NCBI GenBank assembly: GCA_963662175.1
Contig: OY759225.1
Location: forward strand, 6,211,107-6,275,106
DNA: 64,000 bases
DNA from: Aradus depressus
Lineage: Eukaryota > Arthropoda > Insecta > Hemiptera > Aradidae
Direction of reading: 5' to 3'
Under the pieces are notes generated by a model that was not told the origin of the DNA, ran no database searches, and was given only the letters and a program-made list of their open reading frames with translations. Both the position numbers and the translations under genes were made by a program. Shown here piece by piece: positions 1-64,000 of this stretch. Positions within the stretch are counted from its first letter, which is position 1. Each line of letters starts with the position of its first letter.

Positions 1-620
1 AAAGATGTGCCTGCGAGGGGAGTCCAAGGTGTTGAAGGTTGGGATCCTGAGCGACTAACAGGAGTTCTCTGAGGACAGTTCAGTAGGGTATAGGACAGTC
101 TTACCTGTGACAAATGCGGAGAAGAAAATATATAATCACAGAGGAGGACTTTATAAGATTGGACCAAAGGGGCATTCTCAGATTCGTTAAGAAAACTGGG
201 AGACTGAGTACTTCATGAAGGACTTAGTTTAGGTAGTATAAACAAACAGGTAAGGTGGAAGCCCAGCGCTTCCAGAGAAGAAATAAGACCATTGGATGCT
301 TAGGTCCCTAGGTGCTAAACCCCAGCCTGCCATATCATACTCAATCAATATGTGTCCTATTTATAGGTCTTCTGAATATTGTTACTAAATTCCGTGTTTA
401 ATAGATTGTTAACATTTACAGATATGATATTTGATCCTGTCCGATCTACTCCCCCATTAGAAGCCACTTCCTGGCTCAGAGTGTCAGTATAGACCGATCC
501 AGCTTTCACACATTAGAAGACAAGCTATAATTTTTACAGGCAATATGGTAATATTTATTATTTATTCTTTTTGTTTTAATTATTATTATTTTGTTCATTT
601 AATTATATATATTTTTTTTT
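1..620. other. No gene recognised; AT-rich intergenic sequence
   Basis: No open frame here shows a family motif on either strand. The last 100 bases are a T/A-rich low-complexity stretch running into a SINE fragment. It may be decayed retroelement sequence, but nothing diagnostic is visible. Confidence 0.5.
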
Positions 621-815
621 TTCTGAACTCAAGAACGTGGGTTCGAAACCCGACCGAGGCCCTTAGTTTATTTTATCTGGGAGGTAAAATAAACTTGAAC
701 ACACAAATTTAGGGTAGGCAAAATTTAAGACTCCCACAGTAGAATCGGGCTCATGTCCACCAGAGTGACGAAAGAGCGCTGTGGTAGTAGGCGATATGAC
801 CTCGTAGTTAAAGCC
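621..815 (+). mobile_element. tRNA-derived SINE, internally deleted copy
   Basis: This carries the SINE B-box region (GGTTCGAAACCC) and the family body (AGGGTAGGCAAAATTTA, CCACCAGAGTGACGAAAGAG, GTAGTAGGCGATATGACC). It matches the fuller copies at 9728-10029 and 37344-37566. The tRNA A-box half and part of the middle are missing. Confidence 0.75.
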
Positions 816-1310
816 AAGTTAATATGCCTCCTAGATCGTACGAAATTCTCAAACATACTCATTCTCTCTATCTGACTGGCCAGGCAGGACACATTAATTC
901 GATCTCGGGTTTTGCAGTGAACTGAGATCCAGTCCAATTGTATAAATTAACTTCGATCCGTCCAGATAGTTGCCCCCTCCCCATTATATAATCAACTGAA
1001 AATATTTTATGTCGTCCAATCTCCCAATTTAGGCGCGTCCAATATTCAAATGATAAAATTACATTCAAATGAAGCATTTACGAATTGAGGGTAATGTAAA
1101 ATGAATTGTCCAATTTGAAATTGAAATAAAAAATAAATAAATAAAAATAATTGGTTAATTAAAACAATTTATTGTTTTAAATTTATCTGAGGTAATGGTG
1201 ATACGTCGGTGAATCACCAGCGTGAATTAATGAACTAAGTTGTCGATCTCCTGAAAACAATAGATCGATGTAAACTGACATTATTGCAGAGATATTGTGA
1301 AATAATTCAA

Positions 1311-1432
1311 ATGGACTTGAAAAATAAAATAAAACTTGTTTATTTGATATATTGTCTAATTTCACTAACTATAGTTAGTGAAATTAGACAATATATCAAA
1401 TAAACAAGTTTTATTTTATTTTTCAAGTCCAT
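1311..1432. repeat. Perfect 122-bp palindrome, no spacer
   Basis: ATGGACTTGA at the left end reads as TCAAGTCCAT at the right, and the complementarity continues base by base to the centre between 1371 and 1372 (AACTA/TAGTT). A diverged relative with a loop lies at 11627-11708. Both are joined to the same roughly 45-bp arm (AATAATTCAAAT and onward), so this is a mobile palindromic element rather than chance. Confidence 0.9.
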
Positions 1433-1744
1433 AGATCGATGTGGTTGAAAATTAATAAATGTCTTATTCAAAGATTACTGAATCATCATATTAAACCTGT
1501 TGATAAATTCTTTGCACAGTTAATAATTGCCCCCCAACTTAACCCCCACATTCCATTGGTCGATTTTGCTGAACATCGATAGCCATTGTTCTTTGATATT
1601 GGAAGCACATGTACAATATCGTATTGACATTCTATCGGGAGTTATCCTGTTGACAGACAGAATTTTTTACTTCCCCAGCAACACGAAGTATAGAGGAAGT
1701 TGTGGAATCGGTCAAAAATTCTATGCGGAGTTTTGAACGGATTT

Positions 1745-2330
1745 TAGTGACAATGATGTGAATAGGGAATGATGTTAGGGACAACAAACTGAGAATGATA
1801 AAGAGGGGCGTCCTGCCCTGGACATCGTCTGAGAGAGGAGCAAGAAGAGAAGAAGTGGTCATCACGAGGTTGAGGATATGAGGACTCAGCTTCCTGTTTA
1901 ACAGACAAGACCCGCCAGAGTGTGCCGCCTGTGGAGTGGTTCTGTCCGTCCGCCACATCATCGAAGAGTGCCGGTCTTATACGGACCTCATGGAGCAGCA
2001 CATGATTTCAAGGAATTTGTTTGAAGCTCTGGGTGATGATGGTGCTGCCATAGATCGGCTGGTCGCCTTCCTCAAGGCATCTCATCTATTCCATAAGCTG
2101 TAGTTCATGGAGATGTCTTTGATTCTATCTGGAAAGTGTCCTTTATCTTTCACTTTACTTCGTTGTTTTCCTCCATTTTTTCATCTTATTATTCATCTCG
2201 ATACTTTCATTGTTTATTTTGTTTTATATTTTGTGTATGTGTACCTATGTTTATTTTTATTTATTTTATTTTCTTTTGTAAATAATTAGTTTTTTGTTCG
2301 GGCGATGATAACCATGGCAGTTTTTCGCCC
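1745..2330 (+). mobile_element. Non-LTR retrotransposon 3' fragment (C-terminal zinc knuckle)
   Basis: The plus strand encodes PPECAACGVVLSVRHIIEEC followed by about 40 residues and a stop near 2103. This is the Cys-x2-Cys...His-x4-Cys knuckle seen at the C terminus of RNase-H-bearing LINE proteins. The upstream part (KRGVLPWTSSERGARREE) is broken by frame changes. A T-rich 3' UTR follows. The 48560-49425 and 63740-64000 fragments are related. Confidence 0.7.
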
Positions 2331-2549
2331 TAAAATCACAATCTCTCTCTCATATAATATTTCGTGTTCATACATTCATTCTATCGGGAGTTAACGTATT
2401 CACACACACAGACAGAATATTTTTTTATTTTATTTTTGGAATTAAGCGATTGGAAAACATGAAAATTCGTAAAAGCAGCATCGAATTTTTGCTAACCCAA
2501 CTAAAACTGCTTCGGCTGGGTTTCGAACCCCGTATTTAGTATAATAAGT

Positions 2550-3180
2550 AGTGACCGACCGAAGATTCGGTTTCGGCCAGTGTTTCGGTTTCGGACAAAA
2601 ATCAGCCGAAACTTCGGCCAAGCCGAAACTCAGTTTTCGTGACTTGTCGTGCGTCGTTCGACTAACTTCGTGTGAGTTCGTGGCTTGTGAGTCGTGTGTG
2701 GTTGACATACGAATACTAAAATTAATTAGTAATCTAATAATAATATTTCGTTTTTTTCTTTTGATTTTATAACTGTTTTTTAAAATTAAGTAATGGTAAA
2801 AAATAAATTAATCTTAAGAATATTGTGAACACAATTAAAATAGGTACTTACTTAATTAAGGAGTCTGTACTTTATATCTAATCTAAGTGTTGATTTTTGA
2901 CAAAGTTTACTTACAAGGCAGGTCTTCACTTTAACATGTTTATTATTTTTGTTCATGTTAAATTGTTAATGTAACATAAATAAATAACTATTTTTGTTAC
3001 ATACTTCAATTATTGTTTTTTCTTTCATTTAACACCAGTTAACTGTCTGTAGGTAGGTGTATGTGTAAAAAATAAACTAAATTTCAGTATACAATGGAAA
3101 TTTTAACATGTCTAAATAAGTTTCGGTTTCGGCCGAAACTGAGACCGAGGCCGAAGATTCGGTTTCGGCTGAAAATCATG
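2550..3180. mobile_element. Non-autonomous element bounded by CCGAAAC-rich ends
   Basis: Both ends carry GAAGATTCGGTTTCGGC, and further palindromic CCGAAA/TTTCGG motifs cluster near each end around an AT-rich core without coding capacity. This resembles TIR-type MITEs. The superfamily is not determined and the exact ends are uncertain. Confidence 0.5.
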
Positions 3181-3639
3181 TCTGTGCAATCCCCATTTCC
3201 CTCCCCTTCATTATAATACTTATTATTAATAATTTTGCACAGCCTCTCTGATAACATATTATCTTATATATTATACTTAATCTGTTTTCAAATTTCCACA
3301 GTATATTCGGATTTGCTCTTCAATTCGATCAAATGAGAAATTAAAGTGAGGGACGTGGAAAATATGTGTTGCCTTCTACTAATCCCCAATTAATCTAATC
3401 CTCTCTATTGGATATTGACGTTAGGATTTCCTGACCAAATCCTCCCCACTTTAAAATACTGACCCAAATCTAATTGTATACTTGCATCAGCTATTATTGA
3501 GTCGGAGAAGACCATAGCTCGTAGCCAGAGTTTTTTGAGACAGATAGTATCTGCTGCCTAAGCAGACAAAAGGGAAGATTTAACATAATAAATTAAAGAA
3601 GAATTAAGTTTCTGCTCTCCCTCCGAAAAACAAACGACC

Positions 3640-4168
3640 CAAATGAACACCCAGTAAATACAGGATGGGCCAGATAAGCGGGCCACAAGTGAAATAACCA
3701 AAGTTGTAGCACTCGCCGAGAGCTATAGTATGGCTTCCTCGAAAAGACAAAAATGGCCCTTTTAATGGCTCAAACAGCCCTTCGAAGGGCGAGGTTCCCT
3801 TTTGACCCTTAAGTTTCATTACATTTTATTAAAGTACTAAAAAAGCAAGTAGTTCTCGGAACAAAAACGTTTAAAGTTGCACGTTTTTGTTCCGAGAACT
3901 ACTTGACGTATCAAAAATCTGTTGGCACAGTTCTTTCTTGTTTCTTTAGTACTTTAATAAAATGTAATGAAACTTGAGGGTCAAAAGGGAACCCCGCCCT
4001 TCGAAAGGCTGTTTGAGCCATTAAAAGGGTCATTTATGTATTTTCGAGGACGCCATACTATAGCTCTCAGCAAGTGCTACAACTTTAGTCCTATGAACAA
4101 TTTTGATATCTCTAACCCTTTAGGAGTTATTTACCTGGGTCAAGATAAAATGAACACCCTGTATATAT
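3640..4168. mobile_element. Fold-back MITE with about 150-bp inverted arms
   Basis: Bases around 3700-3860 are the reverse complement of about 3945-4095, sharing GAGAGCTATAGTATGGC, GGCTCAAACAGCC and TTTTATTAAAGTACT. An inner palindrome (CAAGTAGTTCTCGGAACAAA) sits at the centre. The right end carries GAACACCCTGTATATAT, like many insect TIR elements. Short ORFs in both arms are mirror images of each other, not genes. Confidence 0.7.
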
Positions 4169-4170
4169 AG

Positions 4171-4925
4171 TTCTGTACTATTGGCCCGCCAAAAGCTAAT
4201 ATAATAAATATTTAGCCTGGTCACTTTATGAGAATGGCGCGATTTAGGATGAAGAATACAAACAACTATGAAAAATGATCTAGTATTTGTTTGTTCCATA
4301 GAGTGGGGTTATCTTCTGCTCCTAGATCAGCCATGGGAGACATTTGGAACTATGCCATAGTTGGCATAAGACTGGCATCACCATTCAGCCATACAAAGTC
4401 TGGCGTCTATGCATGCGGGCCTCTTTCTTTTTCAAGCATTCTATTAGCATTTTATAGAATGCAGAAAACAGTTTCTTTAGTAAATGTACTTTCAACTTTT
4501 TCAACGAAATTTCATGTTCTCCGAACTCCTGAAACCAAAAGACAAGAACTGGTATTTATGTATCGAGAACGCTACAAGGACGACATCTATTGATTTTCAG
4601 CCAATGGGTAGTGGGGTGGCTTAAAATAAAAACTATAATAACTGCCGTTGTAATTAATTTCATATGTAATTTCAAAGCCCTATAAGGACAACACCCTATT
4701 AATGTTCAGGGTCAAGGGAGACACAATTCATATAACCTATAAAAAAAATTAAGAATGTGGATTCAGAAGCCATTATGTAAGTAAAATATTGAGTATTAGC
4801 CTAAACGGTCGATTGGCTTTGGAGGGAGAGCGGAAACATAATTGATTAATTCGTGCCGGGGAAGCACAAAGCTGGTGATTGTGAAAATGGCAACGCGAAT
4901 ACCCGCTGTCAAAAAAAGATTTACG
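4171..4925. other. Intergenic, no gene recognised
   Basis: The stretch contains AT-rich sequence and scraps of the dispersed internally repetitive family (ACCCTATTAATGTTCAGG). A 100-codon plus-strand frame at 4291-4593 has no recognisable domain and no supporting context. Confidence 0.4.
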
Positions 4926-5507
4926 ATGCGAATTTCATTCCACAGAGACGATATAACATTTAATATGACTCAACAGAAGTGAATCTAGGTCGTTCAAGAT
5001 GGAGACCGGAGTAAAGTAAGGAAATAGTCCAAGTTCACTTCTTTACAACAGGAGAAACTACTGTTGGTGTCATGGACTTTCTCCAAAGATCTCCTGAAAA
5101 AAGAAGAAGGGATCGCGTACGAAAAGAGAATGTCTGAGAAAATCAGGGATATGGACATGATATAGACGGTACTTGACGGCGACAATATCGAGGAATACCG
5201 GAGAGAAGAAGGCCAAGAAGAACAGCCTGCGAAGGAGAGGAACAACGTAGCGGAGGATAGAGGATGGAGTGGAGAAGATGGATCCGAGGAAACCGGGAGA
5301 GAAGGAAGAAAAGTATTGAATATTCTTAAAATGGTATATTTATTCTCTCTATTCGTAATACGATGATATAGAGTAGCGATATATAGTACAAGATATAGTG
5401 TAGCCCTGCTGGATCAATGATTACCACAGTCGGATGTCAGGGCATACGAAAGGAAAGAGCAAATCAATGAAAATACCATAAGAAAATAAAACTATGATGA
5501 AACTTCT

Positions 5508-5513
5508 TTTATT
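5508..5513 (-). terminator. Relic poly(A) signal AATAAA, gene 1
   Basis: Minus-strand AATAAA about 50 nt past the gene 1 stop, at the same place as in the intact paralogues. It is probably inherited with the duplicated segment. Confidence 0.45.
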
Positions 5514-5562
5514 AGCTAGTTCATAACAATAACAAATTTCTATGAAAATAACGCTCTGGGTT

Positions 5563-6908
5563 TCATGTAATGTAAGAAGGTTGATAACCCTGATTGTTTG
5601 AATTCCCTACTCCACTTGAAGAAGTGTCATTCTTGATAATATCAGAAACCTTCTCAGACATCATGATAGTAGCCATCATAGGAGACCCTCTGATGATCTC
5701 TGGATGGACTGCGCTGCCCACCACCCGCAACTTGTCCACTCCTCTCACCCGAAGATCTTTCGAGTTGACCACAGCGTTCCTATCACGAGGACCACCCATC
5801 CGCGCTGTGGACACAGGTAGAGCCATACCGAATGAGGCCTGTCTCATTAGACAATTGAGCAGTTCATTCCCTTTGGTTCCCTTACATCTCGGTGTATAAC
5901 CTGTGAAAAGTTCCGGTGAGTATTTCTTCATTGTGGGTGTATCCATAAAATCAACGGCTGCTTGTAGTCCTCTCCTTAAGAATCTATAATCATCTAAAAC
6001 ACGAAGGTAGTTGGCGTCTATAATGGGTGGATCATACACATCACTGCTCCACAAAGTGACACTTCCACTGCTTTCTGGAACCAGTAACACAACACGAACC
6101 GTTATCACTGGAATATCCTGAATCATAGAAAGATTTTCCGTAGGAGTATTAGAGAAAAACCTAAATTCTATGTTGGGTGGATCCTTACGGTCATTAACAT
6201 CAAAGAAAGCACCTGCTTCTTCTCCTGTTGTCGCCAGAGGACCATTCTTGTTGATAGCAAAGGCTTCGATACTCTTATTCGTCCTCCATACATCTGTGGT
6301 GATTGTAAGCCGTTGATTTATTTTAAAGTACATGTGGACAGCGGGTTGATCTTTTAAGTTTTGTCCAACAGGCAAGTCGACTCTGGGTGTGACCCCAATT
6401 CTGCTCAGTTCTTTCTTGGGACCGATGCCAGATAGCATGAGCAGTTTTGGTGTGTTGATGGGACCTGCGGTTATGATCACTTCCCGATTTGCTTTAACTA
6501 TGTGTTTCTTACCGTTTCTTATGTACTCTACTCCCTGAGCGCAGTTCTTATCATCAATCAGAATTTTCGAAACAAGAGATCTTTTTATTACTGTTAGATT
6601 TCTCCTTTTTGCTGCTGGAACAAAATAGGCTTGTGCAGTGAAACAGCCCTATATCCGTCACTGTGAAGTTGAGTATAATCAATAGCGAATTGATGTTCTC
6701 CATTATAGTCTCGGTGGGAGATGCCAAACTCCACCCCTGCCTTGATGTATTCCGACTTCAACTTGGGGAAGTACCCCGGGTATGAGACAGGGAAAGGCCC
6801 GTTAAATCCATGGATGGTAGAGTTAGCCAGCGCCAGTATCCTATAGTTCTCCAACTTCTTCCAGTAGTAAACAATGTACTTGTAGGCCCATTCTGTGCTG
6901 CCCAGGGC
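5563..6908 (-). pseudogene. GMC oxidoreductase pseudogene (gene 1 of the array)
   Basis: This is only the last-exon part of a GMC oxidoreductase. The second GMC signature (GPINTPKLLMLSGIG) and the C-terminal region up to a normal stop are present. Against gene 2 there is a one-base deletion near 6641, just before the Ala-Gln-Ala-Tyr stretch, which shifts the frame. The 5' end stops at 6908 at a duplication breakpoint, so the splice acceptor and both upstream coding exons are missing and no promoter precedes it. The catalytic positions read Leu (ALPVSTARMGG) and Ser (IRGSPMMAT), as in genes 2 and 3, so these changes predate the truncation. I see no route to a functional protein. Confidence 0.9.
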
Positions 6909-7453
6909 TGAGAATTTCACTCCACAGAGACGATAGAAGATTTAATATGACTCAACAGAAGCGAATCTAGGTCGTTCATGATAAAGACCGGAGTAAAGCA
7001 GGGAAAAAGTCCTAGTTCACTCCTTTACAAAAGAAGAAACTACTGTTGGTGTGATGGAGTTTCTCCAAAGATATCATAAAAATGGAAGAAGGGATCGCGT
7101 ACGAAAAGAGAATGTCCGAGAAAATCAAGGATAAAGACATGATGTCATCCCTGGCGGCTACAGGATAACCGGAGGGAAGAAGGCTAAGACAAACAGCCTG
7201 CGAAGGAAAGGAACAATGTAGCGGAGATCTGCAGGCTAGAGGATGGAGTGGAAAAGATGGATCAGAGGAAACTGGGAGAGAAGGAAGAAAAGTATTGAAC
7301 ATTCTTAAAACGGTATATTTATTTTCTCTATTCGTAATACGTTGAAGGATACAAGATATAGTGTAGCCCTGCTGCATCGATGTTAAGGCATACGAGAGGA
7401 ATGAGCAAATCAAATAAAATACAATAAGAAAAAAAAACTATGATGAAACTTCG

Positions 7454-7459
7454 TTTATT
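7454..7459 (-). terminator. Poly(A) signal of gene 2
   Basis: Minus-strand AATAAA about 50 nt after the stop codon, within a 3' UTR conserved among the paralogues. Confidence 0.6.
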
Positions 7460-7508
7460 AGATAGTTCATAACATTAGCAACTTTTTGTGAAAATAACGC
7501 TCTGGGTT

Positions 7509-10440
7509 TCATGAAATGTAAGAAGGTTGATAACCTGGACTGTTTGAATTCCCTACTCCACTTGAAGAAGTGTCATTCTTGATGATATCAGAAACCTTCT
7601 CAGACATCATGATAGTAGCCATAATAGGAGAGCCTCTGATGATCTCTGGATGGACCGCGCTGCCCACCACCCTCAACTTGTCCACTCCTCTCACCCGAAG
7701 ATCTTTCGAGTTGACCACGGCGTTCCTATCACGAGGACCACCCATCCGCGCTGTGGACACAGGAAGAGCCATACCGAACGAGGCCTGTCTCATAAGGCAA
7801 TTGAGCAGTTCATCCCCTTTGGTTCCCTTACATCTCGGTGTATAACCCGTGAAAAGTTCCGGTGAGTATTTTTTCATTGTGGGTGTATCCATAAAATCAA
7901 CGGCTGCTTGTAGTCCTCTCCTTAAGACTCTGTAATCATTTAAAACACGAAGGTAGTTGGGGTCTATAATGGGTGGATCATACACATCACTGCTCCTCAG
8001 AGTGACACTTCCTTTGCTTTCTGGAACCAGCAACAGAACACGAACCGTTATGACTGGAATATCCTGAGTCATAGAAAGATTTACCGTAGGAGTATTAGAG
8101 AAAAACCTAAACTCTATGTTGGGTAAGTCCTTACGGTCATTGACATTAAAGAAAGCATCTGCTTCTTCTCCTGTTGTCGCCAGAGGACCATTTTTGTTGA
8201 TAGCAAAGGCTTCGATACTCTTATTCGTCCTCCATACATCTGTGGTGATTGTAAGTAGTTTATTTATTTTAAAGTACATGTGGACAGCGGGGTGATCTTT
8301 TAAATTTTGTCCAACAGGCAAGTCGACTCTGGGTTTGACCCCAATTCTATTCAGTTCTTTTCTGGGACCGATGCCAGATAGCATGAGCAGTTTTGGTGTG
8401 TTGATGGGACCTGCGGTTATGATCACTTCCCGATTTGCTTTAACTATGTGTTTCTTACCGTTTCTTATGTACTCTACTCCCTGAGCGCAGTTCTTATCAT
8501 CCATAAGAATTTTCGAAACAAGAGATCTTTTTATTACTGTTAGATTTCTCCTTTTCGCTGCTGGTACTAAGTAGGCTTGTGCAGTGGAGACGGCTCTATA
8601 TCCGTCACTATGAAGCTGAGTATAGTCAATAGCGAATTGATGTTCTCCGTTATAGTCTCGGTGGGGGATGCCAAACTCCACCCCTGCCTTGATGTACTCC
8701 GACCTCAACTTGGTGAAGTACCTGGGGTATGAGACAGGGAAAGGCCCGTTGAATCCATGGATGGGAGATTTAGCCAGCGCTGGTATCCTATAGTTTTCCA
8801 TCTTCTTCCAGTAGTAATCTATGTACTTGTAAGCCCACTCTGTGCTGCCCAAGGCTGCCCAATTTTCGTAATCTTCGACGGATCCTCCGGCATATTGGAT
8901 ATCGTCAACTGAACTTTGTCCTCCGAGAACACGTCCACGAGGGAAACGACATACTCCGTTATATGGTTCATCTGGAAAAAATAAAAATATAACATGATCG
9001 TTAGTCTATATCAGGATTGTTTTCCTTGACATTAACTCTGAGAGATGTGTCAGGAGACCATTACCTAGACAGAAGTCTTTCCTGGGGACTGCGGTGAAGT
9101 TCCAGTCTAAGTCCGTGTTCCAGTAAGCCCTGAAGATACGGAGATTAGTGTTGATAGGCCCCTCGTTTCCACCTGCTTCGATCAACAGCACCGACAGTTT
9201 AGGGTTCTCAGTCAATCTACCAGCCAGCACGCAACCTGTAAATATCAAATCCATTCCATTTCAGTAACCTTAGCACCTACATTTTTATTATTTATTATAC
9301 TCCATTTACCAGGAACATACTGAATTTAGAAGGGTCTGTCCCGCCTACTGATGAGAGGTCCCCCATGGCAATGGAAAAGTCAAATTTGCTGATAAGTGTC
9401 AAAAACTTAAAACCTTTACTTCAACGCATAAGTACATTTACAAGATACCACCTACATTTATGACCTATTCAACAATCTCTTAAAATAAACGTTGTAGAGA
9501 AAACATGATGGCGCATTTTATACTAAATACGATCTTTCGAAGGACGCGCTGAGTTTGCAAGATTCATACCGAACAGCACCCCAAAGTGTCGTTTTCAAAC
9601 CCATTTTTTGACGTTTGCTTGATTCACAAAAAACTATTTAAACCTATCGATAAATTTGTTCTTATCATAAATGTTCAGATAAAAGTAACAGCAGCTCAAA
9701 GAATAAATACAATATATTTGCGTAGGAGAGGGCGCCGGTAGCTCAGTGGTATGAGTGCTTGTCTTCTGAGCTCAAGATCGTGCGTTCGAAACCCGACCGA
9801 GGCGCTTAGTTTATTTTACCTCCCAGACGCCCTCTTTCGGATGGGACGTCAAGCGATGGTCCCGAGTCAGGTACTCAGATACTTAAAGGGGTCTTTAACC
9901 CTAGATGAATAAACATTTAGTGTAGGCAAAATTTAGGATGTCCACCAGAGTGACGAAAGAGCGCTCTGGTAGTAGGCGACCTCGTAGTTAAAGCCCGGGC
10001 ATGAGTCTTCAAACCTAACCTAACCTATTTTTGCGTAGGATATATTACGATATAATATGTTTGTCTTTTTTCTTATTAAAAAAGTTTTTTAACATTACTT
10101 TAAGATAACCTCCACTATAATTATTTATATTTAAATACATATATCTGTACTCTATCCCACATGAAACTAGTCCGCGCAATTATTACATTTAGAAATTTCA
10201 ATATTAATGTAATTTTTCGATGCAGCACCTTACGAGTATATCGTTTTAATTGAAAACAATTAAAATATTACCTGCAGTTCCACCTCCGACGATAATGATA
10301 TCGTATGCATTATTTAGTTCGGATTGGGGAGTGTCAATAACACTAGCTTCAGGGTTGATAAGTTCAGGTCGATAGCGGTAAACGTAGGCCAAATATGAAG
10401 CGAGGAATGCGGCGAAACTCAACTCCAACACCAGCCCCAT
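7509..10440 (-). CDS. GMC oxidoreductase, glucose-dehydrogenase-like; catalytic residues replaced (gene 2)
   Basis: Spliced gene with coding exons 10272-10440, 9065-9235 and 7509-8971, all GT-AG, phase 1, about 600 residues, the normal family length. Residues 1-23 are a hydrophobic signal/anchor, so the protein probably enters the secretory pathway. The FAD motif VGGGTAG (51-57) is split by intron 2, and LLIEAGG (73-79) supplies the ribose-binding Glu. The first GMC signature region is odd (GRVLGGQSSVDD, where GGSSxLN is usual); the second (GPINTPKLLMLSGIG) is canonical. The catalytic His before VxTxxMG is Leu516, and the second catalytic His/Asn is Ser561. The fold and FAD site look sound, but ordinary alcohol or sugar oxidation is unlikely; a pseudoenzyme or altered chemistry is my inference. 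A CAG acceptor abuts the ATG, showing an upstream non-coding exon. Confidence 0.88.
9370..9720. repeat. Conserved intron 2 segment shared by genes 2, 3 and 7
   Basis: This sequence (starting near GCAATGGAAAAGTC, including ATGGCGCATTTTATACTAAA) recurs at 21208-22600 in gene 3, split by a LINE, and at 62177-62560 in gene 7. It is ancestral intron sequence, so insertions within it can be dated relative to the duplications. Confidence 0.75.
9728..10029 (+). mobile_element. tRNA-derived SINE, near full length, with 11-bp TSD
   Basis: The head is tRNA-like, with an A box (TAGCTCAGTGGT) and a B box (CGTTCGAAACC). The SINE body follows and the tail is ACCTAACCTAACCT. TTTGCGTAGGA flanks it on both sides (9717-9727 and 10030-10040). 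The same intron position in gene 7 (about 62540) is uninterrupted, giving an empty site. Confidence 0.9.
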
Positions 10441-10729
10441 CTGAAAGTGTCAGGAACATAGTTAGGGAAAATATACTAACTAGGAACTATAAATAACAAA
10501 AGTAAGCTTAATAGTGTTCAGGACATACAAATTTCATGTAGATACATCCATCGGTTGTTTTTGGGATATATAACTTTGGAGTTGAGGCCCCACACTCTCA
10601 TTCCCCCTCCTCGTTGTCCGGTTTGCCTGATAATTAGTGTCGAATTTTTGGAATCTGGAGGTCGGAAAATATGAAATTCCGTTGAAAATTCCTTATCGAA
10701 TTATTGACCGATTCCTTAACTTCCCCATA

Positions 10730-11135
10730 TACTTCGTATCTATTTGTGTGTCTGTCTTTAAACACTTTAGTCTTGATAGAATGATTGTATCGACATGAAA
10801 ATTTATATGTTTATCCAGAACCCCATAAGAGCAACATCTATTGATTGTCAGCCAAATCGGTAAAAAAAAAGTTTAAATAATTCCACTTGTAATGAAAGGA
10901 AACTTCATATGTAAATTTTAAACTCAATAAGGACGACACCTATTAATTTTCAGTGGAATTGGCCAAAGGGGCTCAAAATGAAAATAGCAATAACTGCTGA
11001 TGGTAATGAATGTAACGACACGCATGTGTAACCAGAGTACTATAAGGATGACATCTATTGATTTTCAGTCAAATCGATCGAAGGGAAGGAGGAATTTGGG
11101 AATGTCACACAAAAACTTTATTTATTATGAATTTA
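10730..11135. repeat. Dispersed internally repetitive element
   Basis: Degenerate units contain ATAAGGACGACACCTATT and GATTTTCAGxCAAATCG with a conserved end (CGAATTxTTGACCGATTxC then ACTTCCCCATATACTTCGTA). The same units recur at 24040-24330, 34190-34400, 39410-39870, 43600-44480, 48110-48390, 50040-50420 and 63020-63300. Non-coding. Confidence 0.6.
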
Positions 11136-11142
11136 TCGACAC

Positions 11143-11423
11143 CCGACCGAGGCCCTTAGTTTATTTTATCTGGGAGGTAAAATAAACTTGAGCACGCCGT
11201 CATTCGGATGGAACGTTAAGCAATGGTCCCGAGCCTGTACGATGTCAGGTACTCGTTAAAGACCCCTGCCCTAGATGAATAAAAATTTAGGGTAGGCAAA
11301 ATTTAGGACTCCCACAGTAGAGTAGGGCTCATGTCCACCAGAGTGACGAAAGAGCGCTCTGGTAGTAGGCGATATGACCTCGTAGTTAAAGCCCGGGCAT
11401 GAGTCATAAAACCTAACCTAACC
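11143..11423 (+). mobile_element. SINE, 5'-truncated, with 7-bp TSD
   Basis: It begins in the B-box flank (CCGACCGAGG) and ends with AAAACCTAACCTAACC. TCGACAC flanks both ends (11136-11142 and 11424-11430). The equivalent intron 1 position in gene 3 (about 24350) lacks it, so it inserted after genes 2 and 3 separated. Confidence 0.85.
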
Positions 11424-11626
11424 TCGACACAACATTTAGTCTGAGAATTCAAATGGCCATATGTAAGTCAAGTATTGGTATTTAGCCCGAACTCTGGATT
11501 GGTTTAGTTTGACCGCAAACACTAAATTCATTAATTCATTTTCTTATTTCTTTTTCACGTAGTATTATTGGTTATAAGACTTGACTCCATTAAAGGCCTC
11601 AAATCGCCCCATAGACGGTTTCAAGT

Positions 11627-11708
11627 ACTTGAAAGAAATAAAACTTGTTTATTTATGATATTGTCATATATAAATATCATAAATAAACAAGTTTCATTTC
11701 TTTCAAGT
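11627..11708. repeat. Imperfect palindrome related to that at 1311-1432
   Basis: The arms CTTGAAAGAAATAAAACTTG and its complement flank a short AT loop. The adjoining TTCATTTGAATTATTTCACA arm is shared with the 1311-1432 element in opposite orientation. Confidence 0.75.
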
Positions 11709-11894
11709 TCATTTGAATTATTTCACAATATCTCTGCAATAATGTCAGTTTTCATGGTTTCAAGTACCCTTTTTTGAGTCTCTCACGCAGTATTGTTGGT
11801 TATAAGACTTGACACCATTAAAGATCTCAAATCGCCCCATAGACAGTTTCAAGTCCCCTTTTTTTTAGTCCTCATCCACTGGTATTGGTTATAA

Positions 11895-12630
11895 TGGGCC
11901 CGGATTCTTAGATCGTAAAAAATGGCAAAATATGCACTTAAATTTTCCCTAAAAACACCTGAAATATGCACTAAGATATGTCAAATAAACTGAATATGCG
12001 GTTAAATATTTCTTTATTTTTCTTTTCACATTAACACAACAAATTATATACTTAAATATAAAATTTATTATAAACATAAGTCATTTTTAATCATATTAAC
12101 GCTCTTAAAAATAATCGACCAGAAAATATCACAATTTACATGAAAGTAAGTATTAATAAACCTTTTTATTTATTCATAAAATTTTTAACACTCTTTTATT
12201 ATCTTGACCTGTAACTTCCTAACACTAACATTGTAAGCAAATCTTACAACTCAATTTCCACCCACTTTTAATTGTCATATCGATTTGAAACTTGGCATAC
12301 TTATACGATTCTGGTGACTACAATAATATGGTACCATCGAGCTTCTATGATGATGGAGATGGGAGGTGATCATAGGGACTTCTCAATAGCAACAATATTA
12401 TACATTTATCACAAAAATATTTAAATTAAGGTCATTTTTAAGCCCTAATCGTTGAAACAATATATGCATTAACCTAGAAAATATGCTCACACTCTTGAAA
12501 TATGCATTCATACGCAAAATGCAATCAATTTATTCCGGGTCAGAATGCACAGAAACTTCCACATTTTCTTAGATATTAGTGTTTTTAGCGCCGCAAAAAA
12601 ATATGCAAAAACCTAAAAATCCGTGCCCTA
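11895..12630. mobile_element. MITE with GGGCxCGGATTxTTAG termini
   Basis: The left end (GGGCCCGGATTCTTAG) and the inverted right end (CTAAAAATCCGTGCCC) form short TIRs. Repeats of AATATGCA lie just inside both ends. Gene 3 has the undisrupted host sequence (GGTTATAAG...CTTGAC). There is no coding capacity; the superfamily is uncertain. Confidence 0.65.
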
Positions 12631-13378
12631 GACTTGACACCATTAAAGGTCTCAAATCCCCCCATACATGGTTTCAAGTCCCCCTTTTTTTCATCTTTCC
12701 CGAAGTATTGTTGGTTATAGGACACCAATAAAAGCCTCCAATCGCCCCACAGACAGTTTCAAGTCCCCTTTGCCCCTGACTTTATTTGCTTCGTTTAAAA
12801 GTACAAAGTTAGTCAAGAAAAGTCGTCGGTGAATCAGTCGCTATGTACATCTCCTCTCAATCAATTAAATTGGTAAATGTATTAAAAATACCTTGAAAAT
12901 CCATTCTAAACTACTTTGCTATAGTATAAGAAAGTAAACATTTTAAAAAGTAAAGAAGTCTTTCATATTGATACTAAATCTGTGCCCTCCACCAAATGAA
13001 CACGAAACTTAAAAATTACTAGTATTGCCCTAATGCAATCTGTTGTGTGTTAAGGCCCCTTCCCTTTGGCCCATTTGACTGAAAATCAATAGGTCTCGTC
13101 AATACAATCATCCTATCAGTTATCGTGCTTACGAACACACTTTTGTATTTAGAATTTTGGAAAACATGAAATTCTGTTGAAAACTTCGTATCGAATTTTT
13201 GACCAATACATAACTTCCCCTATACATCGTATAGTTGGGAAAGTAACACTTTATTTACAGATAAAAGTATTATTTATGAAGATACATAAGATATAAGTTG
13301 TTATTACTTCTTATAGAAAGCCACTAAACTTATATTAGTACCAAAAAAATTAATATGAACTAGATATTCTTTGTATTG

Positions 13379-13585
13379 AGGGCGCTGGTAGCTCAGTGGT
13401 ATATGCTCGCTTACTGAGCTATCAAGTGTTCTTAAAAATCTTAAGCACGCCGTTCTTCGGATGGAGAAAAAAATGTAGAGTAGGCAAAATTTAGAACTCC
13501 CATAGTAGAGTTGGGCTCATGTCCACCAGAGTAAAAAAAAAAACGAACTGGTAGTAGGCGATATGACCTCATAGTTAAAGCCTCG
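13379..13585 (+). mobile_element. SINE copy in gene 2 intron 1
   Basis: It begins GAGGGCGCTGGTAGCTCAGT with an A box and has an internal deletion. It lies 33 bp from the leader-exon donor, as does the gene 3 copy at 24906-25150, so the insertion predates the gene 2/3 duplication. Confidence 0.8.
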
Positions 13586-13617
13586 TTAATAATTAACTAA
13601 CTATACTTGCTACTTAC

Positions 13618-13666
13618 CTTGTAATGCTTAGATAGAACTTATTAATGGCTGGTGAAAATATTTATA
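13618..13666 (-). promoter_or_regulatory. Gene 2 promoter (TATA) and ~18-nt non-coding leader exon
   Basis: TATAAATA lies at 13659-13666 on the minus strand. The predicted start is about 31 nt downstream, near 13635. The leader then runs to a strong donor, AAG|GTAAGTAG, at 13618/13617. The block aligns with those of genes 3-6. The leader splices to the acceptor that abuts the gene 2 ATG at 10440. The start site is inferred from spacing. Confidence 0.7.
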
Positions 13667-13769
13667 CTAACTTTAATCGCTCGAATATTTATCATTTCAT
13701 TATTCATGAAACATGATTTAGATTTTTACATTTTAATTGCAATTATTTTTTTAAATTATCTTTTGAATA

Positions 13770-13783
13770 GTTCATTGTTTGTT
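13770..13783. promoter_or_regulatory. Conserved forkhead-like site, gene 2 promoter
   Basis: GTTCATTGTTTGTT, about 105 bp upstream of the TATA box, contains TGTTTGTT, which fits the FoxA/FoxO core TRTTTRY. It is also present upstream of genes 3, 4 and 5. Factor identity is inferred. Confidence 0.45.
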
Positions 13784-14071
13784 CTCCGTCTGGTTATATA
13801 ACGTTATCCTATATGTAAAAAATGCTTAAGACCCCCAGTTGTAAGATATGTATGCAACTGATACGACGTTGCGTCTCAGTCCACTTATCTGTGTAATATA
13901 TTCGTTAATGTCATCGTAATCCGCGTCCTGTAAGCATCGCTGCCTTTAAACTACTGTATCTTCCAAGGGAAAATTTAACTTCACACCAGTTCCGGAAATT
14001 GTTTAGAGTAAGTGTACTAAATATGGATAACCAATTTACATTGTCTGTACCATTTTATTTGTTGTACGGAA

Positions 14072-14200
14072 ACCTAACCTATTAGCTTATTTTGACTCAT
14101 GCCCAGGCTTTAACTACAAGGTCAAAACGCCTACTACCAGTCCGGTCTTTCGTCACTCTGGTGGACATAAACCCGACTCTACTATGGGAGTCCTAAATGT
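14072..14200 (-). mobile_element. SINE fragment upstream of gene 2
   Basis: Inverse of the SINE body (GCTTTAACTACAAGGTC, TCGTCACTCTGGTGGACAT). The same insertion after GTTGTACGGAAACC is at 25543-25725 upstream of gene 3, so it predates their duplication. Confidence 0.8.
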
Positions 14201-14373
14201 TATAAAATAATAAATAAAAATAAATAGCTCTTTTGACATTCTTTTAGAACAAAAGCCTCTCCTTTTGGAGGTTTTGAGTCTACTGCTCCTTCAACAGAAA
14301 TCAGAAAATCTTGAATAAAGATAAAATAAAAATGAGATAAATCAAAAACAAAAGTAATAAGCGAAAATGAAAG

Positions 14374-15110
14374 TTATTTCTTAAATAATACTGTTACACA
14401 TTTGTTCCATCTTTCTTTGTACCTGGCCACTGTGCACCATCCCTTCCCTATTCTCTCCACTATCTCGTCCCTCCACCGCAGTCCTGGTCTTCCTTTTTCT
14501 CTTCTTCTGTCTCTAGAAATCCACTCCGTGCAGACTTTAGCCCATCGTCGAGGATCCATCCTTGTCACATGCCCGGACCATTTCCACTTCAGCAAGTGTG
14601 CTTCCTTCTGGAGGCTTCTTAGCCTCACCTTCCGTAGAACCTCGCTGTTTCTTATCCTGTCACTTATATTTATACCAAGCATGCTCCCCATCATCCTAAA
14701 TTGGTTTACTTTCAGACGACGATCCAGCTTCTATGTACGACCAGGTCTGTGCACCGTATAGGATGAATGGATAGACGCAGCTCATCAGGATTTTGGCTTT
14801 CAGGTCAACTGCAATACCCCCTTAAGTAATTTTTTCAGAGACCAGTATTTTCTCCATCCTGCTCTAATTCTGCAGTTCACCTCTTTCTCTGTTCGTGTTT
14901 GGAAAGTCAATGTTTGCCCCAGGTACCGGTATTCATCCACGTACTCTATCTCTTCGTTGTGAACTATGATGCATTCTCTTCTTGAATTGGTCATAACTTT
15001 TGTATTTTCCGGGTTTAGCGTCAGTCCTACTTTCCTGCTGGTGGTGGTTAGCTGCGATATCATTGTTTCTAGTTCTTCGCTTGACTTTTCAAGGTTTAAG
15101 AAGGAATTAA
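14374..15110 (-). mobile_element. RTE-like non-LTR retrotransposon 3' fragment
   Basis: The minus strand encodes the region after the RT catalytic motif (LTLNPENTKVMTNS, EYRYLGQTL, WRKYWSLKKLLKG) and the C-terminal tail (LLKWKWSGHVTRMDPRRWAK, RRREKGRPGLRWRDEIVERI). Both are typical of RTE-clade endonuclease-reverse transcriptases. It is split in two by frame changes near 14700-14800 and lacks the YxDD core, so it is dead. Confidence 0.75.
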
Positions 15111-15214
15111 TGAACGTTTTATTCGAGATGACTGTTGATTTTCAAACAAATAAAAACAAATAACTTGTTTAACGTATATATTGTATAGTTTCACAAAACG
15201 TGAGTTTAGCGTAC

Positions 15215-15705
15215 TGTTAAGTCGCGAGTTGAGTGATGGTGAATACGAGAACTCGCCAAAAGAATCGATTTGTTGTTGATGAACTACTTGAGTCAGTAAG
15301 CAGTTGGGCACCACGCGGGGTGGACTGAGTTCGTTGAGTTGGTCGCCACGCGGGGTGGACTGAGTTCGTTGAGTTGGTCGCCACGCGGGGTGGACTGAGA
15401 GTCTGGGTCGAGCCAGCACGCGGTGTACGGAATGGATTCGTCCTTATTACCACGCGGGTATAAGGTGAGTCGTTAGTTACCATGCGGAAGTGAGTTGTTT
15501 ATTACCACGCGGGTATAAAGTGAGTCGTCTGTTACCAAGCACAGTAAGTGAGTGACTTGTGTAGTTCCCACGCGGTATGGGACTTATTATTGAACAACTG
15601 ACTTTGTGTTCGTTACCACGCGGTTTTGTAATAAGGGTGTTGTCCAAATATATATATCTCTGGTTCTACTCGAAGTTCTCATTTAACCTGTACCCAAACC
15701 CAACA
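15215..15705 (+). mobile_element. BEL/Pao LTR, left copy (491 bp)
   Basis: It runs from TGTTAAGTCGCGAG to CCCAACA. In the right copy it is followed at once by a PBS-like TGGTCCTCCGGGCCGG. It contains three copies of a ~35-bp repeat and about nine CCACGCGG-type motifs. In this copy the PBS region carries extra inverted sequence. Confidence 0.8.
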
Positions 15706-17350
15706 TGGTTTTTACCGGGCCATGGTTTTTACATGGACTGTATTACTTACTTTAATCCGGCCCGGAGGACCATGTATTGAATGCGCCGGTCGATCTGGTA
15801 TTGGGAGCGGAAGTTCTCGCGACCATCATGCGACCGGAGATGGTTCCGCCCCAACTAGGTTCACCAACCGCATTCAATACATGGTCCTCCGGGCCGGATT
15901 AAAGTAAGTAATACAGTCCATTTCATTTCATTATTTTCAATTTCAAAATGTCGCGAAGAAAGTCAAATTAGTCGACTTAGAAAAAACGACAACCCATCGG
16001 CACTAGCGCCGACGCCGTAGATCTTCTGCTGCTGAGAAGACTGCACCTCCCGCTACCGCGAACGAACCCACCTGCGACGCCTCTTCTGCGCAAGCTGAAC
16101 CGACACTTCAGCGCTCGCGCCTCCAGCCTCTTTGGATGAAGCCTGCAACCCACGACCTCAACGCACCAATTGGCCTACTCATCGCATGCCTGGACGCAAA
16201 AGTCGGCTCGGACAGCCGCCTTCCAATCCACGAGGCACTAAGATCACCACTCGCACACCATTCGCTACACTGATGCATGTCGCCTCCGCTCCGTTCATGG
16301 ACGACTTCCGCGCCTTTTCTCGCGATTCGCACGCTGCATGAGCTGGCTGATCGGGAGCTGCAGCGGTACCCGCTCGCGTCAGAAGTGCTCTTGAAGGAGA
16401 CCTACGGGGACGACAACGCTCCGCCGCAATCCTGGAAGCTGGGACGGACCACCCAGCTCTACCGGGGGCAAGACGCGATCGCGCGAGTCGCGGATGTCGC
16501 AACGACCACCGGGGTCGTGCGCAGACCCCCTTTCGCGACTATGCCCGCTCCCAACGCAATAATGAAGCCGAGCCTTCATGGGGGGCGGGAAGTTAAGTCG
16601 CGAGTTGAGTGATGGTGAATACGAGAACTCGCGACTTAACATCCCGCCCCCCATGAAGGCTCGGCTTCATTATTGCGTTGGGAGCGGGCATAGTCGCGAA
16701 AGGGGGTCTGCGCACGACCCCGGTGGTCGTTGCGACATCCGCGACTCGCGCGATCGCGTCTTGCCCCCGGTAGAGCTGGGTGATCCGTCCCAGCTTCCAG
16801 GATTGCGGCGGAGCGTTGTCGTCCCCGTAGGTCTCCTTCAAGAGCACTTCTGACGCGAGCGGGTACCGCTGCAGCTCCCGATCAGCCAGCTCATGCAGCG
16901 TGCGAATCGCGAGAAAAGGCGCGGAAGTCGTCCATGAACGGAGCGGAGGCGACATGCATCAGTGTAGCGAATGGTGTGCGAGTGGTGATCTTAGTGCCTC
17001 GTGGATTGGAAGGCGGCTGTCCGAGCCGACTTTTGCGTCCAGGCATGCGATGAGTAGGCCAATTGGTGCGTTGAGGTCGTGGGTTGCAGGCTTCATCCAA
17101 AGAGGCTGGAGGCGCGAGCGCTGAAGTGTCGGTTCAGCTTGCGCAGAAGAGGCGTCGCAGGTGGGTTCGTTCGCGGTAGCGGGAGGTGCAGTCTTCTCAG
17201 CAGCAGAAGATCTACGGCGTCGGCGCTAGTGCCGATGGGTTGTCGTTTTTTCTAAGTCGACTAATTTGACTTTCTTCGCGACATTTTGAAATTGAAAATA
17301 ATGAAATAAGATGGACTGTATTACTTACTCTAATCCGGCCCGGAGGACCA

Positions 17351-17888
17351 TGTTGGGTTTGGGTACAGGTTAAATGAGAACTTCGAGTAGAACAAGAGAT
17401 ATATTTATTTGGACAACACCATGAGAACTTCGAGTAGAACCAGAGATATATATATTTGGACAACACCCTTATTACAAAACCGCGTGGTAACGAACACAAA
17501 GTCAGTTGTTCAATAATAAGTCCCATACCGCGTGGGAACTACACAAGTCACTCACTTACTGTGCTTGGTAACAGACGACTCACTTTATACCCGCGTGGTA
17601 ATAAACAACTCACTTCCGCATGGTAACTAACGACTCACCTTATACCCGCGTGGTAATAAGGACGAATCCATTCCGCACACCGCGTGCTGGCTCGACCCAG
17701 ACTCTCAGTCCACCCCGCGTGGCGACCAACTCAACGAACTCAGTCCACCCCGCGTGGCGACCAACTCAACGAACTCAGTCCACCCCGCGTGGTGCCCAAC
17801 TGCTTACTGACTCAAGTAGTTCATCAACAACAAATCGATTCTTTTGGCGAGTTCTCGTATTCACCATCACTCAACTCGCGACTTAACA
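17351..17888 (-). mobile_element. BEL/Pao LTR, right copy (538 bp)
   Basis: Same LTR on the minus strand, from TGTTAAG at 17888 to CAACA at 17351, with an intact PBS-like TGGTCCTCCGGGCCGG next to it. It is 47 bp longer than the left LTR because of a tandem duplication at about 17372-17466. Confidence 0.8.
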
Positions 17889-18012
17889 TCCCGCCCCCCA
17901 TGAAGCCGAGCCAGGAACACTGGACGATGTAAAGGCGGGAGTAAGAAATAAGAAGAACAAAGAGCAAATCAATGATAATACCATAAGAAAATAAAACTAT
18001 GATAAAACTTCG

Positions 18013-18018
18013 TTTATT
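18013..18018 (-). terminator. Poly(A) signal of gene 3
   Basis: Minus-strand AATAAA about 50 nt past the stop, in conserved 3' UTR sequence. Confidence 0.6.
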
Positions 18019-18067
18019 AGATAGTTCATAACATTAGCAACTGTCTATGAAAATAACGCTTTGGGTT

Positions 18068-21000
18068 TCATGAAATGTAAGAAGGTTGATAACCTGGACT
18101 GTTTGAATTCCCTACTCCACTTGAAGAAGTGTCATTCTTGATAATATCAGAAACCTTCTCAGACATCATGATAGTAGCCATAATAGGAGAGCCTCTGATG
18201 ATCTCTGGATGGACCGCGCTGCCCACCACCCGCAACTTGTCCACTCCTCTCACCCGAAGATCTTTCGAGTTGACCACCGCGTTCCTATCCCATGGACCAC
18301 CCATCCGCGCTGTGGACACAGGAAGAGCCATACCGAACGAGGCCTGTCTCATTAGACAATTGAGCAGTTCATTCCCTTTGGTTCCCTTACATCTCGGTGT
18401 ATAACCTGTGAAAAGTTCCGGGGAGTATTTTTTCATTGTGGGTGTATCCATAAAATCAACGGCTGCTTGTAGTCCTCTCCTTAAGATTCTATAATCATTT
18501 AAAACACGAAGGTAGTTGGCGTCTATAATGGGTGGATCATACACATCACTGCTCCTCAGAGTGACACTTCCTTTGCTTTCTGGAACCAGCAACAGAACAC
18601 GAACCGTTATGACTGGAATATCCTGAATCATAGAAAGATTTTCCAAAGGAGTATTGGAGAAAAACCTAAATTCTATGTTGGGTAAGTCCTTACGGTCATT
18701 GACATTGAAGAAAGCATCTGCTTCTTCTCCTGTTGTCGCCAGAGGACCATTTTTGTTGATAGCAAAGGCTTCGATACTCTTATTCGTCCTCCATACATCT
18801 GTGGTGATTGTAAGCCGTTGATTTATTTTGAAATGAATTTCGACAGCGGGGTGATCTTTTAAATTTTGTCCAACAGGCAAGTCGACTCTGGGTTTGACCC
18901 CAATTCTGCTCAGTTCTTTCTTGGGGCCGATGCCAGATAGCATGAGCAGTTTTGGTGTGTTGATGGGACCTGCGGTTATGATCACTTCCCGATTTGCTTT
19001 AACTATGTGTTTCTTACCGTTTCTTATGTACTCTACTCCCTGAGCGCAGTTCTTATCATCAATCAGAATTTTCGAAACAAGAGATCTTTTTATCACTGTT
19101 AGATTTCTCCGTTTCGCTGCTGGAACTAAGTAGGCTTGTGCAGTGGAGATGGACTTATATCCATCACTGTGAAACTGAGTATAGTCAATAGCGAATTGAT
19201 GTACCCCGTTATAGTCTCGGTGGGGGATGCCAAACTCCACCCCTGCCTTGATGTACTCCGACCTCAACTTGGTGAAGTACCTCGGGTACGAGACAGGAAA
19301 AGGCCCATTGTGACCATGGATGGGAGAGTTAGCCAGCGCCGGTATCCTACTATAGTTTTCCATCTTCTTCCAGTAGTAATCTATGTACTTGTAGGCCCAC
19401 TCTGTGCTGCCCAGGGCTGCCCAGTTTTCGTAATCTTCGATGGATCCTCCGGCGTATTGGATATCGTAAACTGAACTCTGTCCTCCCAGAACACGTCCAC
19501 GAGGAAAAGGGCATACTCCGTTATATGGTTCATCTGGAAAGAATAGAAATAAAACATGATCGTTAGTCTATATCAGGATTGTTTTCGTTGACATTAACTC
19601 TGAGAGATGTGTCAGGAGACTTTTACCTAGACAGAAGTCTTCCCTGGGGACTGCGGTGAAGTTCCAGTCTAAATCCGAGTACCAGAAAGCCCTGAAGATG
19701 AAGAGGTTGGTGTTAATAGGCCCTTCATTCCCACCTGCTTCGATCAACAGCACCGACAGTTGTGGGTTTTCAGTCAATCTACCGGCGAGCACGCAACCTG
19801 TAAATATCAAATCCATTACATTTCAGTAACCTTAGCACCTGCATTCTAATTATTTATTATTCTCCATTTCCCAGGAACTGGACCGATCCCGATGTTTAAC
19901 TTTCACAACAATTTTTTAGCACAAACAATCGAATCCTTACTCCGAAACTGAGGAATGGAAGACCTACGTTTTTCTTTTAGAAATGTGATATTGAACTTAT
20001 CTTGCCTGTACCAACACTTCTCCCCTTTTCTGACACTGACCATGTATACATGTATGTTTTATGTTCTCCTGACACATAGCTTGAACATACAAACAACAAA
20101 CTTCAAACTCATTGATATGGTTGTTAAGTTGTTAGCTATGCCAGATTCCAGGACTCCAGAAACGTATTATAATAGTCATATAAATAAAAGACGCTGTCTT
20201 TCCACTGTTTTTGAAGACAACGTGAGAAATCTCGTTCCACAACACACATATTATAATAGTCTCTTAGATTTAGAAGACTGTTGTATTCTTAGAAGACTGT
20301 TCTATTAGTGTCTATGAATTAAAATCGGTAGGTCAAATAAAATATATTTTCTGTAATTAACCGTATTTCTGCTCAGAGAATTACTTGATGTTCCAAGTAC
20401 CTTTGTGGAAAAGCAGACTGATAGCGCAGCGAAGACAGTCTTGGATGAGGAAGGTGAGAAGGAGCACCTACGGAGTGGAGTGTGAAAAGGTGGGATCCAT
20501 CTGTAACCTAAGTGAAGAGGTGGGTTCCATCTGTAACCTAAGTGAAGAGGGGAATCTGTCCCATGTGCTGACGAGGTGTCCCATACGTACTGAATCTAGC
20601 AAGGTCTAACCCACTTACTGACGAGGTGTCCCCTATCATCATCATCATCATCATAGGCGCTACAGCCCGTCAAGAGCCTTGGCCTCCTCCAGGAAATGTC
20701 CCCATGCAGCTCTGTCCTGGGCCAGTCTCCACCAGCCCACCCCACCAAACCGTCTTGCGTCTCTGTTCACGGTCTCCAGCCATCTTCTTTTGGGTTGTCC
20801 CACTCTTCTCCTACCCTCCGGTGTTACATTAACGAGTTTCCTGGGTACGAGGTCCTCGTCCATCCGTCTTACATGTCCAGCACAACGGCGTCTAGTCCTA
20901 ACTCTAATCCAGTGCGACAATTTTGGTTCTGTGTAGAGTGCGTACAACTCCTGGTTGTATCGGATGCGCCAGGCGCCCTCCTCCGAGGTGGGACCGAAGA

Positions 21001-23765
21001 TCTTGCGGAGTATCCCCCCCCCCCCCCCCCCCTCTCGAAGATGTCAAGACGCCTATCTTCCGCCGCAGTGAGGGTCCACGTCTCCGACCCGTATGTCAGC
21101 ACTGGCCTCACAAGCGTCTTGTACTGCAGCACCTTCATGTCCCTGGGCAGCAGCCGGGATTTAAATTGTGACTGGAGGCCATAGTAACTCCGTTAGGTGT
21201 CCCCTATAGCAATGGAAATGTCGCATGTGCTTAAAAAACTTAACTTCAAGGCCTAAGTAAATTTCACAAGTTACCACCTACATTTATGACCAATCTCTTC
21301 CAATAAAATTTGTAGAAAAAAAAAGATGGCGCATTTTATACCAAATACGATCTTTCGAAGGACGCGCTGGGTTTGCAAGATTCATACCGAACAGCATCCC
21401 AAAGTGTCGTTTTCAAACTTTTTTTTACGTTTGTTTGGGCACCCGGGGCTGCTCTTCAAACTGAAACACTTCCTTCCCAGTACCTACTACCTCATCCTGA
21501 AATCTTACCTTAGTGATCGCCATTTCAAGGTCCGAGTAGGCTCTGAGTACTCAGAACTGATACCTATTCGGGCCGGTGTCCCACAGGGTAGCATCCTAGG
21601 TCCCATCCTTTACAATACATATACTGCCGACATTCCTATCCATCCTCAGACATTACTGACGACTTACGCTGACGACACAGCAATCCTTTCCACCAATCCT
21701 GATCCTGCTGTAGCCTCACTCATCCTCCAGGAGCACCTCACTGAAATAGAGAGGTGGTGCAACCTCTGGAGAATTAAATTAAATGAGCAGAAATGTGTTC
21801 AAGTCACATTTACCCTACGCCCTCAATCCTGTCCTCCCGTCATCATTAACAACATCCTGATTCCCTCTTCAAACCAAGTCCGCTATCTCGGGTTTTACCT
21901 AGACAGTAGACTTACGTGGAACCCACATACACGACTTAAACGACAAGAACTGAATCGAAGATACGGACTGTTACGTCGACTACTTGGACCAAAATCGAAA
22001 CTGACGACTAACAACAAACTTACGATTTACAAGACCATTATACGTCCAATTTGGATTTACGGACTCGAACTTTGGGGTACAGCTAAACAATCCAACATCA
22101 ATCGTATCCAAGCATTCCAGTCCAAACTCCTCCGACGAATTGTCAACGCTCCTTTCTATGTCACCAATAAAGTCCTACACAGAGATCTCAGTATTCCCAC
22201 TGTAAATGAATTAATCAAATCCCGATTCCAATCATTCCACAGAAACCTTTCTTCCCATTCAAATCCTCTCGCACAAGACCTTTCCTCTCATTCCCATCCT
22301 GACAATCCTCCCCGCCGCTTGAACAGGAGGTGGCCTCGCGATCTTCTCTCGGAGGATAGTGAATAATGACAATTAACTTTCGAGGGAGTGTCAGCGCTGG
22401 CTGGCTTCTCCCATCAAGTGACGTTATATTTTTCTTTTACCACATATTTGCTTATTATGTATATATTGTATATAGATTGCAAATAGAATAAAAAAAAAAA
22501 AAACGTTTGTTTGATTCACATAAAACTGTTTAAACCTATCGATAAATTGGTTCTTATCATAAATGTTCTGATAAAAGTAACAGCGGCTCAGAGACTAAAT
22601 ACTATAAAATACCTTTATATTTAGTCAACCCTTTGGTAGTGAGGCAATTAGGTATAAAACTTTCAAAATACTTTATTTCATTATTCTCTTTTTTCTTAAG
22701 ACGCTTCGACTACATTCGTCATTTTCAATTCTAAAAAACAAGTCAAAATTTTAAAATTAACATTAATTATGACTTTCACAACCAATATTTTTCCATAACA
22801 TTATCACATAATTAAGAACAAATAAGGACTTACCAAACAAATACAGATAAATCCGTATAATTTATTCATTCCAAATTTCTTTTTCAGGAATGTCGTCACA
22901 AATTAGTATATTTTTCACATTATTTAATTTTTAAAATTATACATATTTCAATTACAATAGTAAAAATAACATATAGCCTTGTTATAACCTACTCAATTAT
23001 AATTTATTTAAAATCGATGTTTAAATTTCATTTTTTTAAATTATATATATTTTACCAAGTATATTTTTTTATTTTATCTTGTTTAAGATATATGAATAAT
23101 GTGCTCCTATTTTTTCGGCATCTGTTTTATAATTTACTAAGCTATCTTGATCTTTCGAAAACATAATCAATTATTGATTCTTTTATTAATAAGTAATGTT
23201 AAATTAAAAATTTTGACTTGTTTTTTAGAATTGAAAATGACCAATGTAGTCGAAACGTCTTAAGAAAAAAGAAAATAATGAAATAAAGTATTTTGAAAGT
23301 TTTATACTTACCTAATTGACTTACTACCAAAGGGTTGACTAAATACTATATTTTAGCGTAGGAAATATAACGATATAATATGTACGTCTTCTTTCTTATT
23401 AAAAAAAGTTTTTTAACATTACTTTAAGATAACCACCTCTATAATTAGTTAAATTTAAATACTTCATATCTTGAGTCTACTCCACATAACATAAAAGTAG
23501 TCCGCGCAATCATTCCATTTAGAAATTTCAATATTAATATAATTTTTCGATACAGCACTTTATATCGTTTCAATTTAAAAAAAATTAAAATCTTACCTGC
23601 AGTTCCACCTCCGACGATAATGATATCATATGCATTATTTAGTTCGGATTGGGGAGTGTCAATAACACTAGCCTCAGGGTTGATAAGTTCAGGTCGATAG
23701 CGGTAAACGTAGGCCAAATATGAAGCGAGGAATGCGACGAAACTCAACTCCAACACCAGCCCCAT
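18068..23765 (-). CDS. GMC oxidoreductase, glucose-dehydrogenase-like; catalytic residues replaced (gene 3)
   Basis: Coding exons 23597-23765, 19627-19797 and 18068-19533 (phase 1 introns) give about 601 residues. The N-terminal anchor, VGGGTAG FAD motif and second GMC signature (GPINTPKLLMLSGIG) are intact. As in gene 2, the two catalytic positions are Leu517 (ALPVSTARMGG) and Ser562 (IRGSPIMAT) instead of His/His. The first signature region is GRVLGGQSSVYD. An extra Ser codon sits in ENYSRIPA, and Trp replaces Arg in GGPWDRN. Gene 2 is the closest paralogue; they share introns, promoter and old SINE insertions. Intron 2 is 3.8 kb because an RTE, a Jockey and a long-TIR element inserted there. 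The open frame after this divergence suggests selection rather than decay. Confidence 0.87.
20490..20549 (+). repeat. 30-bp tandem duplication in gene 3 intron 2
   Basis: GTGGGATCCATCTGTAACCT AAGTGAAGAG is followed at once by a near-identical unit. It sits in an ORF remnant ending GNLSHVLTRCP, possibly LINE knuckle debris. Confidence 0.6.
20637..21194 (-). mobile_element. RTE-like LINE, 5'-truncated, with 13-bp TSD
   Basis: The minus strand encodes YKTLVRPVLTYGSETWTL and CAGHVRRMDEDLVPRKLVN, then KRRWLETVNRDARRFGGV. It ends in an (ATG)n-type microsatellite, usual for RTE 3' ends. AGGTGTCCCCTAT flanks both ends (20624-20636 and 21195-21207). A 19-base C run at 21014-21032 breaks the frame. 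Confidence 0.85.
21437..22502 (+). mobile_element. Jockey-clade LINE, 5'-truncated, poly(A), 10-bp TSD
   Basis: One open frame to 22366 encodes the RT palm and thumb: GVPQGSILGPILYNTYTADI, then TTYADDTAIL with the catalytic YADD, WCNLWRIKLNEQKC and RYLGFYLDSRLTWNPHTRLK, and a normal C terminus. A poly(A) tail follows, and ACGTTTGTTT flanks both ends (21427-21436 and 22503-22512). It looks young, but it lacks ORF1 and the endonuclease and cannot move by itself. It lies antisense in gene 3 intron 2. Confidence 0.9.
22622..23341. mobile_element. Non-autonomous TIR element with ~130-bp inverted ends
   Basis: TAGTCAACCCTTTGGTAG at the left matches CTACCAAAGGGTTGACTA at the right, and complementarity continues about 130 bp into AAAATTTTGACTTGTTTTTT. 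The core is AT-rich and non-coding. A flanking TA or longer imperfect repeat is possible. Genes 2 and 7 lack it at this site. Confidence 0.85.
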
Positions 23766-24039
23766 CTGAAAGTGTCAGGAACATATTTTGAGAAAATATA
23801 ATATCTAGGAACTATAAATAACAAAAGTAAGCTTAATAGTGTATGGGACACACAAATTTCATGTAGATACATCCATCGGTTGTTTTTGGGATATATAACT
23901 TTTGAGTTGAGGCCCCACACTCTCATTCCCCCTCCTCGTTGTCCGGTTTGCCTGATAATTGGTGTCGAATTTTTGGAATCTGGAGGTCGGAAAATATGAA
24001 ATTCCGTTGAAAATTCCTCATCGAATTTTTGACCGATTC

Positions 24040-24330
24040 CTTAACTTCGTATCTATTTGTCTGTCTGTCTTTAAACATATTAGTCCTGATAGAATGATTG
24101 TATCGACATGAAAGTTTATATGTTTATCCAGAATCCCATATGAGCAACATCTATTGATTTTCAGCAAAATCGGTAAAAAAGAAAGTTTAAATAACTGCAG
24201 TTGCAATGAATGTATTATTAAGGAAACTTCATACGTAAATTTAAAACTCCATAAGGTTAACACCTATTGAATTTCAGCCAAATAGGTCGAAGGGATTAGG
24301 GGCAGTCACACAAAACCTTAATAACTTTAT
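24040..24330. repeat. Dispersed internally repetitive element in gene 3 intron 1
   Basis: Same family and position as 10730-11135 in gene 2 (TTGACCGATTCCTTAACTTC, then units with CATCTATTGATTTTCAGC), so it predates the gene duplication. Confidence 0.6.
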
Positions 24331-24905
24331 TTGTTATGAATTTATGGATTCAACATTTAGACTGAGGATTCAAATGCCCATATGTAAGTCAAGTATTTTT
24401 AGCCAACAGCACTTAATTCATTAATTTCCACGTAGTATTATTGGTTATAAGACTTAACACCATTAAAGGCCTCATAGACGAATTCAAGTCCCCTTTTTTT
24501 TTTTAGTTCTCTTTCACGTAGTATTATTGGTTATAAGTCTTGACATCAATAAAGGCCTCAAATCTCCCCAAAGACAGTTTCAAGTCCCCTTTGCCCCTGA
24601 TTTTATTAGCTTCGTTTAAAAGTACAAAGTTAGTCAAGAAAAGTCGTCGGTGAATCAGTCGCTGTGTACATCCCCACTCAATCAATTAAATTGGTCAAAT
24701 GTATTAAAAATACCTTGAAATCCTTCTAAACTACTTTGCTATAGTATAAGAAAGTAAAGAAGTCTTTCATATTGATACTAAATCTGTCCCCTCCACCAAA
24801 TGAACACGAAACTTCAAACCAACTAGTATTGCCCTAATACAATCTGTTATGTTAAGCCCTCTTTCCTTTGGCCGATTTTACTGAAATCAATATCAAGGAT
24901 TCAAA

Positions 24906-25150
24906 ACCTTTATTTTATCTGGGAGGTAAAAAAATCTTAAGCACTCCGTCCTTCGGACGGGACATTAAGCGATGGACCCGAGCCTGTACGATGTCAGTTC
25001 CTCGTTAAAGACCCGTACCCTAGGTGAATTGAAATTTAGGATAGGCAAAATTTAGTTCTCTCGCTGTAGAGTCGAGCTCATGTCCACCAGAGTGACGAAA
25101 GAGCGCTCTGGTAGTAGGCGATATTGCCTTGTATTTAAAGCCTGGGTACG
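24906..25150 (+). mobile_element. SINE copy in gene 3 intron 1
   Basis: SINE body with AGCACTCCGTCCTTCGGACG and CCACCAGAGTGACGAAAGAG. It occupies the same place beside the leader exon as 13379-13585 in gene 2. Confidence 0.8.
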
Positions 25151-25184
25151 TCATAATACTTAAATAACTATACTTGCTACTTAC

Positions 25185-25234
25185 CTTGTAATGCTTAGAT
25201 AGAATTTAATTAATGGCGGGTGAATGAATTTATA
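25185..25234 (-). promoter_or_regulatory. Gene 3 promoter (TATA) and ~19-nt leader exon
   Basis: TATAAATT at 25227-25234 is followed by a predicted start near 25203 and a donor AAG|GTAAGTAG at 25185/25184. It is nearly identical to the gene 2 block and pairs with the acceptor abutting ATG at 23765. Confidence 0.7.
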
Positions 25235-25317
25235 CTAAATTTAATCGCTCGAATTTTCATGATTGTGATTTTTACTTTTTAATTGAATTTTTTTTTTTTT
25301 TTATTATCTTTTGAATA

Positions 25318-25331
25318 GTTCATTGTTTGTT
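25318..25331. promoter_or_regulatory. Conserved forkhead-like site, gene 3 promoter
   Basis: GTTCATTGTTTGTT, about 90 bp upstream of the TATA box, identical to the gene 2 site. Confidence 0.45.
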
Positions 25332-25542
25332 CTCATCTGGTTCTATAACGTTATCCTATAGGTAAAAATTGCTTAAGACCCCCAGCTGTAAAAAATGTGT
25401 GAAACTGATACGACGTTGCGTCACAGTCCACTTATCTGTGCGGTATACTCGTTAATTTCATCATAATCCACGTCCTGGATGATGGAGTAAGTGTACTAAA
25501 ATAACCATTTTACATTTTCTGTACCATTGTTATTTGTTGTAC

Positions 25543-25725
25543 GGAAACCTTACTTATTAGGTTAGTTAGATATTTTCTCTCATGCCCGGGCTTTAACTAC
25601 AAGGTCATATCGCCTACTACCAGAGGGCTCTTTCGTCACTCTGGTGGACATAAGCCCAACTATATTATGGGAGTCCTAAATGTGCCCTATCCTAAATTTT
25701 TATTCACCGGGTCTTTCATAGATGG
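25543..25725 (-). mobile_element. SINE upstream of gene 3
   Basis: Inverse SINE body from CATGCCCGGGCTTTAACTAC to CTAAATTTTTATTCACCGGG, inserted at the same site as 14072-14200. Confidence 0.8.
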
Positions 25726-26760
25726 CCTAATTAATTGAGAATAAATGATATTTTTTTATATTCTTGTAATAATATTTCTAATATTTGAGGGACTTGAAGA
25801 GTAAGCTTGGTATTCAAGTTTCAAAGAAACGAAATAATTTGCCCGGAAGATTTGGAGAATTTGAACATTGGTATTGGACAATACAAAAGTTAAACAGGTT
25901 CTTTGATCTGATTTGTTTTTCCGTAATAACGATACAGATCAAAAAAGCAGGAAAAGCTTAGCTGATTAGTTTTTGCTGAGGAAGTGTCTTTTTTTGGTTT
26001 GTTTTTATACACATTCTTTATAACAAACGAAGATGTTCAACGACAAAGTCTGTTTCACTCAAATCGCTCAAGTATATCCGAAAACATTTAGACGTTTTCT
26101 TTGGTTTATAAAATTGGAAACTCAAGTGCCCTCTGTCAAAAAGTAATTACGATGCGGATTTTATTCCACGGAGAATCCTTAGTGCATCTAATATCGTTTG
26201 AGACTGTCAGCATTGAAACAGGTATCATAGGGAAGACCGAGAAACATAAGGTTTAAAACGAATTAACGAAGCAAATCCACGTAATTCAAGATAGAATGCG
26301 GAATGAAGTAGGTGTTAGTCTTAGTTCACTTCACTACATGTTAGCCGTGTTCGAGTTGCATAAAATGTGTATGCACAAAGTTCCCAATGCAGTCTATCTT
26401 TACAGGAATAGTGACGAGGGAAGACGAGAACTCTACAGACCGTTTCGCTCATGTTGGTGAATAGAGAGCCTGGGCGAAGGAGAGGAAAGGCGTAGCGGAG
26501 ATGAAGAGGTGTGGCAGGGAAGAGGATGAAGTGTAGAATGAAGATCAGAGGGAATCCAGGATGCTCAGGAAGAGAAGGAAGAGTATTAAAGGATATAAGC
26601 TGGTACTTCTATTCTTTCTATTCGTAATACGATGAAGAATACAAGGTATAGTGTACCCCTGCTGGATGGATGATGACCACAGTCGGATATTAAGGCATTA
26701 GAGAGAAATGAGCAATTCAAAAAGAATTCCATAAGAAAAAAGAACTACTCTGATGAGACT
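25726..26760. other. Intergenic region between gene 3 promoter and gene 4
   Basis: No gene is seen. From about 26130 the sequence resembles the 3' flanks of genes 1, 2 and 5 (TTACGATGCGGATTTTATTC, then TATTCTTTCTATTCGTAATA), so the duplicated unit extends about 700 bp past each stop codon. Confidence 0.55.
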
Positions 26761-26763
26761 TTG

Positions 26764-26769
26764 TTTATT
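26764..26769 (-). terminator. Poly(A) signal of gene 4
   Basis: Minus-strand AATAAA about 50 nt past the stop codon. Confidence 0.6.
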
Positions 26770-26818
26770 AGATTGTTCAAATCATTAGAAACTTTCTGTG
26801 AAAATAACGTTCTGGGTT

Positions 26819-29070
26819 TCATGAAATGTAAGAAGGTTGATAACCTTGATTGTTTGAATTCTCTATTCCACTTGAAGAAGTGTCATTCTTGATGATATCA
26901 GAAGCCTTCTCAGCCACCATAATAGAAGCCACAAGAGGATGACCCCTGATGATCTCTGGATGGACCGAGTTGCCCACCACCCGCAACTTGTCCACTCCTC
27001 TCACACGAAGATCTTTCGAGTTGACCACCGCGTTCCTATCCCGTGGACCACCCATCCGCGCTGTGGAGACAAGATGGCTCATACCAAATGAGGCCTGTCT
27101 CATTAAGCAGTCGAGAAGTTCATCCCCTTTGGTTCTTTCACATGCCGGTGTATAACCTGTGAAAACTGTAGGTGAGTATTTTTTCATTGTGGGTGTATTC
27201 ATAAATTCCATGGCTGTTTTAACACCTTTTCTTAAGGTTCTATAATCATCTAAAACAGTAAGATATTTGGGGTCTATAACAGGTGGGTCATACAAATCAC
27301 TGCTCCTCAGAGTGACACTTCCACTGCTTTTTGGAACCAACAACAAGACACGAACAGTTATCAGTTGAACATGCTGAGTCATATTCAATCTTTCCAAAGG
27401 AGTACTTGAGAAAAACCTAAGTTCTATGTTGGGCAAGTCCTTACGGTCATCGACATTTAGAAAAGCATTCGCTTCTTCTCCTGTTGTCGCCAGAGGACCA
27501 TTCTTGTTGATAGCAAAGGCTTCGATACTCTTATTAGTTCTCCATACATCCGTAGTTAGAGTAAGTCGTTGATTTATTTTGTAGTAAATTTCGACAGCGG
27601 GGTGATCTTTTAAATTTTGTCCAACAGGCAAGTCGATTCTTAGTTTGACCCCGATTCTGCTCAGTTCTTTTCTGGGACCGATCCCAGATAGCATGAGCAA
27701 TTTTGGTGTGTTGATGGGGCCTGCGGATAGGATTACTTCCCGATTGGCATTGACGGTGTGTTTCTTACCGTTCCTTATGTACTCTACTCCCTGAGCGCAG
27801 TTCTTATCATCAATAATAATTTTCGAAACACGAGATCTTTTTATTACTGTTAGATTTCTCCTTTTCGCTGCAGGGACTAAATAGGCTTGTGCAGTGGAAA
27901 CGGACTTGTATCCATCACTGTGAAGCTGTGTATAATCAATAGCGAATTGATGTTCTCCATTATAGTCTCGGTGGGGGATGCCAAACTCCACGCCTGCCTT
28001 GATGTACTCCGACCTCAACTTGGTGAAGTACCTGGGGTACGAGACAGGGAAAGGCCCGTTGAATCCATGGATGGGAGAGTTAGCCAGCGCTGGTATCCTA
28101 TAGTTTTCCATCTTCTTCCAGTAGTAATCAATGTACTTGTAGGCCCACTCTGTGCTGCCCAGGGCTGCCCAATTTTCGTAATCTTCGATGGATCCTCCGG
28201 CATATAGGTTATCGTCATATGAACTTGTTCCACCCAAAACGTGTCCACGAGGAAGAGGACATACTCCACCATAGTCGTCTGGAAAAAGAAAAAAATAGTA
28301 CAGCATATCAGAAATGTTTTTCTTGTTATCAATTCTCAATGGCATTCAGGTGACTCGTTCTCCATTATAGAAGTGTTTAAAGAGACCTTTACCTAGGCAG
28401 AAGTCATTCCTGGGTACTGCGGTGAAGTTCCAATCTAGGTCGGTATTCCGGACAGCCCTGAAGATGAAAAGGTTGGTGTTGATAGGCCCTTCATCTCCAC
28501 CTGCTTCGATCAACAGCACCGACAGGTTAGGGTTCTCGGTCAATCTGCCAGCGAGCACGCAACCTGTGAATATCAAATCCAATTAATTTCAGGAACCTCA
28601 GTTACCATGTCTACGGTCTTATTATTTACTGTACTCCATCTCTCAAGAGCAGATTCTATCTTGATTCTTAACTTTCCACAGCGTTATTTCATCCTCGCCA
28701 ATCACATCCTGTTTTTGAAAACATAATGGTTGGCATGTACGGAAAAATAAAAAAATTCTCTATTCGGATTGGCCGTAGTTCAGAAATGGAAAGGAGGTTC
28801 ATTTTGACCACTTAACAGACTATTTTCACAGCGTAAAATATCGTTTTGGGATAAGACTTATACGTCTTAATACGTTTTAATTTAAAAATAAAGAAGAACC
28901 TTACCTGCAGTTCCACCTCCGACGATAACAACGTCATATGCACTATTTAATTCAGATTGAGGAGTGTTAGTAACACTAGCCTCAGGGTTGATAAGTTCAG
29001 GTCGATAGCGGTAAACGTAGGCCAAATATGACGCGATGAACGCGCCGAAACTCAATTCGAGAAGCCCCAT
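26819..29070 (-). CDS. GMC oxidoreductase, glucose-dehydrogenase-like (gene 4)
   Basis: Coding exons 28905-29070, 28393-28563 and 26819-28278 give about 598 residues. The first exon is one codon shorter than in its paralogues (MGLLELS). The hydrophobic N terminus, VGGGTAG, LLIEAGG and GPINTPKLLMLSGIG are present. Both catalytic positions are His: His514 (MSHLVSTARMGG) and His559 (IRGHPLVAS), the His/His pair of glucose-oxidase-type GMC enzymes. The usual Asp after LRVV is Gly (LRVVGNS). The likely role is FAD-dependent oxidation of a sugar or alcohol in a secretory or extracellular setting; the substrate cannot be told. Introns are short (341 and 114 bp). The 4.2-kb intron 1 holds a minisatellite and Penelope-like remnants. 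Confidence 0.9.
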
Positions 29071-29109
29071 CTGAAATATGCAACAACATATTTAGAAAAG
29101 ATATAATAA

Positions 29110-29575
29110 ATAGTGACTACAAATACTGATAGTAGTGTTCAGGACACTTCCAGTAACGTTTTATAGTAGTGTACAAGACACTTCCAGTAACGCCTTATAG
29201 TAGTGCTCAGGTCACTTCCAGTAACGCCGTATAGTAGTGTAGATGACACTTTCGATAACATTATATAGTAGCGTACAGGACACTTTCGATAACAACTTAT
29301 AGCAGTGTACAGGACACTTCCAGTAACGCCTTATAGTAGTGTACAGGAAAGTTCTAGTAACGCCTTATAGTAGTGTACAGGACACTTTCAGTAACGCCTT
29401 ATAGCAGGGTATAGGACAGTTGCAGTAACCCCTTATAGTAGTGTACAGGACACTTTCGATAACATCTTATAGTAGTGTACAGGACACTTTCTATAACATC
29501 TTATAGTAGTGTACAGGACACTTCCAGTAACGCCTTATAGTAGTGTACAGGACACTTCCAGTAACGCCTTATAAA
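29110..29575. repeat. 34-bp minisatellite (about 13 units) in gene 4 intron 1
   Basis: The unit is AGTAGTGTACAGGACACTTC plus CAGTAACGCCTTAT with scattered substitutions. It abuts a Penelope-like endonuclease fragment, so it may be part of, or spawned by, that element. Confidence 0.85.
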
Positions 29576-29576
29576 A

Positions 29577-29910
29577 TTAGAGGACAGGAGTGGTGTTTAC
29601 AAACTGAAAAGTGAAACTTGCAGTTGGGTATACACTGGCCAATCGGGTCGCAAATTTAGAGAACGAATCAAAGAACACAAAACTGAAATAGTAAAGAAAA
29701 GAAAAAAATCCACATTTGCAAAATTGCATATTAATGACATGGGTCACTCTTTCAACGAAACAACCGGAATAAAATAGCTCTACATCTGTGACGAAGGTAG
29801 ACAATTAGATTCTCTAGGACAGCTAGATATTAATAGAACTCGTAAAAATGGGAATTGTTTGAACAAAGAAACACACTTCAAATTCTGTCCTCTGTTAATA
29901 TATCTTAAAT
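29577..29910 (+). mobile_element. Penelope-like GIY-YIG endonuclease fragment
   Basis: The plus strand reads SGVYKLKSETCSWVYTGQSG, RKFRERIKEHK, FAKLHINDMGHSF, LYICDEGRQLDSLGQLDINR and CLNKETHFKFCPLL, the GIY-YIG layout (GVY...VYTGQ...RxxEH) of Penelope-like retroelement C termini. An in-frame TAG after TTGIK, and the absence of the RT, show it is a remnant. Confidence 0.8.
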
Positions 29911-30312
29911 AACAAGTATTTATGTCAATATTAACATAGATTAAATTTCTTCTTTCTGCGATTTCTTCTGTTCAGACATGTAATAGCCATATACTATACA
30001 TCTATGTTACATTGATTTCTTAGAATTTTTTGTTTCCGATTTTATTTTAGTTAAGAAATATTGGTGTCAATATTACGTAGATCACATATTCTTCTACTCA
30101 GACATATAGTAACTATATATTGGACATTCATGTTACCTATGTCATATTGATTTCATAAAAATTTTTATAATTTTATATTTTATAATATTTTGGTTTCTTG
30201 ATATTGTCTCATTTTCAAATATATCCAGAGTTGCTCAATACCGTTAAAATAGGGATTTCCACTCTTAAGGAGGAGGACCCCTCCTACCCCAGGTTCCTCT
30301 TAAATTAATATA

Positions 30313-30700
30313 TGACGAGGTTAGAATCAAAATGGTCTAGGTGACTTTTTAAAACTTTGAAGAAACTGTGCATTACGTTCTTATCTGATTTAAAAAATCT
30401 ATAATTTATCGAAACCGGAAATATTTTGTCTTTTGCTTTTATGGTGAAAGATGCTGTTAGCAAACTATAAAATTGAATAAAAATCTTAATTTCAAGGTCA
30501 CTATTGATACGTTTAAGTTACTTGTTCATGTCACCAAAATGGAATAAATGATTTGCCACTAGATCTCAGCACTGGCTAGGATTTCACTTGTATAACTTTT
30601 TTCCTGAACAGAACTATCATTTTTGTACCCGATTATGCACTTAACGAAAAATTTTCAAAAATGTCACTTGGACCATTTTGATTCTAACCCCTGTCGTATT
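30313..30700. mobile_element. MITE with ~33-bp TIRs
   Basis: GACGAGGTTAGAATCAAAAT GGTC at the left is mirrored by ATTTTGATTCTAACCCCTGT at the right. There is no coding capacity. Confidence 0.6.
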
Positions 30701-30740
30701 TGTCTGCCTATCTCATATCTCCATTATAGTCGAACCTTGT

Positions 30741-30770
30741 GCGACGATGACGTAAGCCGAAACCGGTACA
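30741..30770 (+). ncRNA. Degenerate hammerhead-ribozyme-like core
   Basis: CGACGATGACGTAAGCC is followed by GAAACCGGTAC. This matches the motif at 33907-33936 but has lost the U of CUGANGA, so it is probably inactive. It sits between two Penelope-like endonuclease fragments, fitting a Penelope terminal repeat. Confidence 0.45.
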
Positions 30771-30827
30771 CATTTATGTATTTGTATGTATAATTAGAGT
30801 GCTTTATATATAATCTTTTTAATTTTT

Positions 30828-31180
30828 AGTTAAATGTGTATGTGGTCAGTCATATGTTGGCCAAACCCGGAGACAAGTAAAAATAAGAATTAAAGTGTAC
30901 AATAACCAAAAAGAATTTGAATTTTCACAAAACTCGCAAAAAACAGGGCATGAAGTTAGCGAGATATACAAAGTGCAAAACAAGAGAAACGTATGCCTAC
31001 GAAAACATGGAAATAAAATTGGGAAGACTGGAGGAGGGGGAAACAATTATAAACAAAATGGAGGGGATGGACAAATCCCCCTCTCCGACTATACACGTCA
31101 GTACTTGACAAGGTTAGGTTGGAGGAGAAATGTTTCCGTCTCCACAGAAACTCTTTTTTTTAATTTGACTGACTCATAAG
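30828..31180 (+). mobile_element. Second Penelope-like GIY-YIG fragment
   Basis: KCVCGQSYVGQTRRQVKIRI, then NNQKEFEFSQ and KTGHEVSEI, show the CxCGxxYVGQTxR start and TGH motif of the domain. Later codons shift frame. It is a separate family from the 29577 copy. Confidence 0.7.
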
Positions 31181-33280
31181 CTACTGAGTTACAATTTTTA
31201 TAACCGGTGAGCTCTTTTCAATAATTAATAATTACTATTATTATTTAATTGATTAATTTTTTTTTACTATATTTATAAATTCTAACATTTTTTTTAAATA
31301 TAAAATGATATATTTATCTAAATTGGTTGCATTGTTGATTATATTTATTGTGATTTTTAAATGGCCTCAGGATGGTTTAACAACTGGATGCGTTCAACTC
31401 ACTGAAATTAGCAAGAATCCAAGCCAAATTTGAAAATTGTTGAGAAAATAATTTTGAAGAGTCTTATTGATTTCCTGGGAGTCAATAGACTGCTAACTGG
31501 AGAACAATTCCGTTTTAGAACAAAACAAATCGAATCATTTTAATTCTGAACAAAAAAGAACAATTGTTTGGTGTATCCGCTGATTTAACTAAAACCTCTT
31601 GAAACTTTAAACGAATGGCTTCCCGTCAATGAATTAATGTGTCTAAAATAATTATTTTAAACTACAACTAAATAACCAGAAGAAAAACAAACGTTAGCTG
31701 TTACTTTCCGTATCATTTAGAGATAATATAAAATTCTTAAGGCTGAACGTATGTTCTACGGCTGTTCGGTAAGGCCTCGCATCCACTGGAAACAGAAAGC
31801 TGCGAACTGCGAACGACAGATTCACGGGAATGACGTTAGTTCAAAATCTTGCATGCACTTCTCGTCCACTGCCGCAGTATTCGTCCAAACGTATTCGAGT
31901 GCAGATGATTTGACAATGGCACTCGATTTGACTGAACTCTGAATTTTTGTCCTTGGAGTCAACTTTATTACTACGCCATGCAGTCTCAAGACATCATAGA
32001 AGACGACGAAAGAAGTGGGTGAATAGTATTTTTCTTGAAAAGAAAGGAGTTAGGTGAATTTTCTAACTTGTAGGTTGATCTACAAAACGATGATGACCAC
32101 CACTTCAAATAATTCCGATGGAAACAGACCATTCCTGGTTCTCGTAGAAGTTGTCTTTTAACCGCTGTCCTGTTCTGGTCTAAAATAAAACAATGGGAAG
32201 ACAACGACTTCGATTTTCGATTTCTCATTGTATATATAAATAAAAATAATAATTTTAAAGAATAGATTATAATTTATGTCACGTTTTAATGCAACGAACG
32301 GGCTGCAATAATTACAAAGAATTGTCTGGTTACATTAATACAATTCATTAAGGATAATTCGTTTCATAACCAACCTAAGACAATAACAAGTCCGCGGACA
32401 AAGACATTCAATAAAATATAAATTGAAGATGGAATTGTTATTAATACAACTCAAAAACTCTTTTTTGGCCTATTTTGCAGTAATATGTGAATTAAAAGCG
32501 TATAGATTTCAAGAAACTATCTTTAGCAAATAGGGTGCACTTTGCTATAAAGCAACATCCGCATTTCAAAATCATTTACTTTCGACCATCTTCCATCTTT
32601 TACAACGTGAAGTTAAAAATCAAATTAATAAAAGAAAATGTATTGTTTTTACAAGTTTATATTAATATTTCTCAATAAATTACCGCGATAAGCTCGAATT
32701 GTTTTTGAACAAATAAATATTTATGTAAGATTGTATTAGCTTGAACAAATCTGTGGTCACAGGCAATAAATAGGTAAGTCTAAATTCGTAACTTTTCAGG
32801 GCAGCACTTTTTTACTTTTGCATCATTATTAATCATATACCTTCTAAATCTATAGCAGTGAATGAAAATGAATATTGTTAATCCTTTCTTGGATTTTCCC
32901 TGAGTTACCTAATCATTATTATACGAGTACTTTTTGAAATACTCGTGAATGATGCCTCTCTAAAGTTGATTTAACTGAAAACGCCCTCTTCACTTGGAAT
33001 AGTCTGCCGTAGTGAATAAATGGTTAAACGCAGTTATCTCGTGAATGATTCCTCAAAGAAGTAGATTAAGTTGATTTAACCGAGAACAATTTTACTAGAT
33101 ACCAAGAAACCCACATCTTTATAATACCGAAAGTATTAGAGTTCTGAGCTCTCAACTTCTTCACAGTGCGCCGATGTCTTGGGAGATGATGACATTACAC
33201 TTGACTTATTTTGGCCATTTTACGACTTATAACAACATATTCCCTGTGACCATATAAATATAACATGAATATAGGCTTAA
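31181..33280. other. Gene 4 intron 1 remainder, no gene recognised
   Basis: AT-rich sequence. A moderately GC-rich patch at 31750-32230 has short frames on both strands without recognisable domains and may be transposon debris. Nothing else is supported. Confidence 0.4.
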
Positions 33281-33287
33281 TTCTTAC

Positions 33288-33337
33288 CTTTCAAAATTGT
33301 TAAACTGAACTCATTAACGCCAGCACATGTATTTATA
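33288..33337 (-). promoter_or_regulatory. Gene 4 promoter: TATA, initiator and 19-nt leader exon
   Basis: TATAAATA at 33330-33337 is followed exactly 31 nt downstream by the arthropod initiator TCAGTT, with its A at 33306. The predicted leader exon is 33288-33306 (19 nt), ending GAAAG|GTAAGAA. It pairs with the acceptor abutting the gene 4 ATG at 29070. This is the clearest promoter of the set. Confidence 0.75.
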
Positions 33338-33436
33338 TCAAAATTAATCGCTAAACTTATCATTTCGTTATTCATGAAACGCACACTAATTTTTTAATTA
33401 TTATTATTAATTTTTTTTGTGACTATCTTTTAAATG

Positions 33437-33450
33437 GTTCATTGTTTGTT
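33437..33450. promoter_or_regulatory. Conserved forkhead-like site, gene 4 promoter
   Basis: GTTCATTGTTTGTT, about 105 bp upstream of the TATA box. Confidence 0.45.
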
Positions 33451-33788
33451 TCCAAATAGGTTTGTAATATCATATTGTATCAAATTTCTCAAGATCCTCT
33501 TCAGCCCAAAAATTAATGCGTACTGATATGTGTGTAATTAAACATATCTCTAATGGTTTCATTAATATCACAGAAATTCGCGTCCTGTAAGCATCGCTTG
33601 CTTATATACTCTGCATCCTTCAACTCAAATTTTTTGTCAATTTTGCAAAATATTTAAAGTAATGTCCGAATACATTTTTTGCGTTCTGTGTTGATATAGT
33701 GGAAATACTAATAAATAAAATAAAATGATAGATAAAACACTTTTTTGAACACTTATATTGTCTAATTCCACAAACATATGCTTAAATG

Positions 33789-33818
33789 TGTACCGGTTTC
33801 GACTTACGCCATCGTCAG
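33789..33818 (-). ncRNA. Hammerhead-ribozyme-like motif, left arm
   Basis: The minus strand reads CTGACGA, then TGGCGTAAGTC (helix II GGC/GUC with one G-U pair), then GAAAC and CGGTAC. All core nucleotides (CUGANGA and GAAA) are present. Confidence 0.55.
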
Positions 33819-33906
33819 CACTAGGGGACCTTTTCACCTCAGGTACTCTTAGGTTAATATAAATATGGATGCCTGGCAAATATCTCAATTATTGTTGAAC
33901 CTTGTG

Positions 33907-33936
33907 CTGACGATGGCGTAAGCCGAAACCGGTACA
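33907..33936 (+). ncRNA. Hammerhead-ribozyme-like motif, right arm
   Basis: CTGACGA at 33907, helix II TGGC-GTAA-GCC, GAAAC at 33925, then CGGTAC with the palindrome ACCGGT as a minimal helix III and a GUA cleavage triplet. This is the layout reported for Penelope-like elements. A helix III this short would be expected to act as a dimer. Confidence 0.6.
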
Positions 33937-34189
33937 CTTTTAAGTATATGTTTGTGGAATTAGACAATATAAGTGTTCAAAAAAGTGTTTTATCTATCAT
34001 TTTATTTTATTTAAAGTAAGTTTACCATTTTCTCTATTATTTGTTGTACAAATACCTTAAGTAATGTGTAATTGAAGATACAACTTATATCGTTGGTGAG
34101 GTCCATTCGATAAAGTCGTCATGACACTGGGACACATCGGATATTTAACATTTGCAGATCATAATGAGATGTAATGTCCTAATTCCAAT

Positions 34190-34860
34190 TTGTTACTTAC
34201 GAAGCAACTAACTATTCCAGCCTATTTTCATGTTTTCCAACCACCAATTTCAAAACATATCATCTATATGTGTGTGCGTCTGATAAAAAGAATATTTCGA
34301 CACGATATTTCATATGTGTATCCAAAACCCCAGAACCTAATACGGTATATATCATCAATAGATTTTCAGTCAAATTGAGCAAAAGGAAGGGGAAGGTTCA
34401 ACTGAAAAACTCTATCAATGTACGCAATGTATCGTATTGAAATAGTAAACGAGGTTTCATGCTATTCGTATTCGAAGTACCTACATGAAATGTGTATGCA
34501 CAGAATTCCTAAAGCAGTCATTAACGGAATAACTGACGCAAATGATCTAGTCCTCATTGGAAATTCGAAGGAGACCGCGCAAATGGCTATCTATAATAGA
34601 GCTGGAAGAAAATAACTCCAGAAAGACCCCCATTGGACGGAAAGACAGCCTGCACCGAAAGAGAGAAATAACGAGAGATGAGCAGGTTGGCAGGATCAAG
34701 GATGCAGTGGAGAAGATAGATCAGAGGCAAAACCCAAGACGCACAGAAGGAGGAAAGTAATGAACATTCTTGAGATGGTATATCTATTCTCTCTATTCGA
34801 AATACGGTGTACTGGTATACAAGATATAGTGTAGCCCTGGACATAACAAAACAAAAACAA
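34190..34860. other. Intergenic repeats and conserved 3' flank of gene 5
   Basis: 34190-34400 is a copy of the dispersed internally repetitive family. 34530-34620 encodes ITDANDLVLIGNSKETAQMA, like an RT palm with a mutated YxDD. 34620-34860 matches the gene 1, 2 and 4 3' flanks (TATTCTCTCTATTCG). No host gene is seen. Confidence 0.5.
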
Positions 34861-34907
34861 AGCAATAAGAATTCCATAAAAAATTAAAAATCTCTGATGA
34901 GACTTCG

Positions 34908-34913
34908 TTTATT
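34908..34913 (-). terminator. Poly(A) signal of gene 5
   Basis: Minus-strand AATAAA about 50 nt past the stop codon. Confidence 0.6.
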
Positions 34914-34961
34914 AGATTGTTCAAATAATTAGTAACTTTCTGTAAAATAACGCTCTGGGTT

Positions 34962-37205
34962 TCATGAAACATAAGAAGGTTGATAACCTTGACTGTTTGA
35001 ATTACCTATTCCACCTGAGGAAAGGTTTTTCTTGATGATATCAGAAGCCTTCTCAGCCACCATAATTGAAGCTACAAGAGGATGTCCTCTGATGATCTCT
35101 GGATGAACCGAGTCGCCCACAACGCGTAACTTGTCCACTCCTCTCACCCGAAGATCTTTCGAGTTGACCACCGCGTTCCTATCCCGTGGACCACCCATTC
35201 GCGTTGTGGACACAAGATGGCTCATACCAAACGACATCTGTCTCATTATACAGTCGAGAAGTTCATCTCCACTGATTCTCTCACATGCGGGTGTATAACC
35301 TGTGAAAAATGTCGGTGAGTATTTCTTCATTGTGGGTGTATTCATAAATTCCATGGCTGTTTTGACACCTTTTTTTAGGGTTCTGTAATCATCTAAAACA
35401 GAAAGATATTTGGGGTCTATAACAGGTGGATCGTTCACGTCACTGCTCCTCAGAGTGACACTTCCACTGCTTTTTGGAACGAACAACAAGACACGAACAG
35501 TTATCAGTTGAACATGCTGAGTCATATTCAACCTTTCCAAAGGAGTACTCGAGAAAATCCTAAATTCTATATTGGGCAAGTCCTTACGGTCATCGACATT
35601 GAATAAAACATTCGCTTCTTCTCCTGTTGTTGCAAGAGGACCATTTTTGTTTATAGCAAAGGCTTCGATACTCTTATTAGTTCTCCATACATCTGTAGTT
35701 AGAGTAAGTCGTTGATTTATTTTGAAATAAAGTCCGATAGCTGGGTGATCTTTCAAATTTTGTCCAACAGGCAAGTCGACTCTGAGTTTGACCCCAATTC
35801 TGCTCAGTTCTTTCTTGGGACCGATGCCAGATAGCATGAGCAGTTTCGGTGTGTTGATGGGACCTGCGGATAGGATTACTTCCCGTTTTGCTTTAACTAT
35901 GTGTTTCTTACCGTTTCTTATGTACTCTACTCCCTGAGCGCAGTTCTTATCATCAATAATAATTTTCGAAACAAGATATCTTTTTATCACTGTTAGATTT
36001 CTCCTTTTCGCTGCTGGAACTAAGTAGGCTTGTGCAGTGGAAACTTTCTTATATCCGTCACTGTAAAGCTGAGTATTGTCAACAGATAATTGATGTAGCC
36101 CGTTATAGTCTCGGTTGGGGATGCCAAACTCCACGCCTGCCTTAATGTACTCCGACCTCAACTTGGTGAAGTACCTCGGGTATGAGACAGGAAAAGGCCC
36201 GTTGCATCCATGGATGGGAGAGTTAGCCAGCGCCGGTATCCTATAGTTTTCTATCTTCTTCCAGTAGTAATCTATGTACTTGTAGGCCCACTCTGTGCTG
36301 CCCAGGGCTGCCCAGTTTTCGTAATCTTCGTCGGATCCTCTGGCATATATGTTATCGTCAATTGAACTTTGTCCTCCCAAAACGTGTCCACGAGGGAGAG
36401 GACATATTCCGTTGAGGTCGTCTGAAAAAATAAAATAAATAATAGTTACAGTATATCAGTTTTTTCTTGACATTAACTCTATGCGACCTATGATAGATCA
36501 AGAACAGAAGTGTCAGTAGACCTTTTACCTATACAGAAGTCCCTCCTGGGTACTGCGGTGAAGTTCCAGTCTAAGTCCGTGAACCAGGCTGCCCTGGAGA
36601 TGAAGAGGTTGGTATTGATAGGCCCCTCGTTTCCACCTGCTTCGATCAACAGCACCGACAGGTTAGGGTTCTCAGTCAATCTACCAGCGAGCACGCAACC
36701 TGTAAATATCAAATCCAATCCATATCAGGAATCTTAATTACAATGTATGTATTCTTTATATTCCGTCTCTTAAAAACCGATCCGATCTCAATTCTTAACT
36801 TTCCACAACCATCTTTCATTCTCACTAATCGCATCCAAACTCTGAAGCTGAAACGCGGAAATCCCAAGGTTTTTTTAAAGAAATGTTACCTTGAACCATC
36901 TAATCTTGACAGTATCAACGCTTCACGCCCCATTTGACATTGGCACGTACACACGTTTGGACGATGTATCATAATTTTTCGATTCAGCACACTGCCTTAT
37001 ATCATTTTCATTGAAAAAAAAAAGTAAAAACCTTACCTGCAGTTCCACCCCCGACGATAATAATGTCATATGCATTATTTAATTCGGATTGGGGAGTGTC
37101 AATAACACTAGCCTCAGGGTTGATAAGTTCAGGTCGATAGCGATGCACGAAGGCCAAATATGAGGCGATGAATGCGGCGAAACTCAACTCCAACACCAGC
37201 CCCAT
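34962..37205 (-). CDS. GMC oxidoreductase, glucose-dehydrogenase-like (gene 5)
   Basis: Coding exons 37037-37205, 36529-36699 and 34962-36421, phase 1, about 599 residues. It has an N-terminal anchor, VGGGTAG, LLIEAGG, the second GMC signature (GPINTPKLLMLSGIG) and a His/His catalytic pair: His515 (MSHLVSTTRMGG) and His560 (IRGHPLVAS). The first signature region reads GHVLGGQSSIDD, again without the usual Asn. LRVVGDS shows the Asp-to-Gly change next to the active site, as in gene 4, its closest relative. It is the most compact gene, with introns of 337 and 107 bp and a 1.1-kb intron 1 holding two opposed SINEs. Predicted to be an active, secreted or lumenal FAD enzyme. Confidence 0.9.
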
Positions 37206-37237
37206 CTGAAAGTGTCAACAATATATTTTGGGTTTGC

Positions 37238-37343
37238 GTGCTTGCTTACTGAACCCTAGATCGCGAGTCGGCCGAGACTCTTGAGCACGCCTTCTCTCAT
37301 ATGGGGCGTTAAACGATGATCCCCACCCTAGGTGAACAAAAAG
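37238..37343 (+). mobile_element. SINE fragment, one half of an inverted pair
   Basis: SINE-like TGAGCACGCCTTCTCTCATA and ACCCTAGGTGAACAAAAA, cut off where the opposed copy begins. Confidence 0.6.
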
Positions 37344-37566
37344 TTTGCCTATCCTAAATTTTTATTCACCGAGGGTAGGGGTCTTTAACGAGTTGCTGAC
37401 ATCGTACAGACTCGGGATCATCGCTTAACGTCCCATCTGAAGGACGGCGTGCTTAAGTTTTTTTACCTCCCAGATAAAATAAACTAAGGGCCTCGGCCAG
37501 GTTTCGAACCCACGACCTTGAGCTGAGAAGGCAAGCACGCATACCACTGAGCTACCGGCGCCCTCA
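37344..37566 (-). mobile_element. SINE with complete tRNA-like head
   Basis: On the minus strand: GAGGGCGCCGGTAGCTCAGT (A box), GTGGGTTCGAAACC (B box), then the body up to AAATTTAGGATAGGC. It faces the preceding fragment, making a SINE inverted pair within gene 5 intron 1. Confidence 0.85.
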
Positions 37567-38030
37567 CAACAAGATCACCAGTTTTACGATATGAACTGCC
37601 CTCCTCAGTGTCAAGATCAAGTGATTAAATCAGAATTATTTTTATTCCTGTTATCGTTAATTTACCAACACAGAACTTGATAGCTAATGCCTGACCCGTT
37701 TCACCTATCTTCAGCAGCATAATAATTTCCATTTTATCTTTTAATGAAAGCATTACTCGTTTCCTTTTTGTCGACATGTTGTAAATTTTACTTAGAATAT
37801 GTGACCACTTACTAATTCAATGTACACCTCACAATGAATGATTTGAAACTGAGAGCATTGACTAGTAACCGATCATACGAATGGAAAGGGATTCAGTGGG
37901 AAAATAATTTTTTAAGAAATCTAAAAAATGTTTTTAGCAAGTTATCATAGAGATACAAGCTATGATAGCACTATACTGGTCAGAAACTCACACTTTCACC
38001 ATAGACATCCACTCGCGTCATTATAAGGCC

Positions 38031-38066
38031 CTGAAGAAGAAAATAAATAGTTTTCGAAACGTTGGC
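38031..38066 (+). ncRNA. Second type of hammerhead-like motif
   Basis: CTGAAGA at 38031, a helix II of GAAAA and TTTTC around TAAATAG, then GAAAC at 38056 and GTTGGCC. The core nucleotides fit CUGANGA...GAAA. Helices I and III are not clearly formed, so this may be a degenerate Penelope terminal repeat. It overlaps gene 5 intron 1. Confidence 0.4.
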
Positions 38067-38297
38067 CAAATTTTGAATTTTCTTTTACACGACAGAACAT
38101 ACAAGTTAGTTCTTAGTAAACACATATTGACTGTCTGGCCGTCAAACTGAATTAATCGAAAAACTGATATCCCTTTTAAGGCTAACAAAGTTCTTTCTAA
38201 GAATTAATTAGGCTTCCTTCATGGAAGTTCATGGAAAAACTAATTTAATTTTTTTTTCCATGAAGCCAGTTCGGATAATTGAAGTTCGGATACTTAC

Positions 38298-38347
38298 CCT
38301 TCAAAAAACTTAAATTGCATTCATTAACACCAGCAAATGTATTTATA
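38298..38347 (-). promoter_or_regulatory. Gene 5 promoter and 19-nt leader exon
   Basis: TATAAATA at 38340-38347; 31 nt downstream is GCAATT, aligning with the TCAGTT initiator of gene 4 (A at 38316). The donor follows AAGG|GTAAGTA at 38298/38297. Confidence 0.7.
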
Positions 38348-38497
38348 CCACACTTAATTGCTGTTATTGTTATCATATCAATATTCATTAAAAAAACAAT
38401 AATTAGCCTTTTTAAGTCATCTATTTTATGGTTATTAATTTTTTTTTTACACATTACAACTTTCCTTTTTTCTTTTTTTGCGATATCTATTCAAATG

Positions 38498-38511
38498 GCT
38501 CATTGTTTGTT
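38498..38511. promoter_or_regulatory. Conserved forkhead-like site, gene 5 promoter
   Basis: GCTCATTGTTTGTT, about 155 bp upstream of the TATA box; the core is unchanged. Confidence 0.4.
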
Positions 38512-38984
38512 TTCGTCCATGTTATCAAATTGTCATGAAAATTATTCAAGATCGCCCATAACCCAAAAATTTATTCAAACTGATATTTCGTTGAGTAACA
38601 TTCGATTTAATTAATAATACGGGAATTCGCTTACTGTAATCATCGAGTGAAATTTCATGCCAGTTATGGAAAATATTTAAAGTAAGTTTCCCAATCAATT
38701 ATCACCAGAATCACCATTTTCCTTTTTCTGTACCTATTTGTTGTACAAATAAGTAAATTAATGTATATGTTACAACAAAGGAATTATGTATACTAACCAG
38801 CCATTATAATATAAACATATATATTTTTATGTTTCTTTCATATTTATTTTGAAGCTTATTAAATTTGCTTTCTTCTTTTTGCATCCTCTTCACAATGTTT
38901 TACAGATTCGGGTTTTAATCAGTGTTGAAACTTGTTCACTGATAAGCCTTTTTAAGTTATACTGAGTTATTTCTATTCTAAGGT

Positions 38985-39200
38985 AAAATAAAGTTAAGCA
39001 CGTCGTCCTTCGGATGGGACATTAAGCGATGGGCCCGAGCGTCAGGTACTCATTTAAAGAACCCTACCCTAGGTAAATAAAAATTTAGGGTAGGCAACAT
39101 TTAAGACTCCCGAGTAGAGTCGGACTCACCAGGACGAAAAAGCATTTTGGTAGTAGGTGATATGACCTTGTAGTTAAAGCCCGGGCATGTGTCATAATAA
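38985..39200 (+). mobile_element. SINE copy upstream of gene 5
   Basis: SINE body (AAGCACGTCGTCCTTCGGAT, ATTTAGGGTAGGCAACATTT) ending GCCCGGGCATGTGTCATAAT; the tRNA head is lost. Confidence 0.75.
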
Positions 39201-39409
39201 CTAACTAGAATTTAATTATTTTAATTAAAAAAAAAAAACATACTTTGGTAAATCACCTGCAATGTACTTAGGACGAATTCCCTCGAAGGCAATCAGACTT
39301 GGCTCAAATTCCATGTATATGTGTACAGTTCATTTTATGTATGCAGTCCTTATATATGTCCTGACGATACATTAATTACGTGGACGGTGATTAGATTATT
39401 TGTCTTTAG

Positions 39410-39870
39410 CCCCACCTCCCTCCGTGCCGATTATGCTGAAAATTAATAAGTGTCATGCTCGTTGACGTATTTTTATTCTACTTCTCAGAGTGACATAGAC
39501 GGACAAGAAAGTTGTTTACTTCCACAGCTATACGAAGTATAGGGGAAGTTATGTAACAGAAATTCGATGTTGAATTTTCACCAGAATTTCATGTTTTCCG
39601 ACTTCTAAAGTCCAAAAATGAAAAGAAAATTGTGGGTGAATCACCGCATATGTACTTCCCCAGCAATAATTAATCTATCACGTTTTTGGTCTTCCTTTAA
39701 AATCAATCGCCCGTTTGGGCTTCCATTTTGGGTCGATACATTCACTACATTGGCGATTTCTCGGAAAATTAATAGGTGCCATACAAGACTTTGAATTTAC
39801 ATATGAAATTTCATGTCGATTCATTCATTACATCGGGAGTTATCGTGTTCACAGAGAGAAAGAAATTTAT
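39410..39870. repeat. Dispersed internally repetitive element with terminal hairpin
   Basis: It contains TTCATTACATCGGGAGTTAT and GAAAATTAATAAGTGTC units, and the hairpin ACTTCC-ACAGCTATACGAAGTATAGG-GGAAGT at about 39519-39551. Confidence 0.55.
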
Positions 39871-40254
39871 TTGGGCCGGCATTCAAGTGCCTTTCACAAA
39901 AATGACAAAATACAAAAAAAAATAATAAAAATAATAGTAATAACAATGATAAATACAACTAAAATCTAAGCTAAAATGTGCTGTGGGCTGTCCAATATTG
40001 AAGTGGACAGCTCCAGGGCTGAGGGGCAGGTTCTGGAGGAACGTCTCAGTCAGAGATCGCAGGACGGTGTCCATGGCAGCTATGTCCAGCTCTTTATGAA
40101 TTATACTGCCTCTCACGAACCACGGTGCGTTGAAACCTCTGCGGAGGATTTTGTTTTGAAATTATTGTAATTTTCGTTTTACTGTTTTGCTTGCACTGAA
40201 CCATATTGGACCAGCCCCGCCGGAATACTTGCGACTTATTCACAAACTTGTGGA

Positions 40255-40488
40255 TTGCGTTACGCATACTTTTAACGATTCCAGTATCAGTAGCCAATTG
40301 CGAAAAGTTTTAGCAAATTGAAATTAATAAAAACATATTTAAGATCAACTATGACACAAGAAAGACTCCATGCTCTTGCTGTTCTTGCAATAGAAAACGA
40401 ACTGGCCAACAACATAAATTTCAAGGATGTAATTGAAGAATTTGCTAATGCTGAACCCCGAAAAATACAATTGAATTTTTCCAAAAAT
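40255..40488 (+). pseudogene. hAT-family transposase C-terminal dimerisation fragment
   Basis: KLIKTYLRSTMTQERLHALA and VLAIENELANNINFKDVIEE, then FANAEPRKIQL, match the C-terminal hAT dimerisation region, including the ZMYM/TTF-type relatives common in insects. No DDE catalytic region, TIRs or BED finger are seen nearby, so it is a solitary remnant. Confidence 0.75.
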
Positions 40489-40576
40489 TGTTACAATTTG
40501 ATGTCTTTCAATCATTTTTTCAGATATATTTTGATAATATATGTTGTTTTTATAATTTTTTTGTATATAGTATATA

Positions 40577-41972
40577 TACAGGGTGAATCGAACGTAGATG
40601 CAAAAGTAGGTACCTACAACTAAGGGTGGTGAGGGGTGGGGTGGGGGGCAAAAATGACATACTCAACTAACTTTTTTGCTTTTTCCTTAGATTCTAATTG
40701 ATCCGCATTAAGATACGAAAAATGTAGATCACGTAGGGTGTAAAAACTGCGAGTCATCGGTGTACGGTAAGGGTAGAGGTTGATCACAAGGTAGATAGTA
40801 CACAATGTTTTTAATTGAAAAAATGGTGTCTACAAAGTCAAATTACGAACTGAAAACAAAAAAAAAGAATGACAATGAAAGTATCTACCCACAAGTTAAA
40901 AAAAACCTAAAGATTTATCTAAAGTGTTATTAAGAAAGCCTGTTTCGTTTGGGGATTGTTTAAGAGTTTTGTTTATGCTACTGAGATAAGTAGTAGAGAA
41001 GATTTAACGAGAAGAATTCTAGAGGCAGGAGTGACAGTGCAAGATCGTCTGACGTGCAAAGTGACTGTTCGTCAAATGCGTAAGCGTGCTAGAGCATGCA
41101 TAAGAAATAACGAAGGGCATTTTGAGACCAGGCTTTCTTAATAACACTTTAGATAAATCTTTAGGTTTTTTTTAAACTTGTGGGTAGATACTTTCATTGT
41201 CATTGTTTTTTTGTTTTCAGTTCGTAATTTGCCTTTGTAGACCCAATTTTTTCAATTAAAAACATTGTGTACTATCTACCTTGTGATCAACTTCTACCCT
41301 TACCGTACACCGATGTCTCGCAGTTTTTACACCCTACGTGATCTACATTTTTCGTATCTTAATGCGGATCAATTAGAATCTAAGGAAAAAGCAAAAAAGT
41401 TAGTTGAGTATGTCATTTTTGCCCCCCACCCCACCCCTCACCACCCTTAGTTGTAGGTACCTACTTACTCGTATTTCTTAAGGTGCCTAACGTATTCTTG
41501 CATTTACACTTGAATTTTTCATCGAAGGAACAAGATAATAACTATTTAGACTACACCTTCAGAAAGCTGATTAAATGTACAAGTTTTCATGAGATTTGAC
41601 AGCTTGCCAGAATTTTTTTAGAAGAGCAGTGATCCTCCAAATTGTTCCATACACTTATAATTTTTAGACATTTAACGTTTTGAGCTGCTATTGCGGTCCG
41701 CATTATGATACTTTTCACATTGAACGTGCGTTTTTCTAACAGAAAATTTAACGCTGATTTTGAAAAAGCTACCAAAAGTTGATGAAAAATGAGTGAAAGT
41801 GGAAAAACTTGAGTTTTTATTATGAGAAACGTGATTTTCTCAAACAACCCTTTAAAAAATCATATCTCGAGAACGAATTGAGATAGAAAGGTGCGGATGG
41901 CGGCGTTTTACTCCATTTTCGATGTAGTTTCACGCATATGTTTTTGCATCTACGTTCGGTTCACCCTGTATA
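40577..41972. mobile_element. Composite TIR element with nested ~340-bp inverted repeat
   Basis: The outer ends CAGGGTGAATCGAACGTAGA and TCTACGTTCGGTTCACCCTG are 28-bp TIRs in TA-rich flanks. Inside, 40605-40945 is the near-perfect inverse of 41125-41465. About 180 bp between the inner arms encodes a transposase tail. The right third (41466-41940) is single copy. It is a non-autonomous relative of a DDE transposon. Confidence 0.8.
40956..41141 (+). pseudogene. DDE transposase C-terminal tail inside the inverted repeat
   Basis: EISSREDLTRRILEAGVTVQ and KRARACIRNNEGHFETRLS match the C-terminal end of IS630/mariner-like DDE_3 transposases, which typically end near ACIxxxGGHFE. The catalytic domain is absent. 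It is open to the stop, but probably only a leftover of the parent element. Confidence 0.6.
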
Positions 41973-42038
41973 TATATTTTTTTTCTTTTTTTATAATAAA
42001 TTTAAACATTACACATTTTTTTTATTTAGTTTTATTTT

Positions 42039-42330
42039 TTAATTATTGAAATTTTCTCTCCTTACAAGAGGGCGCAAGGTAGATTTTCGCCTAGGGTACT
42101 GATATATGTTGCGGCGGGGCTGTATTGGACAAGCATATGTTAGTAGTGGACGTAATAGTGATGTGTACAAGATTTTGATGCAATTTGGGCGGAGTGGAGT
42201 GTTGCGGTTAATGAGTGGATAAAGTTGTGAGAGTCTTTGATACGCTTGTGTTAGTTTTGTTGAGATGTGAGTGTGCCATGTAAGTTTTGTGTCCATGTGT
42301 AAACCGAGATATTTTAATGTTTGTTGTGAA
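42039..42330 (-). mobile_element. Jockey-like LINE RT thumb fragment
   Basis: The minus strand encodes KYLGLHMDTKLTWHTHISTK and KILYTSLLRPLLTYACPI, the region C-terminal to the RT catalytic core. It is a different subfamily from 21437-22502. Confidence 0.75.
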
Positions 42331-42653
42331 GTATTCCAGGGAATATTTGGATTTTGTTTTCAACAATTTGGATGTTGTTGGTTTGGCGTATTCGGCAGAG
42401 AGAAAAAATGTTGGTTGATGATTTTAAACGATTTAATTTTAACTTCCAGTTAGAAAACCAAGTTGAGATGATGGAGACAGCTGATTACAGAGTGTGTGTG
42501 GCGATGTGAATATCGGAGTGTTGTGCTAGTAAAGTTCAATAAAGTTCACAGAATTAGACAGACTTTTTTCTTAATTTTTTGACTGAATGCATAACTTTCT
42601 CTATACATCTTAGGAAGTTAAACGAAGTATTTTTTTTTTTTTTTTTTTTTAAT

Positions 42654-43264
42654 GAAGGGTACAGGGAAAAAACAAGGGATGTCATTTTTTTGAAAATTGG
42701 GGATCTTTGCCCTATCTATTGGTCATAAATGGTACTAAATGACAGTGTTGCAAGACAGGGTTAAAACCTGACGTGTCCATGGTTATGTTGAAAGAAAGTT
42801 TTCATGTACAGGAAAGAAACAAGGTTTGTCCAACTCAAAAAGGGAAAGAACAAGTGATGTCCAATGAAAGGTTATTGTAATGTATAACCTCCCTGCATAT
42901 TAAAAATAAAAAGTACTGTTGTTTTAATGTTTTAAGTTGTTTTGTGTGCTTTTAAAAATAAAACTAATATTTTTATCATAATAAGTATATAAAAGGGTAT
43001 GTCTTCATATTTTAATGGACACACCTTGTTTTGTTCCAGCACAGAACGGAATTTTTATCAATTTTTTATATCTGGAGTTTTTACATCTTTATTCTTTTTT
43101 AAAAAACTTAGAATATTACTTAAAATATATATTTTAAATTATATTTCACTATATTTTAATTATATAAAATAATTACAACATTTTTACAGACTTGAAATGA
43201 CAAAATTCTGAATTACTCAAAATAATGTTTTTGTGACATATCTTATTCTTTCCCTGTACCCTTC
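42654..43264. mobile_element. MITE with GAAGGGTACAGGGAAA termini
   Basis: GAAGGGTACAGGGAAAAAAC at the left matches the inverted right end (GTTTCCCTGTACCCTTC-like), with ATGTCA continuing the match in both arms. The core is AT-rich and non-coding. It resembles the TIR style of 56797-57434. Confidence 0.65.
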
Positions 43265-43599
43265 AAATATTAAAATCATCATCATCATCATCCCCTTTCA
43301 CAACAAATTCCTTCATAGGTTTTCTAAACTTTTGAGGAAGTAAAATCGATTGCATTTATCGTTTCCTAACAATATCCATTCTGGAGGGTCTATTTGTGGC
43401 TCTGCTGATTTAGATCATGAAGTTGACTCTATTGAATTATCTTCCATATTATCAAATTCTTGCTGTTTGGAGGACTTAGATTAGATGGCATACTTCCGGA
43501 CTCAAACACTTCCTCTAAGCCCCAATCTGTAAACTGTTGAATAGAAGGGATGATGGCTGATTCTTGTATGCCTTAACTCGTTTTAAAGAGGTACCACCG

Positions 43600-44480
43600 G
43601 CTATGTACTTCCCCAGAACGAATTAATCTATTAATTTTTCGCTCCTTCTTCAAAACCAATCGACCTATTATTTACTTCGCATTTGACTAACGAAAGGGCT
43701 CCCACATCCTGATACTAAATTTTGTGACAAATTGAGCCCCTCCCCTGAATCCCCTCCCCCTCTTCCCTTCAGCTGATATTGCTGAAATTTAAGATGTAAT
43801 GTCCATATTGAGTTTTGACTTTAAAAATGAAATTTCATATCGATACATTCATTACATCAGCAGTTATTGGATTTTTTTGAGTTGAACGTGTCATCCTTAA
43901 GGGGTTTTGAATTCACATATGAAATTTCATTACAACGGCAGTAATTCTTTTTGAGTTAAGCCTCCCCCCTATTGCCCCCACCCCTTTGGCCGAAAATCGA
44001 TAGGTGTCGTTCTTATAAGGTTTTGAACACTCGTAAAAAATCTAGTGTTTATACATGTATTCTATCGGCAGTTATTATAGTAGCGCCGGTATATCTAGGC
44101 CCTTCGGGGGGGTGTGGCCAGTTCACTTGGAGGGAGGAAACGGGAGAGGTTAGCCAATAGGAACCCATGAAAACGACGCGGTCGCCATGGGAACGTCTCC
44201 CTATTGGCTATCCCCTCCTGTTTCCAGAGTTTTTATGTTAAACCTCCCCTAATCTCCCTTCCCTTTGGTCGATTTGATTGAAAAACAATAGGTGTCACAA
44301 ATTGTGTTATCGTACTTACAGACGTATCATACACACAAACATTTTTTTTTTTTTTCATGTTTGGAATCTAGAGGTCGGAAAACATAAAATTCAAATGAAA
44401 ACTCCGCATCGATTTTTTATTGATTACATATTTTCCTCGTACATAAAGTTTGTCTCGTTTCTTCAAAAATAGCATAAATA
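43600..44480. repeat. Largest copy of the dispersed internally repetitive element
   Basis: Four to five units of ~150 bp with CATTCATTACATCAGCAGTT, GGGTTTTGAATTCACATAT-type and CCCCTTTGGCCGA blocks. It ends with the family 3' motif (GTCGGAAAACATAAAATTC). A small inverted repeat around TTAGCCAATAGG lies at 44131-44226. Confidence 0.6.
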
Positions 44481-44671
44481 GTCGATGTATTACAAATTTT
44501 GACTTTATATTTTTCGTAAATGATAGTAAGATGTGGGTTAAGTTATGTTTAAACAAACAAGACGTTTTTTCACCATTTATTTGATAAACCAAAACTGTTG
44601 CTTGACGCTATTATACGAGTATAAATCTCAATTTATTATCTACAATATAAATACATAGTTTTAAAATATAT

Positions 44672-44893
44672 TAGTATTTATTGTGAAGGTCTGTTATATG
44701 TAGAGTGAGTTCGGTAGTTATATCTCCTGCACGTCTAAAATCCAATAGTATTTATTGTGAAGGTATGTTATATGTAGAGTGAGTTCGGTAGTTATATCTC
44801 CTGCACGTCTAAGATGCAATAGTATTTATTGTGAAGGTCTGTTATATGTAGAGTGAGTTCGGTAGTTATATCTCCTGAACGTCTGAGATCCTG
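44672..44893. repeat. Three 74-bp tandem units
   Basis: TAGTATTTATTGTGAAGGTC and GAGTTCGGTAGTTATATCTC recur three times in exact register with few changes. Confidence 0.9.
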
Positions 44894-45585
44894 TTCGAGA
44901 ACCGTAGAAAATAAAGTAAAATTGAAAGTGGTGTAGGTGAAATAAAAAAAAAGTTGTTGTTTGGAATTAAGGATGGTAGACACTGTGGGAGAGAAGGGAA
45001 AGATAGGTGAGAGGGATGCCCCTGCACTCAAATAGTAATACTAAACCTTTGCAAATTTTCCTTGCGCCAAAACTGACAATATTCCCCTAGTGAGAAACAC
45101 TAAGAGGAGCTACAAGTGGTCCCTTCGACAAAAGGTGATACTATTCTTCCTCTCTTCCTCAATAAAATGGTTTATATTGAGCGTTAGGAATCAGTTATCT
45201 GGAAAAGCTATTTTCTCCGGATTGGGGATATCCCTTAGAGAGAGAAAAATCGCTGAGTTTTCCGTCTCGACCCAGTCACCACTCATTTTCCAATCTACCC
45301 AGTTATCAGATCTAGAATTTTATATCTTTGGAAGCAAGTATAAAAAGGCATTATTCGAGAAAAGTTATAATAAAAAAATGTCACCTCCATTTATGAAAAT
45401 TGTGTTTCAGATACTTGCTCTGAAACCTTTAATGTAGTTTTAATAAATTAAGTTCTTCAGGATTAATAATTTGAGCCTGGAACTATGGCTTTATCGTTCA
45501 ACAGAACACGTATATAACGTAACTAGAGGAAGAAGCAAAGGAATCAATATCTATACTATAAAATATAAAACTATAATAATGAAAC
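44894..45585. other. Intergenic region before gene 6, no gene recognised
   Basis: A 115-codon plus-strand frame at 45090-45437 is basic and lacks domain motifs or a promoter. I do not treat it as a gene. Confidence 0.4.
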
Positions 45586-45589
45586 TTTA

Positions 45590-45595
45590 TTTATT
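45590..45595 (-). terminator. Poly(A) signal of gene 6
   Basis: Minus-strand AATAAA about 75 nt past the stop codon; an overlapping second copy lies at 45586-45591. Confidence 0.55.
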
Positions 45596-45671
45596 AGAGT
45601 GTAACAACATATTACAATAATAGCAACTTTCTGTGAAAATAACGCTCTGGGTTTCATGCAGAGTAGGGACG

Positions 45672-48600
45672 TTAATGACCCTGATTATTGGAATTTCCCT
45701 TGCTTGATGAAAGAGTATTCTTGATAATATCAGAGGCCTTCTCCGCCACCATGACAGTGGCTATAGAGGGATGACCACTGATGATCTCTGGATGGACCGA
45801 GTTGTCCACCACTCTCAAGTTGTTCATTCCTTTCACCCGGAAATCTCTGGAGTCGACCACCGCGTTCCTATCCCGAGGACCACCCATGCGCGCTGTGGAC
45901 ACAATATGAGCCATACCAAACGACATCTGTCTCATTAAACAGTCGAGCAGTGCATCGCCGCTGGTTCCCGAACACGCTGGTACATAGCCTGTGTATATTT
46001 TCGGTCCGTATTTTCTCATAGTTGGTGTTTTCATAAATTCAATGGCTTTCTGTAGTCCTTTCCTTAAGGTTCTGGCATCTTCTAAAACAGAAAGATACTT
46101 GGGATCTATAACAGGTGGATCGTACACATCACTGCTTCTCAGAGTGAGAGTACCACTGCTTTTTGGAACACATAACACGGGACGGATCACTACCAATTGG
46201 ACATTTTGAGTCATATTCAGATTCTCCGTAGGAGTGAACGTAAAAATCCTAAGTTCTACGTTGGGTTCGTCCCCGAAATTATCAACATTGATGAAAGCAC
46301 TCGCTGCTTCTCCTGTTGACGTCAGAAGACCTTCTTTTTGTATGGCAAAATCTTCTATAGCTTTTTTAGTTCTCCATGTATTTGTGGTCATTGTGAGCGT
46401 TTGATTTATTGAAAAATAAATTTCGACAGCGGGGTGATCTTTCATATTTTTTCCAACAGCCAAGTCTATTCTGGTTTTGACCCCAATATTGCTTAATTCT
46501 TCTCGAGGGCCGATGCCAGAAAGCATGAGAAGTTTTGGTGTGTTGATGGGGCCTGCGGATAGGATTATTTCCCGATTTGCTTTAACTATGTGTTTCTTAC
46601 CGTTTCTTATGTATTCTACTCCCTGAGCGCAGTTCTTATCATCAATAATAATTCTCGTAACGAGAGATCTTTTTATTACTGTTAGATTTCTCCTTTTAGC
46701 TGCTGGAACTAAATAGGCTTGTGCAGTGGAAACAGCCGTATATCCGTTACTGTGAAGCTGGGTAAAGCTGATAGCGAAGAGATGTTCTCCGTTATAGTCT
46801 CGGTTTGGGATGCCTAACTCCACGCCTGCCTTGACGTATTCCGGCCTCATGTTGGAGCGATAAATTGGGTAGGAGATAGGAAAAGGCCCGTCATATCCAT
46901 GGACGGAAGAGTAACCCAACTCCGGTATTCTATAATCCTCCAGCTTTCTGAAGTAGTAAGACACATTCTTCCAGTTCCATTCTGGGTTGCCGAGAGCTGC
47001 CCAATTGTTGTAGTCTTTGATAGATCCTCGGACGTACGTGACATCGTCAATCGATGATGTTCCTCCCAAAACGCGTCCACGAGGAAGAGGACATACTCCG
47101 TTATAGTCGTCTGAAAAATATATATATATTAATGGAAGACATTCAAAGAATTTTTATGACATTCATCTGACTATGGTTTTCTATGCCAGAAGTATAAGGA
47201 GACCTTTACCTAGACAGAAGTCCTTCCTGGGGACTGCGGTGAAGTTCCAATCTAAGTCCGTGTTCCGGACAGCTCTGAAGAGTAAATTGTTAGAGTTGAT
47301 TGGCCCCTCATTCCCACCTGCTTCGATTACCAGTACTGACAGTTTAGAGTTCTCGGTCAATCTATTTGCGAGCACGCAACCTGTAAGTAATAAAAATGGG
47401 AGTTGTGTGAAAATAAGCGGACAATTGAAGAAAAATTAATTAAAATGAATCACCAGCAATGTGATCCTTCCCCAGGACGAATCACCAGCAATGTGATCCT
47501 TCCTCAGGACGAATCACCAGCAATGTGATCCTTCCCCAGGACGAATCACCAGCAATGTGATCCTTCCCCAGGACGAATTAATTAATCAACAACATTTTTG
47601 CTCTCTCTTTAAAACCAATCGACCGTTTTGGCTAAAAATCAATGGCTGACTAACACAGGGAGTTCTGAATCTTTATATTAAATTTCATCAATATACATAC
47701 ATCCATTATAGGGTTTTGAGTTTAGCTCCTTCGCTGAAATTCCTTCTGTAGAATAATTGACAAAGCTCCGCACGAAACGAGAGAAACCGGGTGGAATTCG
47801 GTGCCATCGAGCAAATTTTTTGAAGAAGAGAGAACAAAATTGGTTCGGACACGTGTTCAGGATTCAGAAAGACACAAGACCCAGGAAGATCATGGAATAA
47901 CAACGGTAGGATGAGACCACCCGGGTCTATAATATATGAAGTTTATCCAAGGACGGCGACTCAAAGGATGTTCGCCCAGGACAGAGACCAATGAAAGAGG
48001 TGGACCTCCTGGAGGCTCACTCCACATCGTGAGGCAACCGGGAGATGAGGAAAGAAGAAGAAGAGTTGATCTTCTTCCTCTGTCCCACTTTGATTGATTA
48101 TTCAAAAAATTAATTTTTGTCGTCCTCAGGGGGTTTCGGATTCATCCAGAATGTCGTACCGATACATTCAGTACATCGGGAGTTATAAAGGACTTTCAGT
48201 TAAGTCTCTTCCTGTGATCTCCCACCCCTTCTTCTGATTTCGCGAAAAATTAATAGGTTTCGTACCGCACACCCTTCCTCCTCTACTGTCTTACTTTTCC
48301 TTGGCCGATGTGTCGTCTTTATGGAATTGTGAATATATATATCACATTTCGTGTCGATATATTCATTCAATCGGGTTCACAGACAAACGGAAAGGACACT
48401 TTTTTCAGCCGGGTAACTAAAATATACCTTAAAAAAATCATCAAGTGTGTAATTTTTGTGCAAATTAGTATATAACTGTTCTTACACCAAGTCACACAAC
48501 AGCTATACAGTGCCGACTAAACAAAGTGGTAACCCTACCAAGTGTCTACAAAATCATGTTCTCCGAAAAAGGCGTTCATGGGTAAAAAATATATATACGA

Positions 48601-49713
48601 ACGGATCGAAAAGCGAAGAACATGTGGGCTACGCAGTGGTAACGCAGTCTTCAGTATATATATACAGGCTACCAAACTACTGCAGCAGTTACACTGCAGA
48701 ACTGAGCGCCGTTGCTGAAGTATTAGGTATTGTCACTTCAGATGTAGGTCGGAACTACATGATTTGCCGTGACTCCATGTCCGCACTTCAGAGTATTCAA
48801 CAGCTTTACAGCCGCTGCCCCCTTGTATATAAAATACAAAAACTTCTTGCAAATTGCGAAAGTAGTAAAAACAAGTAATATTTTGCTGAATCCGCTCACA
48901 TGTGGGAATCGAAGGGAACGATACAGCAGATAAGTGGCTAAGGAAGCAGCAACGTTGCCAGAAGTAAGACGAAATGCCTGCGTCGCAAAAAAAAGAGAGC
49001 TGGGCCTCTGTGTGGATTAACATGGACCTAACAAATAAACTTAGGTCCATCAAAACAAATATTGATAAATGGACGAGCTCTGAAAGGCAGAATAGGCAGG
49101 CAGGAGGAGGTATGTCTGATGCGACTCCGTGTAGGCCGCACTCGTCTAACCCATGGCCACCTCATCAACAGGGCGACGGCCCCGGGCTGTGGCAAGTGTG
49201 GGGCCTGGCCTCTCACAGTAAGCCCCATCCTGGAAGAGTGCCATAGATATAAGGAAATACTAATGACCATGAGTTCACATTTCATCCGAACACGTTGGTG
49301 GAAGCAATGTCGGCCCGGCCTTGCGACTCCATCGTCGTTGGCCGCGTGACCTCCTGCCTGAGGAGGCGGTGGTGCTGACCAGCCGTCTCATGAAGAGACC
49401 CAAGTCTTTTTGACTACTCCTATTGTGATCATTTTTTGTTTTGTGTTCTCACAATTGAAAATTGTCTATTAAATTTTGAAAAAAAAAACCCTATTGTCTT
49501 CAATATCGGGTTAGTTAAATAAAACAGTAAAAAAAAAACCTTACCTGCAGTTCCACCTCCGACGATAATAATGTCATATGCATTATTTAATTCGGATTGG
49601 GGAGTGTCAGTAACACTAGCCTCAGGGTTGATAAGTTCAGGTCGATAGCGGTGCACTAGGGCCAAATATGTCGCAATGAATGCGCCGAAACTCAACTCCA
49701 CCAGCATCCCCAT
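45672..49713 (-). CDS. GMC oxidoreductase, glucose-dehydrogenase-like (gene 6)
   Basis: Coding exons 49545-49713, 47210-47380 and 45672-47110 give about 592 residues; the C terminus is seven residues shorter than in most paralogues (ends NNQGH). The N terminus MGMLVELSFGAFIATYLALV is hydrophobic. VGGGTAG, LVIEAGG and GPINTPKLLMLSGIG are intact. The His/His pair is His515 (MAHIVSTARMGG) and His560 (ISGHPSIAT). The Asp is retained (LRVVDNS), as in canonical GMC enzymes. The first signature reads GRVLGGTSSIDD. It groups with gene 7 (FRKLEDYRIP, where genes 2-5 have WKKxENY) and is among the least altered, so probably active. Intron 2 (2.2 kb) contains I-type and RTE LINE fragments and a 32-bp tandem array. 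Confidence 0.9.
47448..47577. repeat. Four 32-bp tandem units in gene 6 intron 2
   Basis: AATCACCAGCAATGTGATCC then TTCCCCAGGACG, four times, nearly identical, 70 bp from the acceptor side of exon 47210-47380. Confidence 0.9.
47730..48075 (+). mobile_element. RTE-like LINE 3' fragment
   Basis: The plus strand has NWFGHVFRIQKDTRPRKIME and a broken downstream tail, matching the WxGHVxRM...RxPK end of RTE proteins. Confidence 0.55.
48110..48390. repeat. Dispersed internally repetitive element
   Basis: ATACATTCAGTACATCGGGA and GAAAAATTAATAGGTTTCGT units of the same family. Confidence 0.55.
48560..49425 (+). mobile_element. I-type LINE fragment: RNase H domain and zinc knuckle
   Basis: IYTNGSKSEEHVGYAVVTQS, then YTAELSAVAEVLGIV and ICRDSMSALQSIQQL, are an RNase H fold (D...E...D pattern). 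HVGIEGNDTADKW follows after a frameshift, then TRLTHGHLINRATAPGCGKC and ILEECHRYKEI. RNase H plus knuckle points to the I clade or a relative. Frameshifts show it is dead. It is antisense within gene 6 intron 2. Confidence 0.8.
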
Positions 49714-49784
49714 CTTAAAGTATCGTCACCACATTTAGGGAAAATATAATAACTAGGAACTATAAACTGTGCACTAGTGTTATA

Positions 49785-49975
49785 GAGGGCGCACCTCCAT
49801 CAGAAGAGGCAATTGAGTAGTTCGTACTATTTCGCCGCGGAAGCCGACCACCCGAAATTGTTATTTAGAATCCAGAATCTGCGTATTTTCCTTATCTGGG
49901 GAGTAAAAGAAACTTAAGCACGCCGTCCTTCAAGTGAGACGTTAAGCGAAGGTCCCGAGCCGGTACGACGTGATT
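49785..49975 (+). mobile_element. Decayed SINE copy in gene 6 intron 1
   Basis: GAGGGCGCACCTCC resembles a SINE head; AAACTTAAGCACGCCGTCCT and GACGTTAAGCGAAGGTCCCG are SINE body. The centre is unrelated or rearranged. Confidence 0.55.
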
Positions 49976-50018
49976 AAGTACGATTCATTACATAAGTTAA
50001 TAAGCTTTTCGAATTGAG

Positions 50019-50036
50019 CCCCCCCCCCCCCCCCCC
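50019..50036. repeat. 18-base C homopolymer
   Basis: Uninterrupted C run inside a copy of the dispersed repetitive element; its length may be unstable or an assembly estimate. Confidence 0.8.
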
Positions 50037-50039
50037 TGA

Positions 50040-50420
50040 ACCCACTCTTTCCTTCGGCCGATATCGCTGAAATTTGAGAAGTCTTGTCCTCATTGGGTTT
50101 TAACTTTAAATAAGAAATTTCATGTCGTTACATTTATTACATCGGCAGTTATTGGATTTTTGAGTTGAGCCCTTCTCTGATCCACCCTTCGCTTCTACCG
50201 AATTCGCTGAAAATTAATAAGTGTCGTCCTTAAGGGTTTTTGAATTCACATATGAATCGATACATTCATTACAAGGTCAGCTATTATTTTTGAGGTAAGC
50301 CTCTTTCCTAATCCCTTCTCTTTTTTAGTTGATTCGGCTGAAAAATAGGTGTTGTCCTTATGGAGGTTTTGGTCACATATTATATCGATACATTCATTCT
50401 ATCGGTAGTTATTCTAGTTT
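50040..50420. repeat. Dispersed internally repetitive element in gene 6 intron 1
   Basis: Three units with ATTACATCGGCAGTTATTGG and GAAAATTAATAAGTGTCGTC. Confidence 0.55.
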
Positions 50421-51000
50421 TCATGCTAATGTAGTAAGGAGCATTAACTACTGTACGAAGGATTTTGGATTGAAGGGATTGGATGCGCTGGAGATTGGAA
50501 GCCTTGGCAGAACCCCAGAGTTGAAGTCCGTAAGTCCACATAGGTTTGAGTATTGAGTTGTTTATAAGTAGTTTTGTTTTCAAAGTTAATTTGGATCTTT
50601 TGTCTAGGAGTCTTAGTAAACGTTTATAACGTCTGTTCATTTCTTGTCTTTTCAGTCTCGTGTGAGGATTCCAAGTTAGTCGTTTGTCAAGTATGAGGCC
50701 TAGATAGCGGACTTCGTTTTTTAAAGGGATGGGATTTATGTTACACTGGAGGGCTGAAGACGAAGTGAACTGACTTCTTGACGTTCACCTTCACTCTGTG
50801 AAGTTGCATTGATGGATGGGTGGGGATATCAGCTGTGTATATTGTGTAGAGTATAGGACCCAAGATACTAACCTTGTGGAACGCCAGAATTTTCTGGGGC
50901 CGCGGGAGAAAGGACAAGACCCTGGCTTACACAAAATGTTCTTTCAGAAAGGTAAGATTTTAGGATTAGGGAAAAATGTGAAGGGAAAAACTGCTTTAAG
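50405..51000 (-). mobile_element. Jockey-like LINE RT fragments
   Basis: The minus strand encodes FPSHFSLILKSYLSERTF, then RLTWNPHTRLKRQEMNRRYK, WTYGLQLWGSAKASNLQRIQ and SKILRTVVNAPYYIS. It is related to the intact copy at 21437-22502, but the YADD core is missing and frames shift. Confidence 0.75.
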
Positions 51001-51300
51001 CTTCCACAGTAAACTCGAGATCGGAAAAGATGAAATTCCGTTGAATACTCGTCATCGAATTTTAGACCGATTACATAACTTCCACAATAACTACCTCGTA
51101 GGAAAGTAAAAAAAACAAAAACAAAAAACACTATTGAGAGTGATCACTACGTTCAAGTCACAATTCACGTTTATGTAGTTCACAATGATGTCTTTATTTA
51201 GATATGATCGTGATGTTGGTCAAAAGTTGTTCAGGTTATAAGAATGTAAAAATTATATCGGTAGCAATGAAAATAAGATAAACGTAGACTTGGTACTTAC

Positions 51301-51371
51301 CGCAAGGTATTGAAGTATTGAACTTGAATGTCTTGGATTGAATTCTTCAACTGAATGCATCAGTATTTATA
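51301..51371 (-). promoter_or_regulatory. Gene 6 promoter and leader exon
   Basis: TATAAATA at 51364-51371, TCAGTT initiator with its A at 51352, leader to TTGCG|GTAAGTA at 51301. TATA-to-initiator spacing is only ~19 nt, so the real start may differ; the leader would be about 52 nt. The donor and flanking sequence match the other promoters; the forkhead-like site is lost (AATAGGTCATTACT). Confidence 0.6.
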
Positions 51372-51619
51372 CTATATTCAATCTGTCTTGCATTTATCGT
51401 TTCATTATTATTCATAATATGTTCTAATTGTTCTTTTTTTTTTCTCAACATTATTTTTACTTTTTCTTTACGTGTTTTTTTATGGTAATATAGACTAACT
51501 TGGGATTAATTTATCTTTCAAATAGGTCATTACTCCAGTACTTTATTATATATTTTTATTGTGTCGGTTCCACCTTGCTGTGCAACTTCACCCGTCGTGA
51601 CTGTAGAGAGAGCTCGGGA

Positions 51620-52140
51620 TCTGACTAGTGCTTAAAGTATATAATAATAACCTCTATGGTGGGCCAGGGGCGACCGCCAGTCGACCAGAGTGTGGCGAAA
51701 TACTGGGTAGCCCGATCTCCGTCACCAGCTGCCGTGGATCACCTCCCAGGTAGGATCCGGTCCCGCAAATCAACTCCAACCTGCCCTGGTCATACAGCGG
51801 GCAATCAAGGACTCGATGTTCTGCCCCCTACATGAACATTTTGGGTTGTTCTTCCTCCTAAAGAAGAAGAGTTTGGAGTTAAAGTCTCCGTGAACTCATA
51901 ATATCTGGGACATCCAGTGGTCTTCTTGACCGACGTTGTTGCCATTTTTCTACCATCCATTCCTGGACAATGTCCTTGCAACGTTTTACTCCAGTCCATA
52001 TCTTTACTAATAAAGTTGAAATGGCGTTAATTTGTGAATTTCTTCCAATACCACGTCCAATCGGATTTTCATAATATATTTAGCATTACAAGCTCAAATG
52101 AAATATAGACTACGATGTGTCTCAAACTTCCGAACGGGAT

Positions 52141-52171
<31 letters not shown>

Positions 52172-52460
52172 GAACATAGCTTTCCGAACGGCTGTCTCTT
52201 GAAGGTTATACTCCCTCAAGGAGACGCTGATATCTGAGTAGTCGGTGTCCATCACCAGCTGCCGAGTCCGCCAGTTCCACGTATCCGGTTCAGCGAATCA
52301 AGTCCCGCCTGGCCTAGTAGTACAGCGGATATTCCAGGACTCGATCCTCCTGCTCGAACAGTTTGGGTTTTTCTTCTTCTTAAAGAAGAGTTTGGAGTTA
52401 AAATGTCCGACCTGGTGGTAAGGCGATGCCACAAAACGGAAGCTCTGTACCTTGCTACAG
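51620..52460 (-). mobile_element. Two related repeat copies split by a poly(G) tract
   Basis: 51690-51900 and 52225-52420 share CACCAGCTGCCG, TACAGCGG, ACTCGATxxTC and TTTGGAGTTAAA. Minus-strand frames (PNSSLRRRKTQTV) suggest LINE 3' sequence, but the clade is not recognisable. Confidence 0.45.
52141..52170. repeat. 30-base G homopolymer
   Basis: Uninterrupted G run. It could form a G-quadruplex or be an assembly artefact. Confidence 0.8.
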
Positions 52461-52548
52461 ACACGAATACTCTATATACATTATTTTGTGTAAGTTAATT
52501 AACAAGTACACCATATAGTTTCATATAATACATTTTTAATATACATCT

Positions 52549-52763
52549 TGGGGGCCATGGTGGCCGTGCGGGCTAGAGCGTAGGGCTTTGGTCGCATGGT
52601 CTCACCACGGTTTGCGGGTTCGAATCCCGTCCGGGAGTGAGTTTTATTTCGTAGATAGAACTCCCTCCCGGGGCCATGGATGTCTTAAATAATTATGCAT
52701 AACACATTGACATGGCTAATATGCACCGTTCATAAAGCCAAAAAAAAAAAAAAAAAAAGAAAA
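52549..52763 (+). mobile_element. Second SINE family, tRNA-derived, poly(A), 11-bp TSD
   Basis: tRNA-like head with GTGGCCGTGCGGGCTAGAGC (A box) and GCGGGTTCGAATCCCG (B box), a short body and an A-rich tail. AATATACATCT flanks both ends (52538-52548 and 52764-52774). It differs from the CCTAA-tailed family and looks recent. Confidence 0.88.
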
Positions 52764-53136
52764 AATATACATCTGAACTCACATATTTTTTGAATCTACT
52801 GTGATCTATAAAATAACACATATTGTAATTATTATATTTATTGGTATAAAATAAAAAACAATGAAGTAACTAAATATATGAAGTCGCATTTTGTTTTAAA
52901 ACAACCCATGAATAAAAAAACAGAAGACGACCAACATGTTAAATAATATTGAAATAGGAAAGGAGGAGGTACTTTTATTTATTTATATTTACATAATATG
53001 TAAGCCCAAAATATAAAACATTGATATAAATAATGGCGGCCAAAATATAAAACAGAAAAAAGACAAATAGTTTTAAGAATTTAGTTTCTAAGATTTTCTT
53101 TTAAATAGTTTGATTTTTGTTACAATTTTTTTTATT

Positions 53137-54597
53137 TTATAATGTAGGTTTAAGTAAATAAACCCAAACATTTGTTCTCCAAATTCTATGCTATTCATTT
53201 TCCCTATTAATCCAGTAAAATAATTTATACATTTGGATTAGATTTAGCATTTTTGAAAAATTTAGAAAAACAATATGGCATCTCATTATTATATTTAGAA
53301 GAAATCCACGTAAAAAGTTTGTTAATTGAAATTGTTTTGAAAAATACGTGCATTTTTTACAAAATTCTACTTCTTGAACTTTTGATATAATTTCTACAGG
53401 AAATGTGGTAATTTTTTTAAACTCAATTACTTTAATTATTTTATTTTATTTTTATTACATTTACATTTTTTTTTAATTATCACACTAGACTCATCAGTAT
53501 TTCATATTGTTTATAGTATCATACGGTAAGTTACAAATATGTTTCTTAGGACCTTCACATTCCTGATTGCAGCCACCTGCTCTGCTCTGGAGTCGTCCTC
53601 ATGCAGCCTCGACTTTCTTGATTTTGAAAGGTCCTTTAACAACAGAATTCTTCCCTCGACATCCGGCCTGACAAGGATTTGGTTCTCTTCTTTTATTTTT
53701 TGGATAACATTTGCATGTTGGATAACATGTTTACCAAAATAGGACTTCATATTTTATTCAAAGAGCGAAGAAAATCTGTCACCAAATCTGGTTCAACTTC
53801 AATTTTTCTTTCGCTATTGTCTGTGCAAGCCTCATTCAATAAACGAATTTGAACATTAGAAGCGAAACATGATCTTGAATAAATATCATTCAAATTATTG
53901 AAATTCGCTGCCTTATCAACCTTATCTTTAACCGTTAACTGATTTACGTGGTGTGTTTTTCGTCTCATATGTGTCTCGGCAATGTCTGGTAGCAGCAGCC
54001 TTCAGTTTTACTAGAGCACCCCTCCGTTCCTCTCTTGTCTTCATGTTCAGAACAGATAACGTGCTCTGCATATCTTCGGGTAAGCCTATAAGGAATCATG
54101 ATAGGAAAAGCTCTATCCGACAAGTTACCTTATGAGCAGTTAATGAGACGCTCTTCTGTTGTGATAATAAAAATAATATAAAATAAATTATAAATATAAA
54201 ATTAATAATTGAATTATTAAAATTAATATTGAATATAATTAAATAAATAATAAAATTTAAATAATATTACCAATTTTGTTGAAATTATAGCTGGTCTTCT
54301 ACTAAATTTTGATTTCTACAGTAGTTTCCGAAAAGAGCCCTAAAAATATCAAAAGTTCAAGACGTGCGTGCAATTTTGAAGAAAATGAAAAATTTCAATT
54401 AACAAACTTTTCATTTAGATTTCTTCTAAATTTACTAAAGAGATGTCATATTGTTTTTCTAAATTTCTCAAAAATGTTAAATCTAATACAAAGGTTCAAA
54501 TTATTTTATTGGGTTAGCAGGGAAAATGAATAGCATAGAATGAAAGAACAAATTTTTGGGTTTATTTACTTAAATCTACATTATAAAATGGGTAGCG
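53137..54597. mobile_element. Large inverted-repeat element, ~270-bp arms
   Basis: ATAATGTAGGTTTAAGTAAA at the left and its complement at the right begin long arms that also share AGATTTAGCATTTTTGA and CCATATTGTTTTTCTAAAT-type blocks. The core contains a broken coding region on the minus strand. It lies between genes 6 and 7. Confidence 0.75.
53511..54120 (-). pseudogene. Unrecognised protein remnant inside the inverted-repeat element
   Basis: Minus-strand pieces in three frames: KTREERRGALVKLKAAATRH; then RRKTHHVNQLTVKDKVDKAA and EVEPDLVTDFLRSLNKI; then KSYFGKHVIQHANVIQKIKE and RILLLKDLSKSRKSRLHEDD. The composition is protein-like (mixed charged, helical), but I do not recognise a family. 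The stops suggest a decayed transposon gene. Confidence 0.35.
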
Positions 54598-55029
54598 GGA
54601 TAAGAGGGGTTTGGCGGCCCCCGACCTTTTGAGGGGCCCCAAAATTTTTTTTTTTTTTAAATGATGTGCAACCCCATCGACCCCCCATGGAAACACCATA
54701 AACTGGAAAAATGTGAATTTTTCGTATTTTATTTTTTTTCGAGCATTGAAATGAATTTCAAAGCATTTTTAACGCAGTGAAAAAATTGTTTGGGATGTGG
54801 AAATACTGTCTGAATTTTTTCAGAATTTATTTTGCAGTTCAATTGAATGTAACATCATCTTAAAGACAAAAAAACCTAAAAAAATCGTTATTTGTTTTTA
54901 ATTAAGTCTATGGTTTTAGGATTCAGACTTGAACAAAAATGACGACCTAAATATCATTGAAAGCTACAATCACACTCCACAAAATAAGCCGAAGTAGACT
55001 CAATTCGGTTGCTTCTAGTCGCCGATACC

Positions 55030-55450
55030 TCAATTTGAGTAGAACTAGAATTTTGAATTTATGCGATTTTGGCCTTTCAAATAATGTTACAGTTCAATTA
55101 AACGAAAAATGCACAAAAAAAGTGTTCATCTAGGGGTTTTCGAGGTCGCTGATCATGAATTTAATGTCAAAAACTAATTTTGATACATGACAGCTGTCAA
55201 AAATGCTGTCAACAAGTAACAAAAATGTCGTTTCTTAAATTTTTTTAAAAAATGCTCGAAATATGGTTTATCTAGGAGTTTTCCAGGGCGCTGATCATAA
55301 ATTCAATGTCCAAAACATGTTTTGACACATGAAAGCTGTCAAAAATGCTGCCAACAAGAGTAAAAAATTTCATTTTGTAAATCAAAACCCGAATTTTGAA
55401 TTTATGCGAATTCGGCCATTCGAATTATGTTCATCATGTCACAATTCAAA
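55030..55450. repeat. Direct repeat pair, ~130-bp units
   Basis: CATCTAGGGGTTTTCGAGGT, CGCTGATCATGAATTTAATG and AGCTGTCAAAAATGCTG recur about 130 bp apart with ~80% identity by eye. AATTTTGAATTTATGCGA flanks the pair on both sides. Confidence 0.7.
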
Positions 55451-55829
55451 TTAACCCGAAAACACTCGCGCTTTGTTGGATGTTTTTGTCTAACAACAAA
55501 AATCCCACTCGGTTATCTTTCTCGGTGCGGCAAAATGCTATACGCGCGAGTGACGCCTGGTTAATGAATTTTTTGCTTTTGAAAAACTGTGAGAAGAATT
55601 GTAACCATTGAGTAACATCTAGGGTAACCATTTCGGCTTGATATCCCGACCAATAATGTTAGTAGATATTTTAATTAGTGTTTTCTTTGTGCAATTATAT
55701 ATATCTTGTTACAATTACAAACAATTTTACGAATGACAAAACAGGTGTTTTAAAGGTCAAGTTACTTATAATAATATTCAATGAACTAATGTAGATATAC
55801 ATAACATTGTAAAATAATAACTTATATCG

Positions 55830-58232
55830 TTAATCTTCGTCACTGTCTTCGTTTATGACAGGTTCGACTCTTTCAACTTGGAATAGATTTGTTAGAATTT
55901 GAGCTGGGCGGATAATTTTTGACAAATATCGCGCATGACTCAAAAAGTAAATGATTGTTGCAACATGTGCACAACAACCAACAGCTCTAAGCCCATTCGC
56001 ACAATCGCAGACGTACTCTTTTATACCGCCACATCCAATAGTATCAGGGGCGTAATGAACGTAACACTTGTACACTTTTCTGGTTATATGCCTTGACTTA
56101 ACTTCACATTTCAAAATGGTATTGTCCTCTAATAAGTATTGAATGTTAAGAAGTCCTTCTTCGGTATACATTTTAGCTAAGTAAGAAACAGTTTGCGATA
56201 ATTGATAAGAACCTGTAAAAAGAATCTTCAAATCTTTTTCTGTCAATTCTGGGAAGTTTGATACATCGTTGGATGTTAACGGTTTGAAGATCCTTTTTTT
56301 TTCTATTCCAGTTTCCTTCTTCGACCACTTTCGCTAATGAATTATCAACGTTCTTTTTTAGCAACATTTGTTCGGCAATTTCATCTTGTAAGCCGGTGTC
56401 GTAATTCAGTCTTTTACCAAACATATTAACCAAAAAATTCGCTACTCTGCAATAAACTTTTGCTGACGGCAACAATTTATTGTCGAGTTGATTATGCAAC
56501 AATTTGAATTTAGTACCGATGATACCGTGAACCGCCTCTACCACCCACCTCAATTTCGTTACAAATCTACTTTCGTTTGCCTCTATGTTTGTCTTTTGCC
56601 TTTCAACGCTGGCATCAACGCAACAAACCCTTCAGATTCTAAGTAACCTTTGACGTCTCTAAACCCTCTATCAAGTATGAAAACATCACCTTTTTTGAGA
56701 ATTGATCTCAATCCATTTGGATCTCAGAGTATGCTTTTCATGATCTGTGCATCATTCAAAGTCCCTTCGTAGGGCCCGTAAACATCGATTACATATGAAG
56801 ACTACAGGGGAAAAAGGGGGAATGTGGTAAATTATGATTTTTGGTAATTCGAATTTTAAAGTTTGACCCATAGTTCTAGTCCTTTTTCCTTCCCCTATGT
56901 ATGTATACTTTAATCCCTCAAGTTCAATTACTCATCATTTGTGATATACATAAATGTGGGAAATTATGTGCAATAAATCACTCTAAATAATCAGTTTATT
57001 TAATAAAAAACACAAAATTTCCAAAAAATACTGGGGAAGAAGGGGGAACGTCACAAAAAAACTGAGGAAGAAGGGGGAACTCCAGAATAAAATGGGACCG
57101 AGGCTGTGAACGAAAAATTTATTTAACAGTGCTGTTATTACTTTATTTTTCTTGTGGGTTTCTTTTTACTTCTCTTCTCTTTGATGTGGCGAAGATGTGT
57201 GAGATATCAAGGACGCTCTGCGACCGCTAGTCCCCCTTTTTGTCTGGTAGCACAGAGCTTCCCCCTTCTTGCGCGGTAATTTTTCGAAGGTGAACTGTTT
57301 TATCTTAGCACCCATCATCTTCTCCCCTTATTTGAACGTGTTCAATGAAAGTAGACTAACCGTGGAAGTTGTTGCCAACTCTAACTCATTTTTTTTTAAA
57401 AAGTGACCTTCCCCCTTTTTCCCCTGTAGTCTTCATGTGAATCTGTAGTACAAACTGTGAACGGTTTACAAAGTGGACATTTTTTTAGCCCCGAATAGGA
57501 TTTTCTTTGGTAACAGTTATTGCTACTTTTTTCGTGTCGAAGGTATGTTCCGTCAGCAATCAAAATCAAACGATTCTCAAATCCGTGTAATTTTTTTACA
57601 TAAGGTGATGTGTGATTAGCTATTAAATCATCACGAGAACAAGCTTGCGCCTTGAAACGAAATGGCAAAACGTCTTTCTCAAACGAATTCAAAACTGATT
57701 CGCAATAATCAGATACTTTTTGTTCGTACTTAATATCGAAAATTGACGCAGTTATGCTGTTGGAATTCCCAGGTATTAATTTGAAAAGAAATACGAAAAG
57801 AGCTTGATTAACGCTGCTATTTTCAGAATTCCGCATCGAGACTAACAAGTTTTTTAAAGTGTTGATTTGTTCAACTGTTAAACCAGTTAACGATTTTATG
57901 CGCTCGTTGGATAAATTGTTATCATCTACTCTGTCTAATATGCTGTTATTACAATTTTGAGAGAGTGTGTTCAAAAATAATACCAACTCGTCAGAGTCGA
58001 TAGCACACGTATTCGAAAAAATTTGCAATTTCGGAATTTCATCAACGTAGAAGCGATCACTGATGAGATGTTCAGGGCAACAACGATTGTTTTTACGAAT
58101 GAAAATTCTTGAACTTACAAATACCTGTAATCGAGCTTTAAACGGACGGACGATATAGTTCTTATTATGAACAAGACAAACGCAACAATATCTCAAAATT
58201 TCGAACTTGGTGTTATGGGGGGCCGGAAACAC
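55830..58232 (-). pseudogene. DDE (Tnp4-type) transposase with C-terminal SWIM finger, split by a MITE
   Basis: Reading 58232 to 55830: a Cys/His-rich start (YCCVCLVHNK...CCPEH), then ADGTYLRHEKSSNNCYQRKS with the first Asp, SYVIDVYGPYEGTLNDAQIM, FILDRGFRDVKGYLESEG with the second Asp, LRWVVEAVHGIIGTKFKLLH with the Glu, and a SWIM finger, CDCANGLRAVGCCAH. This is a DDE_Tnp_4-like layout. A 638-bp TIR element interrupts it after TTDS. A stop lies at SIL(stop)DPN, and frame changes occur near 56570 and 56300, so it is inactive. The start codon is unclear. Its own TIRs were not found. Confidence 0.75.
56797..57434. mobile_element. Small TIR element inserted in the transposase
   Basis: GAAGACTACAGGGGAAAAAG GGGGAA at 56797-56822 is perfectly inverted at 57409-57434. 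The core holds further GGGAAGAAGGGGGAAC repeats. Removing it restores the reading Thr-Thr-Asp-Ser-Tyr-Val-Ile-Asp across the junction. No ORF of its own. Confidence 0.85.
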
Positions 58233-58383
58233 AAAATTAGTGTTACCTCATTAATAGATTTCAGAAAATTTCAAATGTAATAAGCTCGTTTTCTGGTATA
58301 TGGCTATATTTCAAAATTTCATACGGAAAAGAAGGCGGGGTTATGGGTGGGCCTATGGGTTTACCACCCAGATGAAAAAAAAT

Positions 58384-58450
58384 AAGAGCCTCCACTGGGA
58401 TTCGCACCCACAATCTACATAGACTCCAGTTAGCGAGACGTTTTATACCA
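58384..58450 (-). mobile_element. tRNA-like SINE remnant (B box only)
   Basis: The minus strand has GGGTGCGAATCCCAGTGG preceded by CTAACTGGAGTCTATGTAGA, like the 3' half of a tRNA. There is no A box or body, so it is not a functional tRNA. Confidence 0.4.
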
Positions 58451-58524
58451 CAGTCGGAAGTTCAGGATTTGGAACTAGTAAGGGAAGTGTAAAAAAGTAT
58501 ACAATAAAACAAACTAAACATTTA

Positions 58525-58735
58525 CTAGATTGTAACAACATACTAAGATTGTCACAACATACTTAGATTGTAACAACATACTAAGATTGTAACAACATAT
58601 TAAGATTGTAACAACATACTAAGATTGTCACAACATACTTAGATTGTAACAACATACTAAGATTGTAACAACATATTAAGATTGGAACAACATACTAAGA
58701 TTGTAACAACATACTAAGATTGTCACAACATACTA
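58525..58735. repeat. 19-bp minisatellite, ~11 units, in the gene 7 3' UTR
   Basis: AGATTGTAACAACATACTA units with TAAC/TCAC variation. The parent sequence TAGAxTGTAACAACATA exists as a single copy downstream of gene 6, so this is a local expansion. It lies where the other genes have AATAAA; here AGTAAA at about 58521 would be the nearest signal. Confidence 0.9.
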
Positions 58736-58774
58736 CAACAATAGCAACCTTCACGGAAAACAACGCTCTAGGTT

Positions 58775-61700
58775 TCATGAATAATAAGAAGGTTTATAAT
58801 CCTGATTGTTGGAACTTCCTGTTCCACTTGATGAAAGAGTATTTTTGATAATATCAGAGGCCTTCTCCGCCACCATGACAGTGGCCATAAGGGGATGACC
58901 ACTGATGATTTCTGGATGAACCGAGTTGTCCACCACACGCAACTTGTCCACTCCTTTCACCCGAAGATCTCTCGAGTTGACCACCGCGTTCCTATCCCGA
59001 GGACCACCCATCCGCGCTGTGGACACACCATGAGCCAGACCATACGACTTCTGTCTCATGATGCAGTCGAGCAGTGCATCCCCGCTGGTTCCAGTACACG
59101 CTGGTATATAGCCTGTGTATATTTTCGGTGAGTATTTTCTCATAGTTGGTGTATTCATGAATTCAACGGCTTTCTGAAGTCCTTTCCTTACGATTCTATA
59201 ATCCTCTAAAACAGAAAAGTATTTTGGATCTATAACGGGTGGATCGTACACATCACTGCTTCTTAGAGTGACACTTCCACTGCTTTTTGGAACCAACAAG
59301 GCTACACGAACCACTACTATAGGAACATGCTGAGTTATATTCAAACTTTCCAAAGGAGTCCACGAGAAAAAACGAAGTTCTACGTTGGGAGTGTCCTTGA
59401 GGTCATCGACATTGATGAAAGCATTCGCCTCTTCTCCTGATGTTGTCAAAGGACCATTTTTGTTTATGGCGAAGGCTTCGATACTCCTATTCGTCCTCCA
59501 TACATCTGTGGTGATCGTGAGCCGCTGATTTATTTTGAAATAAATACCCACAGCGGGGTGATCTTTTAAATTTTGTCCAACAGGCAAGTCGACTCTGGGT
59601 TTGACCCCAATTCTGCTCAGTTCTTTCCTGGGACCGATGCCAGATAGCATGAGCAGTTTTGGTGTGTTGATGGGACCTGCGGATAGGATCACTTCCCGAT
59701 TGGCATTGATTGTGTGTTTCTTACCGTTTCTTATGTACTCTACTCCCTTAGCGCAGTTCTTATCATCAATAATAATTCTTGGAACAAGTGATCTTTTTAT
59801 TACTGTTAGATTTCTCCTTTTCGCTGCTGGAACTAAGTAGGTCATCGCAGTGGATGTTGCTATATATCCGTTACTATGAAGCTGAGTATAGTCAATAGCA
59901 AAGAGATGTTCTCCGTTATAGTCTCGGTTGGGGATGCCAAACTCTTTTCCTGCCTTGATGTACTCCGGCCTCAACTTGGTGAAGTACCTCGCGTATGAGA
60001 CAGGGAAAGGCCCGTTGTTGCCATGGTAAGGTGAGTTAGCCAGTGACGGTATTCTATAGTCCTCCAGCTTCCTGAAGTAGTTAGACACGTTCTTCCAGTT
60101 CCAGTCTGGGTTGCCGAGAGCTGCCCAATTGTCGTAGTCTTTGATGGATCCTCGGGTATATAGGATTTCGTCAATCGATGTTGTTCCTCCCAGGACATGT
60201 CCACGAGGGAAAGGACAAACACCGTTAAAGTCGTCTGAAAAAAATTAGTTAGAATTAAAATAACTAAAACATTTCAGGAATGTTTTTTTGCTGATATGAT
60301 AGGATCAGTAGATCTTCACCTAGACAGAAGTCCGTCCTGGGGACTGAAGTGAAGTTCCAGTCTTGGTCGGTGTTCCGGACAGCTCTGAAGAGAAGTTGGT
60401 TAGGACCGATTGGTCCTTCATTCCCACCTGCTTCGATTACCAGTACTGACAGTTTAGGGTTCTCGGTCAGTCTATTGGCCAGTACACAACCTGAAAATCA
60501 GTCATGTTGGAGAAATATTATGTCTTTTTTGGTACTAAGTGAAACAAGAGCAACTTGTACTGAAAAAAGAAAATAAATCCCAGAAACTAGAAATTAGACA
60601 GATGAAAGTCAAATTTCAAGAATATCAAAATCAGACAAACTCTAATAAAGTGCAAATTAAAAATGTACCTTGCGCCGATGGTATTGATGGTTTTGTAAAT
60701 ATCAAAACCATTGCTGATGCTATTGGTTTCGAACAAATAAGGGGTCAAGTAGACAGCTATTACAGTGAAAAGAATTAGTTCAAAATACGAACCATCAATT
60801 GTTTTAAAATGTGTACGAAGCTCAGACAAAAATTAATTTCTGGCCGCTTGTAAAAACAAAAAAAAGATACTGAATACTGGCATGTTTTCTCTCTCTAGTT
60901 CTGAATCAACAAATCTTCCTATTTACGTATCGGAACATATGAAAAGATAGGTACGTATGATCTTTTCAAAAGGTAAAAAACTACAAAGATTAGGAATGGT
61001 TAAATTTTTCAGGTTTCGGAGTGGCCTAATCAGGGTTCGTAAAGTTGAAGGATGTCCGGCCATTGTAATAAGATGCGAAGAGGATCTATCCCAATTTAGG
61101 AAAGAAGAAAGAGCGTACGACTCAACTGGCGTACCCACGGATTATGAAACAGACAATGACAATATTGATACTGACCAGTCTATCTCAGATCCATCTGTCT
61201 CACGGAAGAGAAAATTAAAGCCGGGAACATTTGAGAGGTTTTTAATGCCGCGGTCCCCTCTGGTAAATTCAAAGGTAAAGGACCAAAGTCACCCTCGGCC
61301 AAAATCGGTTTCTGGAATGTAAACGGCTTCAATACTCTCAACATAGCGATGCTACCCACAGAAATAAATAATTTAGTCAACTGTCTCTCTGAAACCTAGC
61401 TTCACAGCGACAACTGGAATCCACTTTCTTTCCTGGACCAATATGAAGTATACTCGACCAAAGCGGTGAAAACACTCAGTGTTGGGAGAGCGAGCGGGGC
61501 CTGGCTGTGTTTCTGAAGAAAAGTGTTGTAACTTGTGATAAAGTGTAAATATCCAATAGTCAGTGGCTTTATTTGCTTGTCAAAATCGGTGAAATTAGTT
61601 TAATATTGGGCACTGTTTACTGGAAGTTTCATTCTTTGTTTTTCAATTTTTCTGTGAACGTGTTTTTTAGTTTTTTCTATTCTCAGCATTAATTGTATTA

Positions 61701-62945
61701 TATTTGTAAATATTATTATTGATTGCCTTATTTCAAAATTCAAGAGGAAGCAATTTTTTAATTTGTATTTCCATATTTATCCATTTCATTTTCTTAATAT
61801 AATTATTTCATCTCAATACTTTACCATGTCAATTTTCATTTCTTTTTTTTCACTGTAGCTGATACACTTTATATATATTCTTTTTTATATTTTTCAATTT
61901 TATTTAAGAAGGCTGGCTGAAATCCTTCCAATGAAATGTATTTTATTTCAAATGGAATACAGATTACTATTATTATTACTAAGCGAAACGGGCGTTTTGT
62001 AAAAATAGTTGTATATATTACAAAGCTTATTTTTATTCCAAATAATTTGCCAATATTGCCGTTAATATATGTGAATAACAAAATAATAAAAAAACCTTAC
62101 CGATAATAATGTCATATGCATTATTTAATTCGGATTGGGGGGTGTCAATTACTAGCCTCAGGGTTGATAAGTTCAGCAATGGAAATGTCAAATGTGCAAA
62201 AGTGTTTGGCCGAAATCGGACGAAACTTAAAAACATTACTTCAAGGCCTAAGTACATTTTGCAAGATACCACCTACATTTATGACCTATTCAACAATCTT
62301 TTAAAATAAACGTTGTAGAGAAAACAAGATGGCGCATTTTATACTAAATACGATCCTTCGAAGGCGCTGGGTTTACAAAATTCATACCGAACAGCAACCT
62401 TAAGTGTCGTTTTCAACCCCATCTTTTTGACGTTTGCTTGATTCACATAAAACTGTTAAGACCTATCGATAAATTGATTCGTATCATAAATGCTCTGATA
62501 AAAGTAACAGAGGTTCAAATAATAAATACAATATATTTGCGTAGGATACATTACGATATAATATGTTTGTCTTCTTTCTCCTAACAAAAGTTAATTAACA
62601 TTACTTTAAGATAACCTCCACGATAATTAGTTATATTTAAATACATTATATCAGTGCTCTATATCACACAACATGAAACTAGTCCGCGCAATCATTACAT
62701 TTTGAAATCATCAAATAATATAATTTTTCAATATAGCACCTTATATCGTTTTAATAAAAAAAATTTTAAATCTTACCTGCAGTTCCACCTCCGACAATAA
62801 TGATATCATATGCATTATTTAATTCGGATTGGGGAGTGTCAATAACACTAGCTTCAGGGTTGATAAGTTCAGGTCGATAGCGGTAAACGTAGGCCAAATA
62901 TGACGCGATGAACGCGCCGAAGCTCAATTCGAGCAACAGTCCCAT
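58775..62945 (-). CDS. GMC oxidoreductase, glucose-dehydrogenase-like (gene 7)
   Basis: Coding exons 62777-62945, 60320-60490 and 58775-60234 give about 599 residues. The 56-codon first exon (MGLLLELSFGAFIASYLAYV) ends in GGGTAG, and a CAG acceptor abuts the ATG. VGGGTAG, LVIEAGG and GPINTPKLLMLSGIG are present. The catalytic pair is His515 (LAHGVSTARMGG, the closest of all to the canonical HGVGT) and His560 (ISGHPLMAT). LRVVDNS keeps the Asp. The first signature region is GHVLGGTTSIDE. With gene 6 it is the most canonical copy and probably active. Intron 2 contains LINE sequence and a broken duplicate of exon 1 (62098-62176). Its promoter is not seen before 64000 and is probably outside the window. 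Confidence 0.87.
60530..61560 (+). mobile_element. LINE 5' fragment: FP-like ORF1 and start of endonuclease
   Basis: A coiled-coil (LVLKKENKSQKLEIRQMKVK) is followed by NKVQIKNVPCADGIDGFVNI and SGLIRVRKVEGCPAIVIRCE, as in baculovirus-FP-like ORF1 proteins of insect LINEs. Then FWNVNGFNTLNIAMLPTEIN and NCLSET, with YSTKAVKTLSVGRASGAWL, correspond to an AP-endonuclease N terminus. Stops and frame changes show decay. Antisense within gene 7 intron 2. Confidence 0.65.
62098..62176 (-). pseudogene. Broken duplicate of GMC first coding exon
   Basis: The sequence matches the end of the first coding exon (LINPEAS...TPQSELNNAYDIIIG) with its donor, but 18 bases encoding VGGGTA are deleted, four bases are missing near the Val-Ile-Asp codons, and it stops at 62176 against ancestral intron sequence. 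Spelling (GATAATAATGTCATATG) is closest to genes 5 and 6. It cannot supply an FAD site. Confidence 0.8.
62177..62560. repeat. Intron 2 segment of gene 7, empty-site reference
   Basis: Matches gene 2 9370-9740 and gene 3 21208-22600 without the SINE and LINE insertions found there. Confidence 0.7.
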
Positions 62946-63019
62946 CTGAAAGTATTGACACCATATTTAGGGAAAATATAATAACTAAAATAATAAATCT
63001 GCTCTCGTGAAAAGGAGAC

Positions 63020-63300
63020 CGCAACAGTTATAAATTCACATATGCAATTTTGTGACGATACATTCATTCTATAGGCAGTTGTTAGAGTTTTTATGTTAAG
63101 CCTCCCCCTTTAATCTCTTTCTTTGGTGGAACAGTTGTCGTCGCTAGAACAGTTGTCGTCGCTAGAGCAGTTGTCGTCGCTAGAACAATTGTCGCGTCAC
63201 ATTTCAGAACATTGTTTGTGTCTGGAGTTGCCATATTCTGGGACAAACAGAGAGATATTTTTAACTCCGCATCGAATTTTTGACCGATTACATAACTTCG
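63020..63300. repeat. Dispersed repetitive element with 18-bp minisatellite
   Basis: Family units (ATACATTCATTCTATAGGCA; CATCGAATTTTTGACCGATT) surround four copies of GAACAGTTGTCGTCGCTA at 63129-63195. Confidence 0.6.
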
Positions 63301-63739
63301 CCAATCCTCTTGTGCAAGAATTATCTACAAACACTCTTCCACAAATCCCCCACGACGCCTCAAGCGGATATGGCAGAGGGACCTGCTCCAGGACTAGCCT
63401 GGACTCCTCTTCAGTCACTTACCTCAGCAATACAGCCACGCACTTGACACTGCTCTAATTTTTTTTAACGCATCAGCTGCTGTGGCCATTAGCGTTTCCA
63501 AAATAGGATTAGCGGTAGCGACGGAAAAGTATGGTGAGAAGTGTCGGACATTCCAGTGGTAGCGTCGATTCTAGGAAGGAGAGATCCTTAGATGGTAGGT
63601 AAAGGTGGAGGATGGAGGAGACAACCAGCCAGCCTAGCACCAAGTCTAGGGGGAGTTGTCACAACGGATAGCAAGCCACCTCTTGGTGGCCAGAGCGCTT
63701 CCCATCGCACCGCCTGTCCTTCAGTAAACCATCACTCAA

Positions 63740-64000
63740 TGAATTTCAACTAAATATGCATGAATATGTATATCTCTTTCAGAAATTCAATTAAGTTCCT
63801 GAATCTAGGTGTTCTCTCCTTAAATATATCTTGGAGGGTTGCAGGCATGCTGTTATTTTCCCGATACCTTGCCAGCTTCTGACAATCTTCAATGACATGT
63901 CTCACCGTCAGCAACTCCCTACAGAGGACACACCTTGGAGGTCTGTTCCCCACCAGGAGGTGCCCATGAGTCACTCTCGTATGGCCAATGGCCACTCTTC
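63740..64000 (-). mobile_element. I-type LINE C-terminal fragment
   Basis: The minus strand encodes EEWPLAIGHTRVTHGHLLVG, CVLCRELLTVRHVIEDC and FRNLIEFLKEIYIF to a stop near 63750. Same knuckle as 1745-2330. It runs off the window edge. Confidence 0.75.

What the first reader, a model, noticed from the sequence alone, without database searches (positions are those of the whole stretch)
5563..23765. Three array members have lost both GMC catalytic residues
In genes 4-7 the two positions equivalent to glucose oxidase His516 and His559 are His and His (e.g. LAHGVSTARMGG and ISGHPLMAT). In genes 1, 2 and 3 they are Leu and Ser (ALPVSTARMGG and IRGSPIMAT). Genes 2 and 3 keep full-length frames, FAD motifs, splice sites and promoters. 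Known GMC chemistry needs a base at these positions, so these products are likely pseudoenzymes or have new chemistry or a binding role.
Basis: partly seen in the sequence, partly recalled or inferred. Interest (0 to 1): 0.88.

Follow-up and report, generated by a model that had tools for sequence, protein, structure and literature searches.

The report
Insect oxidoreductase copies lacking catalytic residues
In a row of seven related insect flavoenzyme genes, two intact copies and one broken copy have lost both amino acids that normally do the chemistry, and the two intact copies still look preserved by natural selection, so they probably do something other than the usual alcohol oxidation.

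Summary
The window holds a seven-gene, minus-strand GMC array from an insect, probably a true bug. Six copies have intact three-exon frames. Gene 1 is a 5'-truncated, frameshifted relic, so the finding concerns two intact genes plus one relic. At the catalytic pair, genes 1-3 read Leu/Ser and genes 4-7 His/His. None of 226 homologues has Leu/Ser; 220 keep the first His.

Added here: losses are graded along the array. Of 61 family-invariant positions, genes 7, 6, 5, 4 and 2/3 lose 4, 5, 6, 7 and 9. Homologues lose a median of 1 and at most 5, so genes 6-7 sit in the tail and genes 2-5 beyond it.

Best reading: selectively kept GMC pseudo-oxidoreductases. Substituted catalytic residues in insect GMC proteins are already in print, so this is a variant of a known kind. 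No expression, orthologue or activity data were obtainable.

The parts
5563..6911 (-). Gene 1: 5'-truncated, frameshifted GMC relic (Leu 5820-5818, Ser 5685-5683)
   Evidence: No exon 1/2 found between it and gene 2; coding similarity starts near 6911; 1-nt deletion near 6640
7509..8971 (-). Gene 2 exon 3 (Leu516 at 7766-7764, Ser561 at 7631-7629)
   Evidence: Open frame, GT-AG splice sites; PF00732 and PF05199 hits
9065..9235 (-). Gene 2 exon 2
10272..10440 (-). Gene 2 exon 1 with GGGTAG FAD motif
18068..19533 (-). Gene 3 exon 3 (Leu517 at 18325-18323, Ser562 at 18190-18188)
   Evidence: AlphaFold2 model pLDDT 92.8
19627..19797 (-). Gene 3 exon 2
23597..23765 (-). Gene 3 exon 1 with GGGTAG FAD motif
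26819..29070 (-). Gene 4 (exons 29070-28905, 28563-28393, 28278-26819), pair His514/His559
34962..37205 (-). Gene 5 (exons 37205-37037, 36699-36529, 36421-34962), pair His515/His560
45672..49713 (-). Gene 6 (exons 49713-49545, 47380-47210, 47110-45672), pair His515/His560
58775..62945 (-). Gene 7 (exons 62945-62777, 60490-60320, 60234-58775), pair His515/His560

Best explanation
Genes 2 and 3 are selectively maintained GMC-fold pseudo-oxidoreductases; gene 1 is a dead sister copy. Within a tandem array of a bug GMC lineage, one ancestor lost the catalytic base (His to Leu) and its partner (His to Ser) during a rise in amino-acid change in the catalytic part, then duplicated, and its descendants came back under purifying selection. 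Shown: residues, intact frames, predicted fold, single origin in the tree, rates. Inferred: the proteins still hold FAD (dinucleotide motif intact) but no longer abstract the alcohol proton, so canonical alcohol oxidation is lost or cut by orders of magnitude. The most likely working role, inferred only, is to bind the ligand of the array's other members, or to pair with them, without turning it over.
For: Alignment to solved enzymes. Pair tally over 226 homologues. g2 versus g3: dS 0.146, dN 0.027. Codon ML on six genes: L/S tips w 0.22 versus fixed 1, 2dlnL 48.8, p 2.9e-12; in codons 481-601 tips 0.075, p 1e-4. Stem w 0.94 versus background 0.35, p 0.002; codons 241-601 stem 1.40, p 0.0002; codons 1-240 stem not different, p 0.77. 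Nonsynonymous 36 of 1388 sites versus 57 of 720 non-coding sites, p 7e-8 (counts, test; intron 1's aligned 5' piece, 49 of 272, was left out of the 720 and would strengthen the contrast). The one coding indel is 3 nt. L/S clade support 100/100 in a tree of 27 rows. Fold. Chemistry of loss: AmPDH H512A lowers kcat/KM about 1e5-fold, H556 variants two to three orders (PMC4950071, passages incl. abstract). In a PDH saturation library 7.4% of H512 and 20.7% of H556 clones were active (PMC3948749, passages). [quoted passage not shown]
Against: No expression, protein or activity data. No orthologue in another species was listed (best homologue 46%; capped lists), so maintenance rests on one within-genome duplicate pair. 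Gene 1, now dead, also shows low w (0.28), so low w reports the past. The L/S tips are only marginally below background (p 0.05). Gene conversion inside the array can distort rates: the closest paralogue changes between segments and exact shared tracts exist. Against non-coding yardsticks (0.067-0.206 per site) the ratio is 0.13-0.40. MsHi-1 H521A kept its kcat (PMC13076199, passages), so losing this His need not kill every GMC activity.
Confidence: 0.5

Rival explanations
1. New flavin-dependent or acid-base chemistry (isomerase, lyase or similar) in which other residues replace the His pair. A candidate is the array-specific His in the VHPEI loop (g2 H554), with Ser561 as a polar partner.
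For: His at that column in all six intact array genes and in 0 of 226 homologues (M 178, I 23, F 19, V 3, T, A, W 1 each). Insect GMC hexenal isomerases show that GMC proteins can do chemistry without net redox change (PMC13076199, passages). CtFDO has a His-Ser pair (PMC8171062, passages). The rate rise falls on codons 241-601 and constraint follows.
Against: H554 is shared with the His/His genes, so it did not arise to replace the lost His. No coordinates were available to measure its distance to the flavin. Stem w is not shown to be above 1 (p 0.42, 0.43, 0.20). The MsHi-1 Asn559 position, where Ala abolishes isomerase activity, is Ser here.
Confidence: 0.2
2. Residual or altered oxidoreductase: still a slow dehydrogenase using solvent or another residue for proton removal, biologically useful on an activated substrate.
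For: AmPDH H512A keeps a very low but measurable activity (PMC4950071, passages). The GxGxxG motif and 52 of 61 family-invariant positions remain.
Against: Both residues are lost together, plus the near-invariant Asn, Arg, Asp and Ser. Published single losses cost about 1e2-1e5-fold in PDH.
Confidence: 0.13
3. Decay in progress: genes 2 and 3 are dying or recently dead copies on the same path as gene 1, and their low dN/dS is inherited or homogenised by gene conversion.
For: Gene 1 is dead with w 0.28. Stepwise loss of invariant residues along the array. Stem w not different from 1. Shared exact tracts suggest conversion.
Against: Genes 2 and 3 split after the catalytic loss and still show w about 0.2, intact frames and splice sites, only an in-frame indel, and no protein change in codons 541-600.
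Confidence: 0.15
4. Artefact of assembly or gene prediction.
For: None found. The array is repeat-rich, where collapse could occur.
Against: Three copies share L/S with differing surrounding synonymous sites; frames and introns agree; no N in the window.
Confidence: 0.02

Closest known systems
Insect GMC oxidoreductases (GLD/GOX/GMC cluster; PMC1891103, passages) and bug-clade relatives P0001-P0004, P0121, P0123-P0128, P0197 (P0001, P0004, P0126, P0128 unnamed, placed by the tree)
   Same: GMC domains; genes in a tandem array as in the insect cluster; conserved Cys and N-glycosylation sequons
   Different: 10 of these 12 relatives keep His first. Intact array genes lose 4-9 of 61 invariant positions; genes 1-3 lose the pair. 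Whether flotillin-2 lies nearby was not searched
Inactive lepidopteran hexenal-isomerase homologues (C. virescens PCG76483, PCG69794 and others; PMC13076199, passages)
   Same: Natural insect GMC paralogues with substituted catalytic residues, including Leu at the C-terminal His (taken by me to be the MsHi-1 H521 position)
   Different: There inactive in one assay; no selection analysis was seen in the passages read. Here both pair residues are lost in a constrained duplicate pair
CtFDO of Chaetomium thermophilum (6ZE2; PMC8171062, passages)
   Different: CtFDO keeps the catalytic His564
Manduca hexenal isomerase MsHi-1 (PMC13076199, passages)
   Same: GMC protein doing chemistry without net redox change
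   Different: Keeps an H/N pair; N559A is inactive, while genes 2/3 have Ser there
Halyomorpha halys P0003 (Arg/Asn), Nezara viridula P0124 (His/Ser), unnamed P0128 (Gln/Gly)
   Same: Other members of the bug clade with an altered pair
   Different: They lose only 1-2 of 61 invariant positions; none is L/S

Membership tests
GMC superfamily (fold/homology) | GMC_oxred_N and GMC_oxred_C domains | tested here: met
   PF00732 and PF05199 well above cut-off in exon 3 of genes 2, 3 and 7, the three tested
GMC superfamily (fold/homology) | GMC three-dimensional fold | tested here: met
GMC superfamily (fold/homology) | N-terminal GxGxxG dinucleotide-binding motif | tested here: met
   GGGTAG in exon 1 of genes 2-7; absent from the gene 1 relic
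GMC superfamily (fold/homology) | PROSITE PS00623 signature (pattern as quoted in PMC12198266) | tested here: not met
   Asn position is Asp in five and Tyr in one of six intact genes; N in 216 of 222 homologues with a residue there. Gene 1 lacks the region. Pattern compared by eye
GMC superfamily (fold/homology) | PROSITE PS00624 signature (pattern as quoted in PMC12198266) | tested here: met
   GPINTPKLLMLSGIG in all six intact genes, compared by eye
Catalytically competent GMC oxidoreductase | Catalytic His at first pair position (GOx His516) | tested here: not met
   Leu in genes 1-3; met in genes 4-7
Catalytically competent GMC oxidoreductase | His or Asn at second pair position | tested here: not met
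   Ser in genes 1-3. Not strictly required in known GMC proteins (PMC8171062, passages)
Catalytically competent GMC oxidoreductase | Flavin reduction by an alcohol substrate | not testable with these tools
   Needs purified protein
Pseudoenzyme (maintained catalytic-residue-null paralogue) | Catalytic residues lost, fold kept, purifying selection | tested here: met
   fold by prediction for gene 3 exon 3 only
Pseudoenzyme (maintained catalytic-residue-null paralogue) | Expressed protein without the ancestral activity | not testable with these tools
   No transcripts or assays available
GMC hexenal isomerase (MsHi-1 type) | Essential Asn at second pair position (N559) | tested here: not met
   Ser in genes 1-3, His in genes 4-7
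GMC hexenal isomerase (MsHi-1 type) | (3Z):(2E)-hexenal isomerase activity | not testable with these tools
   Needs assay

The most novel reading that the evidence does not exclude
The whole array is a bug GMC lineage being converted step by step from flavin alcohol oxidases into something else. The PS00623 Asn is lost in all six intact genes, the near-invariant Asp of the LRVVD motif in genes 1-5, and the catalytic pair in genes 1-3, while a new loop His is shared by all seven. Genes 2 and 3 would then be selectively maintained GMC proteins with both catalytic residues gone and a new binding or non-redox function.
Probability: 0.22. Interest if true: 0.72.

Novelty: new variant of a known kind. 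Interest (0 to 1): 0.47.

Why it matters
GMC genes are numerous in insects (15-23 in the four genomes tabulated in PMC1891103, passages), and homology naming assumes His-based alcohol oxidation. A tandem array with graded loss of invariant and catalytic residues, ending in constrained Leu/Ser copies beside a dead sister, is a natural series for asking how an enzyme fold is retired or repurposed. It also warns against naming such genes 'glucose dehydrogenase' by homology. The pair has been altered elsewhere in the bug clade too (Arg/Asn, His/Ser, Gln/Gly), so the question can be tested comparatively in true bugs.

Tried and rejected
Assembly artefact: rejected for the reasons given under rivals. 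A second His standing in at the same columns: not found. Positive selection on the stem: w above 1 in three segments, but none differs from 1 (p 0.42, 0.43, 0.20), so relaxation cannot be told from selection there. The segments were chosen by eye and overlap, without correction for multiple tests. Leu/Ser relatives elsewhere: a search with words from gene 3 residues 440-596 gave 7 proteins; the four read have His at both positions by eye and three were not read. Gene 1 as a functional copy: rejected. Salivary or scent-gland role: literature context only. Pyrrhocoris saliva holds glucose dehydrogenases (PMC12825922, passages), but no GMC proteins were detected in Halyomorpha saliva (PMC3935659, passage), so no claim is made. 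Printed work on bug GMC arrays with lost catalytic residues: none seen in the listings, which show at most 20 papers each of an open-licence library. Structure: only exon 3 of gene 3 was modelled, because the spliced protein is not contiguous in the window. No coordinates were available, so no flavin distances were measured. The fold match shows fold, not function.
Full report
Setting. The 64-kb window is insect DNA by its protein relatives and introns. The best named relatives are Halyomorpha halys GMC proteins (42-43% identity), and a profile search adds Nezara, Cimex and Rhodnius. In a 27-row tree the array is one clade (100/100) inside a 19-row clade (100/99) whose named members are all bugs. 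The species is unknown, and no listed protein is over 46% identical. The host genome tool did not complete (eight tries).

Gene models. Mapping H. halys P0002 on the window and reading splice sites gives six intact three-exon genes of 592-601 codons on the minus strand, all with GT-AG introns, and a seventh copy, gene 1. Gene 1 lacks exons 1 and 2, starts inside exon 3 near 6911, and carries a one-base deletion near 6640; it is a relic. In five of the six intact genes the ATG directly follows TTTCAG (g6: TTTAAG).

The observation. In the three alignments to solved GMC enzymes shown for gene 3, Leu517 falls opposite His in all three, and Ser562 opposite His, Asn and His. Gene 7's His515/His560 fall at the same places. 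Genes 1-3 read CTA/CTT and TCT; genes 4-7 read CAT at both places. Among 226 homologues collected, the pair is H/N in 152, H/H in 63, H with another residue in 5, and the first residue is not His in 6. Two of 226 lose both (P0113 D/G, P0128 Q/G), and none is L/S. The sample is the best-scoring hits of capped lists, so it favours conserved proteins; of the six without His, three have Asp, and P0211 has a His one residue earlier.

Family history. Leu/Ser arose once by the tree (clade support 100/100). Other bug-clade members have a changed pair: H. halys P0003 R/N, Nezara P0124 H/S, P0128 Q/G. The last two are sisters.

The array as a whole. At 61 columns that are at least 95% identical among the 226, gene 7 has lost 4, gene 6 5, gene 5 6, gene 4 7, genes 2 and 3 9. 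The homologues themselves have a median of 1, a 90th percentile of 2 and a maximum of 5. Genes 6 and 7 are thus in the tail of the homologue range, not outside it; genes 2-5 are beyond it. Defining columns on random halves and counting on the other halves gives held-out means of 1 (median), 3.4 (95th percentile) and 4.8 (maximum; highest over 20 splits 6), against 8.6 for genes 2 and 3 and 3.8 for gene 7 (as low as 2 in one split). Losses include the PS00623 Asn in all six intact genes (N in 216 of 222 homologues with a residue; none has Asp) and the Asp of the LRVVD motif in genes 1-5 (D in 224 of 226) (gene 1 by its reading). All seven array genes carry His at a column where the homologues have M 178, I 23, F 19, V 3, T, A and W 1 each.

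Selection. Genes 2 and 3 differ by dS 0.146 and dN 0.027 (ratio 0.18). The stem on which the pair changed has w 0.94, above background (p 0.002). The stem excess lies in codons 241-601 (1.40, p 0.0002) and not in 1-240 (0.31, p 0.77). Stem w does not differ from 1. With gene 1 included the picture is the same: L/S 0.24, stem 1.05, gene 1 0.28. Against upstream, intron 2 and 3' flank (57 of 720 sites differ) nonsynonymous sites (36 of 1388) are constrained, p 7e-8; intron 1's aligned 5' piece (49 of 272) was left out and would strengthen this. These yardsticks vary from 0.067 to 0.206 per site, so the ratio may be 0.13-0.40. Caveats: the array has a mosaic pattern suggestive of gene conversion, and gene 1 shows that a low ratio survives gene death for a while.

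What the loss should do. In pyranose dehydrogenase H512A costs about 1e5 in catalytic efficiency and H556 variants two to three orders (PMC4950071, passages); saturation at these sites left 7.4% and 20.7% active clones (PMC3948749, passages). In aryl-alcohol oxidase H502 is the base and H546 binds substrate (PMC12198266, passages). Against this, MsHi-1 H521A kept its kcat with a 25-fold efficiency loss, while N559A was inactive (PMC13076199, passages). The second site is Ser, Pro or Arg in some GMC proteins (PMC8171062, passages).

Conclusion. Canonical alcohol oxidation by genes 2 and 3 is unlikely, yet they look kept. The best reading is a maintained pseudo-oxidoreductase with a binding or partner role (0.5). 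New chemistry, decay and residual redox follow. Substituted catalytic residues in insect GMC paralogues are already in print (PMC13076199, passages), so the kind is known. The constrained double loss and the graded erosion along one array are what this adds.

Noticed in passing
window 7509-62945, e.g. g2 H554: All array genes carry a His in the loop VHPEI where 226 homologues have Met or another residue and never His. It lies seven residues before the second catalytic position.
   Followed up: partly
window exon 3 of genes 2-7: The near-invariant PS00623 Asn is Asp or Tyr in all six intact genes, and the Asp of LRVVD is Gly in genes 1-5: a graded loss along the array.
   Followed up: partly
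P0003, P0124, P0128 (relatives): Other bug-clade GMC proteins have altered catalytic pairs (R/N in Halyomorpha halys, H/S in Nezara viridula, Q/G in an unnamed source); P0124 and P0128 are sisters in the tree.
   Followed up: partly
window 21290-22366: Reverse transcriptase reading frame (PF00078) on the plus strand inside intron 1 of gene 3.
   Followed up: no
window 15302-17801: Stretch with 30-35-bp tandem repeats at both ends in opposite orientation, foldback-like, containing a DUF5641 fragment at 16593-16958; G+C is 0.55 in 16001-18000.
   Followed up: no
window 29129-29573: Thirteen copies of a 34-bp tandem repeat directly upstream of gene 4 exon 1.
   Followed up: no
window 40604-41466: About 340-bp inverted repeat pair, 97% identical, upstream of gene 5.
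   Followed up: no
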